Source: a virus
Length of the DNA: 43,554 bases
Direction: 5' to 3' (one strand)
IMG/VR virus record: IMGVR_UViG_3300028920_000013
Coordinates: 1-43,554 of that record
Within the stretch, counting starts at the first letter, position 1. The number at the start of each line of letters is the position of its first letter. The notes under the pieces are model-generated. The model did not search any database. It was not told the origin of the DNA and saw only the letters and a list, made by a program, of their open reading frames with translations. Shown here in pieces: positions 1 to 43,554 of the stretch. The position numbers and the translations under genes were made by a program.

Positions 1-127
1 ACTCCCATTTCCTTTAACAATTTTTTTATTAAAACTCCGCCTAAAGCATTGGTATCCATAATTATTCTAGCATTATTATAGCTTTCCTTCAAAGTTTTTA
101 ATAATGCAAATTGTAATGTTGGACTAC
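1..127. repeat. Terminal overlap, left copy
   Basis: These 127 bases are identical to 43428-43554. The large-terminase frame continues from one copy into the other (1229 + 310 nt = 513 codons), so this is the overlap of a circular assembly and not two genes. A length of 127 equals a k-mer size commonly used by short-read assemblers, so it need not be a physical terminal repeat. The packaged DNA could be circularly permuted. Confidence 0.95.
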
Positions 128-1229
128 CACCTTTCATAAATTCGTGATGAACAATCTGATAAGGCTTGGTGGTGTAGTCAATAATCAAGAAAATAGTTGG
201 ATCACCTTGATCGGAACCACCCCAGTCAGCAGAAATCAAGTATTGATGTCCATATTCTGGGGCTTTTGGTTTTAATGTTATATCAAATATCTGATCAACT
301 GCTTCTGGTTCAAAAACTTTTACGCTGGAAGGGACTGCTTCACCTAAAAATACCTGACGGTATTTAGCAAAGTCTTCGTCCATAATCTTTTTCTTTGCTG
401 ACTCCTTAACCTCTTCTGGTAAAAAGATATTATCAGTATAAATACCAGTAGTAATTCCCCATTCATTCTGCTTTTTAAGGGCTTTTTTGACTAACCCGAA
501 ATAATATTGTTGTGATTTAGCTTCAGTATCATAAGTTGAAACCAAATCAATCGGGGCATTTAAGTCAACAGTTCGGCTCATAATACGACCGGGTAGTTCA
601 GTACGTAAGTGATGGGAAAATACGCACTCGTCGTAGGATATGTAGCCGAATTGACGACCTGCCAAAGAAGCACCAGAGTCCTCACCAGTGGACGCGCCAA
701 AAAAAGTTGAATTATTAGAAAACTCTATCCTGTTTTTATTATCATTTTTACTTTTATAGAACGATTGAATTTTACACTTATTAGTAGTTTTCTTACCATC
801 AACAATTGTAGTAAATCTAGAGTGAAGTAAATCAAATATATAATTGTAGCAACCCAAGACCTGATTACTATGTGGGGATAAGTCTAATGTTTGATACCTC
901 AAATCTCTTAAGGCTGCTAATTGAGTTTCACGATCAACACCAATTTTATAAAAATTATATCTAATGTGTTTTCCTGCTAAAGCAACAGTTTTACCCCACC
1001 GATTACAAGGAACAAGAATATGTTTTCGGGTACTTTTAGGATTGTAAATAACATCTGATTCTCTTAAAAACCTTTTCTGTCCTTCGTGAAGTGGCATACC
1101 AAGGAAATATTCACAGAAAAATACCGGATCTTTGTAACCTTTAGTTAAGGCGTCTGTAAATTCAGTAATTTGTTCTTTTTGCTTTTCATCTAATTCATTA
1201 AACTGTTTCTTATAATCCTGAAACCTCAT
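1..1229 (-). CDS. terL: Terminase large subunit, N-terminal 410 residues (continues at 43427)
   Basis: This is the ATPase part of the DNA-packaging motor, which drives genome entry into the prohead and cuts the concatemer. Read from ATG at 1229-1227, it shows a Walker A-type motif PCNRWGKT (residues 74-81), Walker B YISYDE (196-201) and the first nuclease Asp in SADWGG (Asp335), followed by IIMDTNALGG (Asp392). The frame is open to base 1 and continues at 43427 on the closed circle, giving a 512-residue protein of normal TerL length. The start overlaps the upstream small-subunit gene by 20 nt, which suggests coupled translation. The family call is secure; the packaging strategy (headful or site-specific) is not visible. 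Confidence 0.93.
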   Translation of the reverse strand, partial: MRFQDYKKQFNELDEKQKEQITEFTDALTKGYKDPVFFCEYFLGMPLHEGQKRFLRESDVIYNPKSTRKHILVPCNRWGKTVALAGKHIRYNFYKIGVDRETQLAALRDLRYQTLDLSPHSNQVLGCYNYIFDLLHSRFTTIVDGKKTTNKCKIQSFYKSKNDNKNRIEFSNNSTFFGASTGEDSGASLAGRQFGYISYDECVFSHHLRTELPGRIMSRTVDLNAPIDLVSTYDTEAKSQQYYFGLVKKALKKQNEWGITTGIYTDNIFLPEEVKESAKKKIMDEDFAKYRQVFLGEAVPSSVKVFEPEAVDQIFDITLKPKAPEYGHQYLISADWGGSDQGDPTIFLIIDYTTKPYQIVHHEFMKGGSPTLQFALLKTLKESYNNARIIMDTNALGGVLIKKLLKEMG

Positions 1230-1851
1230 TTGATTTTTCTTTTAATTCATTAGAATCTTCCTCAATTTCACCTTCAACAATATCAGCTTTATCAATATGT
1301 CCATATTGAGCTGCTGAAATTAAATTCTCCATTAAAGTTTCAGTGCGTTCATCAGCTTTGGCTTTTAGATCAACAGTTCGGTGCTTGGCAAAGGCGTCAG
1401 TTCCTTTAAAAAACCATTCCATAATAGTTTTCTTTTCTATTGGATTTAATTTTTCTCCTGCTTCAAGTTTCTCTCGAACTTCTTGTAAAGTTTGATCCAT
1501 AACAATATCACCCATTACAAACAATTTCTTGTAAGCATTATCAAGTAACTTTTTCAAGACATTTTCACCGACATCACCTTGATCAAGAAAGTTGTTTTTC
1601 AATCGTTCCATTAAAATTCCGGCTCGCTTATCTTGATCCTTATCCAATTTCTTTAGAAACTTATTAAAACTGGTATAACTAGGTAAATTAGGATCTAATG
1701 CTTTAACTCTACGGTAAAGTTCACTAATAGGAACCTTGCCTTTTTGTTCATTTATAATGTCAAAAATCTCTTCAGAACGCGGAGAGGTAAGAAATGCCGA
1801 CTTATTAAGTGGGGCTTTAGCTGATTTTGTCTTTATTGGTATTTGCTTCAT
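1210..1851 (-). CDS. terS: Probable terminase small subunit
   Basis: A 213-residue, highly charged, mostly helical protein directly upstream of terL and overlapping it by 20 nt. This is the usual place of the small terminase subunit, which recognises phage DNA and loads the large subunit. I see no clear helix-turn-helix signature; residues 20-75 could form a small helical DNA-binding domain and the C-terminus is acidic. I chose ATG at 1851 over an upstream TTG at 1899, because the TTG lies inside a strong terminator-like hairpin (1865-1904) that makes better sense as leader RNA. The call rests mainly on position. It is the first gene of the late operon. Confidence 0.6.
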   Translation of the reverse strand: MKQIPIKTKSAKAPLNKSAFLTSPRSEEIFDIINEQKGKVPISELYRRVKALDPNLPSYTSFNKFLKKLDKDQDKRAGILMERLKNNFLDQGDVGENVLKKLLDNAYKKLFVMGDIVMDQTLQEVREKLEAGEKLNPIEKKTIMEWFFKGTDAFAKHRTVDLKAKADERTETLMENLISAAQYGHIDKADIVEGEIEEDSNELKEKSNEVSGL

Positions 1852-1853
1852 AT

Positions 1854-1904
1854 AAGAAAAACAAGAGGTTGGCAGTAACTCCGACAAAGTTACTTCCAAT
1901 CCTC
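1854..1904 (-). terminator. Terminator hairpin in the late leader (possible attenuator)
   Basis: In the minus-strand RNA the arms GAGG-A-TTGG-A-AGTAACT (1904-1888) and AGTTACT-G-CCAA-CCTC (1880-1865) form 15 base pairs with one bulge and one mismatch. They are followed by TTGTTTTTCTT, a typical U-rich tail. The hairpin lies between the late promoter and the terS ATG at 1851. It should stop most transcripts after about 50 nt unless it is overcome, as at lambda tR', where the Q protein acts. Confidence 0.7.
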
Positions 1905-1914
1905 TTCTAACTTA

Positions 1915-1944
1915 AGAATACAATTAATAAATAAATGTTGTCAA
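1915..1944 (-). promoter_or_regulatory. Late promoter, sigma70 type
   Basis: On the minus strand, TTGACA (1944-1939), an 18-bp spacer and TATTCT (1920-1915). Transcription should start near 1908 and read the terminase genes and then the rest of the leftward late operon. It has a perfect -35 and a fair -10. It is the only strong promoter I found for this operon. Confidence 0.7.
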
Positions 1945-1956
1945 GTCATTAACGAC

Positions 1957-1974
1957 TTATCCACAGTTTATCCA
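1957..1974 (+). promoter_or_regulatory. DnaA box pair between divergent promoters
   Basis: TTATCCACAGTTTATCCA contains a perfect DnaA box (1957-1965) and a second related box. The same 18 bases recur at 3103-3120. The pair lies between the late promoter (-35 at 1944) and the rightward promoter (-35 at 1982), so bound host DnaA could affect both promoters or local unwinding. Confidence 0.55.
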
Positions 1975-1981
1975 AAAAAAC

Positions 1982-2010
1982 TTGACAAACTTATAGTCAT
2001 TTAATACAAT
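1982..2010 (+). promoter_or_regulatory. Rightward sigma70 promoter
   Basis: TTGACA (1982-1987), a 17-bp spacer and TACAAT (2005-2010). The predicted start is near 2017. A terminator follows within 70 bases and there is no open frame between, so the product would be a short untranslated RNA. Confidence 0.65.
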
Positions 2011-2016
2011 GAAAGC

Positions 2017-2085
2017 ACAATTTAACACTGATTTTTTTCATCAAAAAACCATATTCAGAAAATCCCTGTTTATCAGGGGTTTTTT
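2017..2085 (+). ncRNA. Candidate small RNA, about 70 nt
   Basis: The interval runs from the predicted start of the 1982 promoter to the T-run of the terminator at 2063-2085. No ribosome site or frame lies inside. The 3' half folds into nested hairpins: CATCAAAAAACC (2039-2050) pairs with GGTTTTTTGATG (2078-2089), and CCCTG pairs with CAGGG inside. The target is unknown. It could simply insulate the divergent transcription units. Confidence 0.45.
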
Positions 2086-2089
2086 GATG
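2039..2089. terminator. Bidirectional intrinsic terminator
   Basis: CCCTG-TTTAT-CAGGG (2064-2078) followed by GTTTTTT on the plus strand. An outer 12-bp perfect stem (2039-2050 with 2078-2089) gives A-rich and U-rich flanks on both strands, so it can work in both directions. It separates the 1982 promoter unit from the next promoter at 2101. Confidence 0.75.
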
Positions 2090-2100
2090 TTTTAAGGCTA

Positions 2101-2129
2101 TTGACACGCTGGCGCCAAAATTATAAAAT
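2101..2129 (+). promoter_or_regulatory. Rightward sigma70 promoter
   Basis: TTGACA (2101-2106), a 17-bp spacer and TAAAAT (2124-2129). The predicted start at about 2136 is right beside an ATG at 2137, so the message would be leaderless if that frame is used. Otherwise it would make a short structured RNA that ends at the hairpins of 2169-2220. Confidence 0.6.
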
Positions 2130-2136
2130 TACTTAT

Positions 2137-2268
2137 ATGAAAGAGATCAGTGGTCACAATCAAAGATGGACCGAAAAATACGGTCTTTTATTATTCCTAG
2201 CTTTTTGGCTGGGAATTTTTATTATCTGGAGTTTTGTTATTTCTACTCTTTACATTTTAATATTTTGA
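2137..2268 (+). CDS. Possible 43-residue membrane peptide
   Basis: The frame reads MKEISGHNQRWTEKYG and then an unbroken hydrophobic stretch (residues 17-43) that could be one membrane span, ending in TGA. No ribosome site is possible if transcription starts at 2136, so translation would have to be leaderless. Two terminator-like hairpins lie inside the frame, which argues for an untranslated RNA instead. T-rich DNA gives hydrophobic frames by chance, so confidence is low. Confidence 0.25.
   Translation: MKEISGHNQRWTEKYGLLLFLAFWLGIFIIWSFVISTLYILIF
2169..2220 (+). terminator. Two tandem terminator-like hairpins
   Basis: The first is GACCG (2169-2173) with CGGTC (2181-2185), followed by TTTTATTATT. 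The second is ATTCCTAGC (2193-2201) with GCTGGGAAT (2208-2216, one G-U pair), followed by TTTTTATTATC. Each has a stem and U-run of intrinsic-terminator form. Together they would end RNA from the 2101 promoter after 50 to 85 nt. Confidence 0.55.
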
Positions 2269-2356
2269 TAACTCTATCTCCATAGAGTTGAATCAGGTTG
2301 TGTTAAACCTGTTATAAGTTTTGGGCTTCACCTGCTAATGGTGGGTGGAGTTATCA
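2266..2356 (+). ncRNA. Candidate structured RNA with exclusive stems
   Basis: TGATAACTC (2266-2274) can pair perfectly with GAGTTATCA (2348-2356) and enclose three hairpins. The same AACTC can instead pair locally: AACTCTAT (2270-2277) with ATAGAGTT (2282-2289). CAGGTT/AACCTG (2294-2311) and TTCACC/GGTGGG (2327-2345) lie inside. The cloverleaf outline is not a tRNA: no T-loop or acceptor signature is present. I do not recognise the family. Confidence 0.4.
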
Positions 2357-2428
2357 GAATATTAACAATCAGTAAAAGACAATCGCTCATAATTTCTTTT
2401 CTGATGGACAATTAAACTAGATGGCTAT

Positions 2429-2640
2429 TTGGAAAGAGCGCAACTGCCGAAGGGCGCATACCATAAGCCGAAAGCTACTGCCGGTTATCGTTCCGGTGAA
2501 TTAAAAACGGCACCAACTCATTATATAGGAACCGGGGTGAGTTGGGTGAAGAAGACATATATTGGATTTAGACGGCAACAAGACTTGTCCAATATATTTA
2601 CCCGAAATAGCCGTGACCGTTCCGAAAAGGTATAACTCAA
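2429..2640 (+). ncRNA. Candidate structured RNA with a pseudoknot
   Basis: This stretch is more GC-rich than its flanks and full of inverted repeats. CCAACTCA (2513-2520) pairs with TGAGTTGG (2538-2545). TATATTGGA (2558-2566) pairs with TCCAATATA (2588-2596), and its loop ACGGC (2572-2576) pairs with GCCGT (2610-2614), an H-type pseudoknot. A 68-codon frame (2429-2635) exists but would start at TTG without a ribosome site and resembles no protein I know. I therefore prefer an RNA. It does not match tmRNA, RNase P RNA or group I or II intron cores as I remember them. Confidence 0.4.
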
Positions 2641-2905
2641 CTGCTCTGCTAAAAAGGGGAAATACCATAATCAGTAGCAAATCCAAATATTACATCTAAT
2701 TTATATAAATTTTCACTTGCTGTTTTTGACGGTATAAGCTCACTGCATCTGCATTTCAGGGGAAGGTATAATTGACAAATAATTATATTTATGTTCTACC
2801 TATAAGTGATCCAAAAATACTCCCCGATATAGGGGGAGATATAAATATTTCCTAAAACCAAATTTCAAAGCTAGCACTACCCCGAATATGATTTTTGCTT
2901 TTACT
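2641..2905. other. Non-coding AT-rich spacer
   Basis: I see no convincing frame. A TATAAT at 2767 and a TTGACA at 2773 are present, but neither has a good partner element at the right distance. The stretch separates the candidate structured RNA from the tandem repeats of the presumed origin. Confidence 0.5.
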
Positions 2906-2958
2906 CTTGCCCTGTTTATTGTCCTTATCCTTGCCCTGTCCCTTATCCTTGCCCTATA
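2906..2958 (+). repeat. 18-bp tandem repeats (iteron-like)
   Basis: Two adjacent 18-bp units (2923-2940 and 2941-2958) share CCTTATCCTTGCCCT. A partial unit, CTTGCCCTGTTTA, precedes them from 2906, and TGTCCTTGTCCTATA follows at about 2988. Short direct repeats next to an AT-rich stretch and DnaA boxes resemble an origin with iterons. No initiator protein gene is evident, so the binding factor is unknown. Confidence 0.5.
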
Positions 2959-3052
2959 TTAAGGTATAAATCCAGTCTAGTCTTCTTTGTCCTTGTCCTA
3001 TAAAAAAGAAAAGAGAAAGTCAAGGTATCTCAATAAGGAAACTAAAAACATA

Positions 3053-3150
3053 TTGACAAACAATTGAATATATTGTTTAACTGGTATTTTATCCCCTGCT
3101 ATTTATCCACAGTTTATCCACTTTGTAGATTATTCACTTATAGTGTTTTT
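3053..3150. other. Candidate replication origin core
   Basis: This AT-rich stretch carries a perfect DnaA box TTATCCACA at 3103-3111, a one-mismatch box TTATCCACT at 3114-3122 and a looser TTATTCACT at about 3131. The tandem repeats lie just upstream at 2906-2958. The phage shows no replication initiator, helicase or polymerase, so opening by host DnaA is a sensible model. No origin activity can be shown from sequence alone. Confidence 0.45.
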
Positions 3151-3177
3151 ATAGCACTACTTTGTCCCTGTCTTTTT

Positions 3178-3200
3178 ATAGCTAATTTTAGCTATTTTTT
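3178..3200 (+). terminator. Weak intrinsic terminator before the early promoter
   Basis: ATAGCT (3178-3183) pairs with AGCTAT (3190-3195) and TTTTTT follows. The stem is AT-rich and therefore weak. It would shield the early promoter at 3217 from upstream read-through. Confidence 0.4.
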
Positions 3201-3216
3201 AATACCTATTTACCTA

Positions 3217-3245
3217 TTGACAATCTTTATATAATACTATATACT
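3217..3245 (+). promoter_or_regulatory. Main early promoter
   Basis: TTGACA (3217-3222), a 17-bp spacer and TATACT (3240-3245), with a start near 3252. It faces the early gene array and is followed by the first copy of the conserved leader (3266-3287). It is one of the best sigma70 matches in the window. Confidence 0.75.
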
Positions 3246-3265
3246 TAATAGTAGTTAAACATATT

Positions 3266-3287
3266 TAGTCCTTAACAATAAAACATT
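3266..3287 (+). repeat. Early leader, copy A
   Basis: TAGTCCTTAACAATA followed by AAACATT and ATG. This is the first copy of the leader found before most early genes. It has no Shine-Dalgarno sequence. Confidence 0.75.
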
Positions 3288-3473
3288 ATGCTAAAAGCAA
3301 TCATTATTTGTGCCGTCCTTGCCTTGACTTTAACCGCAGTTATCGTTGGTTATAACAGGCAAGAAATCAAAGAATGTTATCAATGGCAAAAACAAGCCAA
3401 GCAATACCCAAATTTTTACCTAACCGATTGGCAAGCTAAACAATGCCAACGTCACAACATAATCATTGATTAA
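3288..3473 (+). CDS. Small membrane protein, Cys/Trp-rich tail
   Basis: A 61-residue protein with one hydrophobic segment (residues 2-21), which may be a signal anchor or membrane span. A polar tail with spaced Cys, Trp and Gln follows (ECYQWQKQAKQYPNFYLTDW, then QAKQCQRHN). I have the impression of similar short proteins in Patescibacteria and their phages, but cannot confirm this. It is the first gene behind the early promoter, so it is probably made at once after infection. The function is unknown; a membrane-associated host-takeover or anti-defence role would be speculation. Confidence 0.65.
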   Translation: MLKAIIICAVLALTLTAVIVGYNRQEIKECYQWQKQAKQYPNFYLTDWQAKQCQRHNIIID

Positions 3474-3488
3474 AGATTGACTTCGGCG

Positions 3489-3542
3489 CCGGGCTTTTTG
3501 TCCCGGTTCCGACGCTAGTCCTTAACAATTAACTAAAAATGT
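3489..3542 (+). repeat. Stem-loop plus early leader, copy B
   Basis: CCGGG (3489-3493) pairs with CCCGG (3502-3506); the leader with the 16-nt core GTCCTTAACAATTAAC (3518-3533) follows, then TAAAAATGT and ATG at 3543. This copy is a perfect complement of 7369-7384. Confidence 0.8.
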
Positions 3543-3923
3543 ATGTATTTATCAAAACAACATTTTATTGACGTTCTAGACTCCGCCGGGTTTGACCAGT
3601 CAAATCTAAAAGAGTTTGACTACGCCGAACGTTTGAGTCCCGGGGCTTACTTGTTTAGTTCCGGTTCACATTTAGCCGTTATTTATCAATCAACCGTTGT
3701 ATTTTACGGTGAGATTATAAACGTTGACGGTAAACAGAAAAAAGTTATTAAATTAAACTCTGGCGGGTGGTTTACGGTTACCACTAAAAAATGGCAAAAT
3801 TACGCGCTTGACCTGTTTAATACCGGGTGGCATATTTACCAGAAAAATTTTAGCTGGTATATCACCGACGGCGACAAGTTCAACCGCGAATATACCGAAA
3901 ACGTCCTAACCTTGACCGTTTAG
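3543..3923 (+). CDS. Conserved-looking early protein, 126 aa
   Basis: A soluble protein of 126 residues, rich in Tyr, Phe and Trp, with an alternating beta-type pattern (SHLAVIYQSTVVFYGEII) and a C-terminal NTGWHIYQKNFSWYITDG stretch. It looks like a compact single domain of the kind found in many phage early regions. I do not recognise a catalytic motif and do not assign a function. The second of two nearby ATGs (3543) fits the spacing of the other leader copies. The base composition is richer in GC than in the later early genes, which suggests separate acquisition. Confidence 0.7.
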   Translation: MYLSKQHFIDVLDSAGFDQSNLKEFDYAERLSPGAYLFSSGSHLAVIYQSTVVFYGEIINVDGKQKKVIKLNSGGWFTVTTKKWQNYALDLFNTGWHIYQKNFSWYITDGDKFNREYTENVLTLTV

Positions 3924-3935
3924 GCTTAACCGTTG

Positions 3936-3985
3936 CCCCGGGTTCCCGGGGTTCCGGTTAGTCCTTAACAATAACAAAAAACATT
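3936..3985 (+). repeat. Stem-loop plus orphan early leader, copy C
   Basis: CCCCGGG (3936-3942), TT and CCCGGGG (3945-3951) form a very stable hairpin. The leader TTAGTCCTTAACAATAAC and AAAAAACATT follow. Where copies A and K have ATG, this one has ATC (3986-3988), and the frame after it closes after five codons, so the leader has no gene behind it. Confidence 0.75.
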
Positions 3986-4193
3986 ATCCGAATCGTTCCT
4001 TGATAAAATAACAAGGGTTAAACGGGTCAGCGATTAACTTCGCTACCTGTTGCCTGTCCTTATTTGTGCCAAAGGATATCCTAAAACTACTAACATAATT
4101 GGCGTAGTCAATAAGGGCAGACAATAGGTAATAACTAACTAAAAAACTATGGACAAAAAAATTAAATAACGCTAAAAGAATCGGCGCCAACAT
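3984..4193 (-). pseudogene. Reversed, probably decayed gene in an early cassette
   Basis: A 69-codon frame on the opposite strand fills almost exactly the coding slot between leader C and leader D. Its C-terminal half (FRISFGTNKDRQQVAKLIAD, then PFNPCYFIKERFG) reads like a genuine protein with phage-like codon use. Its N-terminal half is hydrophobic. A plus-strand copy of the leader end (TAACTAAAAAACTATGG, 4134-4152) followed by a six-codon frame MDKKIK overlaps it. The simplest reading is a gene body that was turned around and truncated, leaving leaders without genes. It could also be a real minus-strand gene, though it has no promoter. Confidence 0.35.
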
Positions 4194-4212
4194 TAAGAGA
4201 ACGGCGCTAAAA

Positions 4213-4237
4213 CCTTAACAATTAACTAAATAAAATT
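4213..4237 (+). repeat. Early leader, copy D
   Basis: CCTTAACAATTAAC followed by TAAATAAAATT and ATG at 4238. GC-rich GGCGC elements upstream (about 4182-4207) may form the stem of this cassette. Confidence 0.65.
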
Positions 4238-4441
4238 ATGGACAAAGAAAAACTAATTGACCACTATGTTAATTTATACCGACAACTATGGGGTAGTAAT
4301 TCTGGACTATGTACTGAAACACTAAAACAAATGGGGGAAAAAGAACTAAAAAAGGAAATTAAGGAAATGAAACAGCATATTAAAGACAAAAATCCTTATT
4401 TTCCTGCCTTTGAAACTTTTTACCAAAACAAATCTAAATAA
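4238..4441 (+). CDS. Small charged helical protein, 67 aa
   Basis: Lys- and Glu-rich, mainly helical protein (MDKEKLIDHYVNLYRQLWGS at the start) with no membrane segment. Residues 32-50 could form an amphipathic helix. The short peptide MDKKIK at 4150 resembles its first residues and may be a broken copy. No function is recognisable. It lies in the early array between leader D and a shortened leader before 4457, so it is probably co-expressed with both neighbours. Confidence 0.6.
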   Translation: MDKEKLIDHYVNLYRQLWGSNSGLCTETLKQMGEKELKKEIKEMKQHIKDKNPYFPAFETFYQNKSK

Positions 4442-4456
4442 TTAACTAAAAAAACT

Positions 4457-4624
4457 ATGTTATTAAAACAAGTTTATAAATGCGAAAATTGCCAAAAAGA
4501 TAACATTGATGTTTTGGAAATCTTCCCCGGCAATTTATGCCTTGAATGTTACGAAAAGAAAATGAATAAAATACCACTAGAGAAATTAGAAAAATCTGAC
4601 TTTAAAAAGGCAATCAATCTTTAA
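4457..4624 (+). CDS. Small zinc-ribbon protein, 55 aa
   Basis: The frame starts at ATG 4457 after AATTAACTAAAAAAACT, a shortened leader copy, and ends at TAA 4622-4624. Two Cys pairs, YKCENCQK (Cys9, Cys12) and NLCLECYE (Cys28, Cys31), are set for one zinc ion, as in small zinc ribbons. The rest is Lys-rich. Such small phage proteins often bind nucleic acid or a host protein, but no target can be named. Confidence 0.65.
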   Translation: MLLKQVYKCENCQKDNIDVLEIFPGNLCLECYEKKMNKIPLEKLEKSDFKKAINL

Positions 4625-4637
4625 GCATTGACGCTAG

Positions 4638-4701
4638 CCCCGGACGATCCGGGGACGGCGCTAGCGCTTAAGCTAGTCCTTAAAAATTAACTAATAAAAT
4701 T
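4638..4701 (+). repeat. Stem-loop plus early leader, copy F
   Basis: CCCCGGA-CGA-TCCGGGG (4638-4654), a second palindrome GCGCTAGCGC, then AGCTAGTCCTTAAAAATTAA and ATG at 4702. The stop codon upstream lies in TTTAAG, which can pair with CTTAA of the leader and bring the stop and next start together. Confidence 0.75.
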
Positions 4702-4884
4702 ATGGCAAAAATAGTATTTATTTTACCCGGCGGATTTTCAGAACCAGCAGAAGCAAATTTAGAAATGTTTGGTAAAAAATGGAATAATAAAAAAATAGAT
4801 AAATTAACAGCGAAATTTAAAAGCAATCAATATGTTATAATTTATCAAAAAGACGAAGGTAAAATATGGAAAAGAATTGATTAA
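4702..4884 (+). CDS. Small early protein, 60 aa
   Basis: A 60-residue basic protein with a beta-type start (MAKIVFILPGGFSEP) and a Lys/Asn-rich middle, ending KDEGKIWKRID. No membrane segment or metal site is visible. I do not recognise it. The gene has the full leader in front and a long GC-rich spacer behind, so it forms a self-contained cassette of the early array. Confidence 0.55.
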   Translation: MAKIVFILPGGFSEPAEANLEMFGKKWNNKKIDKLTAKFKSNQYVIIYQKDEGKIWKRID

Positions 4885-5001
4885 CTAACTTTAAGAATTG
4901 ACTAGACGGCGCTATTTGTGGAAGCCCTGACCGGTTACAACTTCTGCCAAGCGATTAACCGGGCGCCGTTTAGCTAGTCCTTAAAAATTAACTAAAAAAC
5001 T
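4885..5001 (+). repeat. Long stem-loop plus early leader, copy G
   Basis: ACGGCGC (about 4906) and GCGCCGT (about 4964) can pair across a 50-nt loop. The leader GCTAGTCCTTAAAAATTAAC, AAAAAACT and ATG at 5002 follow. The long loop is unlike the tight hairpins of the other copies, and I see no frame in it. Confidence 0.65.
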
Positions 5002-5223
5002 ATGGAATACAAAAAAGACGAAATAGCAAATGATCTATACGATCTAATAAAAGTTTGTTTTTTATCAGACAAACAGGTTGATAATTGGGCGAGATTATCA
5101 AGAAAACACGCTGAAATCTCAAAGCAAAATATGAAAAAGCATTTTGGTAGAAAGTATATTGAAGTAAATGGAAATAAAATAGTAATAGGAAAAAACAAAA
5201 AAACTACAATAACAATTAACTAA
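5002..5223 (+). CDS. Small basic early protein, 73 aa
   Basis: A Lys-rich 73-residue protein, helical in the first 55 residues (LYDLIKVCFLSDKQVDNWAR) with a short basic beta-like tail. Its charge suggests nucleic-acid contact, but no known motif is visible. Its stop is only six bases from the next start, and the end of its own coding sequence supplies the leader of the ArdA-like gene (ACAATTAACTAAAAAACT). The two genes are therefore translated from one message and probably coupled. Confidence 0.6.
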   Translation: MEYKKDEIANDLYDLIKVCFLSDKQVDNWARLSRKHAEISKQNMKKHFGRKYIEVNGNKIVIGKNKKTTITIN

Positions 5224-5229
5224 AAAACT

Positions 5230-5517
5230 ATGGAAGACAAAGAAAAATGGGAAGATCAAATTGATCAACACGGCGAAGACGCCGTCAATGCCTATATTGA
5301 AATCGTTGGAAAAGATTATGCCGAGCCTGACGACTTTGACGAAGCCTACCAAGGACAATGGGACAGCGACGAAGATTTTGTACAAAACTTGTTGGAAAAC
5401 ACTGAAACGATCCCGGCTGACTTGCCGGCTTATATCTATATTGACTGGGAAGCAACAGCCCGAGATGTAATGATGGACTACTCCGAAGACAATGGGCATT
5501 ATTTTAGGAACCTTTAA
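5230..5517 (+). CDS. ArdA-like antirestriction protein, short form
   Basis: A strongly acidic 95-residue protein. The C-terminal region DLPAYIYIDWEATARDVMMD, followed by YSEDNGHYFRNL, matches the end of ArdA proteins as I know them (Tyr/Asp-rich, a YxDWEA-RD segment, then a G-Y-F-R-like ending). ArdA mimics bent DNA and blocks type I restriction-modification enzymes. Full ArdA is about 165 residues, so this is roughly one C-terminal domain; phages with such short forms may keep only the DNA-mimic part. Early expression behind the 5002 gene suits a function needed as soon as DNA enters. The family call is good; activity of the short form is inferred. Confidence 0.7.
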   Translation: MEDKEKWEDQIDQHGEDAVNAYIEIVGKDYAEPDDFDEAYQGQWDSDEDFVQNLLENTETIPADLPAYIYIDWEATARDVMMDYSEDNGHYFRNL

Positions 5518-5529
5518 GCCCTGACGGTT

Positions 5530-5593
5530 CCCCGGATCAATTCCGGGGTTCCGCTAGTTCTTAAGCTAGACCTTAACAATTAACTAAAAAACT
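5530..5593 (+). repeat. Stem-loop plus early leader, copy I
   Basis: CCCCGGA-TCAAT-TCCGGGG (5530-5548), then GCTAGTTCTTAAGCTAGACC, TTAACAATTAAC and ATG at 5594. CTTAAG occurs twice here, as if part of a leader had been duplicated. Confidence 0.8.
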
Positions 5594-6259
5594 ATGGAAG
5601 ACGTATTGAAGACAATCAATTATAAAGGTTGTCAAATCAAGATCTACCAAGATTTTGACTGTCAAAGCCCGGACGAATGGGGTAATAACGCGCTTTTCTT
5701 AACCGGCTGGCACCAAAGAGAATTTTGGGTTAACCGGGACGGATTTATGCCTGAAGACCTAGAAGACGCTGATCGTCAAAAGGAAATCAAAAAAGACTTT
5801 TACGTCTTTATGCTTGACGCCTACATACACAGTGGCGTAGCCTTGTCACTGACTACCGAGGGAATGCAATGTCCTTGGGACACTAGCCACAATATAGGCG
5901 CCATTTTCGTCAAGAAGTCTGAAGCTAAAACTAGAAAAGAAGCTGAAAAGCTAGCCCGGGGCTTACTTGAAAACTGGAACGACGCATTGTCCGGGAACGT
6001 TTATGGCTTTGTTACTGAAGATAAGAACAGCGAAATCATTGACTCCTGTTGGGGTTTTTACGGTGATCCCGAAAAGTCAGGCTTGATTGATGAAGCAAAA
6101 TCGTCCATTGACTACTTCGTCAAGTCAACAAAACCGTTTACTGTCAATGTTGATATTGAAGTTTTGGCAAAAGATCCGGCTGACGCCAAAGACAAAGCTA
6201 GCAACTTGCTAGGTGGCAAGATCAAAAAGTTTTGGGTTGGTGAAGTTACAAAGGTTTAA
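5594..6259 (+). CDS. Conserved phage/plasmid early protein, 221 aa
   Basis: The largest protein of the early array. The middle part (DAYIHSGVALSLTTEGMQCP, WDTSHNIGAIFVKK) and the later part (ENWNDALSGNVYGFVTED, then DSCWGFYGD) resemble a family I have seen often in phages and plasmids of Gram-positive bacteria, whose function is not established. The last 45 residues (KPFTVNVDIEVLAKDPADAK) look like a separate small beta domain that is also present at the end of the next gene. It is acidic overall. A role in host interaction or anti-defence would fit its place beside the ArdA-like gene, but this is inference. Confidence 0.7.
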   Translation: MEDVLKTINYKGCQIKIYQDFDCQSPDEWGNNALFLTGWHQREFWVNRDGFMPEDLEDADRQKEIKKDFYVFMLDAYIHSGVALSLTTEGMQCPWDTSHNIGAIFVKKSEAKTRKEAEKLARGLLENWNDALSGNVYGFVTEDKNSEIIDSCWGFYGDPEKSGLIDEAKSSIDYFVKSTKPFTVNVDIEVLAKDPADAKDKASNLLGGKIKKFWVGEVTKV

Positions 6260-6321
6260 GACCTGACCTTTACCTCGGACGCCGGGGTTTAGGCTAGTCC
6301 TTAAAAATTAACTAAAAAAGT
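6260..6321 (+). repeat. Stem-loop plus early leader, copy J
   Basis: CCTCGG-ACG-CCGGGG (6273-6287, one G-U pair), then GGCTAGTCCTTAAAAATTAA, CTAAAAAAGT and ATG at 6322. TTTAAG at the stop codon is complementary to CTTAA in the leader. Confidence 0.8.
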
Positions 6322-6672
6322 ATGATCAAAGAAAACCTTTGTGATAACTGCGGTAAATATCCGGTTACCACAAAAGACTGTCGGGAAGATGATTGTGGCG
6401 GGTATTCTAAAGTCTATTCTTGTCGGTATTGCGCCGGGCTTAATGACAAATGGCATTATAGAGTCCGGGCTGAAAACCTTGATCCAAAAGAAGTTTTAGG
6501 TGTGGAAGATGAAGCAGACACTTGGACAATTACCGTAAAGATGACTGTCTTTGCCGGGGATATGGACAAGGACAACGTAATAAGCAACGCCGAAAGCCTA
6601 CTGCCTGACTTGCTAGACGGCACTGACTTTACTGGAATTGCGGTTATTGACGCTAAAAGAGATGAAGTTTAA
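6322..6672 (+). CDS. Cys-rich early protein, 116 aa
   Basis: The N-terminal 45 residues contain Cys pairs in ENLCDNCGKYP and VYSCRYCAG with further Cys between (DCREDDC), which should form one or two zinc sites. The C-terminal part (WTITVKMTVFAGDMDKDNV, ending TGIAVIDAKRDEV) is an acidic alpha/beta domain resembling the end of the preceding 221-residue protein. It looks like a zinc-binding module joined to a domain shared by neighbouring early proteins. The function is unknown. Confidence 0.65.
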   Translation: MIKENLCDNCGKYPVTTKDCREDDCGGYSKVYSCRYCAGLNDKWHYRVRAENLDPKEVLGVEDEADTWTITVKMTVFAGDMDKDNVISNAESLLPDLLDGTDFTGIAVIDAKRDEV

Positions 6673-6734
6673 GTCCTGACGTTTACCTCGGGATCCGGGG
6701 TTTACGCTAGTCCTTAATAAATAACAAAAACATT
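6673..6734 (+). repeat. Stem-loop plus early leader, copy K
   Basis: CCTCGG-GAT-CCGGGG (6686-6700), then GCTAGTCCTTAATAAATAAC, AAAAACATT and ATG at 6735. It shares the CTGACGTTTACCTCGG arm with copy J, so these two copies are the closest pair. Confidence 0.8.
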
Positions 6735-6917
6735 ATGAAAAAAGTTTTTAGAGTCCACTATTATTTTGACGGATCCGGTTATGTTGATATTGAAGCCGAG
6801 TCAAAAGAACAAGCCGAAGAAAGATTTTTTGATGGTGATTTTGAAAATGAAGAAGAATGGGGCGATCAATACAACATTGAAAACGTCACCGAGCCATTAG
6901 AAGAAAAAGCACACTAA
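6735..6917 (+). CDS. Small acidic protein, possibly DpnD/PcfM-like
   Basis: A 60-residue protein with the pattern VFRVHYYFDGSGYVDIEAES followed by KEQAEERF and an acidic tail. A short beta hairpin with an 'ESKEQAEE' helix is typical of small DpnD/PcfM-type proteins of phages and mobile elements. That family has no settled function. It is the last gene behind a leader of the standard type before the next promoter. Confidence 0.5.
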   Translation: MKKVFRVHYYFDGSGYVDIEAESKEQAEERFFDGDFENEEEWGDQYNIENVTEPLEEKAH

Positions 6918-6927
6918 CGAAATGAGC

Positions 6928-7024
6928 TGGGGCTTAATTGTCCCGGCTTGTTAAAAAGAAAAGAGAATCAGCGCTAGAAAAACCGCTAAATTAAGTACTA
7001 TAAGTCAATAATATTGGGTTTTTC
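6928..7024. terminator. Hairpins closing the first early unit
   Basis: AGCTGGG and CCCGGCT (about 6929-6953) form a GC-rich stem. Further on, GAAAAACC (6977-6984) pairs perfectly with GGTTTTTC (7017-7024), leaving U-rich and A-rich flanks. One or both probably end transcription from the 3217 promoter just before the new promoter at 7055. Confidence 0.45.
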
Positions 7025-7054
7025 AAATGTGACTAAACTGTTGATAAAATATAC

Positions 7055-7083
7055 TTGACAACACTATATAATTAGATTAAAAT
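7055..7083 (+). promoter_or_regulatory. Second early promoter
   Basis: TTGACA (7055-7060), a 17-bp spacer and TAAAAT (7078-7083), with a start near 7090. It is followed by a shortened leader, TCTAATCCTTAAC and TAAAAAACT, before ATG at 7113. Confidence 0.75.
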
Positions 7084-7112
7084 AATAGTATCTAATCCTT
7101 AACTAAAAAACT

Positions 7113-7298
7113 ATGTTCAACAAAAAAAAGACTTCAAAACCTAATATCCAAATCTATTGTAAGGTTAGTGTCAACCACACAATAGATCAAGAAGACTTTT
7201 ATTCTGTCAAAACCTTTGACGACTTCAAGTCGGCTTTGAAATATCTTGAAGAAAAGGAAAGTATTTTTCCGGCAATGCCGGAAGACAAGCAATCTTAA
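7113..7298 (+). CDS. Small early protein, 61 aa
   Basis: Basic N-terminus (FNKKKTSKPN) followed by a small alpha/beta pattern (IQIYCKVSVNHTIDQEDFYS) and a Lys/Glu helix. It is not recognised. Its reading frame ends inside a perfect 12-bp hairpin (7283-7311), with the TAA in the loop. The 3' region carries the antisense copy of the early leader, so this message may be as important for its RNA tail as for its protein. Confidence 0.55.
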   Translation: MFNKKKTSKPNIQIYCKVSVNHTIDQEDFYSVKTFDDFKSALKYLEEKESIFPAMPEDKQS

Positions 7299-7311
7299 TG
7301 ATTGCTTGTCT
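7283..7311 (+). terminator. 12-bp hairpin with the stop codon in its loop
   Basis: AGACAAGCAATC (7283-7294), loop TTAAT and GATTGCTTGTCT (7300-7311). The TAA of the 7113 gene lies in the loop. There is no U-run, so it may protect the 3' end or be a processing site and need not terminate transcription. Confidence 0.6.
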
Positions 7312-7402
7312 AGCCTGACGTTAAAAGACTTGCGATCGCGAGCAACATAAATCAGTCGCATAGTTTATGTTAATTGTTAAGGACAATCTCTTGTCGGGCT
7401 AG
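7310..7402 (+). ncRNA. Multi-hairpin RNA with an antisense copy of the early leader
   Basis: An outer stem CTAGCC/GGCTAG (7310-7315 with 7397-7402) encloses a CTTGCG/CGCGAG hairpin, AACATAAA/TTTATGTT (7344-7351 with 7364-7371) and ATTGT-TAAGG-ACAAT (7373-7387). Bases 7369-7384 (GTTAATTGTTAAGGAC) are the exact reverse complement of the leader core at 3518-3533 and pair with the other leader copies with few mismatches. The loop TAAGG would be free to meet CCTTA of the leaders. It is probably transcribed from the 7055 promoter as a 3' UTR. Confidence 0.5.
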
Positions 7403-7431
7403 GCAAATAATTATTAAGTAGATTATGAAAT

Positions 7432-7641
7432 ATGAAAACGATCAGCGTAAAAACCCGGGCTGAAAAAGTAAAGTTTATTGCTGAAGAACTATTAGCAAAT
7501 CCTTATCACCCAGAAAAAGACAATTTAAGCGACGTTATGGCTGATGTTGAGCAGTGGAGTGACGACGACATTGATTTATTTTTGTTTCAAATGCTGGACG
7601 GTGATATTAGTCAAGACGAAATTGCTAATGAACGAAATTAA
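7432..7641 (+). CDS. Small acidic helical protein, 69 aa
   Basis: Begins MKTISVKTRAEKVKFIAEEL and ends with an acidic segment (WSDDDIDLFLFQMLDGDISQ). Helices predominate and there is no metal site or membrane span. It is not recognised. The conserved early leader is missing here, and base composition becomes AT-rich from this gene on. The stop is one base from the chosen start of the nuclease gene. Confidence 0.55.
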   Translation: MKTISVKTRAEKVKFIAEELLANPYHPEKDNLSDVMADVEQWSDDDIDLFLFQMLDGDISQDEIANERN

Positions 7642-7642
7642 A

Positions 7643-8179
7643 ATGTTTAATGTTGAACCAACAACCGAGCAAAAAAAATATGCTTGGCAACAGGTTACTG
7701 ATTATAATTTTGGTAAAAGAGGTATTTTTGACGGCAAAAAAAAACAACAATATGCTGGTATTTTAGCTCAAACAGTAATGGCAGATAATATCGAATACCC
7801 AAGACCTAATGGAAAAGACGGATTTGACAATGGAATTGACTTTATTATTCATAATATAAAATGTGATTTAAAAGTTACCGGTAGAGAATATTATATGAAA
7901 AATCATTATTCTCATAACATTGTTGCTAGTCAATTAAGCTATGAAACAGAAATTTACATACTAGGATCAGTTAATTACAAAACTGGAATAATAACTTACT
8001 GTGGTTTAATTAGAAAAGACCAAATGAAAAGATATTTTCACCCAGCCGGAACAATTAGAACAAGAGATGACGGCACAACATTTACTTACAAAGTAGCGTC
8101 TTATGACGTTCCCCAGTCAGATTTACACCAAATAAAAAATTGGCTTGATATAATTTGGGGAGTTGATCAAATATTATAA
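7643..8179 (+). CDS. PD-(D/E)XK-like nuclease
   Basis: A 178-residue protein with the order GFDNGIDFIIHN (Asp66) and then CDLKV (Asp75, Lys77), the D-x(n)-DxK core of the PD-(D/E)XK nuclease fold. A preceding helix (GILAQTVMADN) is in the right place for the first core helix. The fold includes restriction enzymes, resolvases and recombination exonucleases, and I cannot tell which this is. Start at ATG 7643, one base after the previous stop; an in-frame ATG at 7628 overlapping the upstream gene is also possible. It may degrade host DNA or help recombination along with the RusA-like protein. Confidence 0.6.
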   Translation: MFNVEPTTEQKKYAWQQVTDYNFGKRGIFDGKKKQQYAGILAQTVMADNIEYPRPNGKDGFDNGIDFIIHNIKCDLKVTGREYYMKNHYSHNIVASQLSYETEIYILGSVNYKTGIITYCGLIRKDQMKRYFHPAGTIRTRDDGTTFTYKVASYDVPQSDLHQIKNWLDIIWGVDQIL

Positions 8180-8194
8180 ATAAACTTTAATAGT

Positions 8195-8527
8195 ATGACT
8201 AAAACCTATTCACTACAACGAACAATCAATCTTAAACGGATAACAGGGATTGATATGTTTGAAAACACTAAATTTACGGTCGAAGGTTGCGCTTCACCTA
8301 AAGAAGCTGAAAAAGAGATTGAAGATTGGGTTGAAGATTATATTACCCGAAAGAAAAAAGAATTTGAAGCCAAGAAAAATGAAATTCTAGAAGCTAAAAA
8401 AAATAAACCACCTTTTGAAGGCAATGAGTTTAATAAAAAAGACTCAATCGTTAGCGAAGCACAACGCGCCAGACATTTAGCTAAAGGTGGAAAAGATTAC
8501 GAACCTAAAAAAACAATTAAAATCTAA
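8195..8527 (+). CDS. Lys/Glu-rich early protein, 110 aa
   Basis: The N-terminal 50 residues look like a small beta domain (SLQRTINLKRITGIDMFENT). A long charged helix (residues 50-80) and a basic end (KGGKDYEPKKTIKI) follow. It is not recognised. Its last 20 bases and the following start region are duplicated at 8920-8952, as if the next gene had been inserted with a short duplication. Confidence 0.55.
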   Translation: MTKTYSLQRTINLKRITGIDMFENTKFTVEGCASPKEAEKEIEDWVEDYITRKKKEFEAKKNEILEAKKNKPPFEGNEFNKKDSIVSEAQRARHLAKGGKDYEPKKTIKI

Positions 8528-8537
8528 AATTATGTTC
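8505..8537 (+). repeat. 33-bp direct repeat, left copy
   Basis: Identical to 8920-8952. It covers the end of the 8195 gene (KKTIKI and stop) and a start codon with ATGTTC. After this copy the frame closes after ten codons (MFLVGQENIK), so it is a dead start. Confidence 0.8.
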
Positions 8538-8610
8538 CTAGTAGGTCAAGAAAATATTAAATAAATAACTAACCCTATAAAGTAAATAATCTAACTAATA
8601 AATAGAGAGT

Positions 8611-8862
8611 ATGTATTTTCCAAGTCAAAAAGACTTATTAAAAAATAGTTTTCCAAGATTATCAGAAGCTGAATTAAATTTGATTGACAGACAATGGACA
8701 CTTCAATTCAAAAGAAATGATTGTAAGTGGTGGCAAGTGATTAAAAAGATAAAATTAAATTATCAACTTAATAAATATAAAGATATTATTTTCGGAATTG
8801 GAATAGAAACAGCTTTAACTGATTTAGAAAAATGTGGAATAATTAAACAATCTAACCAATAA
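8611..8862 (+). CDS. Small protein inside a duplicated segment, 83 aa
   Basis: Starts MYFPSQKDLLKNSFPRLSEA, with GAGAG just before ATG as a weak ribosome site. It is mostly helical with several Trp and Lys and no membrane segment. It is not recognised. It lies between two 33-bp direct repeats (8505 and 8920), so it may have entered by a duplication or recombination event that split the normal junction between the 8195 and 8947 genes. Confidence 0.55.
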   Translation: MYFPSQKDLLKNSFPRLSEAELNLIDRQWTLQFKRNDCKWWQVIKKIKLNYQLNKYKDIIFGIGIETALTDLEKCGIIKQSNQ

Positions 8863-8919
8863 ATAGAGATATAAAAGATGATAAAATAAAATCTAATCTT
8901 GAGGAAAATAAATTTGAAG

Positions 8920-8952
8920 CTAAAAAAACAATTAAAATCTAAAATTATGTTC
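8920..8952 (+). repeat. 33-bp direct repeat, right copy
   Basis: Identical to 8505-8537. Here the start codon leads into the intact 8947 gene. Confidence 0.8.
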
Positions 8953-9297
8953 AACAAAGACTTATTCATTAAATACCAAGAGTTCACAAGTCAGATTAAA
9001 GAATTAGAAAGTCAAAAGAAAATTATTGCTGATGAAATTTTATCTGAAATGAAAAAGATTAACGCTGATAAAGTTCAATCTGACTTCGGTAGCTTTTCAG
9101 TTGCCACTAGAAAAACTTATGAATTTATTGCCAGCGCCAAAATGAAAATTGATAGCGCTAAAAATAAAGTCAAAGATTTAGAAGCTGAAGCTATTAGGGA
9201 AGGATTAGCCAAAGAAAAGGTAACTGAATCAATTAGATTCACACCTAAAAGATCAAAATCTGGATCTGGAGATGAAGCTATTGACAATTTAATATAG
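8947..9297 (+). CDS. Coiled-coil early protein, 116 aa
   Basis: Residues 5-50 form a heptad-like helix (FIKYQEFTSQIKELESQKKI). A beta pair around DKVQSDFGSFSVATRKTYEF follows, then a second helix and a basic Ser/Gly tail. This layout resembles small phage proteins of the Gp157/Siphovirus type that bind DNA or a recombinase, but I cannot place it firmly. I chose ATG 8947 over a TTG 48 bases upstream because it follows the AAAATT context seen in other genes here. It ends at the predicted promoter of the 9317 RNA. Confidence 0.6.
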   Translation: MFNKDLFIKYQEFTSQIKELESQKKIIADEILSEMKKINADKVQSDFGSFSVATRKTYEFIASAKMKIDSAKNKVKDLEAEAIREGLAKEKVTESIRFTPKRSKSGSGDEAIDNLI

Positions 9298-9310
9298 ATT
9301 GTAATATCAT
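9281..9310 (+). promoter_or_regulatory. Promoter for the 9317 RNA
   Basis: TTGACA (9281-9286), an 18-bp spacer and TATCAT (9305-9310). It lies in the last codons of the 8947 gene. The predicted start near 9317 is the first base of a structured RNA. Confidence 0.45.
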
Positions 9311-9316
9311 TAATAA

Positions 9317-9421
9317 ATAGAGGAGCAAATGTAATAATAGTCTGCGGGTAACTATCCGTTAGTTGTCTGCGGACTTTTCCAAGAAAACCGTTACAAGTTT
9401 GCTCCTTAAGACGGTTTTTTT
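9317..9421 (+). ncRNA. Candidate structured RNA with terminator, about 105 nt
   Basis: AGGAGCAAA (9321-9329) near the 5' end pairs perfectly with TTTGCTCCT (9398-9406). The latter sits in the loop of the terminator stem AAAACCGT (9384-9391) with ACGGTTTT (9411-9418) followed by TTT, so the two stems form a pseudoknot or compete. GTCTGCGG occurs twice between them. AGGAG is followed by ATGTAA, a start directly followed by a stop, so nothing is translated. No gene follows within 360 bases. It may be a small regulatory RNA; the family is not recognised. Confidence 0.5.
9384..9421 (+). terminator. Intrinsic terminator of the 9317 RNA
   Basis: An 8-bp stem AAAACCGT/ACGGTTTT with a 19-nt loop and a T-run of seven (9415-9421). 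Confidence 0.65.
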
Positions 9422-9434
9422 GGTATATACAATG

Positions 9435-9580
9435 TATATTCAGCCGGGATCAGTAACTCACGGCTATAAATATGAGTGGCTGAAAAGGTCAAATGATTAT
9501 CTCACTCCCCCCATTAGTAAGTAAAATCGCCAAATTTATTTATTAATGGAGTGAGTGAATTACCCGGCACATTTGACTGA
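9435..9580 (+). ncRNA. Candidate structured region with crossing stems
   Basis: Perfect inverted repeats are nested and crossed here. TTCAGCC (9439-9445) pairs with GGCTGAA (9478-9484). GCCGGG (9443-9448) pairs with CCCGGC (9563-9568). GTCAAATG (9488-9495) pairs with CATTTGAC (9570-9577), and CTCACTCC (9501-9508) with GGAGTGAG (9548-9555). The first two compete for three bases, and the second crosses the third. There is no open frame. It could be an RNA or a DNA structure or binding site. Confidence 0.45.
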
Positions 9581-9786
9581 TAACAGTTAAAAATAGCTAA
9601 TCTTGGGTAGGAAAGGCTAGGATTAACAGGAATATACTAAATAAACTAGCTTTTTCCTAGCTTCTATGGGGGTAGTATGTCGGGTTGTGGATAAATTAAC
9701 TATATAGTTTATATAATTTATGCTATAATACCTAATAGATATAAGATCCATTGCGATCAAATAATAATTAATGAAATGAAATCATT
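9581..9786 (+). promoter_or_regulatory. Leader and promoter region of the SSB-like gene
   Basis: No gene is visible. CTAGGA (about 9635) can pair with TCCTAG (about 9655), a DnaA box TGTGGATAA lies at 9686-9694 on the opposite strand, and an extended -10 element TGCTATAAT (9721-9729) lacks a good -35. RNA from it would start near 9736 and read the 9787 gene. The DnaA box just upstream may regulate it. Confidence 0.5.
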
Positions 9787-10182
9787 ATGCCAAATGAAAC
9801 AGCCCAACAAATGTTGGAAGACAAAAAGAAGCGATCTCCTTTCTTGACTTTATCTGACGGTGAAGAACAAGAAGGTAAAATCTTGGAGATCAAAAACATC
9901 ACTAAAGCAGGTTTTAGTGGTGAAGAAGAAGATTTTTTGAGAGTTGTTCTTGAATGTAACATTGAAGGTGTCGGTGTTATTAAAAAGAACTTTGATAACT
10001 CCTCAAAGAAATGGTTAGAAGAAGTAGTCAAAAAAGAAATTGACACCGGTGATATTATTAAGATTAGCCGGGAAGGTGAAAGGACCAAGACTACTTATAC
10101 TATTGATATAATCAGTAAGGGTGATGGAAATGAACCGGCTCAATCAACAGATGAGATTAAACCAGAAGATATACCAATGTAA
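9787..10182 (+). CDS. Single-stranded-DNA-binding-like protein, 131 aa
   Basis: A beta-rich protein (GEEQEGKILEIKNITKAGFS, LRVVLECNIEGVGVIKKNF, TYTIDIISKGD) that would suit an OB fold, with a flexible acidic tail ending EIKPEDIPM. An acidic tail with a terminal hydrophobic tip is the docking peptide of bacterial SSBs and of many phage ssDNA-binding proteins. Such a protein would protect single strands during replication and recruit host factors, fitting a phage without its own polymerase. It lies just upstream of the 3D-domain gene and near the RusA-like gene. Similarity is structural reasoning, not a clear family match. Confidence 0.5.
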   Translation: MPNETAQQMLEDKKKRSPFLTLSDGEEQEGKILEIKNITKAGFSGEEEDFLRVVLECNIEGVGVIKKNFDNSSKKWLEEVVKKEIDTGDIIKISREGERTKTTYTIDIISKGDGNEPAQSTDEIKPEDIPM

Positions 10183-10183
10183 T

Positions 10184-10597
10184 ATGAAGTCATCAGTAGG
10201 GGGATTGATAATTATAATTTTGGCGACGCTGATTGGTGTTGCAGTTATCAATTCCTCTTACTATGACGCAATAACTTTTGTTGATAGTCCTAAAGTAAAA
10301 ATTCCAAAAATAAAATATGTTATATTATTATCACAAATCATTTATGGATACTCATCAACACCTGATCAAACAGATTCAACACCTTTCACAACAGCTAACG
10401 GAAAAAGAGTCAGAAGAGGTATTATTGCTAATAACTGCTATGATTATGGAACAAAAATACGAATTAAAGATAGGACATATATAGTAGAAGACAGAATGAA
10501 TGCTAGGTATGGTTGTGACGTATTTGACATTTGGTTTACAACTAGACAGGAAGCTAAAAATTGGGGAAAACAAATATTAGATATTAAAATTTATTAA
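10184..10597 (+). CDS. Membrane-anchored 3D-domain (RlpA-like) protein
   Basis: Residues 7-22 are a membrane anchor or signal segment. The outer domain has the signature YGYSSTPDQTDSTPFTTANG, then RRGIIANNCYDYGTKIRI, VEDRMNARYGC and FDIWFTTRQEAKNWG, the double-psi beta-barrel '3D' domain with its conserved Asp residues (Asp103, Asp112, Asp115). Relatives act on or bind peptidoglycan (MltA and RlpA type). The exact wording of the motif is what I recall from Patescibacteria cell-envelope proteins, a hint of the host. Start at 10184, one base after the SSB-like stop. It could help lysis or remodel the host wall, though it lies with early genes. Confidence 0.75.
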   Translation: MKSSVGGLIIIILATLIGVAVINSSYYDAITFVDSPKVKIPKIKYVILLSQIIYGYSSTPDQTDSTPFTTANGKRVRRGIIANNCYDYGTKIRIKDRTYIVEDRMNARYGCDVFDIWFTTRQEAKNWGKQILDIKIY

Positions 10598-10618
10598 TTA
10601 TATAAAAATCAAATAAAA

Positions 10619-11041
10619 ATGGGTAAAAAATCAAGAGTTAATTTAAAATTAGGGCAAGTATGTATTGGAGTCCGGGAACCAAAGTGTCGTCGGATACCTC
10701 ATTCACCTAATAAAAAAATGCACTGGGCTGAACAAGCTAAATGGAAAAGCGCTTGGGAAGAAGAAGTTGCCTACGCTTGGTTAGCAGTTAAAAATAATTA
10801 TTCTCAACAATGGAAGTCAATGCCATATAAAAGATCATTACTACAAATATTTGTTTTTTCTATAAAACCTCAAGATGAAGATAATTCTTATGCTTCAATG
10901 AAAGGAATAATTGACGGTTTAAAAAAAATTGGTTTAATAGTTGATGATGATCCGGCTCACTTACATATTAAATTAATCAATGTGCCAGTTAAAACCCGGG
11001 ACGCTGAACATATTGAACTATCATTAGAAATGAAACAATAA
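10619..11041 (+). CDS. rusA: RusA-family Holliday-junction resolvase
   Basis: A 140-residue protein with the RusA pattern: KPQDEDNSYASMKGIIDGLK (Asp86, Asp88, Lys95, Asp99) followed by GLIVDDDPAHLHI (Asp109-111). RusA cleaves four-way junctions symmetrically after dimerisation, and phages use it to resolve branched intermediates before packaging. The length and basic N-terminus fit the family. It is the clearest recombination enzyme in the window and would act together with the SSB-like protein and perhaps the PD-(D/E)XK-like nuclease. Confidence 0.85.
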   Translation: MGKKSRVNLKLGQVCIGVREPKCRRIPHSPNKKMHWAEQAKWKSAWEEEVAYAWLAVKNNYSQQWKSMPYKRSLLQIFVFSIKPQDEDNSYASMKGIIDGLKKIGLIVDDDPAHLHIKLINVPVKTRDAEHIELSLEMKQ

Positions 11042-11047
11042 TATTTT

Positions 11048-11200
11048 ATGCGTCAGTTTAAAGGAAAAGGAAACTTGGTAAAGGAAAGTAATATTATTTT
11101 TAACCAGTATAATAAAAAACAAAATAAAGAAAATGCTAAAAAGTTTGATGAAGAATTAAAAAGACAAAGAGAATTAATTAAAATACATTTAAGTCAATAA
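11048..11200 (+). CDS. Small basic protein, 50 aa
   Basis: The frame from ATG 11048 to TAA 11198 reads MRQFKGKGNLVKESNIIFNQ and then a Lys/Gln/Glu helix. It is packed between the RusA gene (six bases away) and the next gene (one base away), with codon use like its neighbours, so it is probably translated. It is highly basic and may bind nucleic acid. No family is recognised. Confidence 0.55.
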   Translation: MRQFKGKGNLVKESNIIFNQYNKKQNKENAKKFDEELKRQRELIKIHLSQ

Positions 11201-11201
11201 A

Positions 11202-11453
11202 ATGAATCAGATAATAAAAGATTTAATTCAGAAAAAAGTCTGGGATAAAGTAACTGAAATTTCTGAAAACGAGTATAAAGGACATATAAACTGCTTATTA
11301 GCTGACGAATATTATCCTTGGCTTACACTTGGAATAATGATTAATAATGAAAAAAGATATTTTAAATTTAAAGCTAATGATGGACCTGAAACTAGATTAC
11401 TTCATCAAGCAATAGAAAAAAATTTTTATGGCGATAAAATCAAGTCAACCTAA
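11202..11453 (+). CDS. Unknown early protein, 83 aa
   Basis: Helical N-terminus (MNQIIKDLIQKKVWDKVTEI), a beta pair (YPWLTLGIMINNEKRYFKFK) and a short C-terminal helix: a compact alpha/beta protein without obvious metal or membrane features. Its end overlaps the next gene by 26 nt, so translation is probably coupled. The function is unknown. Confidence 0.6.
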   Translation: MNQIIKDLIQKKVWDKVTEISENEYKGHINCLLADEYYPWLTLGIMINNEKRYFKFKANDGPETRLLHQAIEKNFYGDKIKST

Positions 11454-11697
11454 TACCGATCTTAATTCAGTTTTATTAAATATGATTAAAAAAATGGGTT
11501 TTGATAATATCCCAATAAGTTTTTTTTCTTTAAAAGAAAACTTAAGTGATGGCACTATGGCTAATTTTCAATTAAGTGTTAATGAAAAACAAATTGATGA
11601 ACATATTTTTTCTTTACGAAATGAAATTGAAGATTTTAAAAATTTAAAAGAAAAAGCCAAATCATTAAAAATTTTAGATAATGATAAATTATTATAA
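11428..11697 (+). CDS. Unknown early protein, 89 aa
   Basis: Begins MAIKSSQPNTDLNSVLLNMI within the end of the previous gene and ends with a Lys/Glu helix (SLRNEIEDFKNLKEKAKSLK) of coiled-coil type. There are no Cys or membrane segments. It is not recognised. The overlap suggests that it is made in step with the 83-residue protein and may be its partner. Confidence 0.55.
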   Translation: MAIKSSQPNTDLNSVLLNMIKKMGFDNIPISFFSLKENLSDGTMANFQLSVNEKQIDEHIFSLRNEIEDFKNLKEKAKSLKILDNDKLL

Positions 11698-11711
11698 TTA
11701 ATTAAAATATT

Positions 11712-11951
11712 ATGACAGAACAAAAAAATATAGGAACTCCTGATGTTATACTGGACGAAAGTAAATACCGTAGAACTAGAAAAGGTAAACGTGGCAATCC
11801 ACGACCTAAAATTAATACTGAACCATTGGTAATTTTAATACCACGTAATATTAAAGACAGATTGGTTAAGTATTGTGATGTATCTGGTGATTCACAGGCT
11901 CACGCCACAAGAAAAGCATTAAGAATGTTTCTAATTAATCAAGGATTTTAA
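11712..11951 (+). CDS. Ribbon-helix-helix-like DNA-binding protein
   Basis: A basic N-terminal arm (residues 15-36, ESKYRRTRKGKRGNPRPK) is followed by EPLVILIPRNIKDRLVKYCD and a helix that includes SQAHATRKALRMFL. The order strand, helix, turn and helix with 'IPRNIKDRL' matches CopG/Arc-type ribbon-helix-helix regulators. It is a good candidate for the regulator of early or late promoters. It directly precedes the glycosyltransferase gene, two bases away. Confidence 0.6.
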   Translation: MTEQKNIGTPDVILDESKYRRTRKGKRGNPRPKINTEPLVILIPRNIKDRLVKYCDVSGDSQAHATRKALRMFLINQGF

Positions 11952-11953
11952 TT

Positions 11954-13264
11954 ATGAAAAAAAACATAGCAATAATTACTACCTTTAGATCTGCTGATGA
12001 AGCCTATTCTTTAAATCGAGTAGTAATTGATCAAATCAAAATGTTTACTAGGCACGGCTATAATTTAACAATAGTTGTTGCTAAAGGTTTTGTACCTACT
12101 GGGTGGTATAAACACCCAAATATAAAATGCGTTGAAATTTCTGATGTTCCTGTATCTAATACAGTTGAAATTGATGAAACATTTGAAAAAGATGTTGATA
12201 AATTAATATCTGAATTTTTAGATATATTAAAAGATGTTGATGTAGCTTTAACTCACGATATAATTTATCAACCAGCCGGAATGAAACATAATGCAGCATT
12301 AAGATATTTAGCATTAAATAGAAAAATTAAAACAAGATTTTTACATTGGATTCATTCAGCAACAGCGCCGACAGTAATGCAAGACTTAAGAGGTGGTGGT
12401 CAGAAATTTCTTGATTCATTTAAACTACCATTTCCTAATTCGTTTTACATTGCTTTTAATGAGTTTTCAACACCAAGAATAGCCGGGTGGTTTGGAGTAG
12501 AAGAATCACAAGTAAAATATGTTCCTCACCCCCACGATTTTTATGAAGGTAAAGATGAATTGACAATAAAAATTGCTGATAAAGTAAAATTACTTCAAAA
12601 AGATATTACTTGTATGTATCCTTGCCGACTTGATCGTGGTAAACAACCTCATTTAGTATTAGAAACAATTGCTCAATCAAAGAAATTAGGTAAATCAGTA
12701 GCATTAATATTTGCTGATTTTCATTCAACTGCCGGAGATAAAGTTAAATATAGAAATCAAATGAAAGAAAGAGCAATTGATCTTGGCTTGAATGAAAATG
12801 ATTTATTATTCTTATCAGAATTTGAACTTCCAGAATGTCAAAAATATCGTTATGAAGTTCCTCATAAAGTAATTCAAGAATTATTTAGCTTGACTAATAC
12901 GTTTATTCTTCCAAGTAAATCTGAAACATACTCTTTAGTTGCTCAAGAAGCTATTGCTAATAGAAATTTTGTTATATTAAATTATGATTTTCCACCATTT
13001 AGATCTATTTATGGTGACTCTGCATTTTATAGGCAATATAGTTCAGATATAGCAATTGATGGATTTGACGGTCAAACTAATACTGAATATAATAATCCTG
13101 AAGATTATCATAAAGCTACTGCACAATATATAAACTATGTTCAGGAGAATACTAGAGCATTAAAGTTGTTCAATAAAATAAGAAAAACAAGAAACATTGA
13201 TTATGTCTTCAAAAATAATATTGAACCATTACTTTATGCTGATCCAAATAAATTTAATTATTAA
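11954..13264 (+). CDS. Glycosyltransferase, GT4/GT-B type
   Basis: A 436-residue protein of GT-B layout. The N-terminal domain starts KKNIAIITTFRSADEAYSLN. The C-terminal domain has CMYPCRLDRGKQPHLVLETI and FILPSKSETYSLVAQEAIAN, the nucleotide-sugar binding site with the conserved E-x7-E-like element (SETYSLVAQE). It should transfer a sugar from an activated donor. It is the only glycosyltransferase in the rightward region; the others are late. It could modify phage DNA, a host receptor or a virion part. Nothing here shows the acceptor, and no modified-nucleotide pathway is visible. Confidence 0.85.
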   Translation: MKKNIAIITTFRSADEAYSLNRVVIDQIKMFTRHGYNLTIVVAKGFVPTGWYKHPNIKCVEISDVPVSNTVEIDETFEKDVDKLISEFLDILKDVDVALTHDIIYQPAGMKHNAALRYLALNRKIKTRFLHWIHSATAPTVMQDLRGGGQKFLDSFKLPFPNSFYIAFNEFSTPRIAGWFGVEESQVKYVPHPHDFYEGKDELTIKIADKVKLLQKDITCMYPCRLDRGKQPHLVLETIAQSKKLGKSVALIFADFHSTAGDKVKYRNQMKERAIDLGLNENDLLFLSEFELPECQKYRYEVPHKVIQELFSLTNTFILPSKSETYSLVAQEAIANRNFVILNYDFPPFRSIYGDSAFYRQYSSDIAIDGFDGQTNTEYNNPEDYHKATAQYINYVQENTRALKLFNKIRKTRNIDYVFKNNIEPLLYADPNKFNY

Positions 13265-13274
13265 CTAAAAAATT

Positions 13275-13454
13275 ATGGAACCAAAAGAAACTACTACTCC
13301 TAAATTAAAACAAATTTTTAGTGAAGCAATTATCACTCCAGTTAAAAATGGATTTATTGTAACATTTCAACCTTCAATTGGAAATAAAAGTGTTTACATT
13401 GCAAAAACATTAGCTGAAGCTAAAACATTATTAGAAAAATTATTAATTAAATAA
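13275..13454 (+). CDS. Small protein, 59 aa
   Basis: From ATG 13275, after TTAACTAAAAAATT, a leader end resembling the early array. It reads MEPKETTTPKLKQIFSEAII and then a small beta-alpha unit (GFIVTFQPSIGNKSVYIAKT). Such units occur in many small phage proteins of unknown role. Spacing to both neighbours is tight. Confidence 0.55.
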   Translation: MEPKETTTPKLKQIFSEAIITPVKNGFIVTFQPSIGNKSVYIAKTLAEAKTLLEKLLIK

Positions 13455-13458
13455 AATT

Positions 13459-13623
13459 ATGACACAAAAACAATTCGTAGCTTATGGAGTTATCGCTTCA
13501 TTAGCACTAACATTATTAACAGCATTGATTGAGCCATTAAATGCAGATACTTGGTATGGTTTAGCAGGAATTATGTTCTTTGTATTTGGAATTTGGGCTT
13601 CAGTCTTACTATTAAAGAAATAA
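13459..13623 (+). CDS. Two-span membrane protein, possibly holin-like
   Basis: A 54-residue protein with two hydrophobic segments (residues 6-24 and 32-51) joined by a short polar loop (EPLNADTWYG), ending LLLKK. The layout fits a small class II holin, but it is placed with early/middle genes and another holin-like gene lies in the late operon (26941-27135). It may instead be a membrane partner of host takeover. Confidence 0.55.
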   Translation: MTQKQFVAYGVIASLALTLLTALIEPLNADTWYGLAGIMFFVFGIWASVLLLKK

Positions 13624-13627
13624 AATT

Positions 13628-13894
13628 ATGGGAATCTTAAAACCAAATCAAGGATCTGATATAATGAAACAAGCTGAAGATCAACGAATCCAAAAAAAGG
13701 TAGCTGAAATTAAATCTAAAGGAGAAAAGATTGCTGAAGTTGTTAAGTCTGAAATTTATTCTGCTGATATTGAAATTGGTGATTATAAAACATTAATGGA
13801 AGCAATACAGATGATTATCACTAATTGGTTTAATTCTGAAATTAATCAAAAAAAATTAAAAGACATAGCAACTGATCCATCTTCTAAAAAATAA
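13628..13894 (+). CDS. Helical charged protein, 88 aa
   Basis: A Lys/Glu-rich protein with a long helix (IQKKVAEIKSKGEKIAEVVK), a short amphipathic segment and a second helix around TLMEAIQMIITNWFNSEINQ. It has no Cys, membrane span or known motif. It lies four bases after the membrane protein and four before the zinc-ribbon protein, so the three are a unit. The function is unknown. Confidence 0.55.
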   Translation: MGILKPNQGSDIMKQAEDQRIQKKVAEIKSKGEKIAEVVKSEIYSADIEIGDYKTLMEAIQMIITNWFNSEINQKKLKDIATDPSSKK

Positions 13895-13898
13895 TATT

Positions 13899-14288
13899 AT
13901 GAACACTTATCATTTCTTCTGCAAAAAATGTAAAATAAAATTTTCTGTGGAAGCAGAATCTAAACATACTAATAAACTTAATGATGAATTTAAGCGTGGT
14001 ATTCGCTGTCCTAAATGTGATGAAAAATGGGGTGAAGGTAAAATTGAACTTGAAATGAATGTTGGTTCAGTTAGAAATGATAAGAAAAGTTTAGATCAAC
14101 GACGAAAAGAAAATGCTGAAAGATCAGCAATGGCTGAAGCAATGGCAATCAAAGCCCGGGCTGAACAAGGAGAACAAATGACTCAAATAAGTAAACCAAA
14201 AAACTTTCAAAAGTCAAAATATGGTGGTCAATCTGAATCAGTACCAAAGAATGTAATAGAATCATTAAAAAATAAATTCCCTAGTTAA
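13899..14288 (+). CDS. Zinc-ribbon protein, 129 aa
   Basis: N-terminal zinc ribbon with two Cys pairs, HFFCKKCKIKF (Cys8, Cys11) and IRCPKCDEKW (Cys37, Cys40), followed by a long charged, probably disordered tail (residues 60-129). Phage zinc ribbons of this size often act in transcription or DNA packaging; this one could be a middle or late regulator. That is inference from position near the end of the rightward unit. Confidence 0.65.
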   Translation: MNTYHFFCKKCKIKFSVEAESKHTNKLNDEFKRGIRCPKCDEKWGEGKIELEMNVGSVRNDKKSLDQRRKENAERSAMAEAMAIKARAEQGEQMTQISKPKNFQKSKYGGQSESVPKNVIESLKNKFPS

Positions 14289-14311
14289 GGAAATAATCAT
14301 AAATAAAAATT

Positions 14312-14638
14312 ATGTCAGAAAAAAATGAGCAAAAAAAAGAGGAACAAATCAAAGAGGATAATAGCGAAAATCAGGAAACGTCAACACAAGAAGGAGTCAG
14401 AGAGGAAAAAAAAGATAAAGAAAAGAAAACATCAAGAGAAAATGATAAAGATAAAGTCAAGGAAGATGACATTGAATCAGGATCAAGAGAAGAAGATGAA
14501 CATAAAGTTGACGGAATCGATAAAAAAGAATCTATTGATGACGAAGAAGGAAGCAAATCAAATGATCCCGGATACGGAAATGCAGGAAAATATAGACTAG
14601 ATAGTAATCCACCAACATTTAAACCTCACAAAGATTAA
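14312..14638 (+). CDS. Highly charged disordered protein, 108 aa
   Basis: Nearly the whole protein is Glu, Lys, Asp and Ser, with almost no hydrophobic residues until a Gly/Tyr/Pro end (DPGYGNAGKYRLDSNPPTFK). It must be disordered. Similar acidic proteins can act as DNA mimics or flexible linkers, but this one is also rich in Lys. It is the last rightward gene, seven bases before the convergent terminator. The function is unknown. Confidence 0.55.
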   Translation: MSEKNEQKKEEQIKEDNSENQETSTQEGVREEKKDKEKKTSRENDKDKVKEDDIESGSREEDEHKVDGIDKKESIDDEEGSKSNDPGYGNAGKYRLDSNPPTFKPHKD

Positions 14639-14644
14639 AGTAAA

Positions 14645-14674
14645 CAAAAGAACCGGCGATAAGCCGGTCTTTTG
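14645..14674. terminator. Convergent bidirectional terminator
   Basis: ACCGGC-GATAA-GCCGGT (14652-14668), with CAAAAG and CTTTTG flanks that can pair too. It gives CTTTT after the stem on the plus strand and TTCTTTTG on the minus strand. It closes both the rightward unit and the leftward late operon. Confidence 0.8.
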
Positions 14675-14677
14675 ATT

Positions 14678-14693
14678 GAAGAGGATTGGAAGT
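14678..14693 (-). promoter_or_regulatory. Antisense copy of the late-leader start, in the late 3' UTR
   Basis: On the minus strand this reads ACTTCCAATCCTCTTC. It is the exact complement of the first bases of the late transcript (GAAGAGGATTGGAAGT, minus strand of 1907-1892), which are the 5' arm of the attenuator hairpin. It fills the space between the last late stop codon (14694) and the terminator (14674). Confidence 0.5.
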
Positions 14694-14852
14694 TTATCCA
14701 CCAGTTTTCTTAAATTTCTTTGATTTTTTAACTTCACCTTGGTGCCATTTTCCAGATTTATCTTTACATAAACGGATATACTTTCCATCACCTAATTTTT
14801 TGGTTGTAACATTTCCGCCTTCCGCAACACATTTTAAAAAGTTGCGTGGCAT
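14694..14852 (-). CDS. Small basic protein, 52 aa, last late gene
   Basis: From ATG 14852 to TAA 14694-14696, read on the minus strand. It begins MPRNFLKCVAEGGNVTTKKL, includes RLCKDKSGKWHQGE and ends KKSKKFKKTGG. It is very basic, with two Cys, and beta-rich in the middle. It could be a small virion or DNA-associated protein. Its stop codon is directly followed by the 16-nt antisense copy of the late leader. No family is recognised. Confidence 0.65.
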   Translation of the reverse strand: MPRNFLKCVAEGGNVTTKKLGDGKYIRLCKDKSGKWHQGEVKKSKKFKKTGG

Positions 14853-14856
14853 ATAA

Positions 14857-15150
14857 TTAATCTTCTACATTATTATCTTTGTAAATCGTTGGTTCTTCTT
14901 TAATTACTTCCGGCTGTTTAGTATAGCTAGTTATTAATTCTTTAACATTCCACCGATCAGCAAAATATAAAAGAATAAATAAACCGAAAAGAACCTTAAG
15001 ACTTACAAATAAATTGGCTATTAGAAATAAAAATAACATTATTTCTAGTGGCTTATCGCCTATTTTTTTAGCAACATTCCTGCTTGCAAGGGCTAACCTA
15101 CCCCCGACTTTTGAGAATCTTTTTTTTGATTCTTTAATTGATAATGGCAT
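14857..15150 (-). CDS. Small membrane protein, 97 aa
   Basis: A basic N-terminus (PLSIKESKKRFSKVGGRLAL) is followed by a hydrophobic stretch from about residue 38 to 66 (IMLFLFLIANLFVSLKVLFG), one or two membrane spans, and an acidic C-terminal tail. I chose ATG 15150 just after the upstream stop (15152) over an ATG four codons earlier. Near the end of the late operon it may help lysis or envelope interaction. It is not recognised. Confidence 0.6.
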   Translation of the reverse strand: MPLSIKESKKRFSKVGGRLALASRNVAKKIGDKPLEIMLFLFLIANLFVSLKVLFGLFILLYFADRWNVKELITSYTKQPEVIKEEPTIYKDNNVED

Positions 15151-15151
15151 A

Positions 15152-17215
15152 TTAAATTTCAATTAAATTTAATGTAATTATATAATCTAATGCTTTTTCT
15201 TTATTAAGAATATTATTTTGTTCAGCAAAATCAGTTATTAATACTCTGTATTTAGTTGATACTTCAGTATTATCAGAATGAGTAACAGCAGTAGTGCCAC
15301 GATAACCTCTAGTACAACCAGTAAAAGTATTAGAAGTTTTACCAGTATATTTAATTTCTTCTTGTTCAATTTTAATTCTACCTTTTTCTGGAAAACCATC
15401 AGTTGAATCAACCGTTATTGTTGTAGCACTTGCACTTAAAGCCCCATTAAGAGCAGTTTCATTATAATCAACATCTTCAAAATCAACTATATCCTGACTT
15501 AAAAATGAAGCCCTTAATGTATTTCTAATATCAATTCCTTTATCTTTATTCCGGACGTGATTATCAAGTAAATTAACATAGTCATTAGCATTAATACTTA
15601 ATTGCCATTGATAACGATAATCTGGAGCTGGAATATATTGCAATGAAATATCACAAAGTTTTGGTGTAGAACTACCATCACCGTTTAATAAAACTTTAAA
15701 TACTAATTTTCTAAAACTGGTAGTATCAGGAAAATAAAATGTTTTTTGAGTAATAGATGTTCCATCTAATGTAGCTGAAGCAGTGCCAAGTAATGTAAAA
15801 TTACTTCCACCGTCAGTTGAATAATAAACTTCAATCTCTTCAGCAGTATCAAATGGATCAAATATAATTCTAACTGCATTAGCAACTTTATCAATAGTTG
15901 AAACTTCATCAATTTCATTAAAGACAATCCAATTTTTATCTGATCCAGATCTATAAGTAGAGGTTCCTTCATAAAGATGTGTTCTATCTCCTGAACTTAC
16001 ATAATTTACATTATTGTTAGAATCAGTATAAAGAGGATAAAGAATATTTGATTCACTATCATTAATATCTCTTATTGAATTATAAAAATTTTCACCATCA
16101 TATATTAAATTGCCCCAATGGATATACAAATTACTTTCAGCACCACCATAACTTAATAGATCAGCTACGGCATAAGATCCAATAGCGTCTTTAGTTGAAT
16201 CTTTAGCATAAATTCTTGTCATTGTAGTTCCGTTCCATTCCCAAATTTCATTAGCTGGAACAGTAATTATCAATTTACCAAATTTATTAAACATAAATCT
16301 ATCGCCAGTATAAGTTGAAACACTAGCAGTAGAGTTTCTCCAAATATAAACCATACTATCAGCAGAAGCAGAAACATCATAAAAATGTAATTCAAGAGTA
16401 TTACCTCTATCTAATAAATAATATAAATCTCCACCATATTCTTGCTGTGATAAAATATTTTCTCCATTAGTATATTCAACAACTTTAGCCCAATTAGATC
16501 CATTATCAGAAGTTGAAGCAATCCCTGTTTTATCATTAGAAAAATCATCAACAGAAACATATAATGTTGTTCCAACTTCAGCAAAACTTCTAGCTGATAA
16601 TACTTGCGCCCAACCCATAGCAGTTGCAATATCAGATGTATAATCTGTCCAAGTTTCATCATCTTCTACTCTAGCTATATTGTCAGCAGTAGCAATGCCA
16701 CCTACTCCTACCCAAAGATTACCTTTATGTTCAAATAAAGAAGCAATAAAGTTATGATCAGTTGTTAAGTCACTATCAGAAACATCACTCCAAGAAGCAC
16801 CAGATTTCCAAACAATTGGTTTATCAGAAGTTCCGTCATCTTCAGTTCCAACATATTCATTATTATGAGCAGAAACACTAACACCACACAATAAATTTTG
16901 ATCAAAATTATTAACAGAGGTAATTGTTTTTGATAATTTAATAGCACCAATTTCAGAATATGTATCAATATTTGTTGAGTAATAATATTTAGTATCATCA
17001 GCCCAAGCTGTATCATCTTTGAATCCGCCGGACCAATCAGTCTGCGCCCAATACCACCAAATAGAAAAGTCAGTATAATCACGATCACCACTAGCAAAAC
17101 GATTACCGAACACTGGAGCGCGTTCCATTTTTCTTGCAGGTTGCCTTGGAGTTCCTACTAATAGATAGCCTTGGCTATCAAGTGCAACGTGATATTTGTT
17201 AGTTTTACTAGACAT
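15152..17215 (-). CDS. Large tail-type protein, beta-propeller-like
   Basis: A 687-residue protein made almost entirely of short beta strands with many Trp, Tyr and Asp. Repeats such as NLWVGVGGIATADN, TLYVSVDDF and NLYIHWGNLIYDGENFYNS suggest propeller blades. Near the C-terminus, TTITVDSTDGFPEKGRIKIE and TGKTSNTFTGCTRGYRGT form a motif I know from phage tail and baseplate proteins. It is probably part of the tail tip or a tail fibre that touches the host. The neighbouring adaptor-type gene and LamG protein support a structural role. No enzymatic residues are evident. Confidence 0.65.
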   Translation of the reverse strand: MSSKTNKYHVALDSQGYLLVGTPRQPARKMERAPVFGNRFASGDRDYTDFSIWWYWAQTDWSGGFKDDTAWADDTKYYYSTNIDTYSEIGAIKLSKTITSVNNFDQNLLCGVSVSAHNNEYVGTEDDGTSDKPIVWKSGASWSDVSDSDLTTDHNFIASLFEHKGNLWVGVGGIATADNIARVEDDETWTDYTSDIATAMGWAQVLSARSFAEVGTTLYVSVDDFSNDKTGIASTSDNGSNWAKVVEYTNGENILSQQEYGGDLYYLLDRGNTLELHFYDVSASADSMVYIWRNSTASVSTYTGDRFMFNKFGKLIITVPANEIWEWNGTTMTRIYAKDSTKDAIGSYAVADLLSYGGAESNLYIHWGNLIYDGENFYNSIRDINDSESNILYPLYTDSNNNVNYVSSGDRTHLYEGTSTYRSGSDKNWIVFNEIDEVSTIDKVANAVRIIFDPFDTAEEIEVYYSTDGGSNFTLLGTASATLDGTSITQKTFYFPDTTSFRKLVFKVLLNGDGSSTPKLCDISLQYIPAPDYRYQWQLSINANDYVNLLDNHVRNKDKGIDIRNTLRASFLSQDIVDFEDVDYNETALNGALSASATTITVDSTDGFPEKGRIKIEQEEIKYTGKTSNTFTGCTRGYRGTTAVTHSDNTEVSTKYRVLITDFAEQNNILNKEKALDYIITLNLIEI

Positions 17216-17219
17216 ATAA

Positions 17220-18071
17220 TTAATCTATTTTTTTTGCGATTATAGTTTTAATTGCAGTACTAGGTCTTCGTGGTTTTACTCTTGATAATAACTTTTCAGC
17301 CGTTCTTTCCATATTATTTCTCCAGTTAAGTAAATTATTTAATGCTTCAAAAGAATCTTCTCGAACATTACCACCAGTTGAAGTAGCAGTAATAGCAACT
17401 AATCTATCAATAAATTCAGCAATACAGAAATATTCAATTGGCTTTAAATATCTAGTTGGAATTGTAATTGTTTCAGTAGTAGCAGAATATTCAGAATAAT
17501 TAGTAAGGTATCTAACCTTCATTGCATAACCATTAACTTGAAGATATGGTCGTAATACAATTTTATTTTGTTCTCGATAATATTTAACATTAGTATCAGC
17601 ACTAATTGAAGTCCAATCAACATTTGAACTTGACCTATACCAAAGACCAACAATAGAAAAACAATTAGAATCAATTGAATCCATATCATATTCTGATTGA
17701 TTAGCAACGGTAGTAAAAGTTGAGCTGTCTGTTGAGTCAGCCCAAATCTTAAATCGTAAACTTTGAATAACTGAATTGAAAACATCAAGCCATTCAGTAT
17801 CAGATAATTTTGCATATTTATAGTTGACTGTTACATTATCTGAACCTGAAGCTGGCGCAGAATCAAATGTAATTACACCAGTATCACGATCAATAGTGTA
17901 AGCAGTAGTTGTAGTTCCGCTTATTTTAATACTATATTGTTCCTCTAATACAGGATAATTACGAAGACGAAAAGTTGTTGTTGAAGCGTCACCATCAAAT
18001 GATTCCCCGGCTGTTATTGGTAAATCCCGGGCAAATCTTCTTAATTTTGTTATAAATTGTGCTACTGTCAT
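17220..18071 (-). CDS. Probable head-tail adaptor or tail tube-like protein
   Basis: A 283-residue protein with an N-terminal helix (VAQFITKLRRFARDLP) and beta segments with FDGDASTTTFRLRNYPVLEE and ITFDSAPASGSDNVTVNYKY, a pattern common in adaptor and tail proteins. A helical C-terminal half contains LKPIEYFCIAEFIDRLVAIT. The layout fits podovirus adaptor or gp11-like tail tubular proteins. The call is based on fold impression and position beside tail genes, not on a specific motif. Confidence 0.5.
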   Translation of the reverse strand: MTVAQFITKLRRFARDLPITAGESFDGDASTTTFRLRNYPVLEEQYSIKISGTTTTAYTIDRDTGVITFDSAPASGSDNVTVNYKYAKLSDTEWLDVFNSVIQSLRFKIWADSTDSSTFTTVANQSEYDMDSIDSNCFSIVGLWYRSSSNVDWTSISADTNVKYYREQNKIVLRPYLQVNGYAMKVRYLTNYSEYSATTETITIPTRYLKPIEYFCIAEFIDRLVAITATSTGGNVREDSFEALNNLLNWRNNMERTAEKLLSRVKPRRPSTAIKTIIAKKID

Positions 18072-18083
18072 ATTTTTTTTACT

Positions 18084-19607
18084 TTAATATAATTGTTTAC
18101 CTTCCTTGGGGTATGATTGATCTGTTTCCCCAGCGATTATATTATCAGGAAGAGTAGTCGTCGTTGAAGTTGACGTTGTTGTAGTTGTAGTAGTAGAAGT
18201 AGAACTTGAAGTAGAACTTGAAGTAGAACTTGAAGTAGTGGTAGTAGATGTGGTAGTAGATGTGGTACTAGAAGTAGAACTAGATGTAGATGAACTTGTT
18301 GAACTTGAAGTAGTAGTAGTTGAAGTGGTACTAGAAGTTGATGTTGAAGTAGATGTAGAGCTAGAAGTAGTAGTAGTTGAAGTGGTACTAGAAGTTGAAG
18401 TAGATGATGATGTAGTAGTTGTAGTAGTAGAACTAGATGTTGAACTAGAAGTGGTAGTAGTTGAACTAGAAGTGGTAGTAGTTGAACTAGAAGTAGAGCT
18501 AGATGTAGTAGTAGTAGAAGTAGAACTTGAAGTAGATGATGTAGTAGAACTAGAAGTTGTAGTTGTAGTACTAGAAGTAGATGTAGAAGTTTCAGAAAGT
18601 GATGTTGAAGAACTTGTAGTTGTAGTAGAACTAGAAGTAGTAGTAGTAGAACTAGATGTAGAGCTGGAAGTAGTAGTAGTTGAACTTGAACTTGAAGTAG
18701 TAGTGGTTGAACTAGAAGTTGAACTAGATGTAGTTGTAGTTGAACTAGAAGTAGAGCTAGATGTAGTAGTAGTAGAAGTAGAACTTGAAGTGGTAGTAGT
18801 TGTAGTTGAACTAGAAGTGGTGGTAGTTGAACTAGAAGTAGAGCTAGATGTAGTAGTAGTAGAAGTAGAACTAGAAGTGGTAGTAGTTGTAGTTGTACTT
18901 GAAGTAGAAGTAGTAGTTCCAACAAAAGGCACTGTACTTGAATAAGCTAAACTTCCACTTAATACGTCTAAATCATTATTATTTGAAGTTTCGTCATCAT
19001 AGCTATCATTGAATTTCCAATATCCAACTAATCCAGTTGCACTACCAGATATTTCTTGTTCATAATTGTCACTAATTTCAGTTCCACTCCTAATATCATT
19101 CCATATTCTAACTTCATCTATTAATCCATCAAAATAATATCTACTATTTACTTGGTCAGCACCAATATACATATGACCATCAGTAACAGTCCTCATTGCT
19201 GCTGCATTTTGTAAAACATTTGTATTAGCTACTGAACTACCATCAACATAAGTAACAAAAGTTTTTGCAGAAACATCAAATGAAGCTGCAAGATGATACC
19301 AAGTAGAAGTTGAACTAACAACTGCTGAATCAGTTAAATTTAAAGTAGCATTTCCAGAACTATCTTGATAATAAGATTGTAATTTATTTTCAGATGATAA
19401 TGCTAATGAATAACATAAATCATCACCAGAAGAATCTTTTTTAACAACCAACTGCATATTGTCACCATAAACACTTGGTAGAGTTTCAAGATAAACCCAA
19501 CACTCAATAGTAACATCGCCCCCGACATCTAGTCCAGTTGAATCAGTTTCAGCTATACCAGCATACTGACTGGCAGCCGTCATATCTAATGACTTCGTAT
19601 TTGCCAT
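18084..19607 (-). CDS. LamG-domain virion protein with a long Ser/Thr tract
   Basis: Residues 1-225 are a LamG/concanavalin A-like lectin domain (DVTIECWVYLETLP, TWYHLAASFDVSAKTFVTYV, GLIDEVRIWNDIRSGTEISD, GLVGYWKFND). Residues 231-485 are almost only Ser and Thr in uneven blocks. A short end, DQSYPKEGKQLY, follows. The lectin part may bind host glycan. The Ser/Thr tract is mucin-like and would be an excellent carrier for O-linked sugars, and glycosyltransferase genes start six bases downstream. A short Thr/Ser tract of the same kind ends the 32873 protein. The glycosylation is inferred. Confidence 0.75.
   Translation of the reverse strand: MANTKSLDMTAASQYAGIAETDSTGLDVGGDVTIECWVYLETLPSVYGDNMQLVVKKDSSGDDLCYSLALSSENKLQSYYQDSSGNATLNLTDSAVVSSTSTWYHLAASFDVSAKTFVTYVDGSSVANTNVLQNAAAMRTVTDGHMYIGADQVNSRYYFDGLIDEVRIWNDIRSGTEISDNYEQEISGSATGLVGYWKFNDSYDDETSNNNDLDVLSGSLAYSSTVPFVGTTTSTSSTTTTTTTSSSTSTTTTSSSTSSSTTTTSSSTTTTTTSSSTSTTTTSSSTSSSTTTTSSSTSSSTTTTSSSSSTTTTSSSTSSSTTTTSSSTTTTSSSTSLSETSTSTSSTTTTTSSSTTSSTSSSTSTTTTSSSTSSSTTTTSSSTTTTSSSTSSSTTTTTTSSSTSTSSTTSTTTTSSSTSTSTSTSSTTSTTTTSSSTSSSTSSSTSSTTSTTTSTTTTSSSTSSSTSSSTSTTTTTTTSTSTTTTLPDNIIAGETDQSYPKEGKQLY
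18153..18917 (-). repeat. Low-complexity Ser/Thr repeat tract
   Basis: About 765 bases of imperfect short tandem repeats of ACT, ACA, AGT and TCA-type codons (read on the minus strand). Irregular block lengths point to slippage or unequal recombination. Long open frames in other readings of this stretch are by-products of the repeat. Confidence 0.9.
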
Positions 19608-19613
19608 AAAAAA

Positions 19614-20519
19614 TTATAAATTTACTTCTTGAAACCATTTTCCAAAGGTTTCATAGTTTGAAGTATTATTATCAAGTGGTATATTAGGACCACCTTGTCC
19701 AGAAACAGACCAACCATTAGAATCTTTATCAATATGTTTTCCCCATTTCCGTTCCATATTTTGATTACCACCAGCAATTAAATCATAATTACTGATACCA
19801 CCAGCTTCAGATTTCGGCATATTATCTTTAGTATTACCCCACCAATGCCATACCATTGTCTTTGATCCACCCTTAATATACCATCTTCTTTTACTAGGAT
19901 CAGATGGTTCTCTTCCTGCTCTTACACAAAGATCATAATCTTCCCCTGATCCCATTCCAAAACTTTCATCAAATAATCCAATCTCATCAAACATTTGTTT
20001 CCGACAAATTGTAAAATAAGTACAGCAACCGGTATATTCTTTTTCAGAATGAAATATCTCTTTCATCTCTTTAATTTGTTCTTCAGTATATTCTTCTTGA
20101 TGAGGATATTGAATATAACGTTCACCATCAGCAGCTTTATTGCAAGGTGAATGAGGATTAAATCCACCTAAATTAGCGTCTTCTTTAAAGTAAGTCATTA
20201 TCTCGTCCCACCAACCTTCATAAATAATCTCAACATCATCATTTGCTAAAGTTACAAATTCAGTATCAGCTAATTTAATTCCAGTGTTCATTGCTTTACC
20301 AAAACCTAAATTCCTATAAGGATCAATCCACAGATTAACCATTGGTTTTGCTCTCTCAATCTGCGCTAGTTCACCCGGGTTCTTTTTCAAGTAATTGCCA
20401 TTATGAATAACAATCACATTATAATTATCTGGTGTATATTTCTTTAATGATATTAACAACTTAACTAATCCATCATAATTATTCAAAACAGGAATTATGT
20501 AAGTATTAATCTTTTCCAT
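19614..20519 (-). CDS. Glycosyltransferase family 2
   Basis: A GT-A fold: NTYIIPVLNNYDGLVKLLIS at the N-terminus, NLGFGKAMNTGIKLADTEFV, then TLANDDVEI with the DxD-type metal site, and later FDESFGMGSGEDYDLCVRAG with the catalytic ED pair. The length of 301 residues is normal. It would transfer a sugar from a nucleotide donor. A ribosome site, AAAGGAA, precedes ATG 20519, which overlaps the epimerase gene by 14 nt. It lies next to the Ser/Thr-rich LamG protein and may act on it. Confidence 0.87.
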   Translation of the reverse strand: MEKINTYIIPVLNNYDGLVKLLISLKKYTPDNYNVIVIHNGNYLKKNPGELAQIERAKPMVNLWIDPYRNLGFGKAMNTGIKLADTEFVTLANDDVEIIYEGWWDEIMTYFKEDANLGGFNPHSPCNKAADGERYIQYPHQEEYTEEQIKEMKEIFHSEKEYTGCCTYFTICRKQMFDEIGLFDESFGMGSGEDYDLCVRAGREPSDPSKRRWYIKGGSKTMVWHWWGNTKDNMPKSEAGGISNYDLIAGGNQNMERKWGKHIDKDSNGWSVSGQGGPNIPLDNNTSNYETFGKWFQEVNL

Positions 20520-21498
20520 ATTCCTTTTCTTTATTAGTAATTTCTTCTTCAGTTTGTTTGAATTTTTCTAATTTTTCTTTCCAGATTTTAATAGTTTTAT
20601 CTAAACCTTCATTAAGAGAAACTTTTGGTTCCCAACCTAAATTACGTTGTGCTTTATCGTGAGTTGAATTTAAGTAATAAATTTCACCAACTCTTTTTGG
20701 TTTTTTATTCCAATTAATTTTACCATTCCAATTTAATTTCTTGGCAATAATTTCTGCTAACTTGCCAATTGTAATTGCATTATCTGGACCAGTACAGAAA
20801 ATCTGACCTTTAGCTTTGTTAGGTTCTTCAATTAATTTAATATATAAAGCAATTAAATCATCAATATATAAGAAATTTCTGTAAGGATCTTTATAACCAA
20901 AATTGACTTCTTCTGGATTCTTTAGCATTTGAGTAATGAATTGTTCAACTACGAAGAAATCATTATCCCAACGACCATAAGTATTTGTCTGACGCAGTGC
21001 TACCCAAGGTAAATTATAAGCTCGTCCAGCATAACGTAAGTAATATTCACAACCAATTTTTGCTACTGCATAAGGTGCATTTGGATTCTGTGGAGTTTCT
21101 TCATTAAAAGGTTTCCAATCTTTTTCATCTTGCCAACCATAAGTTTCCATTGTTGAAGCGAAAATAAATAATTTAAGGTTTGGTAACTCTTTAGCACACT
21201 CAATTAAATTTACAGTTCCAACATAATTTGTTTCTGAAAAACTAATTTGATCATAAAATGATTTTTCAACTTCTGTTTGAGCTGCTAAATGAACTATGAA
21301 GTGAGGTTGAACTTCCTCTAATATTTTAGCAATACCTTCGTGTTCATTAAGGTTGCCTTTATGGGGGATAACCCCTTTAATTTTGGCTTCGGCTTCAATT
21401 GTTAAGCCGTGGACTTCATATCCCTTATCTAACAATTTTGTTGCTAGATAGCCACCGATAAAGCCATTTACACCGGTGATAAAAATTCGTTCCTTCAT
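20506..21498 (-). CDS. NAD-dependent sugar-nucleotide epimerase/dehydratase
   Basis: Extended short-chain dehydrogenase: ITGVNGFIGGYLATKLLDKG holds the GxxGxxG NAD site, followed by VHLAAQTEV and the catalytic pair in NAPYAVAKIGCEYYLR (Tyr-x3-Lys), with ALRQTNTYG and RNFLYIDDLIALY for the sugar-nucleotide site. The family makes or changes NDP-sugars (UDP-glucose 4-epimerase, GDP-mannose dehydratase and relatives). It would supply a special sugar to the adjacent glycosyltransferases. It overlaps the next gene upstream by four bases (ATGA), which also shows that TGA is a stop. Confidence 0.87.
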   Translation of the reverse strand: MKERIFITGVNGFIGGYLATKLLDKGYEVHGLTIEAEAKIKGVIPHKGNLNEHEGIAKILEEVQPHFIVHLAAQTEVEKSFYDQISFSETNYVGTVNLIECAKELPNLKLFIFASTMETYGWQDEKDWKPFNEETPQNPNAPYAVAKIGCEYYLRYAGRAYNLPWVALRQTNTYGRWDNDFFVVEQFITQMLKNPEEVNFGYKDPYRNFLYIDDLIALYIKLIEEPNKAKGQIFCTGPDNAITIGKLAEIIAKKLNWNGKINWNKKPKRVGEIYYLNSTHDKAQRNLGWEPKVSLNEGLDKTIKIWKEKLEKFKQTEEEITNKEKEYGKD

Positions 21499-22418
21499 AT
21501 TCCTAGTATTCTATTAAGTGAATTAACTTGTTTATCTAAAGTATAATTATCTTCAATATATTTACGATATTTTACACTCTCATAAGGAGCATTTATAATA
21601 TCCATAATTTCATCAACACCGTTCCAAACTAATTCTTTTGGATAAAGTTCATCTGCACCCCACCAATTATGAATCAATGGTTTAATCCCTTTAGCCATTG
21701 CTTCTGCTATTGGAAGTGACATACATTCTTTCATTGAACTTGACAAAATGTAATCAATATTGTCTAACCATTTATCAACACTTTCAACATAATGAATTCG
21801 TTTTACATTATTTTCAAAACCATTTCGCTTGACAAATTCCTCAAAATATTTGTCTAACCAACGTTCAGATCCTTGACCAACAATCTCGAACTTAAAATCA
21901 GGATCCTTCTTAATTATATTATACATTACTTGACATAAAATTCCCACACCTTTGCCACTCCAGAAGTTATTTATCCACCCAATAGTCTTACCTCGGGATT
22001 GGCTTTTATCACAAAACGTCCATTTTGTCAAGTCTATACCAAGATATACTGTTTCAATATTACATTTTGGTTTTTTTACTGCTCCAGTATAATCAAGAAC
22101 TGTACGATCTTTCATATAATCACAAATAAAAAGTATTGCTTTTGCTCGGTCCCAATCAATTCCAAGATAATGACCATAATAAAGATCAATATCAATACCT
22201 CTAGCAACGATTGGTTTAGTCATTTTTTCGTCTTTAAAAGCGTGAATTACTCCACCTTGTATATACTCACCAAATATAACATCACACCATTCAGCTTTCT
22301 TTGGATCATAATACATATCAGCAACAACTTGATGACCTTGTTCTTTCCATTTTTCAATCACTCCCGGTAATGTTTTATTATAACCCGGGTGATCATTGAT
22401 AATGTAAATTTTTGACAT
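21495..22418 (-). CDS. Glycosyltransferase, GT4/GT-B type
   Basis: A 307-residue GT-B enzyme, short for the family. The N-terminal half begins KIYIINDHPGYNKTLPGVIE. The C-terminal half has TIGWINNFWSGKGVGILCQV, FKFEIVGQGSERWLDKYF and LSSSMKECMSLPIAEAMAKG, which includes the E-x7-E donor site. The function is sugar transfer with an unknown acceptor. It ends in TGA that overlaps the epimerase start, so the two are translated together. Confidence 0.82.
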   Translation of the reverse strand: MSKIYIINDHPGYNKTLPGVIEKWKEQGHQVVADMYYDPKKAEWCDVIFGEYIQGGVIHAFKDEKMTKPIVARGIDIDLYYGHYLGIDWDRAKAILFICDYMKDRTVLDYTGAVKKPKCNIETVYLGIDLTKWTFCDKSQSRGKTIGWINNFWSGKGVGILCQVMYNIIKKDPDFKFEIVGQGSERWLDKYFEEFVKRNGFENNVKRIHYVESVDKWLDNIDYILSSSMKECMSLPIAEAMAKGIKPLIHNWWGADELYPKELVWNGVDEIMDIINAPYESVKYRKYIEDNYTLDKQVNSLNRILGI

Positions 22419-22419
22419 A

Positions 22420-23457
22420 TTAATTTATTATTCTATCAGTCCAAACGATAGTACCACCGTCAGGATATTTATTAAGTTCTTCATCTGATACTGCCAATAC
22501 AGAACCATTAAGAGCTTCTAATGTTGGCATATCAACCACCATTATCTTCTTGCTATCAAAAGCGTCAACAAGATAAATATGTGGTCCTGATCCTTTTATA
22601 AATTTCATATCAGTTAAATTATTACTTAAGTTAGGTTTATCAATTAAAGTCCAAATTCCAAAGACATTATTAGGTATGTCGTAACCATTAAAATATATTT
22701 TACCTGTTCCATTTTTACCCCAGTGGTCGCCCCAAGAATTTAAAAATAAGAAATATTTACCAAGTTCATCTTGACCAAAACCAATTAAGTAAAATGCGTG
22801 TCCCCACGGATCTGTTGTTGTTGGTGGTTGAACAACTTGACCTTGTGACCAACCCAAATTATCTCCTAAAGCTCCGGTCACTGCACCCCAGTTATTTAAG
22901 ATAGCGTGAGCAATTAAATCTGCATTAGCTGAACCAATAGACCGATATTCTTTAGCCTGATAAACAAGCATATTTGCTCGTATTTCTTTCGTAATCGTTT
23001 GAGATATCATATAAGACTCTTTTGGTGGATTCGTGGCTAAAATCTGCCCTTGTGAGCCAATAACTAGCTCATAAGAAGGGATATCTTCTTCAGTTGCTAC
23101 TCCACCATTCACGATTGCTTTAGCGCCATCTCGAAGATAGGCACCCCCAGAAGGTAAAAAGATCTGTTCATAAATTGATTTAGCTGATAAGTCAGTAAAT
23201 CCTTTTGTTTCAACTATATTCAAAACTTCAGCATATTTAGCATAAGCCTGACCAACACAAGAAGAAGAACCATTCTGATTTTCAACCTTAAGATTAACAT
23301 CAAACTTTTCTTGAAGTTCATCTAGGACATTATAACCTTTATCCCAATCAATATTTGGGGAGCCAAAAACTATTGCTTCATATTTAAAGTCACGACTATC
23401 AGGACGATCAGGAAATGCCCCGGGATTAAAATTATCTGGTATTTTTACTTTTCCCAT
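22420..23457 (-). CDS. Papain-like (C1) cysteine peptidase
   Basis: A 345-residue protein with the complete C1 triad: Gln61 and Cys67 in ENQNGSSSCVGQAYAKYAE, His220 in DPWGHAFYLIGFGQ and Asn240 in FLFLNSWGDHWGKNG. No signal peptide or propeptide is evident; the N-terminus is GKVKIPDNFNPGAFPDRPDS. C1-type peptidases appear in some phage tail or lysis modules. It may cleave a host surface protein, a virion precursor or peptidoglycan cross-bridges. Its place inside the glycan gene cluster is unusual. Confidence 0.8.
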   Translation of the reverse strand: MGKVKIPDNFNPGAFPDRPDSRDFKYEAIVFGSPNIDWDKGYNVLDELQEKFDVNLKVENQNGSSSCVGQAYAKYAEVLNIVETKGFTDLSAKSIYEQIFLPSGGAYLRDGAKAIVNGGVATEEDIPSYELVIGSQGQILATNPPKESYMISQTITKEIRANMLVYQAKEYRSIGSANADLIAHAILNNWGAVTGALGDNLGWSQGQVVQPPTTTDPWGHAFYLIGFGQDELGKYFLFLNSWGDHWGKNGTGKIYFNGYDIPNNVFGIWTLIDKPNLSNNLTDMKFIKGSGPHIYLVDAFDSKKIMVVDMPTLEALNGSVLAVSDEELNKYPDGGTIVWTDRIIN

Positions 23458-23461
23458 ATAA

Positions 23462-24046
23462 TTATTTTTTAATGAAATTATCTATAAATTCAAATTCACA
23501 ATCTTTGTATTTCATTAATTCTGGTTTTAAATCTTTAATACTATTTCCACAAGTATCCCAAGTATGACCGTGAATAGAGATAACATCATCTGGTAATTCA
23601 TTGCAAGCATAATAAGATAGTCCTTCTGGAATTGGTGGTTGATGTGGACCATCTGGGTGTCCATTATATCTACCATCAGAATATTGAACTGCTACCCACC
23701 AACCAAGATCTTTTAGCACTCTCATTGTTTGAGTGCTAATTTGCCAACCGGGAGCCTTAAATCCTTTAACATAGAAAAATGGATCGTGTGATTTCCAGAG
23801 TTGATAATATGCTTCTGCATAACTTTTCTTTGCGAACTCAAAGTTACTGTCGTGATAAATACCGTGAACTGCTAATTGAATCCAATCTTGAAATTTAGTA
23901 TCTTCTAATAATTGTAATTTAATTCTTCCCGGAATTGTGAATAATGTAACTTTCAAATTTGGTATTTCTTTTTTTAATTTTAGCAATTCATCAAAGCAAT
24001 TATATTTATTACAGTAATCGTCAAGATCAAATATTACTTTAGCCAT
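23462..24046 (-). CDS. Polysaccharide-deacetylase-like protein
   Basis: A 194-residue protein with the NodB-like order: KVIFDLDDYCN (metal Asp), LAVHGIYHDSNFEF (H-x3-H), KGFKAPGWQISTQTMRVLKD and DDVISIHGHTWDTCG. Relatives remove acetyl groups from chitin, peptidoglycan or polysaccharide N-acetyl sugars. The short length lies at the lower end of the DUF2334/NodB range. It may trim the host capsule or a sugar made by the cluster. The motif match is good; the substrate is unknown. Confidence 0.7.
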   Translation of the reverse strand: MAKVIFDLDDYCNKYNCFDELLKLKKEIPNLKVTLFTIPGRIKLQLLEDTKFQDWIQLAVHGIYHDSNFEFAKKSYAEAYYQLWKSHDPFFYVKGFKAPGWQISTQTMRVLKDLGWWVAVQYSDGRYNGHPDGPHQPPIPEGLSYYACNELPDDVISIHGHTWDTCGNSIKDLKPELMKYKDCEFEFIDNFIKK

Positions 24047-24095
24047 CTGTTTTGTAAATAAATAATTAATTCTTTTACTCTATTTACTAAAATTT

Positions 24096-24683
24096 TCATA
24101 CTTTTAATTTTAATATATGATTTGATTTACCATTGTCATTTTTAACTTGAGTGTCTTCAATTACTTCATAACCAAGATTTTTCAAAGTATCATAAAATTC
24201 TTTTTCATCATAGTAATTAACATTCCAATTATGTTCTTCATTAAATCTAATATTATTACCTTCAACAAAATCAACCCAAAAAACAAGGTAAACATATTTC
24301 CTAGCTATCCTTTTTAATTCTTTTAATGCAGTAAGATAAGGGTACACATACTCCAGACCGTGACGGACAACGCAACAATCGTAACTATTATCAGGTAAAT
24401 CAATAACAGCGCCGAGATCAGCAAAAATAAAACGTTCACTAGGATTGTTAGTTTGTGCGTGCTTGATGAAAACATCACAATAGTCACTCCCCAAATAATC
24501 ACCTTCAAATCCAGCTTTACGTAATATTGTTGGAATAATTCCTGTTCCAGTTGACGCTTCAAATACACTCCAATTTCTATCTTTAATAATCATATTAACT
24601 AGATAGCGTTGATCTTCAGTTTCTTTATATTGATAGTTTCTATCAAGTCCGTCCCAGTAAGTCCCTACTTTTGGGCTACCCAT
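24096..24683 (-). CDS. SAM-dependent methyltransferase, class I
   Basis: A 195-residue Rossmann-type methyltransferase: WSVFEASTGTGIIPTILRKA (motif I, residues 39-47), GDYLGSDYCDV, FIFADLGAVIDLPDNSYDCC and VRHGLEYVYPYLTALKELKR. It lacks a second domain. A strong ribosome site, AAGGAG, precedes ATG 24683, which overlaps the kinase-methyltransferase gene by 19 nt. A sugar methyltransferase fits this cluster. Confidence 0.82.
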   Translation of the reverse strand: MGSPKVGTYWDGLDRNYQYKETEDQRYLVNMIIKDRNWSVFEASTGTGIIPTILRKAGFEGDYLGSDYCDVFIKHAQTNNPSERFIFADLGAVIDLPDNSYDCCVVRHGLEYVYPYLTALKELKRIARKYVYLVFWVDFVEGNNIRFNEEHNWNVNYYDEKEFYDTLKNLGYEVIEDTQVKNDNGKSNHILKLKV

Positions 24684-25771
24684 AAATTTCTCCTTGCTCC
24701 TTCTGTTGACACTCCTTTATGCTCGACTGAAGGAAATAAATTTTTAAGTTCTTTATCAAATATTTTAAATTCCTCATCTGGTAACATACCACCATTACTT
24801 TCAAAAAATAATGTTTTAGCAATGTCACCAAGATAATTCTTAAATCCAATATGCTGATCCATTGATAAGAAAAATACATAATCAAATTCTTTAATCCCAG
24901 TAATATTATAAATAGCGTCTAGGAAATCCTTATCTTTAGTTAAGTCAAATGGATAATATTCAGCATTACTATTTAATATATTTCCAGCTTCACGAGTTGC
25001 CTGAATAACTGATGGTAGATCAACACCAATTGCTCTAGCACCTTTATTAGCTGCATAATTTGTAAAGTAACCACCGGAACAACCAATATCCAAAACTGTT
25101 TTACCAAAAAAATCATATTTATCAAGTTCAAACATTTCCTTCCTCATACTTCCACGACCATTATTTATTCCTAATGCAGGACATTGTTGATAAGCATTAC
25201 TTGAATTTCCCCAAATAGCATAATTATTATAGCGAACGGCAACGTCAATTTTATACTTTTCAAAATCCTTCCAATCAAAATTGCCAAAATCAACCCATTT
25301 ACCACCAATCATATTACTTGGATAAAAGTCTTCTGAATGATCAATGTGATTTGCTTTTACTAAAGTATTCATTATCCCGGCAAGGTTTCTCATTTTCAAA
25401 ATATCATAACAAAAATCTCCATTAATAAATTCAACTACTTGAGCCTGATATTCACGTTGATTTGAATCAAATATTCTAATAGTTGCATAAACCTGCGGTG
25501 CTAATCCTGACCAAGCAAAAATATTTTGGATCTGACTTTTTTTACATATCTTCGGTTCTTTAAGATAAATTTTCAAAGCAACATTTTTTTTAGGAAACAT
25601 CTTTGAAAGTTCTGGACAGTATTCTTGAAATTTTAATGGTTTCAAAACAATTGATGTTTTTCCTTTTAAGAAAAATTCATCTGATTTGAAACTGCCATCA
25701 TAAGAATTGACTTCATCACCTTTAACAAAATGATCCATTAAATCAATATTAACTTTAAAATGTTTATTCAT
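24665..25771 (-). CDS. Kinase-like domain fused to a methyltransferase
   Basis: A 368-residue protein with two parts. Residues 60-165 read like a protein-kinase/APH fold: VALKIYLKEP (Lys67, ATP lysine), GLAPQVYATI, QAQVVEFINGD (hinge), then HSEDFYPSNMIGGKWVDFGN, which gives Asp148-x4-Asn153 and the DFG triplet (161-163). Residues 222 onward are a class I methyltransferase (FFGKTVLDIGCSGGYFTNYA). WbdD, which caps O-antigen chains by phosphorylation and methylation, combines the same two activities in the reverse order. A glycan chain-capping role is therefore plausible. The kinase call is my reading and needs a profile search. Confidence 0.68.
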   Translation of the reverse strand: MNKHFKVNIDLMDHFVKGDEVNSYDGSFKSDEFFLKGKTSIVLKPLKFQEYCPELSKMFPKKNVALKIYLKEPKICKKSQIQNIFAWSGLAPQVYATIRIFDSNQREYQAQVVEFINGDFCYDILKMRNLAGIMNTLVKANHIDHSEDFYPSNMIGGKWVDFGNFDWKDFEKYKIDVAVRYNNYAIWGNSSNAYQQCPALGINNGRGSMRKEMFELDKYDFFGKTVLDIGCSGGYFTNYAANKGARAIGVDLPSVIQATREAGNILNSNAEYYPFDLTKDKDFLDAIYNITGIKEFDYVFFLSMDQHIGFKNYLGDIAKTLFFESNGGMLPDEEFKIFDKELKNLFPSVEHKGVSTEGARRNLWVAQK

Positions 25772-26495
25772 TTGACCTCACTTTTGGTTCACAAGTTTTT
25801 GGATTATAATCCTGATCTTTAGGTGCAGTCTTCAAAGAACGACCGGCTGCCGCGTCAATTGACTCATCATAGCCCCAGTTATCTTCTCCGAACTGATGAT
25901 AGGTAAAGATCTCTTTTGCATATCCTACCTTGTAACCATTATTTCTTAATTTTCCACAGACGTCGTGTTCTTCATTTCCACGTCCGTTATTCTCAAACTT
26001 GTCGGTCCAACCGCCGACTTCCTTGACCCTATCAAGGTCCATTATTCTATATGATCCGCCACAGACATTATTTTCTACGACTTCAACGTCCTCACTAAAG
26101 ATGTTTCCAACACCTATTAGCACTTGTGGACGTAATGCTATGGCGGCAAATTCAATATGATTATTCATTAAATCAACTAAACGTTCTAACCAACACGGAT
26201 CTAAATCTGGGGCTATACAATCATTATCAGTAGTAACAAATAAAGGTGATTCAACTAATTCTAATCCTTGATTCCAAGCATTTTCTAATCCTACATTCTT
26301 ATCATTAAAAATAACTTGATCAATTTTTCCTTCATTTCCTAACTTATTTAAAAACTCCCTTGTTCCGTCAGTTGAAGCATTATCAATAACTATTAACCGA
26401 TAAGGGAGTTTTGTGCGACTAAAAATCGACTCAAGAGTTTTCTTTGTAAACTCAAGTCTATTATAGGTCACTACTATAATATCAATATCTTGCAT
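25764..26495 (-). CDS. Glycosyltransferase family 2
   Basis: A 243-residue GT-A enzyme: DIDIIVVTYNRLEFTKKTLE, YRLIVIDNASTDGTREFLNK, GLENAWNQGLELVESPLFVT, TDNDCIAPD (DxD-type metal site) and NNGRGNEEHDVCGKLRNNGY. This is classic family 2. It overlaps the kinase-methyltransferase by eight bases, so the glycan cluster (26495 to 19614) is nearly gapless and probably translated as one unit. The acceptor is unknown. Confidence 0.87.
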   Translation of the reverse strand: MQDIDIIVVTYNRLEFTKKTLESIFSRTKLPYRLIVIDNASTDGTREFLNKLGNEGKIDQVIFNDKNVGLENAWNQGLELVESPLFVTTDNDCIAPDLDPCWLERLVDLMNNHIEFAAIALRPQVLIGVGNIFSEDVEVVENNVCGGSYRIMDLDRVKEVGGWTDKFENNGRGNEEHDVCGKLRNNGYKVGYAKEIFTYHQFGEDNWGYDESIDAAAGRSLKTAPKDQDYNPKTCEPKVRSNE

Positions 26496-26512
26496 AATAC
26501 ATATAATAATTA

Positions 26513-26830
26513 TTAATCAATATGACCTTTTAGTAATACAATAATTTCAGTCATTTTTTTATTTATATCATTTATCGATTCTTCTAACTCTTCATCTTTT
26601 TTTATTGATCTTTGAACTTCATTATCAATTCCAGCTTGAATATGAACTAAATGATTTGTTTCTATAATTTCTAATCTTTGGCTCATTAATGCTAGTTCCT
26701 TTTTAATTTCAAAAGTAGGAACTATTATAAACATTATTACACCAATAGTAAGACTGATTATTGTTATAGCCATACTAACTTCATTTTTCAATACAGCCCT
26801 AATTTTAGTTACACCATTATTATTAGACAT
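26513..26830 (-). CDS. Membrane-anchored coiled-coil protein, 105 aa
   Basis: One membrane span (residues 19-39, MAITIISLTIGVIMFIIVPT) is followed by a long charged helix (EIKKELALMSQRLEIIETNH, later EELEESINDINKKMTEIIVL). The layout fits an inner-membrane spanin-like or holin-associated protein, and holin-like genes lie next to it. No lipobox is seen. It is probably part of the lysis group, moderate to low confidence. Confidence 0.5.
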   Translation of the reverse strand: MSNNNGVTKIRAVLKNEVSMAITIISLTIGVIMFIIVPTFEIKKELALMSQRLEIIETNHLVHIQAGIDNEVQRSIKKDEELEESINDINKKMTEIIVLLKGHID

Positions 26831-26837
26831 AATTTCC

Positions 26838-26963
26838 TTAACTTAAATATGAATCAAGAAAAAAGAATATAAAAGCCATTCCTAATCCAGCTAAAGAATA
26901 AATGATTATCTCATATAAGACCTTTACTAAAACTTGTAATTTATTTCTTTTTTTTCTTAACAT
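26838..26963 (-). CDS. Small one-span membrane protein, 41 aa
   Basis: Starts at ATG 26963 inside the end of the holin-like gene, in the +1 frame, and runs MLRKKRNKLQVLVKVLYEII followed by a hydrophobic span (IYSLAGLGMAFIFFFLDSYLS). The overlap contains eight A in a row, so the two frames could also be joined by slippage. The layout (basic start, one span) suits a small lysis or holin partner. It ends eight bases before the next gene. Confidence 0.5.
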   Translation of the reverse strand: MLRKKRNKLQVLVKVLYEIIIYSLAGLGMAFIFFFLDSYLS

Positions 26964-27135
26964 TTCCAATCCCCAATGGTAAAGCCTTGGAACCAAAATA
27001 GTAACCAATAACTACACCAGCTAAAGTTCTAATTGTTTGTTCGCCAATTTCATTGACGGTTAGAAAAAGAGAAGCTACTGCCGCACCTACGACTATTAAG
27101 GCAATTAGATCTCTTGTAATTTCTTTTGCATTCAT
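26941..27135 (-). CDS. Holin-like membrane protein, 64 aa
   Basis: Start at ATG 27135, four bases after the upstream stop; an earlier in-frame ATG at 27192 is less likely. Two hydrophobic segments (residues 8-27 and 36-53; LIALIVVGAAVASLFLTVNE, TLAGVVIGYYFG) and a basic tail, VKKKKK. Two spans, small size and charged ends are typical of class II holins, which open the membrane at lysis. It lies in a late group of four membrane or coiled-coil genes. No endolysin is adjacent. Confidence 0.6.
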   Translation of the reverse strand: MNAKEITRDLIALIVVGAAVASLFLTVNEIGEQTIRTLAGVVIGYYFGSKALPLGIGNVKKKKK

Positions 27136-27139
27136 AAAT

Positions 27140-27373
27140 TTATTTTTTAAGATTATCTTTATTATCTTTATTATTTTTTTCTCTCTTATCAATTTTTTCA
27201 GATAAATCAGTAATACTTATTAATTCTTGTAATTCATTAATTCTATGTTGCAATCCAATTACATTTTTATTTACCTGATTTAATTGTTCATTAAGTTGAT
27301 TTTGCTGTGTTTTAGCTTGAGCTAACTGTTGTTTACGTTGCTCAAGTAAATCTTTAATTTTTTTTCCTACCAT
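27140..27373 (-). CDS. Coiled-coil protein, 77 aa
   Basis: Almost entirely one helix rich in Gln, Lys and Glu with heptad spacing (LAQAKTQQNQLNEQLNQVNK, VIGLQHRINELQEL) and a basic Asp/Lys end. It is probably a dimer or trimer. Its place before the holin-like gene suggests a lysis-group or tail-fibre-attachment role. It is not recognised. Confidence 0.55.
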   Translation of the reverse strand: MVGKKIKDLLEQRKQQLAQAKTQQNQLNEQLNQVNKNVIGLQHRINELQELISITDLSEKIDKREKNNKDNKDNLKK

Positions 27374-27386
27374 ATTATTATATTAA

Positions 27387-27872
27387 TTATAAATTTTTCC
27401 AATCCATAATCCAAACGATACGCCTATCAGTTTCAGTCATTGTTATATTGATATCGTCTTTATTTGGAAGATCTTTAATATGATCTTTAACAGTTTTATC
27501 TATAATATTAAACATTACATCAGTTTCAATTCCATCTACAAAACCCTTATTACAAATAACACTAACAAGTTGAACATCAAAATCACCATCAATAAATACT
27601 TGAGCATTCCATCTTACCCATTCTTTAAATAATTCTTCATAATTACCTTCATCTTTTACTAATAATCTTGAACAATTCAATATTCCACCTTGAATAATTG
27701 GATAACCAACAGCTTTAATTACACCATTATCATCAAAAACAATTGTTTTTGTACTATTATTATTTTCAATCTTTTTTTTGATAACATCTTTTCTTGCTGG
27801 TTTACCTTTTTTAATTTTAACGTTAGCAATTCCATCTATATCATTAATTGTTGCTTCTCTAAATTGTTTCAT
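27387..27872 (-). CDS. GNAT-like protein, 161 aa
   Basis: The N-terminus MKQFREATINDIDGIANVKI is typical of GNAT acetyltransferases, and KTIVFDDNGVIKAVGYPIIQ fits the following strands. I cannot see a clear acetyl-CoA loop (Q/RxxGxG/A), so the enzyme may be inactive or be a look-alike domain. It lies directly behind the tail-fibre gene, a spot where phages often keep tail-fibre assembly or modification proteins. Confidence 0.45.
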   Translation of the reverse strand: MKQFREATINDIDGIANVKIKKGKPARKDVIKKKIENNNSTKTIVFDDNGVIKAVGYPIIQGGILNCSRLLVKDEGNYEELFKEWVRWNAQVFIDGDFDVQLVSVICNKGFVDGIETDVMFNIIDKTVKDHIKDLPNKDDINITMTETDRRIVWIMDWKNL

Positions 27873-27876
27873 AATT

Positions 27877-30468
27877 TTATGTTATTAATGTTAATTTGAC
27901 ATCATACCAATCATTATTATATTTTACAGCCCAATAAACTTCATCTGGATTTGGTGTTGTAAGAACGTAAGAACAAAATGATCCAGATGGTATGCTAGTA
28001 TATGTTGGAGCTTCTGCAATTTGTATTGCGCAACCAGCAGATTGACCACCGTGATACCATACACTATCAGTTGTATCCCAAGTTAATTCAAAAGGAACTT
28101 TAGTTCCAGTATCTCTAAAATCTTCAACATACATAGCATAAGTTTCACTGGATATATTATCTCTATCAACTGACATATATATTCCATAACCACCATCTAA
28201 ATTTTTAGCTTCAATGTTTATTATTTTTCCAGTAGTAAGTGACGAATCAGTTTCAAAATATATACCATCACCAGTAGTTAAATCAGTTAAATCAAAATGA
28301 ATACCAGCGCTAGTTGTTGTTCCAGTAGTTACTTGAGAATCAATTACTAAACTACCAGTACCATTTGGTTCAATTTCAATGTCAGCATTGCTAGTTGATA
28401 CAATCTTTGAAGATGAAAAATCTATATCATCACTAAATACAAAATTAGTTCCATTGTAATCTAGAGTTTCAGAACCCATTGTCAAATTTTCGTTTGCACC
28501 CATTGTTATACCATCACAAGTTAAAACTCCAGCCATTGTATCATTACCATTATTAATTAAATAATCTGAATGAGCTTGAGTATTATCTTGTGAATGAGTA
28601 TATGCTGTATCCCAATTGCTACTATCTTCAACAACAGCTTTATTAACCTCACCATCTGATCCAACTATTTCAATAGAATTAACAGTGAAAGTATTAGCAC
28701 CTATATCTAAATTGCCAGTAGATGTTATGGCACCACAACCTAATGTACCTATCCCAGATACATTATCACTGTCATCAATAGTAATACCTGAATCTTGTAA
28801 TGTATCATTTCCATTCCAACGAGCAAGTCTATTATCTGTACCAAGTCCAGTTAAATTTGTACCAACTCCAAGTTGAAAATCAACTCCAGTATCATCAGTA
28901 AACCATAAAGTATTTGGAACATCATTCTTTACCCATAATTGTCCATAACCTGCAAAATCCGTACTAGCTGAAGCTCTTTCGTAAGAATAATATGATGTTA
29001 ATGTTACGACTCTACCATTAATAGTTAAAGCACTAGGAGCTAAAACAAGTAAGTCTGTATCACCACTAGTAGTACCAATATTTGTAATATTAGTTAAATT
29101 TCCACCAACCATACTGGCAGTTCCATCTGTTAATGTATTAGCTGTCAATGTACTATTTATATTTACATTATTAGGTAAACCAATAGTTATAGTTTGATCA
29201 CTAGCACTTGTTTCAATTTCATTAGTGGTTCCAGCAATAGTTAATGATTGTGAATCTAAATCTACTGCACCAGTACCAGCGTCACCAGCAAAATCTAAAT
29301 CTTGAGCTGTAACATTATCATCAACATATTTTTTTGTAGCTGCGTCTTGATTACTAACAGGATCAACAACATTATTTATTAAATGAGTACCCATATCTAA
29401 TGCACCAGTCATTGCTCTACTTCCATTAGCTAATAAATACTGAATATGATCATCATCTGAAAGTCCTGTCAAATTACCGTGATCAGCAGCTAAAGCAGCA
29501 GTAAATGTAGTGTTAAATGTACTTTGAACTTCAATTGGAGTATCATTGCCTTGTTGAAAAATTATTCTTCCAATTATTACACCTTCTAAAAACCAATCAC
29601 CCGGAATATGACTTGGTATTTCTTCCGCTTCAGCACTAGCTGAATTAGCATAAGTAGCACTTGGATAAATAAAAGACAATTCATTATTTGTAATATTTAA
29701 GAATACCCACCATACAGCATATTTATTATTCCCAATTGTATCTAATTGATCATTATTTATATCATTCCATTGAGTAATTGGATATTGAGTATATCCAGCT
29801 CCACCATTTGTTTCTTCGTGAACTGTACCATCACTTTCAAACCAATATAAATAAAAAGAACCAGTAGGCGTTGAATAATCAATTTCTGTCATTTCAAATT
29901 CATTTGTTCTTCCCCATAATGTTCCAGCAGTCATTGTAGGATTTCTAGTTCCAGTAACACCTAATATTAATCCACCAACAAAATTATCTCTTGCTAAATA
30001 TCCACCTAATCCAACAGATTTTTCTATTATATTAGTAATACCATCTGTTACCCACCAAGGATTATTTAAAATATAAAGAATACCATTAAGGTTTATAACA
30101 GAACCAAGAGGAAATTCAGTATCTAAATCCCAATTTTGAGATACGCGAGAATCAACAATTGGAGTTCCATCATTATATTTAACACCAATAAATCTAGTTG
30201 AATTTGTTGGTATTGAAATTCCATTATTTGCTTCCCAACTAAATGCTAATAATGTATCAGTATCATCATCATTTGCCTTTATAAATCCAGTTCCAGCAGA
30301 AACATTAACAGTTTCACTTCCAGCGTCAGTTATAATTCCACCAGTTCTTTGTCCTGCTGAACCAAATGAATTATTCCATTCACACTGATTCATAATATCA
30401 GTTGTTCCAATAGCTTCAGTTTTTACATTATTACATTTTATAGTTCCTTTTACGCGATCAATCTTCAT
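27877..30468 (-). CDS. Tail-fibre-like protein, 863 aa
   Basis: A long protein rich in Thr, Asn, Asp and Gly with repeated beta segments. GLSDDDHIQYLLANGSRAMT and NNVVDPVSNQDAATKKYVDD are motifs common in phage tail fibres and side fibres, and IGTTSGDTDLLVLAPSALTI-type repeats resemble fibre shafts. The C-terminal 100 residues may be the receptor-binding tip. It would trimerise. Start at ATG 30468, overlapping the upstream TGA (ATGA); an earlier ATG at 30486 is unlikely. The GNAT-like gene lies downstream. Confidence 0.75.
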   Translation of the reverse strand: MKIDRVKGTIKCNNVKTEAIGTTDIMNQCEWNNSFGSAGQRTGGIITDAGSETVNVSAGTGFIKANDDDTDTLLAFSWEANNGISIPTNSTRFIGVKYNDGTPIVDSRVSQNWDLDTEFPLGSVINLNGILYILNNPWWVTDGITNIIEKSVGLGGYLARDNFVGGLILGVTGTRNPTMTAGTLWGRTNEFEMTEIDYSTPTGSFYLYWFESDGTVHEETNGGAGYTQYPITQWNDINNDQLDTIGNNKYAVWWVFLNITNNELSFIYPSATYANSASAEAEEIPSHIPGDWFLEGVIIGRIIFQQGNDTPIEVQSTFNTTFTAALAADHGNLTGLSDDDHIQYLLANGSRAMTGALDMGTHLINNVVDPVSNQDAATKKYVDDNVTAQDLDFAGDAGTGAVDLDSQSLTIAGTTNEIETSASDQTITIGLPNNVNINSTLTANTLTDGTASMVGGNLTNITNIGTTSGDTDLLVLAPSALTINGRVVTLTSYYSYERASASTDFAGYGQLWVKNDVPNTLWFTDDTGVDFQLGVGTNLTGLGTDNRLARWNGNDTLQDSGITIDDSDNVSGIGTLGCGAITSTGNLDIGANTFTVNSIEIVGSDGEVNKAVVEDSSNWDTAYTHSQDNTQAHSDYLINNGNDTMAGVLTCDGITMGANENLTMGSETLDYNGTNFVFSDDIDFSSSKIVSTSNADIEIEPNGTGSLVIDSQVTTGTTTSAGIHFDLTDLTTGDGIYFETDSSLTTGKIINIEAKNLDGGYGIYMSVDRDNISSETYAMYVEDFRDTGTKVPFELTWDTTDSVWYHGGQSAGCAIQIAEAPTYTSIPSGSFCSYVLTTPNPDEVYWAVKYNNDWYDVKLTLIT

Positions 30469-31034
30469 AATAAAGCACCTTTCCAAAAATACTGACTTGC
30501 TGTATCTGATACAACATAAACTGCATTATCAGTATCATCATAATCAATAGTTATTGAATCTCCAGCTTCTAAATATGTCATTGCATTAGCACCTAAATTT
30601 GTAACATCTGATTCACCAATATATAAAATTCCAGTATTATCTTTATCAGCAGTAATAATTATTGAAGTTGTATCTCCAGTAAAAGTAACTTCAACAGCAG
30701 TAGTGCCAACAGAAACTTTACCACCACCTTCTATATTTTTCCTAATTGGATTTTTAATTACATTACTATTTTCATCAATAACTTTAGTCTGTTGATTTCC
30801 ATTAGTTTGATTACTAATAGTAGTTTCCTGATTAGTAATTATAGTATCTTGTTTTGTTTCAGTAGCAGGATTTACCTGATTACCACTAGAATCAATACCA
30901 ATTACAGGAAGTGTTCCAACTCCATTTTGATCTTGAACATCAACATTATCAGTTCCATCACCAATTTTAACAGGTAACGGATTTGCGTCACGAACTTTTC
31001 CTTGCTTATCTGGAATTGTTAAACTTTTAGCCAT
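30465..31034 (-). CDS. Virion protein, probably tail or fibre-base, 189 aa
   Basis: A polar N-terminal half with Asp/Asn/Gln repeats (ETKQDTIITNQETTISNQTN) and a beta-rich C-terminal half (GKVSVGTTAVEVTFTGDTTS, MTYLEAGDSITIDYDDTDNA) like small phage decoration or fibre-base domains. It shares an ATGA overlap with the tail-fibre gene, which implies matched amounts and perhaps direct contact. No precise family is recognised. Confidence 0.55.
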   Translation of the reverse strand: MAKSLTIPDKQGKVRDANPLPVKIGDGTDNVDVQDQNGVGTLPVIGIDSSGNQVNPATETKQDTIITNQETTISNQTNGNQQTKVIDENSNVIKNPIRKNIEGGGKVSVGTTAVEVTFTGDTTSIIITADKDNTGILYIGESDVTNLGANAMTYLEAGDSITIDYDDTDNAVYVVSDTASQYFWKGALL

Positions 31035-31036
31035 AA

Positions 31037-31495
31037 TTACATTATTTTAGCCGAAAATGGCAAATTATTATCTCTTGACTTAACTATCACTTGATATTTT
31101 CCGGGTTGAAATTTTACTTTTGCTTTATATAAACCACGAATATCAGGAATAGTTTTAATTATTGCACCTTGTTCATTAACAAAAATTAATGAATATTTTT
31201 TAATATTACTATAAGGTGAAATGATAATACCTTTTTCTTCACCTTCAGTTTGAAATGGTATATCACCAGCACCATCTTCCATTGGAATTGATTTAATTTC
31301 ATCATCTTCATCAGCTTCTTCTTCTTCAATATCATACAATTTATTAAAAATACTTTTACTAGCTTTAGTTACATTCTCATCTGGATCTTGTCCAGAAAAA
31401 GTTTCTTTTTTAGGTCTAGTATCTTCTTGTTCTTCTTCAATTTCATCTAAATCTTCTTGTTCTTCATCATCAAAATTTTCTTGTACTTTACTCAT
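31037..31495 (-). CDS. Acidic protein with beta domain, 152 aa
   Basis: The first 80 residues are a strongly acidic, disordered stretch (DDEEQEDLDEIEEEQEDTRP). The last 65 form a small beta domain, probably Ig-like (YSLIFVNEQGAIIKTIPDIR, KVKFQPGKYQVIVKSRDN). A flexible acidic arm plus Ig-like domain suits a capsid-surface or tail-attached protein. It lies between the fibre genes and the capsid region. The function is inferred. Confidence 0.5.
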   Translation of the reverse strand: MSKVQENFDDEEQEDLDEIEEEQEDTRPKKETFSGQDPDENVTKASKSIFNKLYDIEEEEADEDDEIKSIPMEDGAGDIPFQTEGEEKGIIISPYSNIKKYSLIFVNEQGAIIKTIPDIRGLYKAKVKFQPGKYQVIVKSRDNNLPFSAKIM

Positions 31496-31517
31496 AAAAT
31501 AAAAATTATTTATTAAA

Positions 31518-31543
31518 GTTGGCTCGCTTTAGGTGGAACCAAC
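31518..31543 (-). terminator. Intergenic hairpin
   Basis: In the minus-strand RNA GTTGGTTC pairs with GAGCCAAC (8 bp, one G-U), with a 10-nt loop. No U-run follows at once, so partial termination or RNA processing is as likely as a full stop. Confidence 0.45.
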
Positions 31544-31558
31544 AAGAACCTATTATGG

Positions 31559-31747
31559 TTACGAATTTTCTTCAACATATCTCATTGCTTTTTTACATAT
31601 TTCCATTGCTTCATTGCCCCAAACAATAAGGCACTCCTTTTTATGTTCTTGCATAATCTCTCGATTAAGTGGATCTTCTGGATCACGTTGAAACGCAACC
31701 ACTTCATCAAAGAGCTTTGCTAATTCGCGCTGCTTGTTTTTTCTCAT
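31559..31747 (-). CDS. Small charged helical protein, 62 aa
   Basis: Two helices (KQRELAKLFDEVVAFQRDPE, EAMEICKKAMRYVEENS) joined by a polar loop, with two Cys. A good ribosome site, AGGAG, lies seven bases before ATG 31747. It lies between hairpin 31518 and a glycosyltransferase gene. It is not recognised. Confidence 0.55.
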   Translation of the reverse strand: MRKNKQRELAKLFDEVVAFQRDPEDPLNREIMQEHKKECLIVWGNEAMEICKKAMRYVEENS

Positions 31748-31757
31748 TGTGTTTCTC

Positions 31758-32516
31758 CTATTTTCTTACGTGTTGGATATACAACAACGCGTTAATAGTT
31801 TTACATTTATTGTATCTTGTTAAACGCCAAAAATAACTATAATCGTCACCCCAAGGATTACCAAGTGGCAACCAATGACCTTCATCATTTTGTTTGCAAA
31901 TTTCAGACATTTTTGAATCTTTTTGAACCCATTGAGCCGGAAGACTATCTTCTCCACCATAAGGTTGCTTTACATTCTCTGGAAAAAATTGCATAAGTTC
32001 TCTGTGAAAAACAAAAGATCCAGTTCCAATTTGACCACCAGCGAAACCTTCCATTCCAACTTTAGCTTCTTCTAAAAAAAGAGGTGGCACTATTCGCCAC
32101 CCATTTTCATAACGTTTATCTTCTACTATTTCACGATCTTTTACTAACATACCACTATTAAATATTTTATAATTTGGGTAACGATTTATTTCATCATTAT
32201 AAACTTCCAAATAATTAGACATATATTCATCATCAGCGTCAAGCCAACAAATCCAATCATTATTACTCATTCGCATACCAATGTTTCTTGCAACTAAACG
32301 ACCAGAATTTTCTTTCATAAAGTAAGCACGAATAAATTTGTGTTTCATAAAAGTCTTGATAACTTCTTTACTATCATCAGTAGATCCATCATCAATAACT
32401 ATAACTTCAAATAAATCTTTTGGATAAGTTTGAGAAACTAAACTTTGTAATGTTCTACCAATACTTTCTCCTTTATTAAAACAAGGGATTATTATGCTAA
32501 ATTTCTGATCAACCAT
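31758..32516 (-). CDS. Glycosyltransferase family 2
   Basis: A 252-residue GT-A enzyme: FSIIIPCFNKGESIGRTLQS, VIVIDDGSTDDSKEVIKTFM, NSGRLVARNIGMRMSNNDWI, CWLDADDEY (DxD metal site) and GGQIGTGSFVFHRELM. All core parts are present. It is placed inside the virion genes and next to the 32873 protein with its Thr/Ser tail, away from the main glycan cluster, so it may serve that protein. The acceptor is inferred from position only. Confidence 0.85.
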   Translation of the reverse strand: MVDQKFSIIIPCFNKGESIGRTLQSLVSQTYPKDLFEVIVIDDGSTDDSKEVIKTFMKHKFIRAYFMKENSGRLVARNIGMRMSNNDWICWLDADDEYMSNYLEVYNDEINRYPNYKIFNSGMLVKDREIVEDKRYENGWRIVPPLFLEEAKVGMEGFAGGQIGTGSFVFHRELMQFFPENVKQPYGGEDSLPAQWVQKDSKMSEICKQNDEGHWLPLGNPWGDDYSYFWRLTRYNKCKTINALLYIQHVRK

Positions 32517-32533
32517 AATAATTTAGTTAATAG

Positions 32534-32806
32534 TTATTCAACGTAAATAAAGACTTCTGGAGTGGTACCAGTAATTTCAGCATAACAACCAGTTTCTAAA
32601 TAAAGACCACCATCAAAATTCTGATTGTTGCTAGTTGAAGCAGCAACACCCAATTTAGCAGCTTTCAAAGTTGCGGTTGCTGAAGTGTCTGCTTCATTGT
32701 AAAGGGTAACTGTTGCAGCGTCAGAGCCACCACAAATTGCAATCTTTTTAATTGAAATTTTTTTATCAGAAATTTGAGCCGAAGCATTAATTCTAATTAC
32801 TCTCAT
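32534..32806 (-). CDS. Small beta-rich virion-type protein, 90 aa
   Basis: Start at ATG 32806 after AAAATT, the usual context in this operon; an upstream ATG ten codons earlier is less likely. It reads MRVIRINASAQISDKKISIK, then AATVTLYNEADTSATATLKA and a Gly/Tyr-rich end (GCYAEITGTTPEVFIYVE). It looks like a small capsid or tail decoration protein. The position between capsid and fibre genes supports a structural role. Confidence 0.55.
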   Translation of the reverse strand: MRVIRINASAQISDKKISIKKIAICGGSDAATVTLYNEADTSATATLKAAKLGVAASTSNNQNFDGGLYLETGCYAEITGTTPEVFIYVE

Positions 32807-32833
32807 AATTTTATAATTATTAATAATTCTATC

Positions 32834-32859
32834 CACTTGCCCTCAAAAGAGAGCAAGTG
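32834..32859. terminator. Intergenic hairpin
   Basis: CACTTGC (32834-32840) pairs with GCAAGTG (32853-32859), with a smaller CTC/GAG pair inside. It lacks a U-run. It separates the Thr/Ser-tailed protein from the next gene and may trim or stabilise the mRNA. Confidence 0.45.
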
Positions 32860-32872
32860 AGAGAACTATCAA

Positions 32873-33454
32873 CTATGTAGTCGTTGTAGAACTAGAAGTT
32901 GATGTAGTAGAAGATGAAGTAGTTGTAGTAGAACTTGAGGTTGTTGTTGTACTTGTGGTCGTAGTTGTGGTTGTAGTAGTTGTGGTTGTAGTAGATGATG
33001 ATGTTGAAGTAGTTGTAGCTTCAAATCCAGTCACAACATATTCTACGGTCACAAACAGCCCTGAAGTAGTTGCAGTTCCAGTTTCAGCTATCTGAATTTC
33101 CAAAACATCATTTTCACGAAGATAAGTGTTTTGGTCTGGAGCAATATTGTAGGCAGTATCAGCAGTAATAGCAGTATCGTAATTAAAATTGTCAGCAGTT
33201 GACAATAAATTATCGTCCTGCGTTGCATTCCATAATTGAATTGACCAATAATTAGAAGTATCAACTGCAATTGTAGTATCAACTGTCAATGTAACAGCAA
33301 CAATTTTAATATCGCTAGGCGCTACTAAAAGAAACCTATTAGCTGAAGCTGATAAATCTCCAATATTTTGTGTGACTACTCTTGTTTCGTCAGCAGTATC
33401 TCCAATAAATCCCGGATAATAATCTTCCATTGTTCTATTCTTTTTTACGGGCAT
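32873..33454 (-). CDS. Capsid-adjacent beta protein with a Thr/Ser tail
   Basis: Residues 25-145 form a beta-sandwich-like domain (FLLVAPSDIKIVAVTLTVDT, SNYWSIQLWNATQDDNLL, DVLEIQIAETGTATTSGLFV). The last 48 residues are only Thr and Ser, the same style as in the 18084 protein. Directly downstream of the major capsid gene, it is a likely decoration protein whose tail could project from the capsid and carry glycan. It may be highly expressed. Confidence 0.65.
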   Translation of the reverse strand: MPVKKNRTMEDYYPGFIGDTADETRVVTQNIGDLSASANRFLLVAPSDIKIVAVTLTVDTTIAVDTSNYWSIQLWNATQDDNLLSTADNFNYDTAITADTAYNIAPDQNTYLRENDVLEIQIAETGTATTSGLFVTVEYVVTGFEATTTSTSSSTTTTTTTTTTTTTSTTTTSSSTTTTSSSTTSTSSSTTTT

Positions 33455-33478
33455 AATTTTACAACTTATTTATTATCT

Positions 33479-33499
33479 GGGGCGTTTATGGTACGCCCC
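33479..33499. terminator. Hairpin behind the major capsid gene
   Basis: GGGGCGT-TTATGGT-ACGCCCC, a 7-bp GC-rich perfect stem. Without a U-run it could act as an RNA-stability element that keeps capsid mRNA level high, or as a leaky terminator. Confidence 0.5.
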
Positions 33500-33510
33500 A
33501 AACCATTAAT

Positions 33511-34665
33511 TTATGCTAAATTTCTGTGAATACCAAATGCTGAAGTAGAATTTCTAACTTCCATTGTATACTGACCAGTAACCATTGCTTCAATCAAACG
33601 ACCAGTTCGTGCTAGATTCTCAACTCTAATTGCGTCACCTCTCATTGGACCTACTTTAATTCGGTCTAGGTCACCAATGATCATTACATCATCAGGTACC
33701 CAAGGATCAACAATAACTTCTAGTTCAAAACCCAAATCAGTTAAGAACTTCTCAACTGTAAATCCTGCTCTAGTAGAGTCAAAATCGTTACGTCGGTATG
33801 CTTGATCAAAAGTTGAAATAACTCTCTTAAGCGCACCGCCGACTAGGATAAATCCTCGTCCAATAGAACCGCCTGAATCGTCCCAAATATCTTTATATAA
33901 AGCATTTGTAACTGTTTCAGTTAAGCTCTCTTCTGTGGTAGTAACATTACCACCTGCTTGTGATACATATTCAATGATACCAGCCATTGAACCGTAATCA
34001 GAGTCACCACCTTCAGAAGCAGATCGAATTGAATTAATTATTGAAGAGTCAAGACTTCTCATAATTTCTTTCAAACGATATGCTGTCTGATGAGCAAATT
34101 CTGATTTAATACCAGCTAATTCAACTTCTTGTCTGGTATAAGTGATTGCTAAACCTAGACCAAAGATAGTGCAGTAGTTATAAGCTGCTGTTCTTTCTTT
34201 TGTCCAGTCTTCTTGGCTTGGTTTCCAAGATTCTTGTTTAGTATGACCGATAATCATAATTTCGGCACCTGTGCTGTGAGTTTCACCGGAAGTTGAACCA
34301 TATCCACGTTCAACAGTTAAAGTATCATTTGAAACTCCGGTTACCCGACAAACTTCAGTTTTACCTCTTTCATTGAATTTGAATAGAGTTCCAATCTTGA
34401 ATTTATCACCATCATCAGTAGCTACATCAATGCCGGTTTCTGATGAATCTAGGTCTTCGTCCAAGGTTGCTGTATTAGCATTTAAGCTATCCTCAACCCA
34501 TCTATGAGTTTTTTCAGTAGCAGTTAAACCCATTGCACCAACACGACTTAACAAAGAAGTATTGTCGCTTCGGATTATTTCTGCTAACTCATCTGACAGG
34601 TCAAGGGGATAGGTGCTTGCAGTCATATCAAAAGCTGCTGCACCTGTTGCTGCCGATAAAGACAT
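33511..34665 (-). CDS. Major capsid protein, SU10 family
   Basis: A 384-residue HK97-type coat protein. The start (AFDMTASTYPLDLSDELAEI), WVEDSLNANTATLDED, AAYNYCTIFGLGLAITYTRQ and the C-terminal VGPMRGDAIRVENLARTGRL match the SU10-type capsid family (DUF5309) as I know it. A strong ribosome site, AAGGAG, precedes ATG 34665, as expected for the most abundant protein. The scaffold gene lies upstream and hairpin 33479 downstream. Confidence 0.85.
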   Translation of the reverse strand: MSLSAATGAAAFDMTASTYPLDLSDELAEIIRSDNTSLLSRVGAMGLTATEKTHRWVEDSLNANTATLDEDLDSSETGIDVATDDGDKFKIGTLFKFNERGKTEVCRVTGVSNDTLTVERGYGSTSGETHSTGAEIMIIGHTKQESWKPSQEDWTKERTAAYNYCTIFGLGLAITYTRQEVELAGIKSEFAHQTAYRLKEIMRSLDSSIINSIRSASEGGDSDYGSMAGIIEYVSQAGGNVTTTEESLTETVTNALYKDIWDDSGGSIGRGFILVGGALKRVISTFDQAYRRNDFDSTRAGFTVEKFLTDLGFELEVIVDPWVPDDVMIIGDLDRIKVGPMRGDAIRVENLARTGRLIEAMVTGQYTMEVRNSTSAFGIHRNLA

Positions 34666-34707
34666 AATTTTATTCTCCTTGATTTTTAGTTAATAGTGTC
34701 AAGGAAT

Positions 34708-35397
34708 TTAAGACATTTTACCCAAAATGCTATCCTCAATTTTTTCAACTGTATTATTGAAGGTTTTTTTCTTTTCAGGTTTCCCTTTAGATTCGTCCTT
34801 CTTTTGAGGTGCAGGTTTTGGTGCCTTTTTCTTTTCCTTACCACTTGAACCCTTATCGTCATCATTTCCATCTTCCTGTTCATCAGCTAAATCTTGTAAA
34901 AATTCTTCAATCCTTTCAAGGGCGTCTTCAGCGTCAATTGGCGTTTCATCAAGAAGTGCCAATGGATCCTTTTTAAGAATCTTCGCTAAAGTTTTATTTC
35001 CCTTAACAAGACTGCGAATATCATCATTATCAACTAAAAGATCGGAAACTCCGATTTTGACTTTGGCAAACTCTTCGGCGTCTTGCCGTGCAAGTTCATC
35101 AACGTCAGGCTCATCTTCTTCTTCGGGTTCATCATAAGAAAATTTGCCCTTTGAAGAAGTGGACTTACTCTTCTTCTTTCTGGATTCTTCTTTTTTAGCA
35201 ACGCGCTGTTCACGTTTAGTGAGTTCAGACTGACGTTTCTTAAGTCCCTGTAATTCTTCAAGTTCTTTTTTAGAGATTTCGACTTTTTCGTCCTCTCCTT
35301 CAGAACCTTCAGAACCTTTATTTTCAGGCTGTTCGCCTTCTTGGGGTGTGTCCTCTGACTTATCGTCAGTAGGGGTTGTCCCTTTGTCTTCTGACAT
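34708..35397 (-). CDS. Probable scaffold protein, 229 aa
   Basis: A helical, very charged protein: an acidic N-terminus (DDKSEDTPQEGEQPENKGSE), a Lys/Glu coiled coil (KKELEELQGLKKRQSELTKR), acidic patches and a basic C-terminal part. Size, composition and position just upstream of the capsid gene are those of phage scaffolds, which assemble the procapsid and then leave. No protease domain is present. Confidence 0.75.
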   Translation of the reverse strand: MSEDKGTTPTDDKSEDTPQEGEQPENKGSEGSEGEDEKVEISKKELEELQGLKKRQSELTKREQRVAKKEESRKKKSKSTSSKGKFSYDEPEEEDEPDVDELARQDAEEFAKVKIGVSDLLVDNDDIRSLVKGNKTLAKILKKDPLALLDETPIDAEDALERIEEFLQDLADEQEDGNDDDKGSSGKEKKKAPKPAPQKKDESKGKPEKKKTFNNTVEKIEDSILGKMS

Positions 35398-35434
35398 AAA
35401 TTTGTCTTTAAGATTTATTATTTATATTATACCA

Positions 35435-38401
35435 CTATTCTTTCAAAAATGGTAAAAATGTTTCAAGTGCTTCTTTTTTTTCTTTCTGCTTTTTAGCTTT
35501 ATCTAGCAAAAATTTACGTTCTGAACTAATTTCACGCTTTCGACTATCAAGTTCATATTTCTTACTTTTAGCAATATCAAATGGAGTAACATTTAATCCA
35601 AATAATAAATCTAAATATAAGCTAAAACTATCCTTGTCTTCTTTGCTAGCTTTTCTCCAATATGAAGTAACTCTCAAATTATCTAAAACCCAATTTTTAA
35701 TTTTCTCTCTTTTAAATTTACTTTCAGGTAAATTCTCATTAGCCAATGGTCTTCCAGTAAAAAAATTCTTATTACCAATAATTTCAAACCAACCTTTAAT
35801 TAAAGGTGAAGTAGCTGAAACATAATTTTTAATCTGAAACATTGTAGCTAAATCTTGAAATGGCAAATCAGGTTTGAAATATTTTTTACCCGGTAACCTA
35901 ACAGTTAATTCCTCTTCTCTTAACCAAGGTGGCAAAAATTCTTCTTCTTCGGCGGCTGAAAATTGTTCAATAGAATCTTTAGCGTGCAAAGCACCAGTAT
36001 ATTTTCCGGGTTGAGCCGCCATTTGCTCAAGCTGTAAAGGAATATTTTTTCTAATCCAAGTATAAAAAGGAATTATTCTTTTCAAAACTTTTTGTTCAAA
36101 ATCAGTTAATTCAGAATAATCAAATAAAAATTTCTTGGTATGAATAGCTGCTTGATCAACTGGAACCCCTTTAGCAAGCTGGTCAACAAATAAAGCAACC
36201 CTAGCATTATTTTCAACTGTGGTTCCAACCTTTCTAGTTTTAGCGGCTGCTAAATCAGCCATCTCAAGCGCAGCTTTTCCCGGACGCTGTATAAATTCTT
36301 TTGCCTTTGGTTTAATTCTAACTTTTTGCAAAAAGTCACGACCAGAAAAACCAGTTCCTAAAATATCTTCAGTTAAAGATAGTTCATAAAGTTCTGACAA
36401 TTTCCAATCTTGACCACCAAGTTTAACAATTTTATCTTTTACTTTTCCACCTTTCCTTAATTGTCTGCCATACCATTGAATTTTATTTGCAGTCCTAAAT
36501 CTGTTTGGATTCTTTAAACCACCAAGAAAAGTTAAATAAATATTAGATATAGCATTACGAGAATGAAATGAAGGAAACAATGAAGTAACTGAAGTCTTCC
36601 AAATATTTAAGACATCATCATATAATCTAAAGAAATCATCAATCGCACCAATATCTAATTTATTCATTACTAAATTAAATTCTTTAGCAACTTCTGGCAA
36701 CGCAGCATATTTTTGTTTATTAAATTCAAACATTTCAAAACCCTGTCTAGATAAATCTTCAGCATTCATCTTTTTAGTAAGCCTTCTAACATAACTATTA
36801 TTCACAAGCCAATCTAAATTTTCTTTTTTTAAAGTCAAAAAATCACTTTCAGTTTTTCTAGCTGCAAGCCATTTAGCAGCGTCAGCTTCAAATTGAAAAT
36901 GTTGTTCTCCAGATTTTGCAGCTTTAACAGACTCTTCAATTGTCTGATCCATTTTACCAGCTTTAACTAAACGACCTCTTCTTGATCCAGTTAAAACTTC
37001 TTCTGGTGGCAAACCTTTTAAAATACGTTTAACATATCCTTCTTCAATAAAACTTTGTGGATCTCGAACTCCTTTAATAACTTCTTTATTCCATAAATCC
37101 CGAAGTTCATCTTGTAATTCCATAACAACATTTCTAATTTTTTCATCTTTAATATCAGTTAATTCACGGAGTTTAGATGGAGTGACAGAAATCTCTTCAG
37201 AAACTTTTTGTTTAACAGCTTGAGTAATATTAGCAACAGCACCGCCCTTACCAGACTGTTTTTCAAAAGTCTTTGCTTTAGCAATTGCTTCAGCATAGTT
37301 ACCACTTTCAATCAACTGCCTTGGTGATTGATCTAAATTTTTTACAGCTTTTAATTTGAAAAGTTCATCAGCTTTATCTTTAATCGCTTTAATCTCAACA
37401 TCATAATTAGACATCTTACCCAAAAATTTCTCAAGTTCAAAAGTAACTTGTTCTCTTTCCCTTAAAGTAAAATCCTTGAATCTTTCAACAGTGGTTAAAA
37501 TATTTTTATTAGCTGCTAATTCTCTAGATGTTTTATATGCTCTACTTTTTAAAAGTATATCAAACTTTTCAGCTTGAGTTAAATTCTTTGATTTTAATAT
37601 CTTATAATTTGGATTGAATAATTCACCAATTAATTTTGCCGGTTTTCCCTTAACCGCAGTCCTAATAACTGGCAAGTCACTAATTCTTTTAGTAACCTTA
37701 CTTACTGGTTTGAAAGCAGCGCTGGTTAAATCTTCTCCTTTACCTGCAAATCTAACTGCTCGCTTGGCAAAATATTTCTCTGGGGCTTTATCAGCAATAG
37801 CCAAAGTTCTCTTAATTGCTTTAGCATAAATTTCTGGATCAGCTTTTTGAACTGCTTTAGCTGTTAATTTTTTTACACCCTTTTTTCCAGCAGCTTCAAG
37901 TTCTTCTTTAATAATTTTTTCAAAAACTTCCTTGCCAGCTTTATTTAATGGTTTCATTCCTCTACCAATAATCATTGCTCCTTTACCATAACCAAAAGTT
38001 ACATAAGTTGTTGGATCTAAAAGAACACCGCCAACAAAGTCAACGGCGCCCTTGGTTACTTTTCCAAAAGTTGTTTCTGGTTTCCAGCCAAGTTCAGAAG
38101 TTAAATCAGAAAATTCAGTTTTCTCTTTACCAATAAAACCTTTAGAAAATGATCCAGCTAAATCAACTTTACCATCTTTATTAATCAAATCTAAAACTGT
38201 ATTAGAAACTCCATAATAAGGTCGTTCTAAAATATCAATAACTTTTAATGCACCACCAAGAACTCTTCCGCCAAAACTTTTCTTTCTATCAATACTTCCA
38301 AATAATTCTTCATTTGAAACTTGTCCTGCAATTTTAGGTTCTTGAGTTTGTTGGGCTGTATCAAAAATCTTCTGTCTTAATTGTTCATCTAATTGTGCCA
38401 T
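35435..38401 (-). CDS. Large internal virion protein, 988 aa
   Basis: A very long, basic, helical protein. Residues about 40-130 hold several Gly-rich hydrophobic pieces (FGGRVLGGALKVIDILERPY, GAVDFVGGVLLDPTTYVTFG) that could enter membranes. A later conserved-looking block has TSLFPSFHSRNAISNIYLTF and KRIIPFYTWIRKNIPLQLEQ, which reminds me of large polyvalent virion proteins of podoviruses. It is probably packed in the head and ejected with DNA, perhaps to form a channel. No enzyme motif is evident. Confidence 0.6.
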   Translation of the reverse strand: MAQLDEQLRQKIFDTAQQTQEPKIAGQVSNEELFGSIDRKKSFGGRVLGGALKVIDILERPYYGVSNTVLDLINKDGKVDLAGSFSKGFIGKEKTEFSDLTSELGWKPETTFGKVTKGAVDFVGGVLLDPTTYVTFGYGKGAMIIGRGMKPLNKAGKEVFEKIIKEELEAAGKKGVKKLTAKAVQKADPEIYAKAIKRTLAIADKAPEKYFAKRAVRFAGKGEDLTSAAFKPVSKVTKRISDLPVIRTAVKGKPAKLIGELFNPNYKILKSKNLTQAEKFDILLKSRAYKTSRELAANKNILTTVERFKDFTLREREQVTFELEKFLGKMSNYDVEIKAIKDKADELFKLKAVKNLDQSPRQLIESGNYAEAIAKAKTFEKQSGKGGAVANITQAVKQKVSEEISVTPSKLRELTDIKDEKIRNVVMELQDELRDLWNKEVIKGVRDPQSFIEEGYVKRILKGLPPEEVLTGSRRGRLVKAGKMDQTIEESVKAAKSGEQHFQFEADAAKWLAARKTESDFLTLKKENLDWLVNNSYVRRLTKKMNAEDLSRQGFEMFEFNKQKYAALPEVAKEFNLVMNKLDIGAIDDFFRLYDDVLNIWKTSVTSLFPSFHSRNAISNIYLTFLGGLKNPNRFRTANKIQWYGRQLRKGGKVKDKIVKLGGQDWKLSELYELSLTEDILGTGFSGRDFLQKVRIKPKAKEFIQRPGKAALEMADLAAAKTRKVGTTVENNARVALFVDQLAKGVPVDQAAIHTKKFLFDYSELTDFEQKVLKRIIPFYTWIRKNIPLQLEQMAAQPGKYTGALHAKDSIEQFSAAEEEEFLPPWLREEELTVRLPGKKYFKPDLPFQDLATMFQIKNYVSATSPLIKGWFEIIGNKNFFTGRPLANENLPESKFKREKIKNWVLDNLRVTSYWRKASKEDKDSFSLYLDLLFGLNVTPFDIAKSKKYELDSRKREISSERKFLLDKAKKQKEKKEALETFLPFLKE

Positions 38402-38404
38402 ATT

Positions 38405-39715
38405 TTATTTTAAGCCCATTCCCTTCATTGTATCTTCAACACCTTCACCACTAAACATTCCACCAAAAATATTTTTTACTGTATTAGTAAATCCGCCGGT
38501 GCTTTGATTTGGTTCTTTTGTTGGTTTTGGTTTCTGGGTACTCGTAAATCTTGGTGTATTCTGTGCTGATTCCTGTGGTAAAGGAGTTGTACTAAATATA
38601 GAATTTTGAGGTAAAAAATAACTTTGCATTTCTGACTGATAAATTTGCTTCTGCTTACTCATCATTTCAACATCTTGAATATAACTTTGAACATTCTGAC
38701 TTTGTTCAATTTTATTAGCTTCATCTTGAGTAATTGTTGAAACTGGTCCACTTTGATTTAAATTAATTCCTGCACTTGGGGCATAACTTTGATTAACTTT
38801 AAAATAAGTTCCATCTTCATTTTTAATATAACCAACACCTGCGGGAGTCATTAAAGTTGAACCAACTCTAGACATTAATGGATCTTGAATTGTTAATGTT
38901 GATAAATCTAAATCACCTTCATTCATTTGTGTAAATCCACTAGCATTATCATAACGATTAAAAGCTAAATTTCCAATTCTAACTCTTTGTTCATTTGGAT
39001 CATCTGATTTAATTGCTTTATTTGGTGTTAGATAAACTTCATAGCCACCATAATTTACACCACTTGGAGCAAAATTATTATCACTATCATTTATATTTCT
39101 AACAATAACATCAGTAAGTTGACCATTATCATTAGTATTCATATCAAGACGATAACGTTGTGGATTAATTTGAGCGTCACGCCAAAAAACTTCTTGATCA
39201 CCTAAATAATCAATTGCTTCAGCAACAGCGTCAATAATATCAGTATCAACAGTTGAAGCTAGTAATACTTGACGTTGATTTTCTAATTCCTCTTTTTGAA
39301 GATTAATATAATCTTCCATATATCCAAACATACCCTGAACATTTCCAAAAGCTAATACTTGTTTATCAGACCAAACATTTTTCCAAGTTTCTTTCAAATC
39401 TCTTTCTAATGTATCTAATGAATCAGAAGAAATACTATTAGTAAGATTAAATTTATTTTTATCAAAACGAAGTTGATTCATATCATTAATCAAAGTAGCA
39501 GTTTTAGCAGGAGTAACTCCAGAATTTAAAGTTTCAGTTATTAATTTTTGCCATTCATCATAAAATTTTTGACTTTTAATATTGCCAAAATCATCACTAT
39601 AAAGTGACTTAAGTTCTGCTAACTTAATAGAATAATTTTCCCAAACAACAGTTTCACCTTGCTTACCACTTCCGCCGCTTGTTGGTCTTTTAGTTGTAGT
39701 TATAAATAAAGCCAT
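38405..39715 (-). CDS. Internal virion protein, 436 aa
   Basis: The N-terminal region is helical (WENYSIKLAELKSLYSDDFG, KFYDEWQKLITETLNSGVTP), the middle is beta-rich (NYGGYEVYLTPNKAIKSDDP) and the C-terminus is a Gln/Ser/Thr/Pro-rich tail. It lies between two other large virion proteins with gaps of only three to four bases. It is probably part of the ejection apparatus or core. There is no family match from memory. Confidence 0.5.
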   Translation of the reverse strand: MALFITTTKRPTSGGSGKQGETVVWENYSIKLAELKSLYSDDFGNIKSQKFYDEWQKLITETLNSGVTPAKTATLINDMNQLRFDKNKFNLTNSISSDSLDTLERDLKETWKNVWSDKQVLAFGNVQGMFGYMEDYINLQKEELENQRQVLLASTVDTDIIDAVAEAIDYLGDQEVFWRDAQINPQRYRLDMNTNDNGQLTDVIVRNINDSDNNFAPSGVNYGGYEVYLTPNKAIKSDDPNEQRVRIGNLAFNRYDNASGFTQMNEGDLDLSTLTIQDPLMSRVGSTLMTPAGVGYIKNEDGTYFKVNQSYAPSAGINLNQSGPVSTITQDEANKIEQSQNVQSYIQDVEMMSKQKQIYQSEMQSYFLPQNSIFSTTPLPQESAQNTPRFTSTQKPKPTKEPNQSTGGFTNTVKNIFGGMFSGEGVEDTMKGMGLK

Positions 39716-39719
39716 AATT

Positions 39720-41366
39720 TTATTGATTATTCTCCTCTACCATTGGAATATTTAACTTGGCACCAGAATAAATCAAATTCGGATCTTTAATTGTTGGATT
39801 AAGTTCAAGTAATCTATTAATATCTGTATTATATTTTTTAGCCAATTTCGATAAAGTATCACCACTCTGAATAGTAATAGTATTAGTTGTTGGGGCAGCC
39901 ATCTGTTCTGGTTCATTAACCTTTGGTGCTTCTTGAGTCTGTGATTCAGGTTTTGAAACTTCAGTCTTTGGTCCTTGATCAATCGTTCCAGTCGAACCAG
40001 AAATATCTGATTCAGGTGCAACAGGAGTACTTGGTGAAATTTCTTTAGCCAATTCAACAGTTGATTTTTCAGCTACTTTACCAGTAGGAATATCAGTAAC
40101 CTTAACTTCTTTAGCTGCTTCTTCTTCAGAAATTCCTCTAGCTTGAGCTTCAGAAACTATTGTTTCAGCAGCAGCAGTTTTCTTTGCAGCAATGTCTTCA
40201 GTAATTTGAGTTAAATATTGATTAACATCAACATTATAAAGTTGATTCAAATTATTTAATTTTTGTCTAGCAATATTAAAATTTTCAATAGTATTATTGC
40301 TATATCTACCATTATTATAATCATCTAAAGTTTTTTCACCGACTTTAGTTACTCCATCAAAATTAATATTTATTTTCATCTGATCAAACTGATCAGCATA
40401 TGGTCGTAATAATGGATTTGAAGATAAATCAGAAATCTCACTATTAATTTGACGAAGATTAGCTTCTAAAACTGGAGTTAATTTTTTTGAATTAGATAAT
40501 AATTCTTCTTGCTTTTCTTGTTGATAAGCCTTAAAGAAAGTATTTTGAACATAATCATTTGTTTTTGCCTGCCAAAAATCTTGAGCAGAATTATATTTAA
40601 CACCATCAATAACAAGTGGTACTCTTTCATTTGTTGAATTTCGTAAATTAGTAGTAAAGAAATTTAATAAATCAGTAGATTCAACTGGCTTTTGCATATT
40701 ATCAATTGCCAAATCATTAAAAGAATTTTGAATTTTTGTTGATTGAACTTGAGATTTCAAATTTAAAAGCAAAGTATCCCATTTAGCAACTTCTTCAGTA
40801 TTATTTGATCCAGCAGCTAAATTTCTTCGTGACTTAACTTGATCAATTGATTTATTTAATAAATCTAATGATTTATCCTTTATAGCATAATTAGCTTTTT
40901 CAACAACAGTATTAGTAACCATTGTAAATTTAGCATTTTCAGCTTCAACTATTTTATCTTTAATAGTATTTTTTAAATCAATATCAACTGCATTTTCAAG
41001 TTGATTTTTCAAAAATGTAATATGATTATCAATACTTTTAACTTGTTCACTAACTGCTGAAACAGATTCTCTATAAGCGTCATTAAACTTCTGCGCCCGA
41101 TTAAGTTTTCCTAAATCAGAAATCTGTTTTTTAATTTGAGAAATATAAGACTGATCAGGAACTCTACGATCCTTTTCTTTTTGTAATTCACTTTTATAAT
41201 AATCAATCTGATCAGAGTAACTTAAACCATCATCAATAACACGATTGAGAAATTCGGTTTCTTGAATATTTCTAATATTATTTCTTGCCTGAATAAAAGA
41301 TGTATTCTGACTTTCAATAATATTTCCTAAAGTAACTTCAGTTTTTTTTACGTTAGTTTTTGCCAT
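39720..41366 (-). CDS. Coiled-coil virion protein with LysM domain
   Basis: A 548-residue protein. Residues 20-420 are mostly long helices (SYSDQIDYYKSELQKEKDRR and further), followed by a Pro/Ser/Glu linker. The C-terminal 48 residues form a LysM domain (ITIQSGDTLSKLAKKYNTDI, NRLLELNPTIKDPNLIYSGA). LysM binds peptidoglycan or chitin N-acetylglucosamine. In a virion protein beside the portal it may anchor the tail or injected proteins to the host wall during DNA entry. No lytic domain is seen. Confidence 0.75.
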   Translation of the reverse strand: MAKTNVKKTEVTLGNIIESQNTSFIQARNNIRNIQETEFLNRVIDDGLSYSDQIDYYKSELQKEKDRRVPDQSYISQIKKQISDLGKLNRAQKFNDAYRESVSAVSEQVKSIDNHITFLKNQLENAVDIDLKNTIKDKIVEAENAKFTMVTNTVVEKANYAIKDKSLDLLNKSIDQVKSRRNLAAGSNNTEEVAKWDTLLLNLKSQVQSTKIQNSFNDLAIDNMQKPVESTDLLNFFTTNLRNSTNERVPLVIDGVKYNSAQDFWQAKTNDYVQNTFFKAYQQEKQEELLSNSKKLTPVLEANLRQINSEISDLSSNPLLRPYADQFDQMKININFDGVTKVGEKTLDDYNNGRYSNNTIENFNIARQKLNNLNQLYNVDVNQYLTQITEDIAAKKTAAAETIVSEAQARGISEEEAAKEVKVTDIPTGKVAEKSTVELAKEISPSTPVAPESDISGSTGTIDQGPKTEVSKPESQTQEAPKVNEPEQMAAPTTNTITIQSGDTLSKLAKKYNTDINRLLELNPTIKDPNLIYSGAKLNIPMVEENNQ

Positions 41367-41367
41367 A

Positions 41368-43116
41368 TTAAACTTCTTCTCCTTCCTCGGCTACCGAACC
41401 GCCAGCACGCTGGGCTGCCTGTGCAACTGCACCTTCAGCGCCAAGGGCTGATTGTTGTGGGGCGCCACCTTGTGCCATTGGTGAAGCACCTTCTTCATTC
41501 TCATCTTCACGAAGAGTTGGTTTTTGACCAGCAACTTGTTGAGCCAATTGTTGTTCAAGCATTTGCTTAACCTGAAGTTGTAATCCCGGATTGCGAGAAA
41601 TTTCAATCATCATTATTTGATCTTGTAATTCTTTCTTCATTAACTTCTCTTCATCTTTAGGTGAAGGAACTCCAAGATTCTTCATAGTAGTCTGTTGTGA
41701 CTGAAGTTTAGCATTGAATTTATTAATCTCATCTGTAATATTTCTTAACAAAGTTCCGGGGAAGAAAATGTCTGTCTTATAATATCCACCAATTAGTTGT
41801 TTTCCATTTTTTCCACCATACTCTTCCATTAAAACAAATATATTTGCAAATAATTCTTTAAAAGATTCTGTCCAACGAGTCTGTCTTCCTTTAACTCTAT
41901 TATTAACTGTTTGCATTAAAACAGATAAAGCTCTACCAGTAACAGCTCTAACTCCCTGTCCGCCAAAAATATTTTCATTTAAACCTGATAATTGAAACAT
42001 TGATGACATTCGTCTGGTAATTTCGTTTGATAAATTTGCAGCATTACCACGACGCGGATCAGTAACAATCTCACCTTCATCACCAATATCAATTAAATTA
42101 AAAGCACCAGATTGAACTTCAACTGGATCAAGATTCTTACCAAAAATATATGGAAAAGCAGTTTCAGAAATAACTTCAGACATATCAGCATTTCGTTCAT
42201 TTATTTCAACTTGAGTATCAAGTAAATCTTCAATATCAGAAATACCAAAAGGTTCTGTTGGGTGTAATATATTTGGAATATGAATAATTGGAACAAAACC
42301 CCAATTATGTTCGTCGTGACTTAATCTTTCTCCACCAACAATTAATTGATGAACAGTATCAGTCCAGCAATCCATTAATTTAACCATTCTAATTCCAACA
42401 TTATCAGGAGATTGTGGTCCAACTCTACCAGTTTTAATAGCATTTCCACCATAACTATCTTGATTAATTGTTTGAGTTTCAAATTTAACACCTTCTTTTT
42501 TAGAGTCAGGAAACATTTTATAAGCAGTTTCTTCACTTACATAATAATGATGAATAAAACCAATGACTTTAGTATAGGTATCATCAGACCAAATTATTCT
42601 CACATTTTCTGGATATTTAACATTTTGAATAATAATTTTTTCTTCATCTTCATCATAAAATGGACCTAAAATAATTGAATCACCAAGTAATGATCCATTC
42701 TGAACAGCCGCTTCAAATAAAGTATCAAATTTATTTTCTTGTAAAACATCAATTAATGCTTTTTCTTTAGCTTCTGCCCGAGCAACTTCAATTTCATCAG
42801 TAATATCAATTGGCGGAACATCAACATCAATCGGTTCATTAGTCATAAAAGCAGTATAATTTAAAACTACATTTCTAACGTGATTATAAACACGAGGAAC
42901 TTGTCCACCTTCAGGCTTATAAGTCCATTGATCACCATCAAAAAAATCTCTTAAGATCTGATAACCAACTCGGCGATAACTATCTCCTATTCGATTCTGG
43001 GTACCAAAAACTAAATTAGAATATTGAGTATCTAATTCAGAATCTTTGCCAATAAAATATTTTGTCCATTGATCAGGATTAGCTTCTTGATTTACGATTT
43101 TAGATATTAATTGCAT
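41368..43116 (-). CDS. Portal protein, 582 aa
   Basis: Placed directly after terL and of proper portal length. DSYRRVGYQILRDFFDGDQW near the start, PRVYNHVRNVVLNYTAFMTN and GISDIEDLLDTQVEINERNA are typical of the clip, wing and stem regions of podovirus-like portals. A Gln/Ala/Gly-rich C-terminal tail follows (QQLAQQVAGQKPTLREDENE). It forms the dodecameric channel through which terminase pumps DNA. The stop at 41368 is one base before the next gene. Confidence 0.85.
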   Translation of the reverse strand: MQLISKIVNQEANPDQWTKYFIGKDSELDTQYSNLVFGTQNRIGDSYRRVGYQILRDFFDGDQWTYKPEGGQVPRVYNHVRNVVLNYTAFMTNEPIDVDVPPIDITDEIEVARAEAKEKALIDVLQENKFDTLFEAAVQNGSLLGDSIILGPFYDEDEEKIIIQNVKYPENVRIIWSDDTYTKVIGFIHHYYVSEETAYKMFPDSKKEGVKFETQTINQDSYGGNAIKTGRVGPQSPDNVGIRMVKLMDCWTDTVHQLIVGGERLSHDEHNWGFVPIIHIPNILHPTEPFGISDIEDLLDTQVEINERNADMSEVISETAFPYIFGKNLDPVEVQSGAFNLIDIGDEGEIVTDPRRGNAANLSNEITRRMSSMFQLSGLNENIFGGQGVRAVTGRALSVLMQTVNNRVKGRQTRWTESFKELFANIFVLMEEYGGKNGKQLIGGYYKTDIFFPGTLLRNITDEINKFNAKLQSQQTTMKNLGVPSPKDEEKLMKKELQDQIMMIEISRNPGLQLQVKQMLEQQLAQQVAGQKPTLREDENEEGASPMAQGGAPQQSALGAEGAVAQAAQRAGGSVAEEGEEV

Positions 43117-43117
43117 A

Positions 43118-43554
43118 TTATCTTATTCTTCTTGTTATTTTATATGTTTGTCTATCTGGTTGACGATCCTTTTTTTCTAATAACCAAATTGCCATATAAA
43201 GAGCGACAACATAATCTTGTTCCAACTTTTCATCTTTAATTTCATAGGCTCCAAGCTGATCTTCAAGTCCCGGGATTGGATAACTTCTAATGATTCCAAA
43301 GTTAGGATTATGCTCGACAATCTTACCATCAATTATTTCAAAGTTTCGCTGATGAGTCATTGCTAATTTTAATTGCGCAACTGCTTCACCCTTCTGTCCG
43401 CCGTGTGCGTCAAAGTCATAAACCTTGACTCCCATTTCCTTTAACAATTTTTTTATTAAAACTCCGCCTAAAGCATTGGTATCCATAATTATTCTAGCAT
43501 TATTATAGCTTTCCTTCAAAGTTTTTAATAATGCAAATTGTAATGTTGGACTAC
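43118..43554 (-). CDS. terL: Terminase large subunit, C-terminal nuclease part
   Basis: This is the C-terminal end of the gene that starts at 1229. Bases 43428-43554 repeat 1-127. The fragment carries the RNase H-like nuclease domain: Asp392 in MDTNALGG and a third acidic residue, Asp481, in EQDYVVALYMA, which with Asp335 would bind the two catalytic metals. A TTG at 43519 could be mistaken for a start, but it is internal. The stop at 43118-43120 is one base before the portal ATG at 43116, so terL and portal are tightly linked in the late operon. Confidence 0.92.
   Translation of the reverse strand, partial: SPTLQFALLKTLKESYNNARIIMDTNALGGVLIKKLLKEMGVKVYDFDAHGGQKGEAVAQLKLAMTHQRNFEIIDGKIVEHNPNFGIIRSYPIPGLEDQLGAYEIKDEKLEQDYVVALYMAIWLLEKKDRQPDRQTYKITRRIR
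43428..43554. repeat. Terminal overlap, right copy
   Basis: Identical to 1-127. It lies inside the large-terminase gene and should be counted once when the genome is closed at 43,427 bp. Confidence 0.95.

Follow-up and report, generated by a model that had tools for sequence, protein, structure and literature searches.

What do the repeated stem-loops and start leaders that border the small early genes of this phage do, and would they act in the DNA or in the transcript? In the window, by which we mean the whole stretch of 43,554 nucleotides that was analysed, the early array consists of 10 ORFs (3288–6917, all on the plus strand) downstream of a single sigma70-like promoter at 3217; the phage genome is circular (43.4 kb) and its hosts are probably tiny, ultra-reduced bacteria. 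The promoter (TTGACA-17-TATACT, 3217–3245, plus strand) scores 11/12 and is the sole strong one upstream of the array, and a second (TTGACA-17-TAAAAT, 7055–7083, plus strand) scores the same. At the nine internal junctions the best sigma70-like score was 7–9/12, in agreement with the remark in the initial annotation that no promoter is evident in each copy, and a promoter in each cassette was rejected on these scores. The array opens with a small membrane protein of 61 aa (3288–3473), which has a homologue at 917–1129 on the minus strand of the related contig L009 (41%), followed by an ORF of 126 aa resembling Kyano_Gp96/phrog_554 (3543–3923), one of 67 aa (4238–4441), a CxxC-type small protein of 55 aa (4457–4624), and ORFs of 60 aa (4702–4884) and 73 aa (5002–5223). 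Next are a partial ArdA antirestriction-like protein of 95 aa (5230–5517; PF07275, 1.2e-8), a member of phrog_6186, a family with no assigned function, of 221 aa (5594–6259), a CxxC-containing protein of 116 aa (6322–6672), and an ORF of 60 aa (6735–6917) whose weak similarity to DpnD/PcfM (E 0.028) is below the cut-off.

The start leader is A-rich and runs from the hairpin 3' arm GCTAGTCCTTAA up to the next ATG; it can also be written TAGTCCTTAA...ATG, and AGGAG is absent from the window's copies. Allowing up to three mismatches, its core TAGTCCTTAACAATTAAC has 10 matches in the window against 0.17 expected, nine of them on the plus strand, all inside 3266–6725, and one on the minus strand at 7369, while AATTAACTAAAAAACTATG at the same tolerance has nine matches against 0.21 expected, seven of which fall in 3527–7115. 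The first copy (3266–3287) lies in the promoter-proximal 5' UTR, and the others, all on the plus strand, precede ORFs 3543 (3519–3542, overlapping the 3' arm of hairpin c3473), 4238 (4209–4237), 4457 (4432–4456, overlapping the end of ORF 4238), 4702 (4674–4701), 5002 (4975–5001), 5230 (5206–5229, containing the stop codon of ORF 5002), 5594 (5567–5593), 6322 (6295–6321, with the core within the hairpin 3' arm), and 6735 (6708–6734). Two junctions with a leader, 4441/4457 and 5223/5230, lack a hairpin. That the same leader stands before most genes from 3288 to 7113, as had been proposed, is borne out by the excess of core matches, with the reservations that the leaders preceding 3288, 4457, 5230, and 7113 are partial and that the copy at 3959–3982 (plus strand) has no plus-strand ORF after it. 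This copy is likely a remnant, as is an incomplete leader at 4122–4151 (plus strand) that is accompanied by a very short ORF.

Hairpins occupy seven junctions, and their 5' arm begins at the upstream stop codon (TT-TAA-G-NN-YTGA). On the plus strand these are c3473 (3467–3531, stop codon 3471–3473, z -3.72), c3923 (3918–3969, stop codon TAG 3921–3923, z -5.04), c4624 (4620–4672, stop codon 4622–4624, z -4.85), c5517 (5513–5565, stop codon 5515–5517, z -5.30), c6259 (6255–6305, stop codon 6257–6259, z -3.08), and c6672 (6668–6718, stop codon 6670–6672, z -3.27), in all of which the stop codon is inside the 5' arm, together with c4884 (4890–4984, z -3.36), which has 23-nt arms and starts just 3' of the stop codon (6/7 with the stop codon inside). 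The arms are of near-constant length (23–25 nt) despite differing interiors, such as the 50-nt apical part of c4884, and at most of the long junctions the hairpin ends 11–29 nt upstream of the next ATG. The tight stems of the initial annotation were found where it had placed them (3935, 4638, 5530, 6272, and 6685), as were the related stems (3488 and approximately 4902), and the TTTAAG/CTTAA pairing that it had suggested is real and larger than described, extending the hairpins outward to the upstream stop codon. A hairpin of a different type, lacking a T-tract, closes the array (6921–6952, plus strand, z -4.90). A terminator scan of both strands listed none of the seven hairpins, and intrinsic terminators were rejected since a T-tract is absent at all seven. 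An Rfam search of 2500–15000 (E ≤ 1) gave no match to a known RNA family.

Compared with dinucleotide shuffles, the seven hairpins have z-scores of -3.1 to -5.3, between 0 and 2 of the 200 shuffles folding equally well. Where the gap at an array junction is 20 nt or more, the junction folds at z ≤ -2.25 (all nine cases), compared with 3/10 such junctions elsewhere. In an alignment of five copies, 97.8% of cells are paired, and pairing falls to 24–58% when the partner register is slid. The sequence of the inner stem varies with pairing kept: 5 of 18 pairs are changed on both sides, and double-changed cells number 8 versus 2.5 in shuffles, counts that are not independent, since the five copies share ancestry. 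RNAalifold returned no pair from an untrimmed, misaligned seven-row alignment, and, owing to a poor alignment, a first covariance model (R1) contained no base pairs. A second model (R2), built from five trimmed copies, recovered one further copy in the window, c3473 (a match outside the training set, E 0.024), and missed c4884. Palindromes of this kind could be DNA operators bound by a dimeric phage regulator, an idea that suits the conserved, inverted outer arms and the similar folding energy of both strands (G-U pairs number 16 on the plus strand versus 11 on the minus strand, a weak strand preference). However, the conserved arms stand anywhere between about 26 and 70 nt apart, where a dimer site would have a fixed phase, the cassettes offer a regulator no promoter to act on, and pairing is maintained in the inner stem, all of which makes an operator highly improbable.

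The sequence provides a promoter, hairpins with compensating changes, a stop codon in the arm, a leader, and a matching layout in two relatives. A repeated cassette of stem-loop and leader that has no promoter points to common control of RNA or of translation; common control of translation was one of the possibilities raised at the outset. Our preferred reading, to which we assign a probability of roughly 45%, is that an RNA cassette punctuates one early polycistronic mRNA, the likeliest form being an RNase III-type processing hairpin followed by a start leader. Host RNA polymerase would start at 3217 and transcribe ORFs 3288–6917 as one unit, and at most of the long junctions the RNA would form, from the stop codon onward, a rod spanning some two turns of helix. 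This rod may then be bound or cut by host RNase III, or by a different nuclease specific for double strands, as at T7 early sites, so that each ORF would gain a structured 3' end and, at its 5' end, a short A-rich leader resembling that of the first gene. The leader, in turn, may load ribosomes without a clear Shine-Dalgarno sequence. The cassettes probably spread by being duplicated together with their genes. An RNase III domain (PF14622) is present in 36 of 40 genomes from the order of G001, the metagenome-assembled genome (MAG) that holds one relative, a figure that describes this order and not an identified host of the window phage; RNase III was not found in G001 itself, a partial MAG. 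Several observations count against processing. For c4624 and c5517, wider sequence context allows an alternative fold of approximately equal energy in which the outer stem is broken, and the conservation of the outer-arm sequence exceeds the need of a pure dsRNA nuclease. The weak strand preference of the folds, the symmetry of their internal loops, and a leader accessibility that the hairpin does not raise also weigh against it.

The same conserved outer arms would be expected if the hairpin stayed uncut and served only as a translation spacer, a 3'-end stabiliser, or a coupling switch. In the coupling variant, a ribosome terminating at the stop codon would cover the 5' arm and free the GTCCTTAA core for the next start, which is in line with the stop codon lying within the 5' arm in six of seven copies and with the 3' arms of five of them (c3473, c3923, c4884, c6259, and c6672) containing a leader core. 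Against this, a further copy of the core lies free after c4624 and c5517 (CTAG-CTTAA downstream of c4624), and therefore the core does not have to be concealed; L022, a relative, has its leader core outside the hairpin. The predicted accessibility of the leader in the presence of the hairpin is also unsystematic (n = 6: up in two, approximately equal in two, down in two). We regard an uncut hairpin as possible but somewhat unlikely. That the hairpin insulates the leader was a separate candidate and is unsupported, as accessibility is not systematically raised (2/6 up).

The nearest relatives of the phage are L009 and L019/L022, the latter a contig that belongs to a Candidatus Paceibacterota MAG. 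Alignments of portal, capsid, and terminase gave only the L009 contig, a short contig (L018), and L019 as relatives; a DNA search among phages with the first 20,000 bases of the window gave no near relative, and 247 genomes from the order of G001 yielded no further relative genome beyond G001. A search for the element in other genomes, advised at the outset, found the plan in L009 and L022 with differing sequences: a hairpin stands between stop codon and leader in both, three times in L022 (z -7.5 to -8.8) and once in L009 (z -7.15). The best match of R2 in six relatives was an L022 hairpin (E 0.47, not significant).

It had been recognised from the start that the leader could be a common ribosome-binding context of the host, the hairpins then being incidental. 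For L022 the first half of this holds. Its leader, AAAGGTCG-N-ATG, also precedes host genes of the same MAG (G001), where 300 kb contained 15 matches versus none for the reversed pattern, 8 of the 15 in the phage contig, and leaders of this type occur in two genomes of the same order (G045, 7 versus 0 in the control; G063, 6 versus 0). The L022 leader is therefore host-type, and a leader of such a kind can be host context. The hosts searched showed no such enrichment for the leader of the window itself: 3 of 379 genomes had single matches with three mismatches, and single matches to the reversed control occur too; 119 and 145 genomes showed no visible excess over the control, and the leader patterns had no match in viral and genome contigs. 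Outside the array the core of this leader has only the one antisense copy, and the hairpins have structure and are found again in relatives, so that host context with incidental hairpins is very unlikely for the window. A broader and distinctly speculative generalisation is that Patescibacteria phages use host-tuned mRNA punctuation, in which a host-lineage leader and a stop-codon-anchored processing hairpin at each early cistron would turn one transcript into many host-like messages, the plan being kept between phages while leader and hairpin sequences are replaced. Our search found no literature on Patescibacteria leaders or phages, which is no proof of absence.

Alternatively, the repeats could be sites of gene gain, loss, and shuffling, comparable to the PeSLs of T4 or the attC sites of integrons. 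The small ORFs of the array are unlike one another yet bordered by repeats, the leader remnants at 3959 and 4122 lack a proper gene and suggest loss, the early genes of L009 and L022 do not match each other whereas their terminases are 66–68% identical, and the homologue of ORF 3288 is displaced, being first in the window and sixth in L009. However, the relatives are too distant for a common breakpoint to be aligned between L009 and L022 (the stretch shared before unlike genes scored 20.0, and the best of 40 shuffles 20.5). The proteins scanned, which do not cover every ORF, included neither a tyrosine or serine recombinase nor a transposase, the attC core motif GTTRRRY was not seen, and homologous exchange needs no compensating changes in stems. 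We consider a recombination module unlikely.

If processing is the correct reading, a phage of almost unstudied bacteria would handle its early expression in the manner of T7, with hairpins replacing many promoters, and would fit its leaders to its host. Translation initiation rules are little known in Paceibacterota, for some genomes of which AAAGGTCG upstream of ATG would be a testable leader motif, and leader type would be a possible means of linking phages to hosts.

Among known systems, T7 offers the closest yardstick for a processed transcript, as ribonuclease III, according to the title of one study, reportedly cuts T7 early RNAs out of large precursors. Like R0.3–R1.3 of T7, which separate early genes on a single transcript of the host polymerase, the window hairpins lie between early genes behind a single upstream promoter, early timing being presumed here. 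The R0.5 site has arms of 23/24 nt, ends 16 nt before the next ATG, and holds the gene 0.4 stop codon in its 5' arm; sites of this type form a double-stranded rod of about two turns (20–25 bp), which compares with window arms of 23–25 nt, two copies having the alternative fold. When six T7 junctions were folded, no hairpin formed at R0.7, and the arms at R1.1 reached only 10 bp within the span used. T7-type early RNase III sites have an asymmetric internal loop at the cut, whereas the internal loops of c3923, c4624, c5517, c6259, and c6672 are symmetric, and, unlike at T7 sites, the outer arms are conserved along with the leader and cleavage is only predicted. In integrons, each ORF stop codon is followed by attC, an imperfect hairpin with a variable interior and conserved ends (RYYYAAC/GTTRRRY), which is used with an integrase. 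The window hairpins likewise follow ORF stop codons and are variable inside with conserved ends, but by eye these ends do not fit RYYYAAC/GTTRRRY, and no integrase was present among the proteins scanned (not all ORFs).

The PeSLs of T4 were reportedly described by Arbiol (2010) and Comeau (2014), and shuffling is said to have been proposed for them. A PeSL combines an early promoter with a stem-loop (PMC4503421). The likeness to T4 cassettes drawn by the initial annotation stands for the repeated stem-loops between small early genes and is limited because PeSLs carry an early promoter; the window copies have neither a promoter of their own nor a T-tract. Cluster K mycobacteriophages carry a short repeat (SAS/ESAS) beside the start codons of non-structural genes, at wide junctions; SAS is a GGGATAGGAGCCC-like repeat with the Shine-Dalgarno core AGGAG 3–7 nt from the start, approximately half of the copies have an imperfect inverted repeat upstream, with a consensus that varies by subcluster, and the ESAS of Adephagia contains a SigA-like promoter (PMC3203893, PMC11373665, PMC12699233). 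The window shares the repeat at start codons and the imperfect inverted repeat upstream, but its leaders have no GGGATAGGAGCCC-like repeat with an AGGAG core and its cassettes no SigA-like promoter (best 7–9/12). The plan of the cassette resembles known phage tricks; its sequence family is new.

The window holds one complete, circular phage genome (43,427 bp, 32% G+C) whose first 127 bases are repeated at the end, with genes for a portal and a major capsid protein and a large terminase gene that reads across the sequence ends. A search with its first 20,000 bases found no DNA relatives among 50,697 phage records. This 43-kb phage also has two genes for glycosyltransferases and one that resembles a nucleotide-sugar epimerase (11954–13264, 20506–21498, and 31758–32516). 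The early array lies on the plus strand, ahead of the first non-structural gene group; one of its members (ORF 5230–5517) encodes an ArdA-like antirestriction protein that covers positions 75–144 of the 155 in the family profile and so lacks its N-terminal part.

The repeated leader that the initial annotation described before the early ORFs was recovered well above expectation. Allowing up to three mismatches, the leader core matched 10 times in the window (0.17 expected), with all nine plus-strand matches within 3266–6725, and the start part of the leader, AATTAACTAAAAAACTATG, matched nine times (0.21 expected). Half of the 10 ORFs at 3288–6917 (ORFs 3543, 5002, 5230, 5594, and 6322) carry an ungapped match at 21–23 of 23 positions and ORF 6735 matches at 18 of 23, while the leaders of ORFs 4238, 4457, and 4702 fit once shifted and ORF 3288 is preceded by the core only. 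Because the copy at 3959 lacks its ORF and the copy at 4122 heads only a very short ORF, the sequence suggests gene loss. Between these remnant and partial leaders lies a long inverted repeat (4040–4135, z -6.09 as RNA), perhaps an inserted element or a small RNA, accompanied by a minus-strand ORF (3984–4193). Separately, a very large hairpin (7286–7424, z -5.58) begins at the ORF 7113 stop codon and holds an antisense leader copy (7369–7386, minus strand) within its loop.

Hairpins built on one plan occupy seven array junctions (c3473, c3923, c4624, c4884, c5517, c6259, and c6672, named by the end of the upstream stop codon), with z-scores of -3.08 to -5.30 and the anticipated pairing of TTTAAG with CTTAA. 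The 5' arm reads TT-TAA-G, two nucleotides, YTG, an A mismatch, and three to four pairs; a 2x2 loop and approximately seven G+C-rich pairs follow, and the 3' side is the mirror image GCTAG-NN-CTTAA, with c3473, c3923, and c4884 as variants. The stop codon falls within the 5' arm in six of the seven, the exception being c4884, where it stands immediately ahead of the arm. Excluding outward extensions present in c3473 and c6259, all arms are 23–25 nt, apart from one 3' arm of c3473 (26 nt). In a control with a hand-made gene list, spans limited to 140 nt, and 100 shuffles, all nine array junctions with gaps of at least 20 nt (3473–7432) reached z <= -2.25, versus 3 of 10 such junctions in the rest of the genome. 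Five trimmed copies were aligned, c3473 and c4884 being omitted because their interiors do not align: pairing was found in 97.8% of cells, falling to 24–58% when the partner was slid along, and 5 of 18 pairs had two-sided changes. This covariation is support rather than proof for the structure, as the copies share descent and the structure was derived from them. A covariance model of the five copies also matched c3473 (E 0.024), missed c4884, and had no other match on the window plus strand. In wider context, c4624 and c5517 have an alternative fold of similar energy. Elsewhere, a 490-nt gap (9297–9787) folds strongly (z -4.57, first 140 nt) and contains a 16-bp hairpin (9339–9375).

The capsid search led to a contig (L019; capsid identity 60%) in a metagenome-assembled genome, G001, named Candidatus Paceibacterota, a host assignment that comes from binning of the relative's contig and concerns the relative, not the window phage; the portal search led to a second phage contig, L009 (42%). 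The remainder of the G001 contig (L022) has three hairpins, each between a stop codon and a leader (4646–4702, z -7.66; 5018–5074, z -8.75; 5691–5762, z -7.49), with conserved outer arms and varying inner stems, and L009 has one (z -7.15). The leaders (AAAGGTCG..ATG) and hairpin arms of these relatives differ from those of the window, and across 76,647 bases of relatives the best match to the window covariance model, the first L022 hairpin, was not significant (E 0.47). Window and relatives have a common plan in different sequence. The repeated RNA element is real and well built, and its plan recurs in distant relatives. In L022 the AAGGTCG leader also stands ahead of second-group genes (9124, 9459, 10137, and 12352), where no hairpin of the array kind was seen. 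Upstream of the L009 early promoter, TTATAGCTCTTAAT occurs three times and an 8-nt unit is repeated in tandem (2301–2349 and 2383–2438); this is perhaps a replication or regulatory region.

The relatives' leader extends to host DNA. The pattern AAAGGTCG-N18-45-AWWATG matched 15 times in G001 (300 kb) versus 0 for the reversed pattern, eight times in the phage contig and seven in other contigs (six distinct sites), where the genes that follow include a peroxiredoxin, an RRM protein, and a KhpA-type KH protein; a mechanosensitive channel gene also lies behind the leader by a looser match. Ten host stretches were examined, five of them picked for their matches; in the other five, AAGGTCG heads an ORF at three of six sites. 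When 116 genomes of the phylum were compared, the leader exceeded the control mainly in G001 and two genomes of the same order, G045 (7 versus 0) and G063 (6 versus 0), while in many of the remainder control matches were as numerous as motif matches; in some genomes, then, AAAGGTCG upstream of ATG is a lineage leader motif. For the leader of the window itself, no comparable excess over control was seen in 379, 119, or 145 genomes.

Sigma70-like promoters occur at 3217 and 7055 (each 11 of 12), although promoter-like sites overall are no commoner in the window than in shuffles. The nine internal junctions score no higher than 7–9 of 12, in agreement with the annotated lack of a promoter in each copy, and none of the seven hairpins has terminator-like features. 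From these features, the ten ORFs would most simply form one transcription unit.

How the element acts can be proposed from its sequence and from T7. On the stop codon, the early transcript would fold into an RNA rod of two turns with a short leader next, and the rod would be processed as at the T7 early RNase III sites, leaving the leader to serve the following ORF. We consider this processing-plus-leader reading the leading one at a probability of roughly 0.45, owing to the geometry common to the window hairpins and the T7 early RNase III sites and to an RNase III domain in 36 of 40 genomes of G001's order. The main rival, a clearly less probable one, is that the hairpin stays uncut as a spacer or coupling hairpin; folding gave no support to its simplest form, in which the leader is kept open.

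The proposed processing of the rod followed by use of the leader would resemble that of T7, whose early RNAs are reportedly cut by RNase III and whose junctions R0.3, R0.5, R0.7, R1, R1.1, and R1.3, which we take to be RNase III sites, were folded as a yardstick. R0.5 has arms of 23/24, the gene 0.4 stop codon inside an arm, and the next ATG 16 nt away; R0.3, R1, and R1.3 have longer arms, and, in the spans used, R1.1 gave a short hairpin and R0.7 none. The likeness lies in the geometry: an early transcript that has a two-turn rod on a stop codon and a short leader behind it. The R0.5 and R1.3 hairpins (T7 1425–1483 and 6395–6470) also contain AAGGTCG, the core of the leader in L022 and in its host, probably by chance. 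As for the suggested resemblance to T4 stem-loop cassettes, the repeated cassettes hold, whereas the promoter feature of PeSLs, as given in the parts of the sources available, is absent from the window's cassettes, the internal junctions scoring 7–9 of 12. Membership in SAS/ESAS was rejected because the window elements have neither the Shine-Dalgarno core nor the promoter given in the accessible portions of those papers. There, the SAS/ESAS of cluster K mycobacteriophages is a start-associated repeat of unknown function with an inverted repeat upstream in half of the cases (PMC3203893), and the Adephagia ESAS contains a promoter (PMC11373665); among accessible papers, as far as their available text goes, the SAS/ESAS elements are the nearest described kind.

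Follow-up and report, generated by a model that had tools for sequence, protein, structure and literature searches.

An inverted copy of an early leader and its start codon lies in a predicted intergenic stem-loop at the edge of a phage small-gene array

Introduction

Small early genes of phages often lie in fast-changing arrays, and the RNase III hairpins of phage T7 have stems of about two helical turns that are broken by internal loops. RNase III cuts the early polycistronic mRNA of T7 at five sites (PMC4858673). The c4 antisense RNA of phage P1 and its relatives is a structured phage RNA with segments complementary to the start region on a phage message, whereas the OOP RNA of lambdoid phages is antisense to a phage message and encoded opposite its own target (PMC12197685). 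In S. aureus, the 3' UTR of icaR pairs with the 5' UTR of its own mRNA (SD and UCCCCUG motif), and RNase III is involved in this system (PMC3868564).

The locus described here is an array of small early phage genes with a structured intergenic element at its edge. As in the T7 early mRNA (R1.1 and others), several hairpins lie between small early genes on one message, and their stems are about two helical turns long and interrupted by internal loops. Unlike the T7 hairpins, each array stem reaches from the stop codon of the preceding gene into the leader of the following one; moreover, cleavage of the array hairpins, themselves predicted, is putative. The intergenic element resembles c4 in being a structured phage RNA with segments complementary to the start region on a phage message. 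It differs in that it has no Rfam match, that one element faces many leaders, that the copy includes the start codon, and that its processed RNA is putative. As in icaR, a downstream untranslated segment is complementary to a translation start region, but the element here matches the leaders of other genes, and these leaders are SD-less. Should our element act on a phage message as an antisense RNA, it would be like OOP in that respect; the copy described here (7359-7384), however, lies away from the leaders.

Results

Phage genome and leader family

The window analyzed is the whole 43,554-nt stretch of DNA, a circular, complete-looking phage contig whose ends are joined by a 127-bp repeat. 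Its early genes run rightward (3.2 to 14.6 kb) and its structural genes leftward, and an SPP1-type portal and a terminase were identified in the structural region. No near match to the genome was found among 50,697 phage records, and no tRNA was found in it. Proteins of the structural region carry long Ser/Thr repeat stretches (18084-19607 and 32873-33454). A related portal and terminase are present in a genome bin of ~0.8 Mb, which hints weakly at a small-genome host lineage. In this bin, the 16S gene match (L040) spans ~1.8 kb, so that some 290 bases seem to be inserted in the gene.

Complete members of the leader family occur only at 3268-7110 and follow the pattern CCTTAA(C/A)AATTAACTAAAAAACT, then ATG. 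In the downstream half (TTAACTAAAAA..ATG), the leader is similar to the starts of many genes in the phage, for example at 13275, which are A-rich and SD-less. The upstream half is linked at seven places with a hairpin between genes. The array is headed by a plus-strand promoter (TTGACA-17-TATACT, 3217..3245, 11/12 consensus), and the first leader (3268..3290, plus strand) stands right behind it. This leader and the one at 7097, both promoter-adjacent, are without a stop-codon-rooted hairpin. The leader at 3961 has lost its start codon (CATTATCC). Directly 3' of it lies a second strongly structured plus-strand stretch (3984-4150, z -5.3 to -6.2), perhaps the remnant of a gene or a noncoding RNA. 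Within the array, the 95-aa protein of 5230-5517 has an ArdA antirestriction match (Pfam E 1.2e-8), and the protein of 3543-3923 matches Kyano_Gp96 (PF23790, Kyanoviridae) and phrog_554; the terminase of the phage that encodes it has only distant similarity to those of cyanophages.

Stop-codon-rooted hairpins between the array genes

In each of the seven hairpins, the 5' arm begins in the stop codon of the preceding gene (UUUAAG) and the 3' arm ends in a CUUAA at the leader. The stems share a common plan: UUUAAG and a 2x2 loop are followed by two 3-bp segments that an A/C mismatch separates, then by a second 2x2 loop, a segment of about 7 bp, and a small loop, amounting to ~23 bp in typical members. 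On the plus strand, the hairpins comprise E3464 (3470..3525, from stop codon to CCTTAA, with the leader at 3518 next), E3914 (3919..3968, followed by the leader without start codon), E4616 (4620..4671), E4887 (4890..4984, leader at 4977), E5509 (5513..5564), E6251 (6255..6304, leader at 6297), and E6664 (6668..6717, leader at 6710). The CUUAA is that of the leader itself except in E4616 and E5509, which are built on an extra upstream CUUAA, the leader having a second CCTTAA at 4676 and 5569, respectively.

When the arms, delimited by hand, were swapped among the seven copies, none of the 5040 possible assignments had a better total duplex energy than the matched arms. Because a GC-rich foreign arm is sometimes a slightly better partner for a single arm (e.g., E3464 with E3914), the claim that the arms are matched rests on this total energy. 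A compensatory change distinguishes E6251 from E6664 (CCU/AGG versus CGU/ACG). We also considered whether G-U pairs in the seven stems favor the plus strand and rejected this, as the strand difference was small and inconsistent. Interrupted stems of about two helical turns, of the kind known from T7, are thus found between the early genes in seven copies, their structure kept as judged by the arm swap (1 of 5040). The original prediction had a loop pairing with the CCTTA of the leaders; in most array members, this CCTTA is itself predicted to be paired at the base of the intergenic hairpin, a feature that had been overlooked.

An inverted leader-plus-start-codon copy

The 16-nt segment GTTAATTGTTAAGGAC (7369..7384, plus strand) was first reported as an antisense core, the exact reverse complement of 3518-3533 and a near complement of other leaders. 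Sequence comparison confirmed the exact match and revealed 1-2 mismatches at 4211, 4676, 4977, 5569, and 6297; the leaders at 3268, 3961, and 6710, not listed originally, match with 2-3 mismatches. No leader is matched exactly in antisense over more than these 16 nt, and outside this site the real genome reaches at most 13. Since a match of at least 16 was reached in 8 of 300 whole-genome dinucleotide shuffles, the 16-mer by itself is only mildly unlikely.

The complementarity is real and longer than noted, the whole leader with its ATG having been overlooked as the copied unit. The minus strand from 7384 to 7359 reads GTCCTTAACAATTAACATAAACTATG, and the array consensus is GTCCTTAACAATTAACTAAAAAACTATG. 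This 26-nt copy (7359..7384, minus strand) includes the start codon and contains one 2-nt gap and one mismatch; the distance from CCTTAA to the end of ATG is 24 nt compared with 26 in the consensus. Its local alignment score of 20 was reached in none of 400 genome, 3000 array-region, and 5000 local shuffles. Chance complementarity in AT-rich sequence, which the shuffles that reach the 16-mer would allow, is highly improbable, as the full copy with its start codon was never reached and sits at the edge of the array itself.

The main alternative offered originally was a double-stranded DNA site at which a protein binds the leader core in both orientations. Such a site would fit the finding that, within 4 kb, the 16-mer occurs in either orientation. 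However, nearly all copies, the inverted one included, have retained their position with respect to an ATG of the strand that they lie on (the exception being 3961, which has lost its ATG), and the A-rich start region that makes up the downstream half also occurs outside the array, at 13275. A DNA site therefore fits less well, and we consider it very unlikely.

The intergenic element on the plus strand

The copy lies between a 61-aa gene with its own short leader at 7097 (7113..7298, plus strand) and the next plus-strand gene, of 69 aa (7432..7641). The promoter claimed for the 7113 message is a good sigma-70-type match (TTGACA-17-TAAAAT, 7055..7083, plus strand, 11/12 consensus). The region had been described as a 3' UTR; it is not a terminal one, since it sits between these two genes, and no terminator-like site was found between them. 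The plus strand is predicted to form a stop-codon-rooted stem-loop (7294..7418, MFE -42 to -46 kcal/mol, z about -5 to -6) that extends from the stop codon of 7113 to shortly before the start of 7432. A long outer stem (7294-7320/7392-7418) encloses inner hairpins at 7329-7342, 7344-7371, and 7373-7387, and the antisense core spans parts of the second and third of these and is mostly paired. The loop TAAGG (7378-7382) had been proposed to be free, but only its AAG (7379-7381) is predicted to be open, with U7378 and G7382 mostly paired (unpaired probabilities 0.35 and 0.19); the third inner hairpin thus offers about 3 free loop bases, not 5. At the end of the 7113 gene, the perfect 11-bp hairpin GACAAGCAAUC-UUAAU-GAUUGCUUGUC (7284..7310, plus strand), which is partly formed in the longer fold, and the lower outer stem are mutually exclusive. 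A fold specific to the plus strand was rejected: the minus strand with slightly different ends reaches about the same z, so that the fold alone gives no strand preference. The 7369-7384 segment is probably transcribed on the plus strand within a structured RNA.

If so, RNA of 7294-7418 made from the 7055 promoter might act as an antisense RNA, in trans or on the same transcript, pairing with free array leaders and repressing or retuning them jointly. Like c4, the segment is complementary to a phage message at a site where translation starts; the 16 to 26 nt of complementarity take in both leader and start codon in most genes of the array. Phage precedents are c4 and OOP RNA (PMC12197685). Core-only duplex energies with the leaders are -15 to -26 kcal/mol, compared with -4 to -18 for other starts, and the plus-strand RNA of the element is strongly structured. 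Its core, however, is buried in two hairpins, and the CCTTA of most leaders is predicted to be paired at hairpin bases. For the folded element, the net predicted interaction with the leaders, computed without kissing loops, is -3 to -10 kcal/mol, which overlaps the controls (shuffled means -3.3 to -5.5; unrelated starts -2 to -8.3). The Rfam search gave nothing above noise and no known antisense family, and C4 antisense RNA had no match at the gathering threshold, nor at E up to 10 in 7240-7440. The complementarity behind the trans-antisense interpretation therefore stands, but the trans step is weakened by the buried core, the paired leaders, and the modest net energies. Antisense action is possible, most of all for an element that has been opened or processed; the models do not strongly predict it, and on balance we find it unlikely. 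It is doubtful, too, that one structured RNA from the gap between 7113 and 7432, bearing the inverted copy of the shared leader and start codon, would repress all of the early array as one common switch once hairpin processing has freed the leaders.

The minus strand

On the minus strand, a hairpin GACAA-GAGA-UUGUC (7382..7395) is predicted directly upstream of the inverted leader. In the shorter minus-strand fold, the whole leader is unpaired between this GAGA-loop hairpin and the ATG; the array leaders likewise sit behind hairpins. The ATG opens a 75-aa ORF (7134..7361, minus strand) that is probably not coding. Its codon score of -0.35 bits per codon falls in the range of shadow frames, it has no PHROG or Pfam match (one sub-threshold match only), and no homologs of it were found; neither coding-like codon use nor homologs thus mark 7134-7361 as protein-coding. 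Some real array genes, 3543 for example, also score low, so the codon test is not final.

A working minus-strand start, whose transcript would use the inverted leader for the 75-aa ORF or a shorter peptide or would be cis-antisense to 7113, is suggested by the leader, the ATG, and the open leader structure behind a hairpin, along with weak promoter-like sites upstream on the minus strand (7438-7410 and 7451-7422). These sites, however, match at only 9/12, a level common in shuffles, and the ORF, besides its shadow-like codon score and lack of homologs, lies mostly opposite the plus-strand gene 7113-7298. We regard such a start as unlikely.

Related loci

Searching IMG/VR for the leader or for the hairpin motif returned no matches. 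The 221-aa and 211-aa early proteins, used as queries, found distant relatives or none, without leaders, and a search with only the terminase gave no hits among viral or genome contigs. A three-way terminase alignment used as the query yielded 21 related loci. The nearest relative is L018, with a terminase identity of 69%. One of them, L027, encodes homologs of genes 3288 (37%) and 5594 (45%); a hairpin starting TTTTTAAG lies just past the stop of the first gene, and a CCTTAAAAACAAAAATATG leader precedes the second. It thus has one CCTTAAAAA leader behind a hairpin, while the array and the antisense copy are absent. L012 and L032 have a single comparable leader each. No antisense copy of the locus's own leader above chance was found in L027, L032, or L012, and no relative carrying leader and antisense copy together was found among the related-terminase loci. 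That L027 and L032 keep the CCTTAA leader without such a copy speaks against an antisense RNA; yet these relatives also lack the array, so the missing copy weighs little against that idea.

In the same three relatives, a TGGCAAGTGGTAAG-like motif (TGGCAAGCGGTGATG in L032) lies just upstream of an early gene start on the minus strand (L027 ~7980-8000, L012 ~830-880, L032 ~8190-8210); it was not seen before the array genes of the phage studied here.

Discussion

The explanation we favor, which we hold to be about evenly poised between right and wrong, is that 7359-7384 is an inverted copy of a duplicated hairpin-leader-ATG module within an intergenic stem-loop, that the hairpins serve processing or insulation, and that the complementarity to the leaders is mainly a by-product. 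The array is built of repeated modules, each with a stop-codon-rooted hairpin, a leader, an ATG, and a small gene. Most likely, an inverted duplication or flip of one module gave rise to the leader-plus-ATG unit at 7359-7384, which would now be part of the intergenic stem-loop between 7113 and 7432. Within the polycistronic message of the early genes, the hairpins are probably intercistronic processing or insulation elements that may be cut by an RNase III-like enzyme, and every small gene would thereby receive a 5' leader of its own that resembles the others. That 7369-7384 is complementary to the leaders would then be mainly a by-product of inversion, with no main role in trans.

Several observations argue for this inverted-module reading. 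The inverted copy has an ATG at leader-like spacing, its leader is predicted to be open behind a hairpin on the minus strand and buried on the plus strand, the seven hairpins share a plan and their matched arms are the best of 5040, and the 7294-7418 element, too, runs from a stop codon to a point just short of the following gene. A flipped gene-start module explains the ATG-containing minus-strand copy at least as well as the antisense reading does. For the processing part, an RNase III gene was found in the ~0.8 Mb bin that holds a related phage contig, and T7 offers the precedent (PMC4858673).

Against inversion, no intermediate or relative found shows it, and the start codon is without an evident gene, since the minus-strand ORF is not coding-like. 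The 16-nt core is also still perfect although flanking bases have changed, which could reflect selection on the core. Against the hairpin part stand E4616 and E5509, with their use of an upstream CUUAA in place of the leader CCTTAA.

If the inverted copy does have antisense activity, many leader-sharing genes would come under the control of one RNA. As a building block, the module of hairpin, standard leader, and ATG could allow small early genes to be gained, flipped, or lost while even expression is kept.
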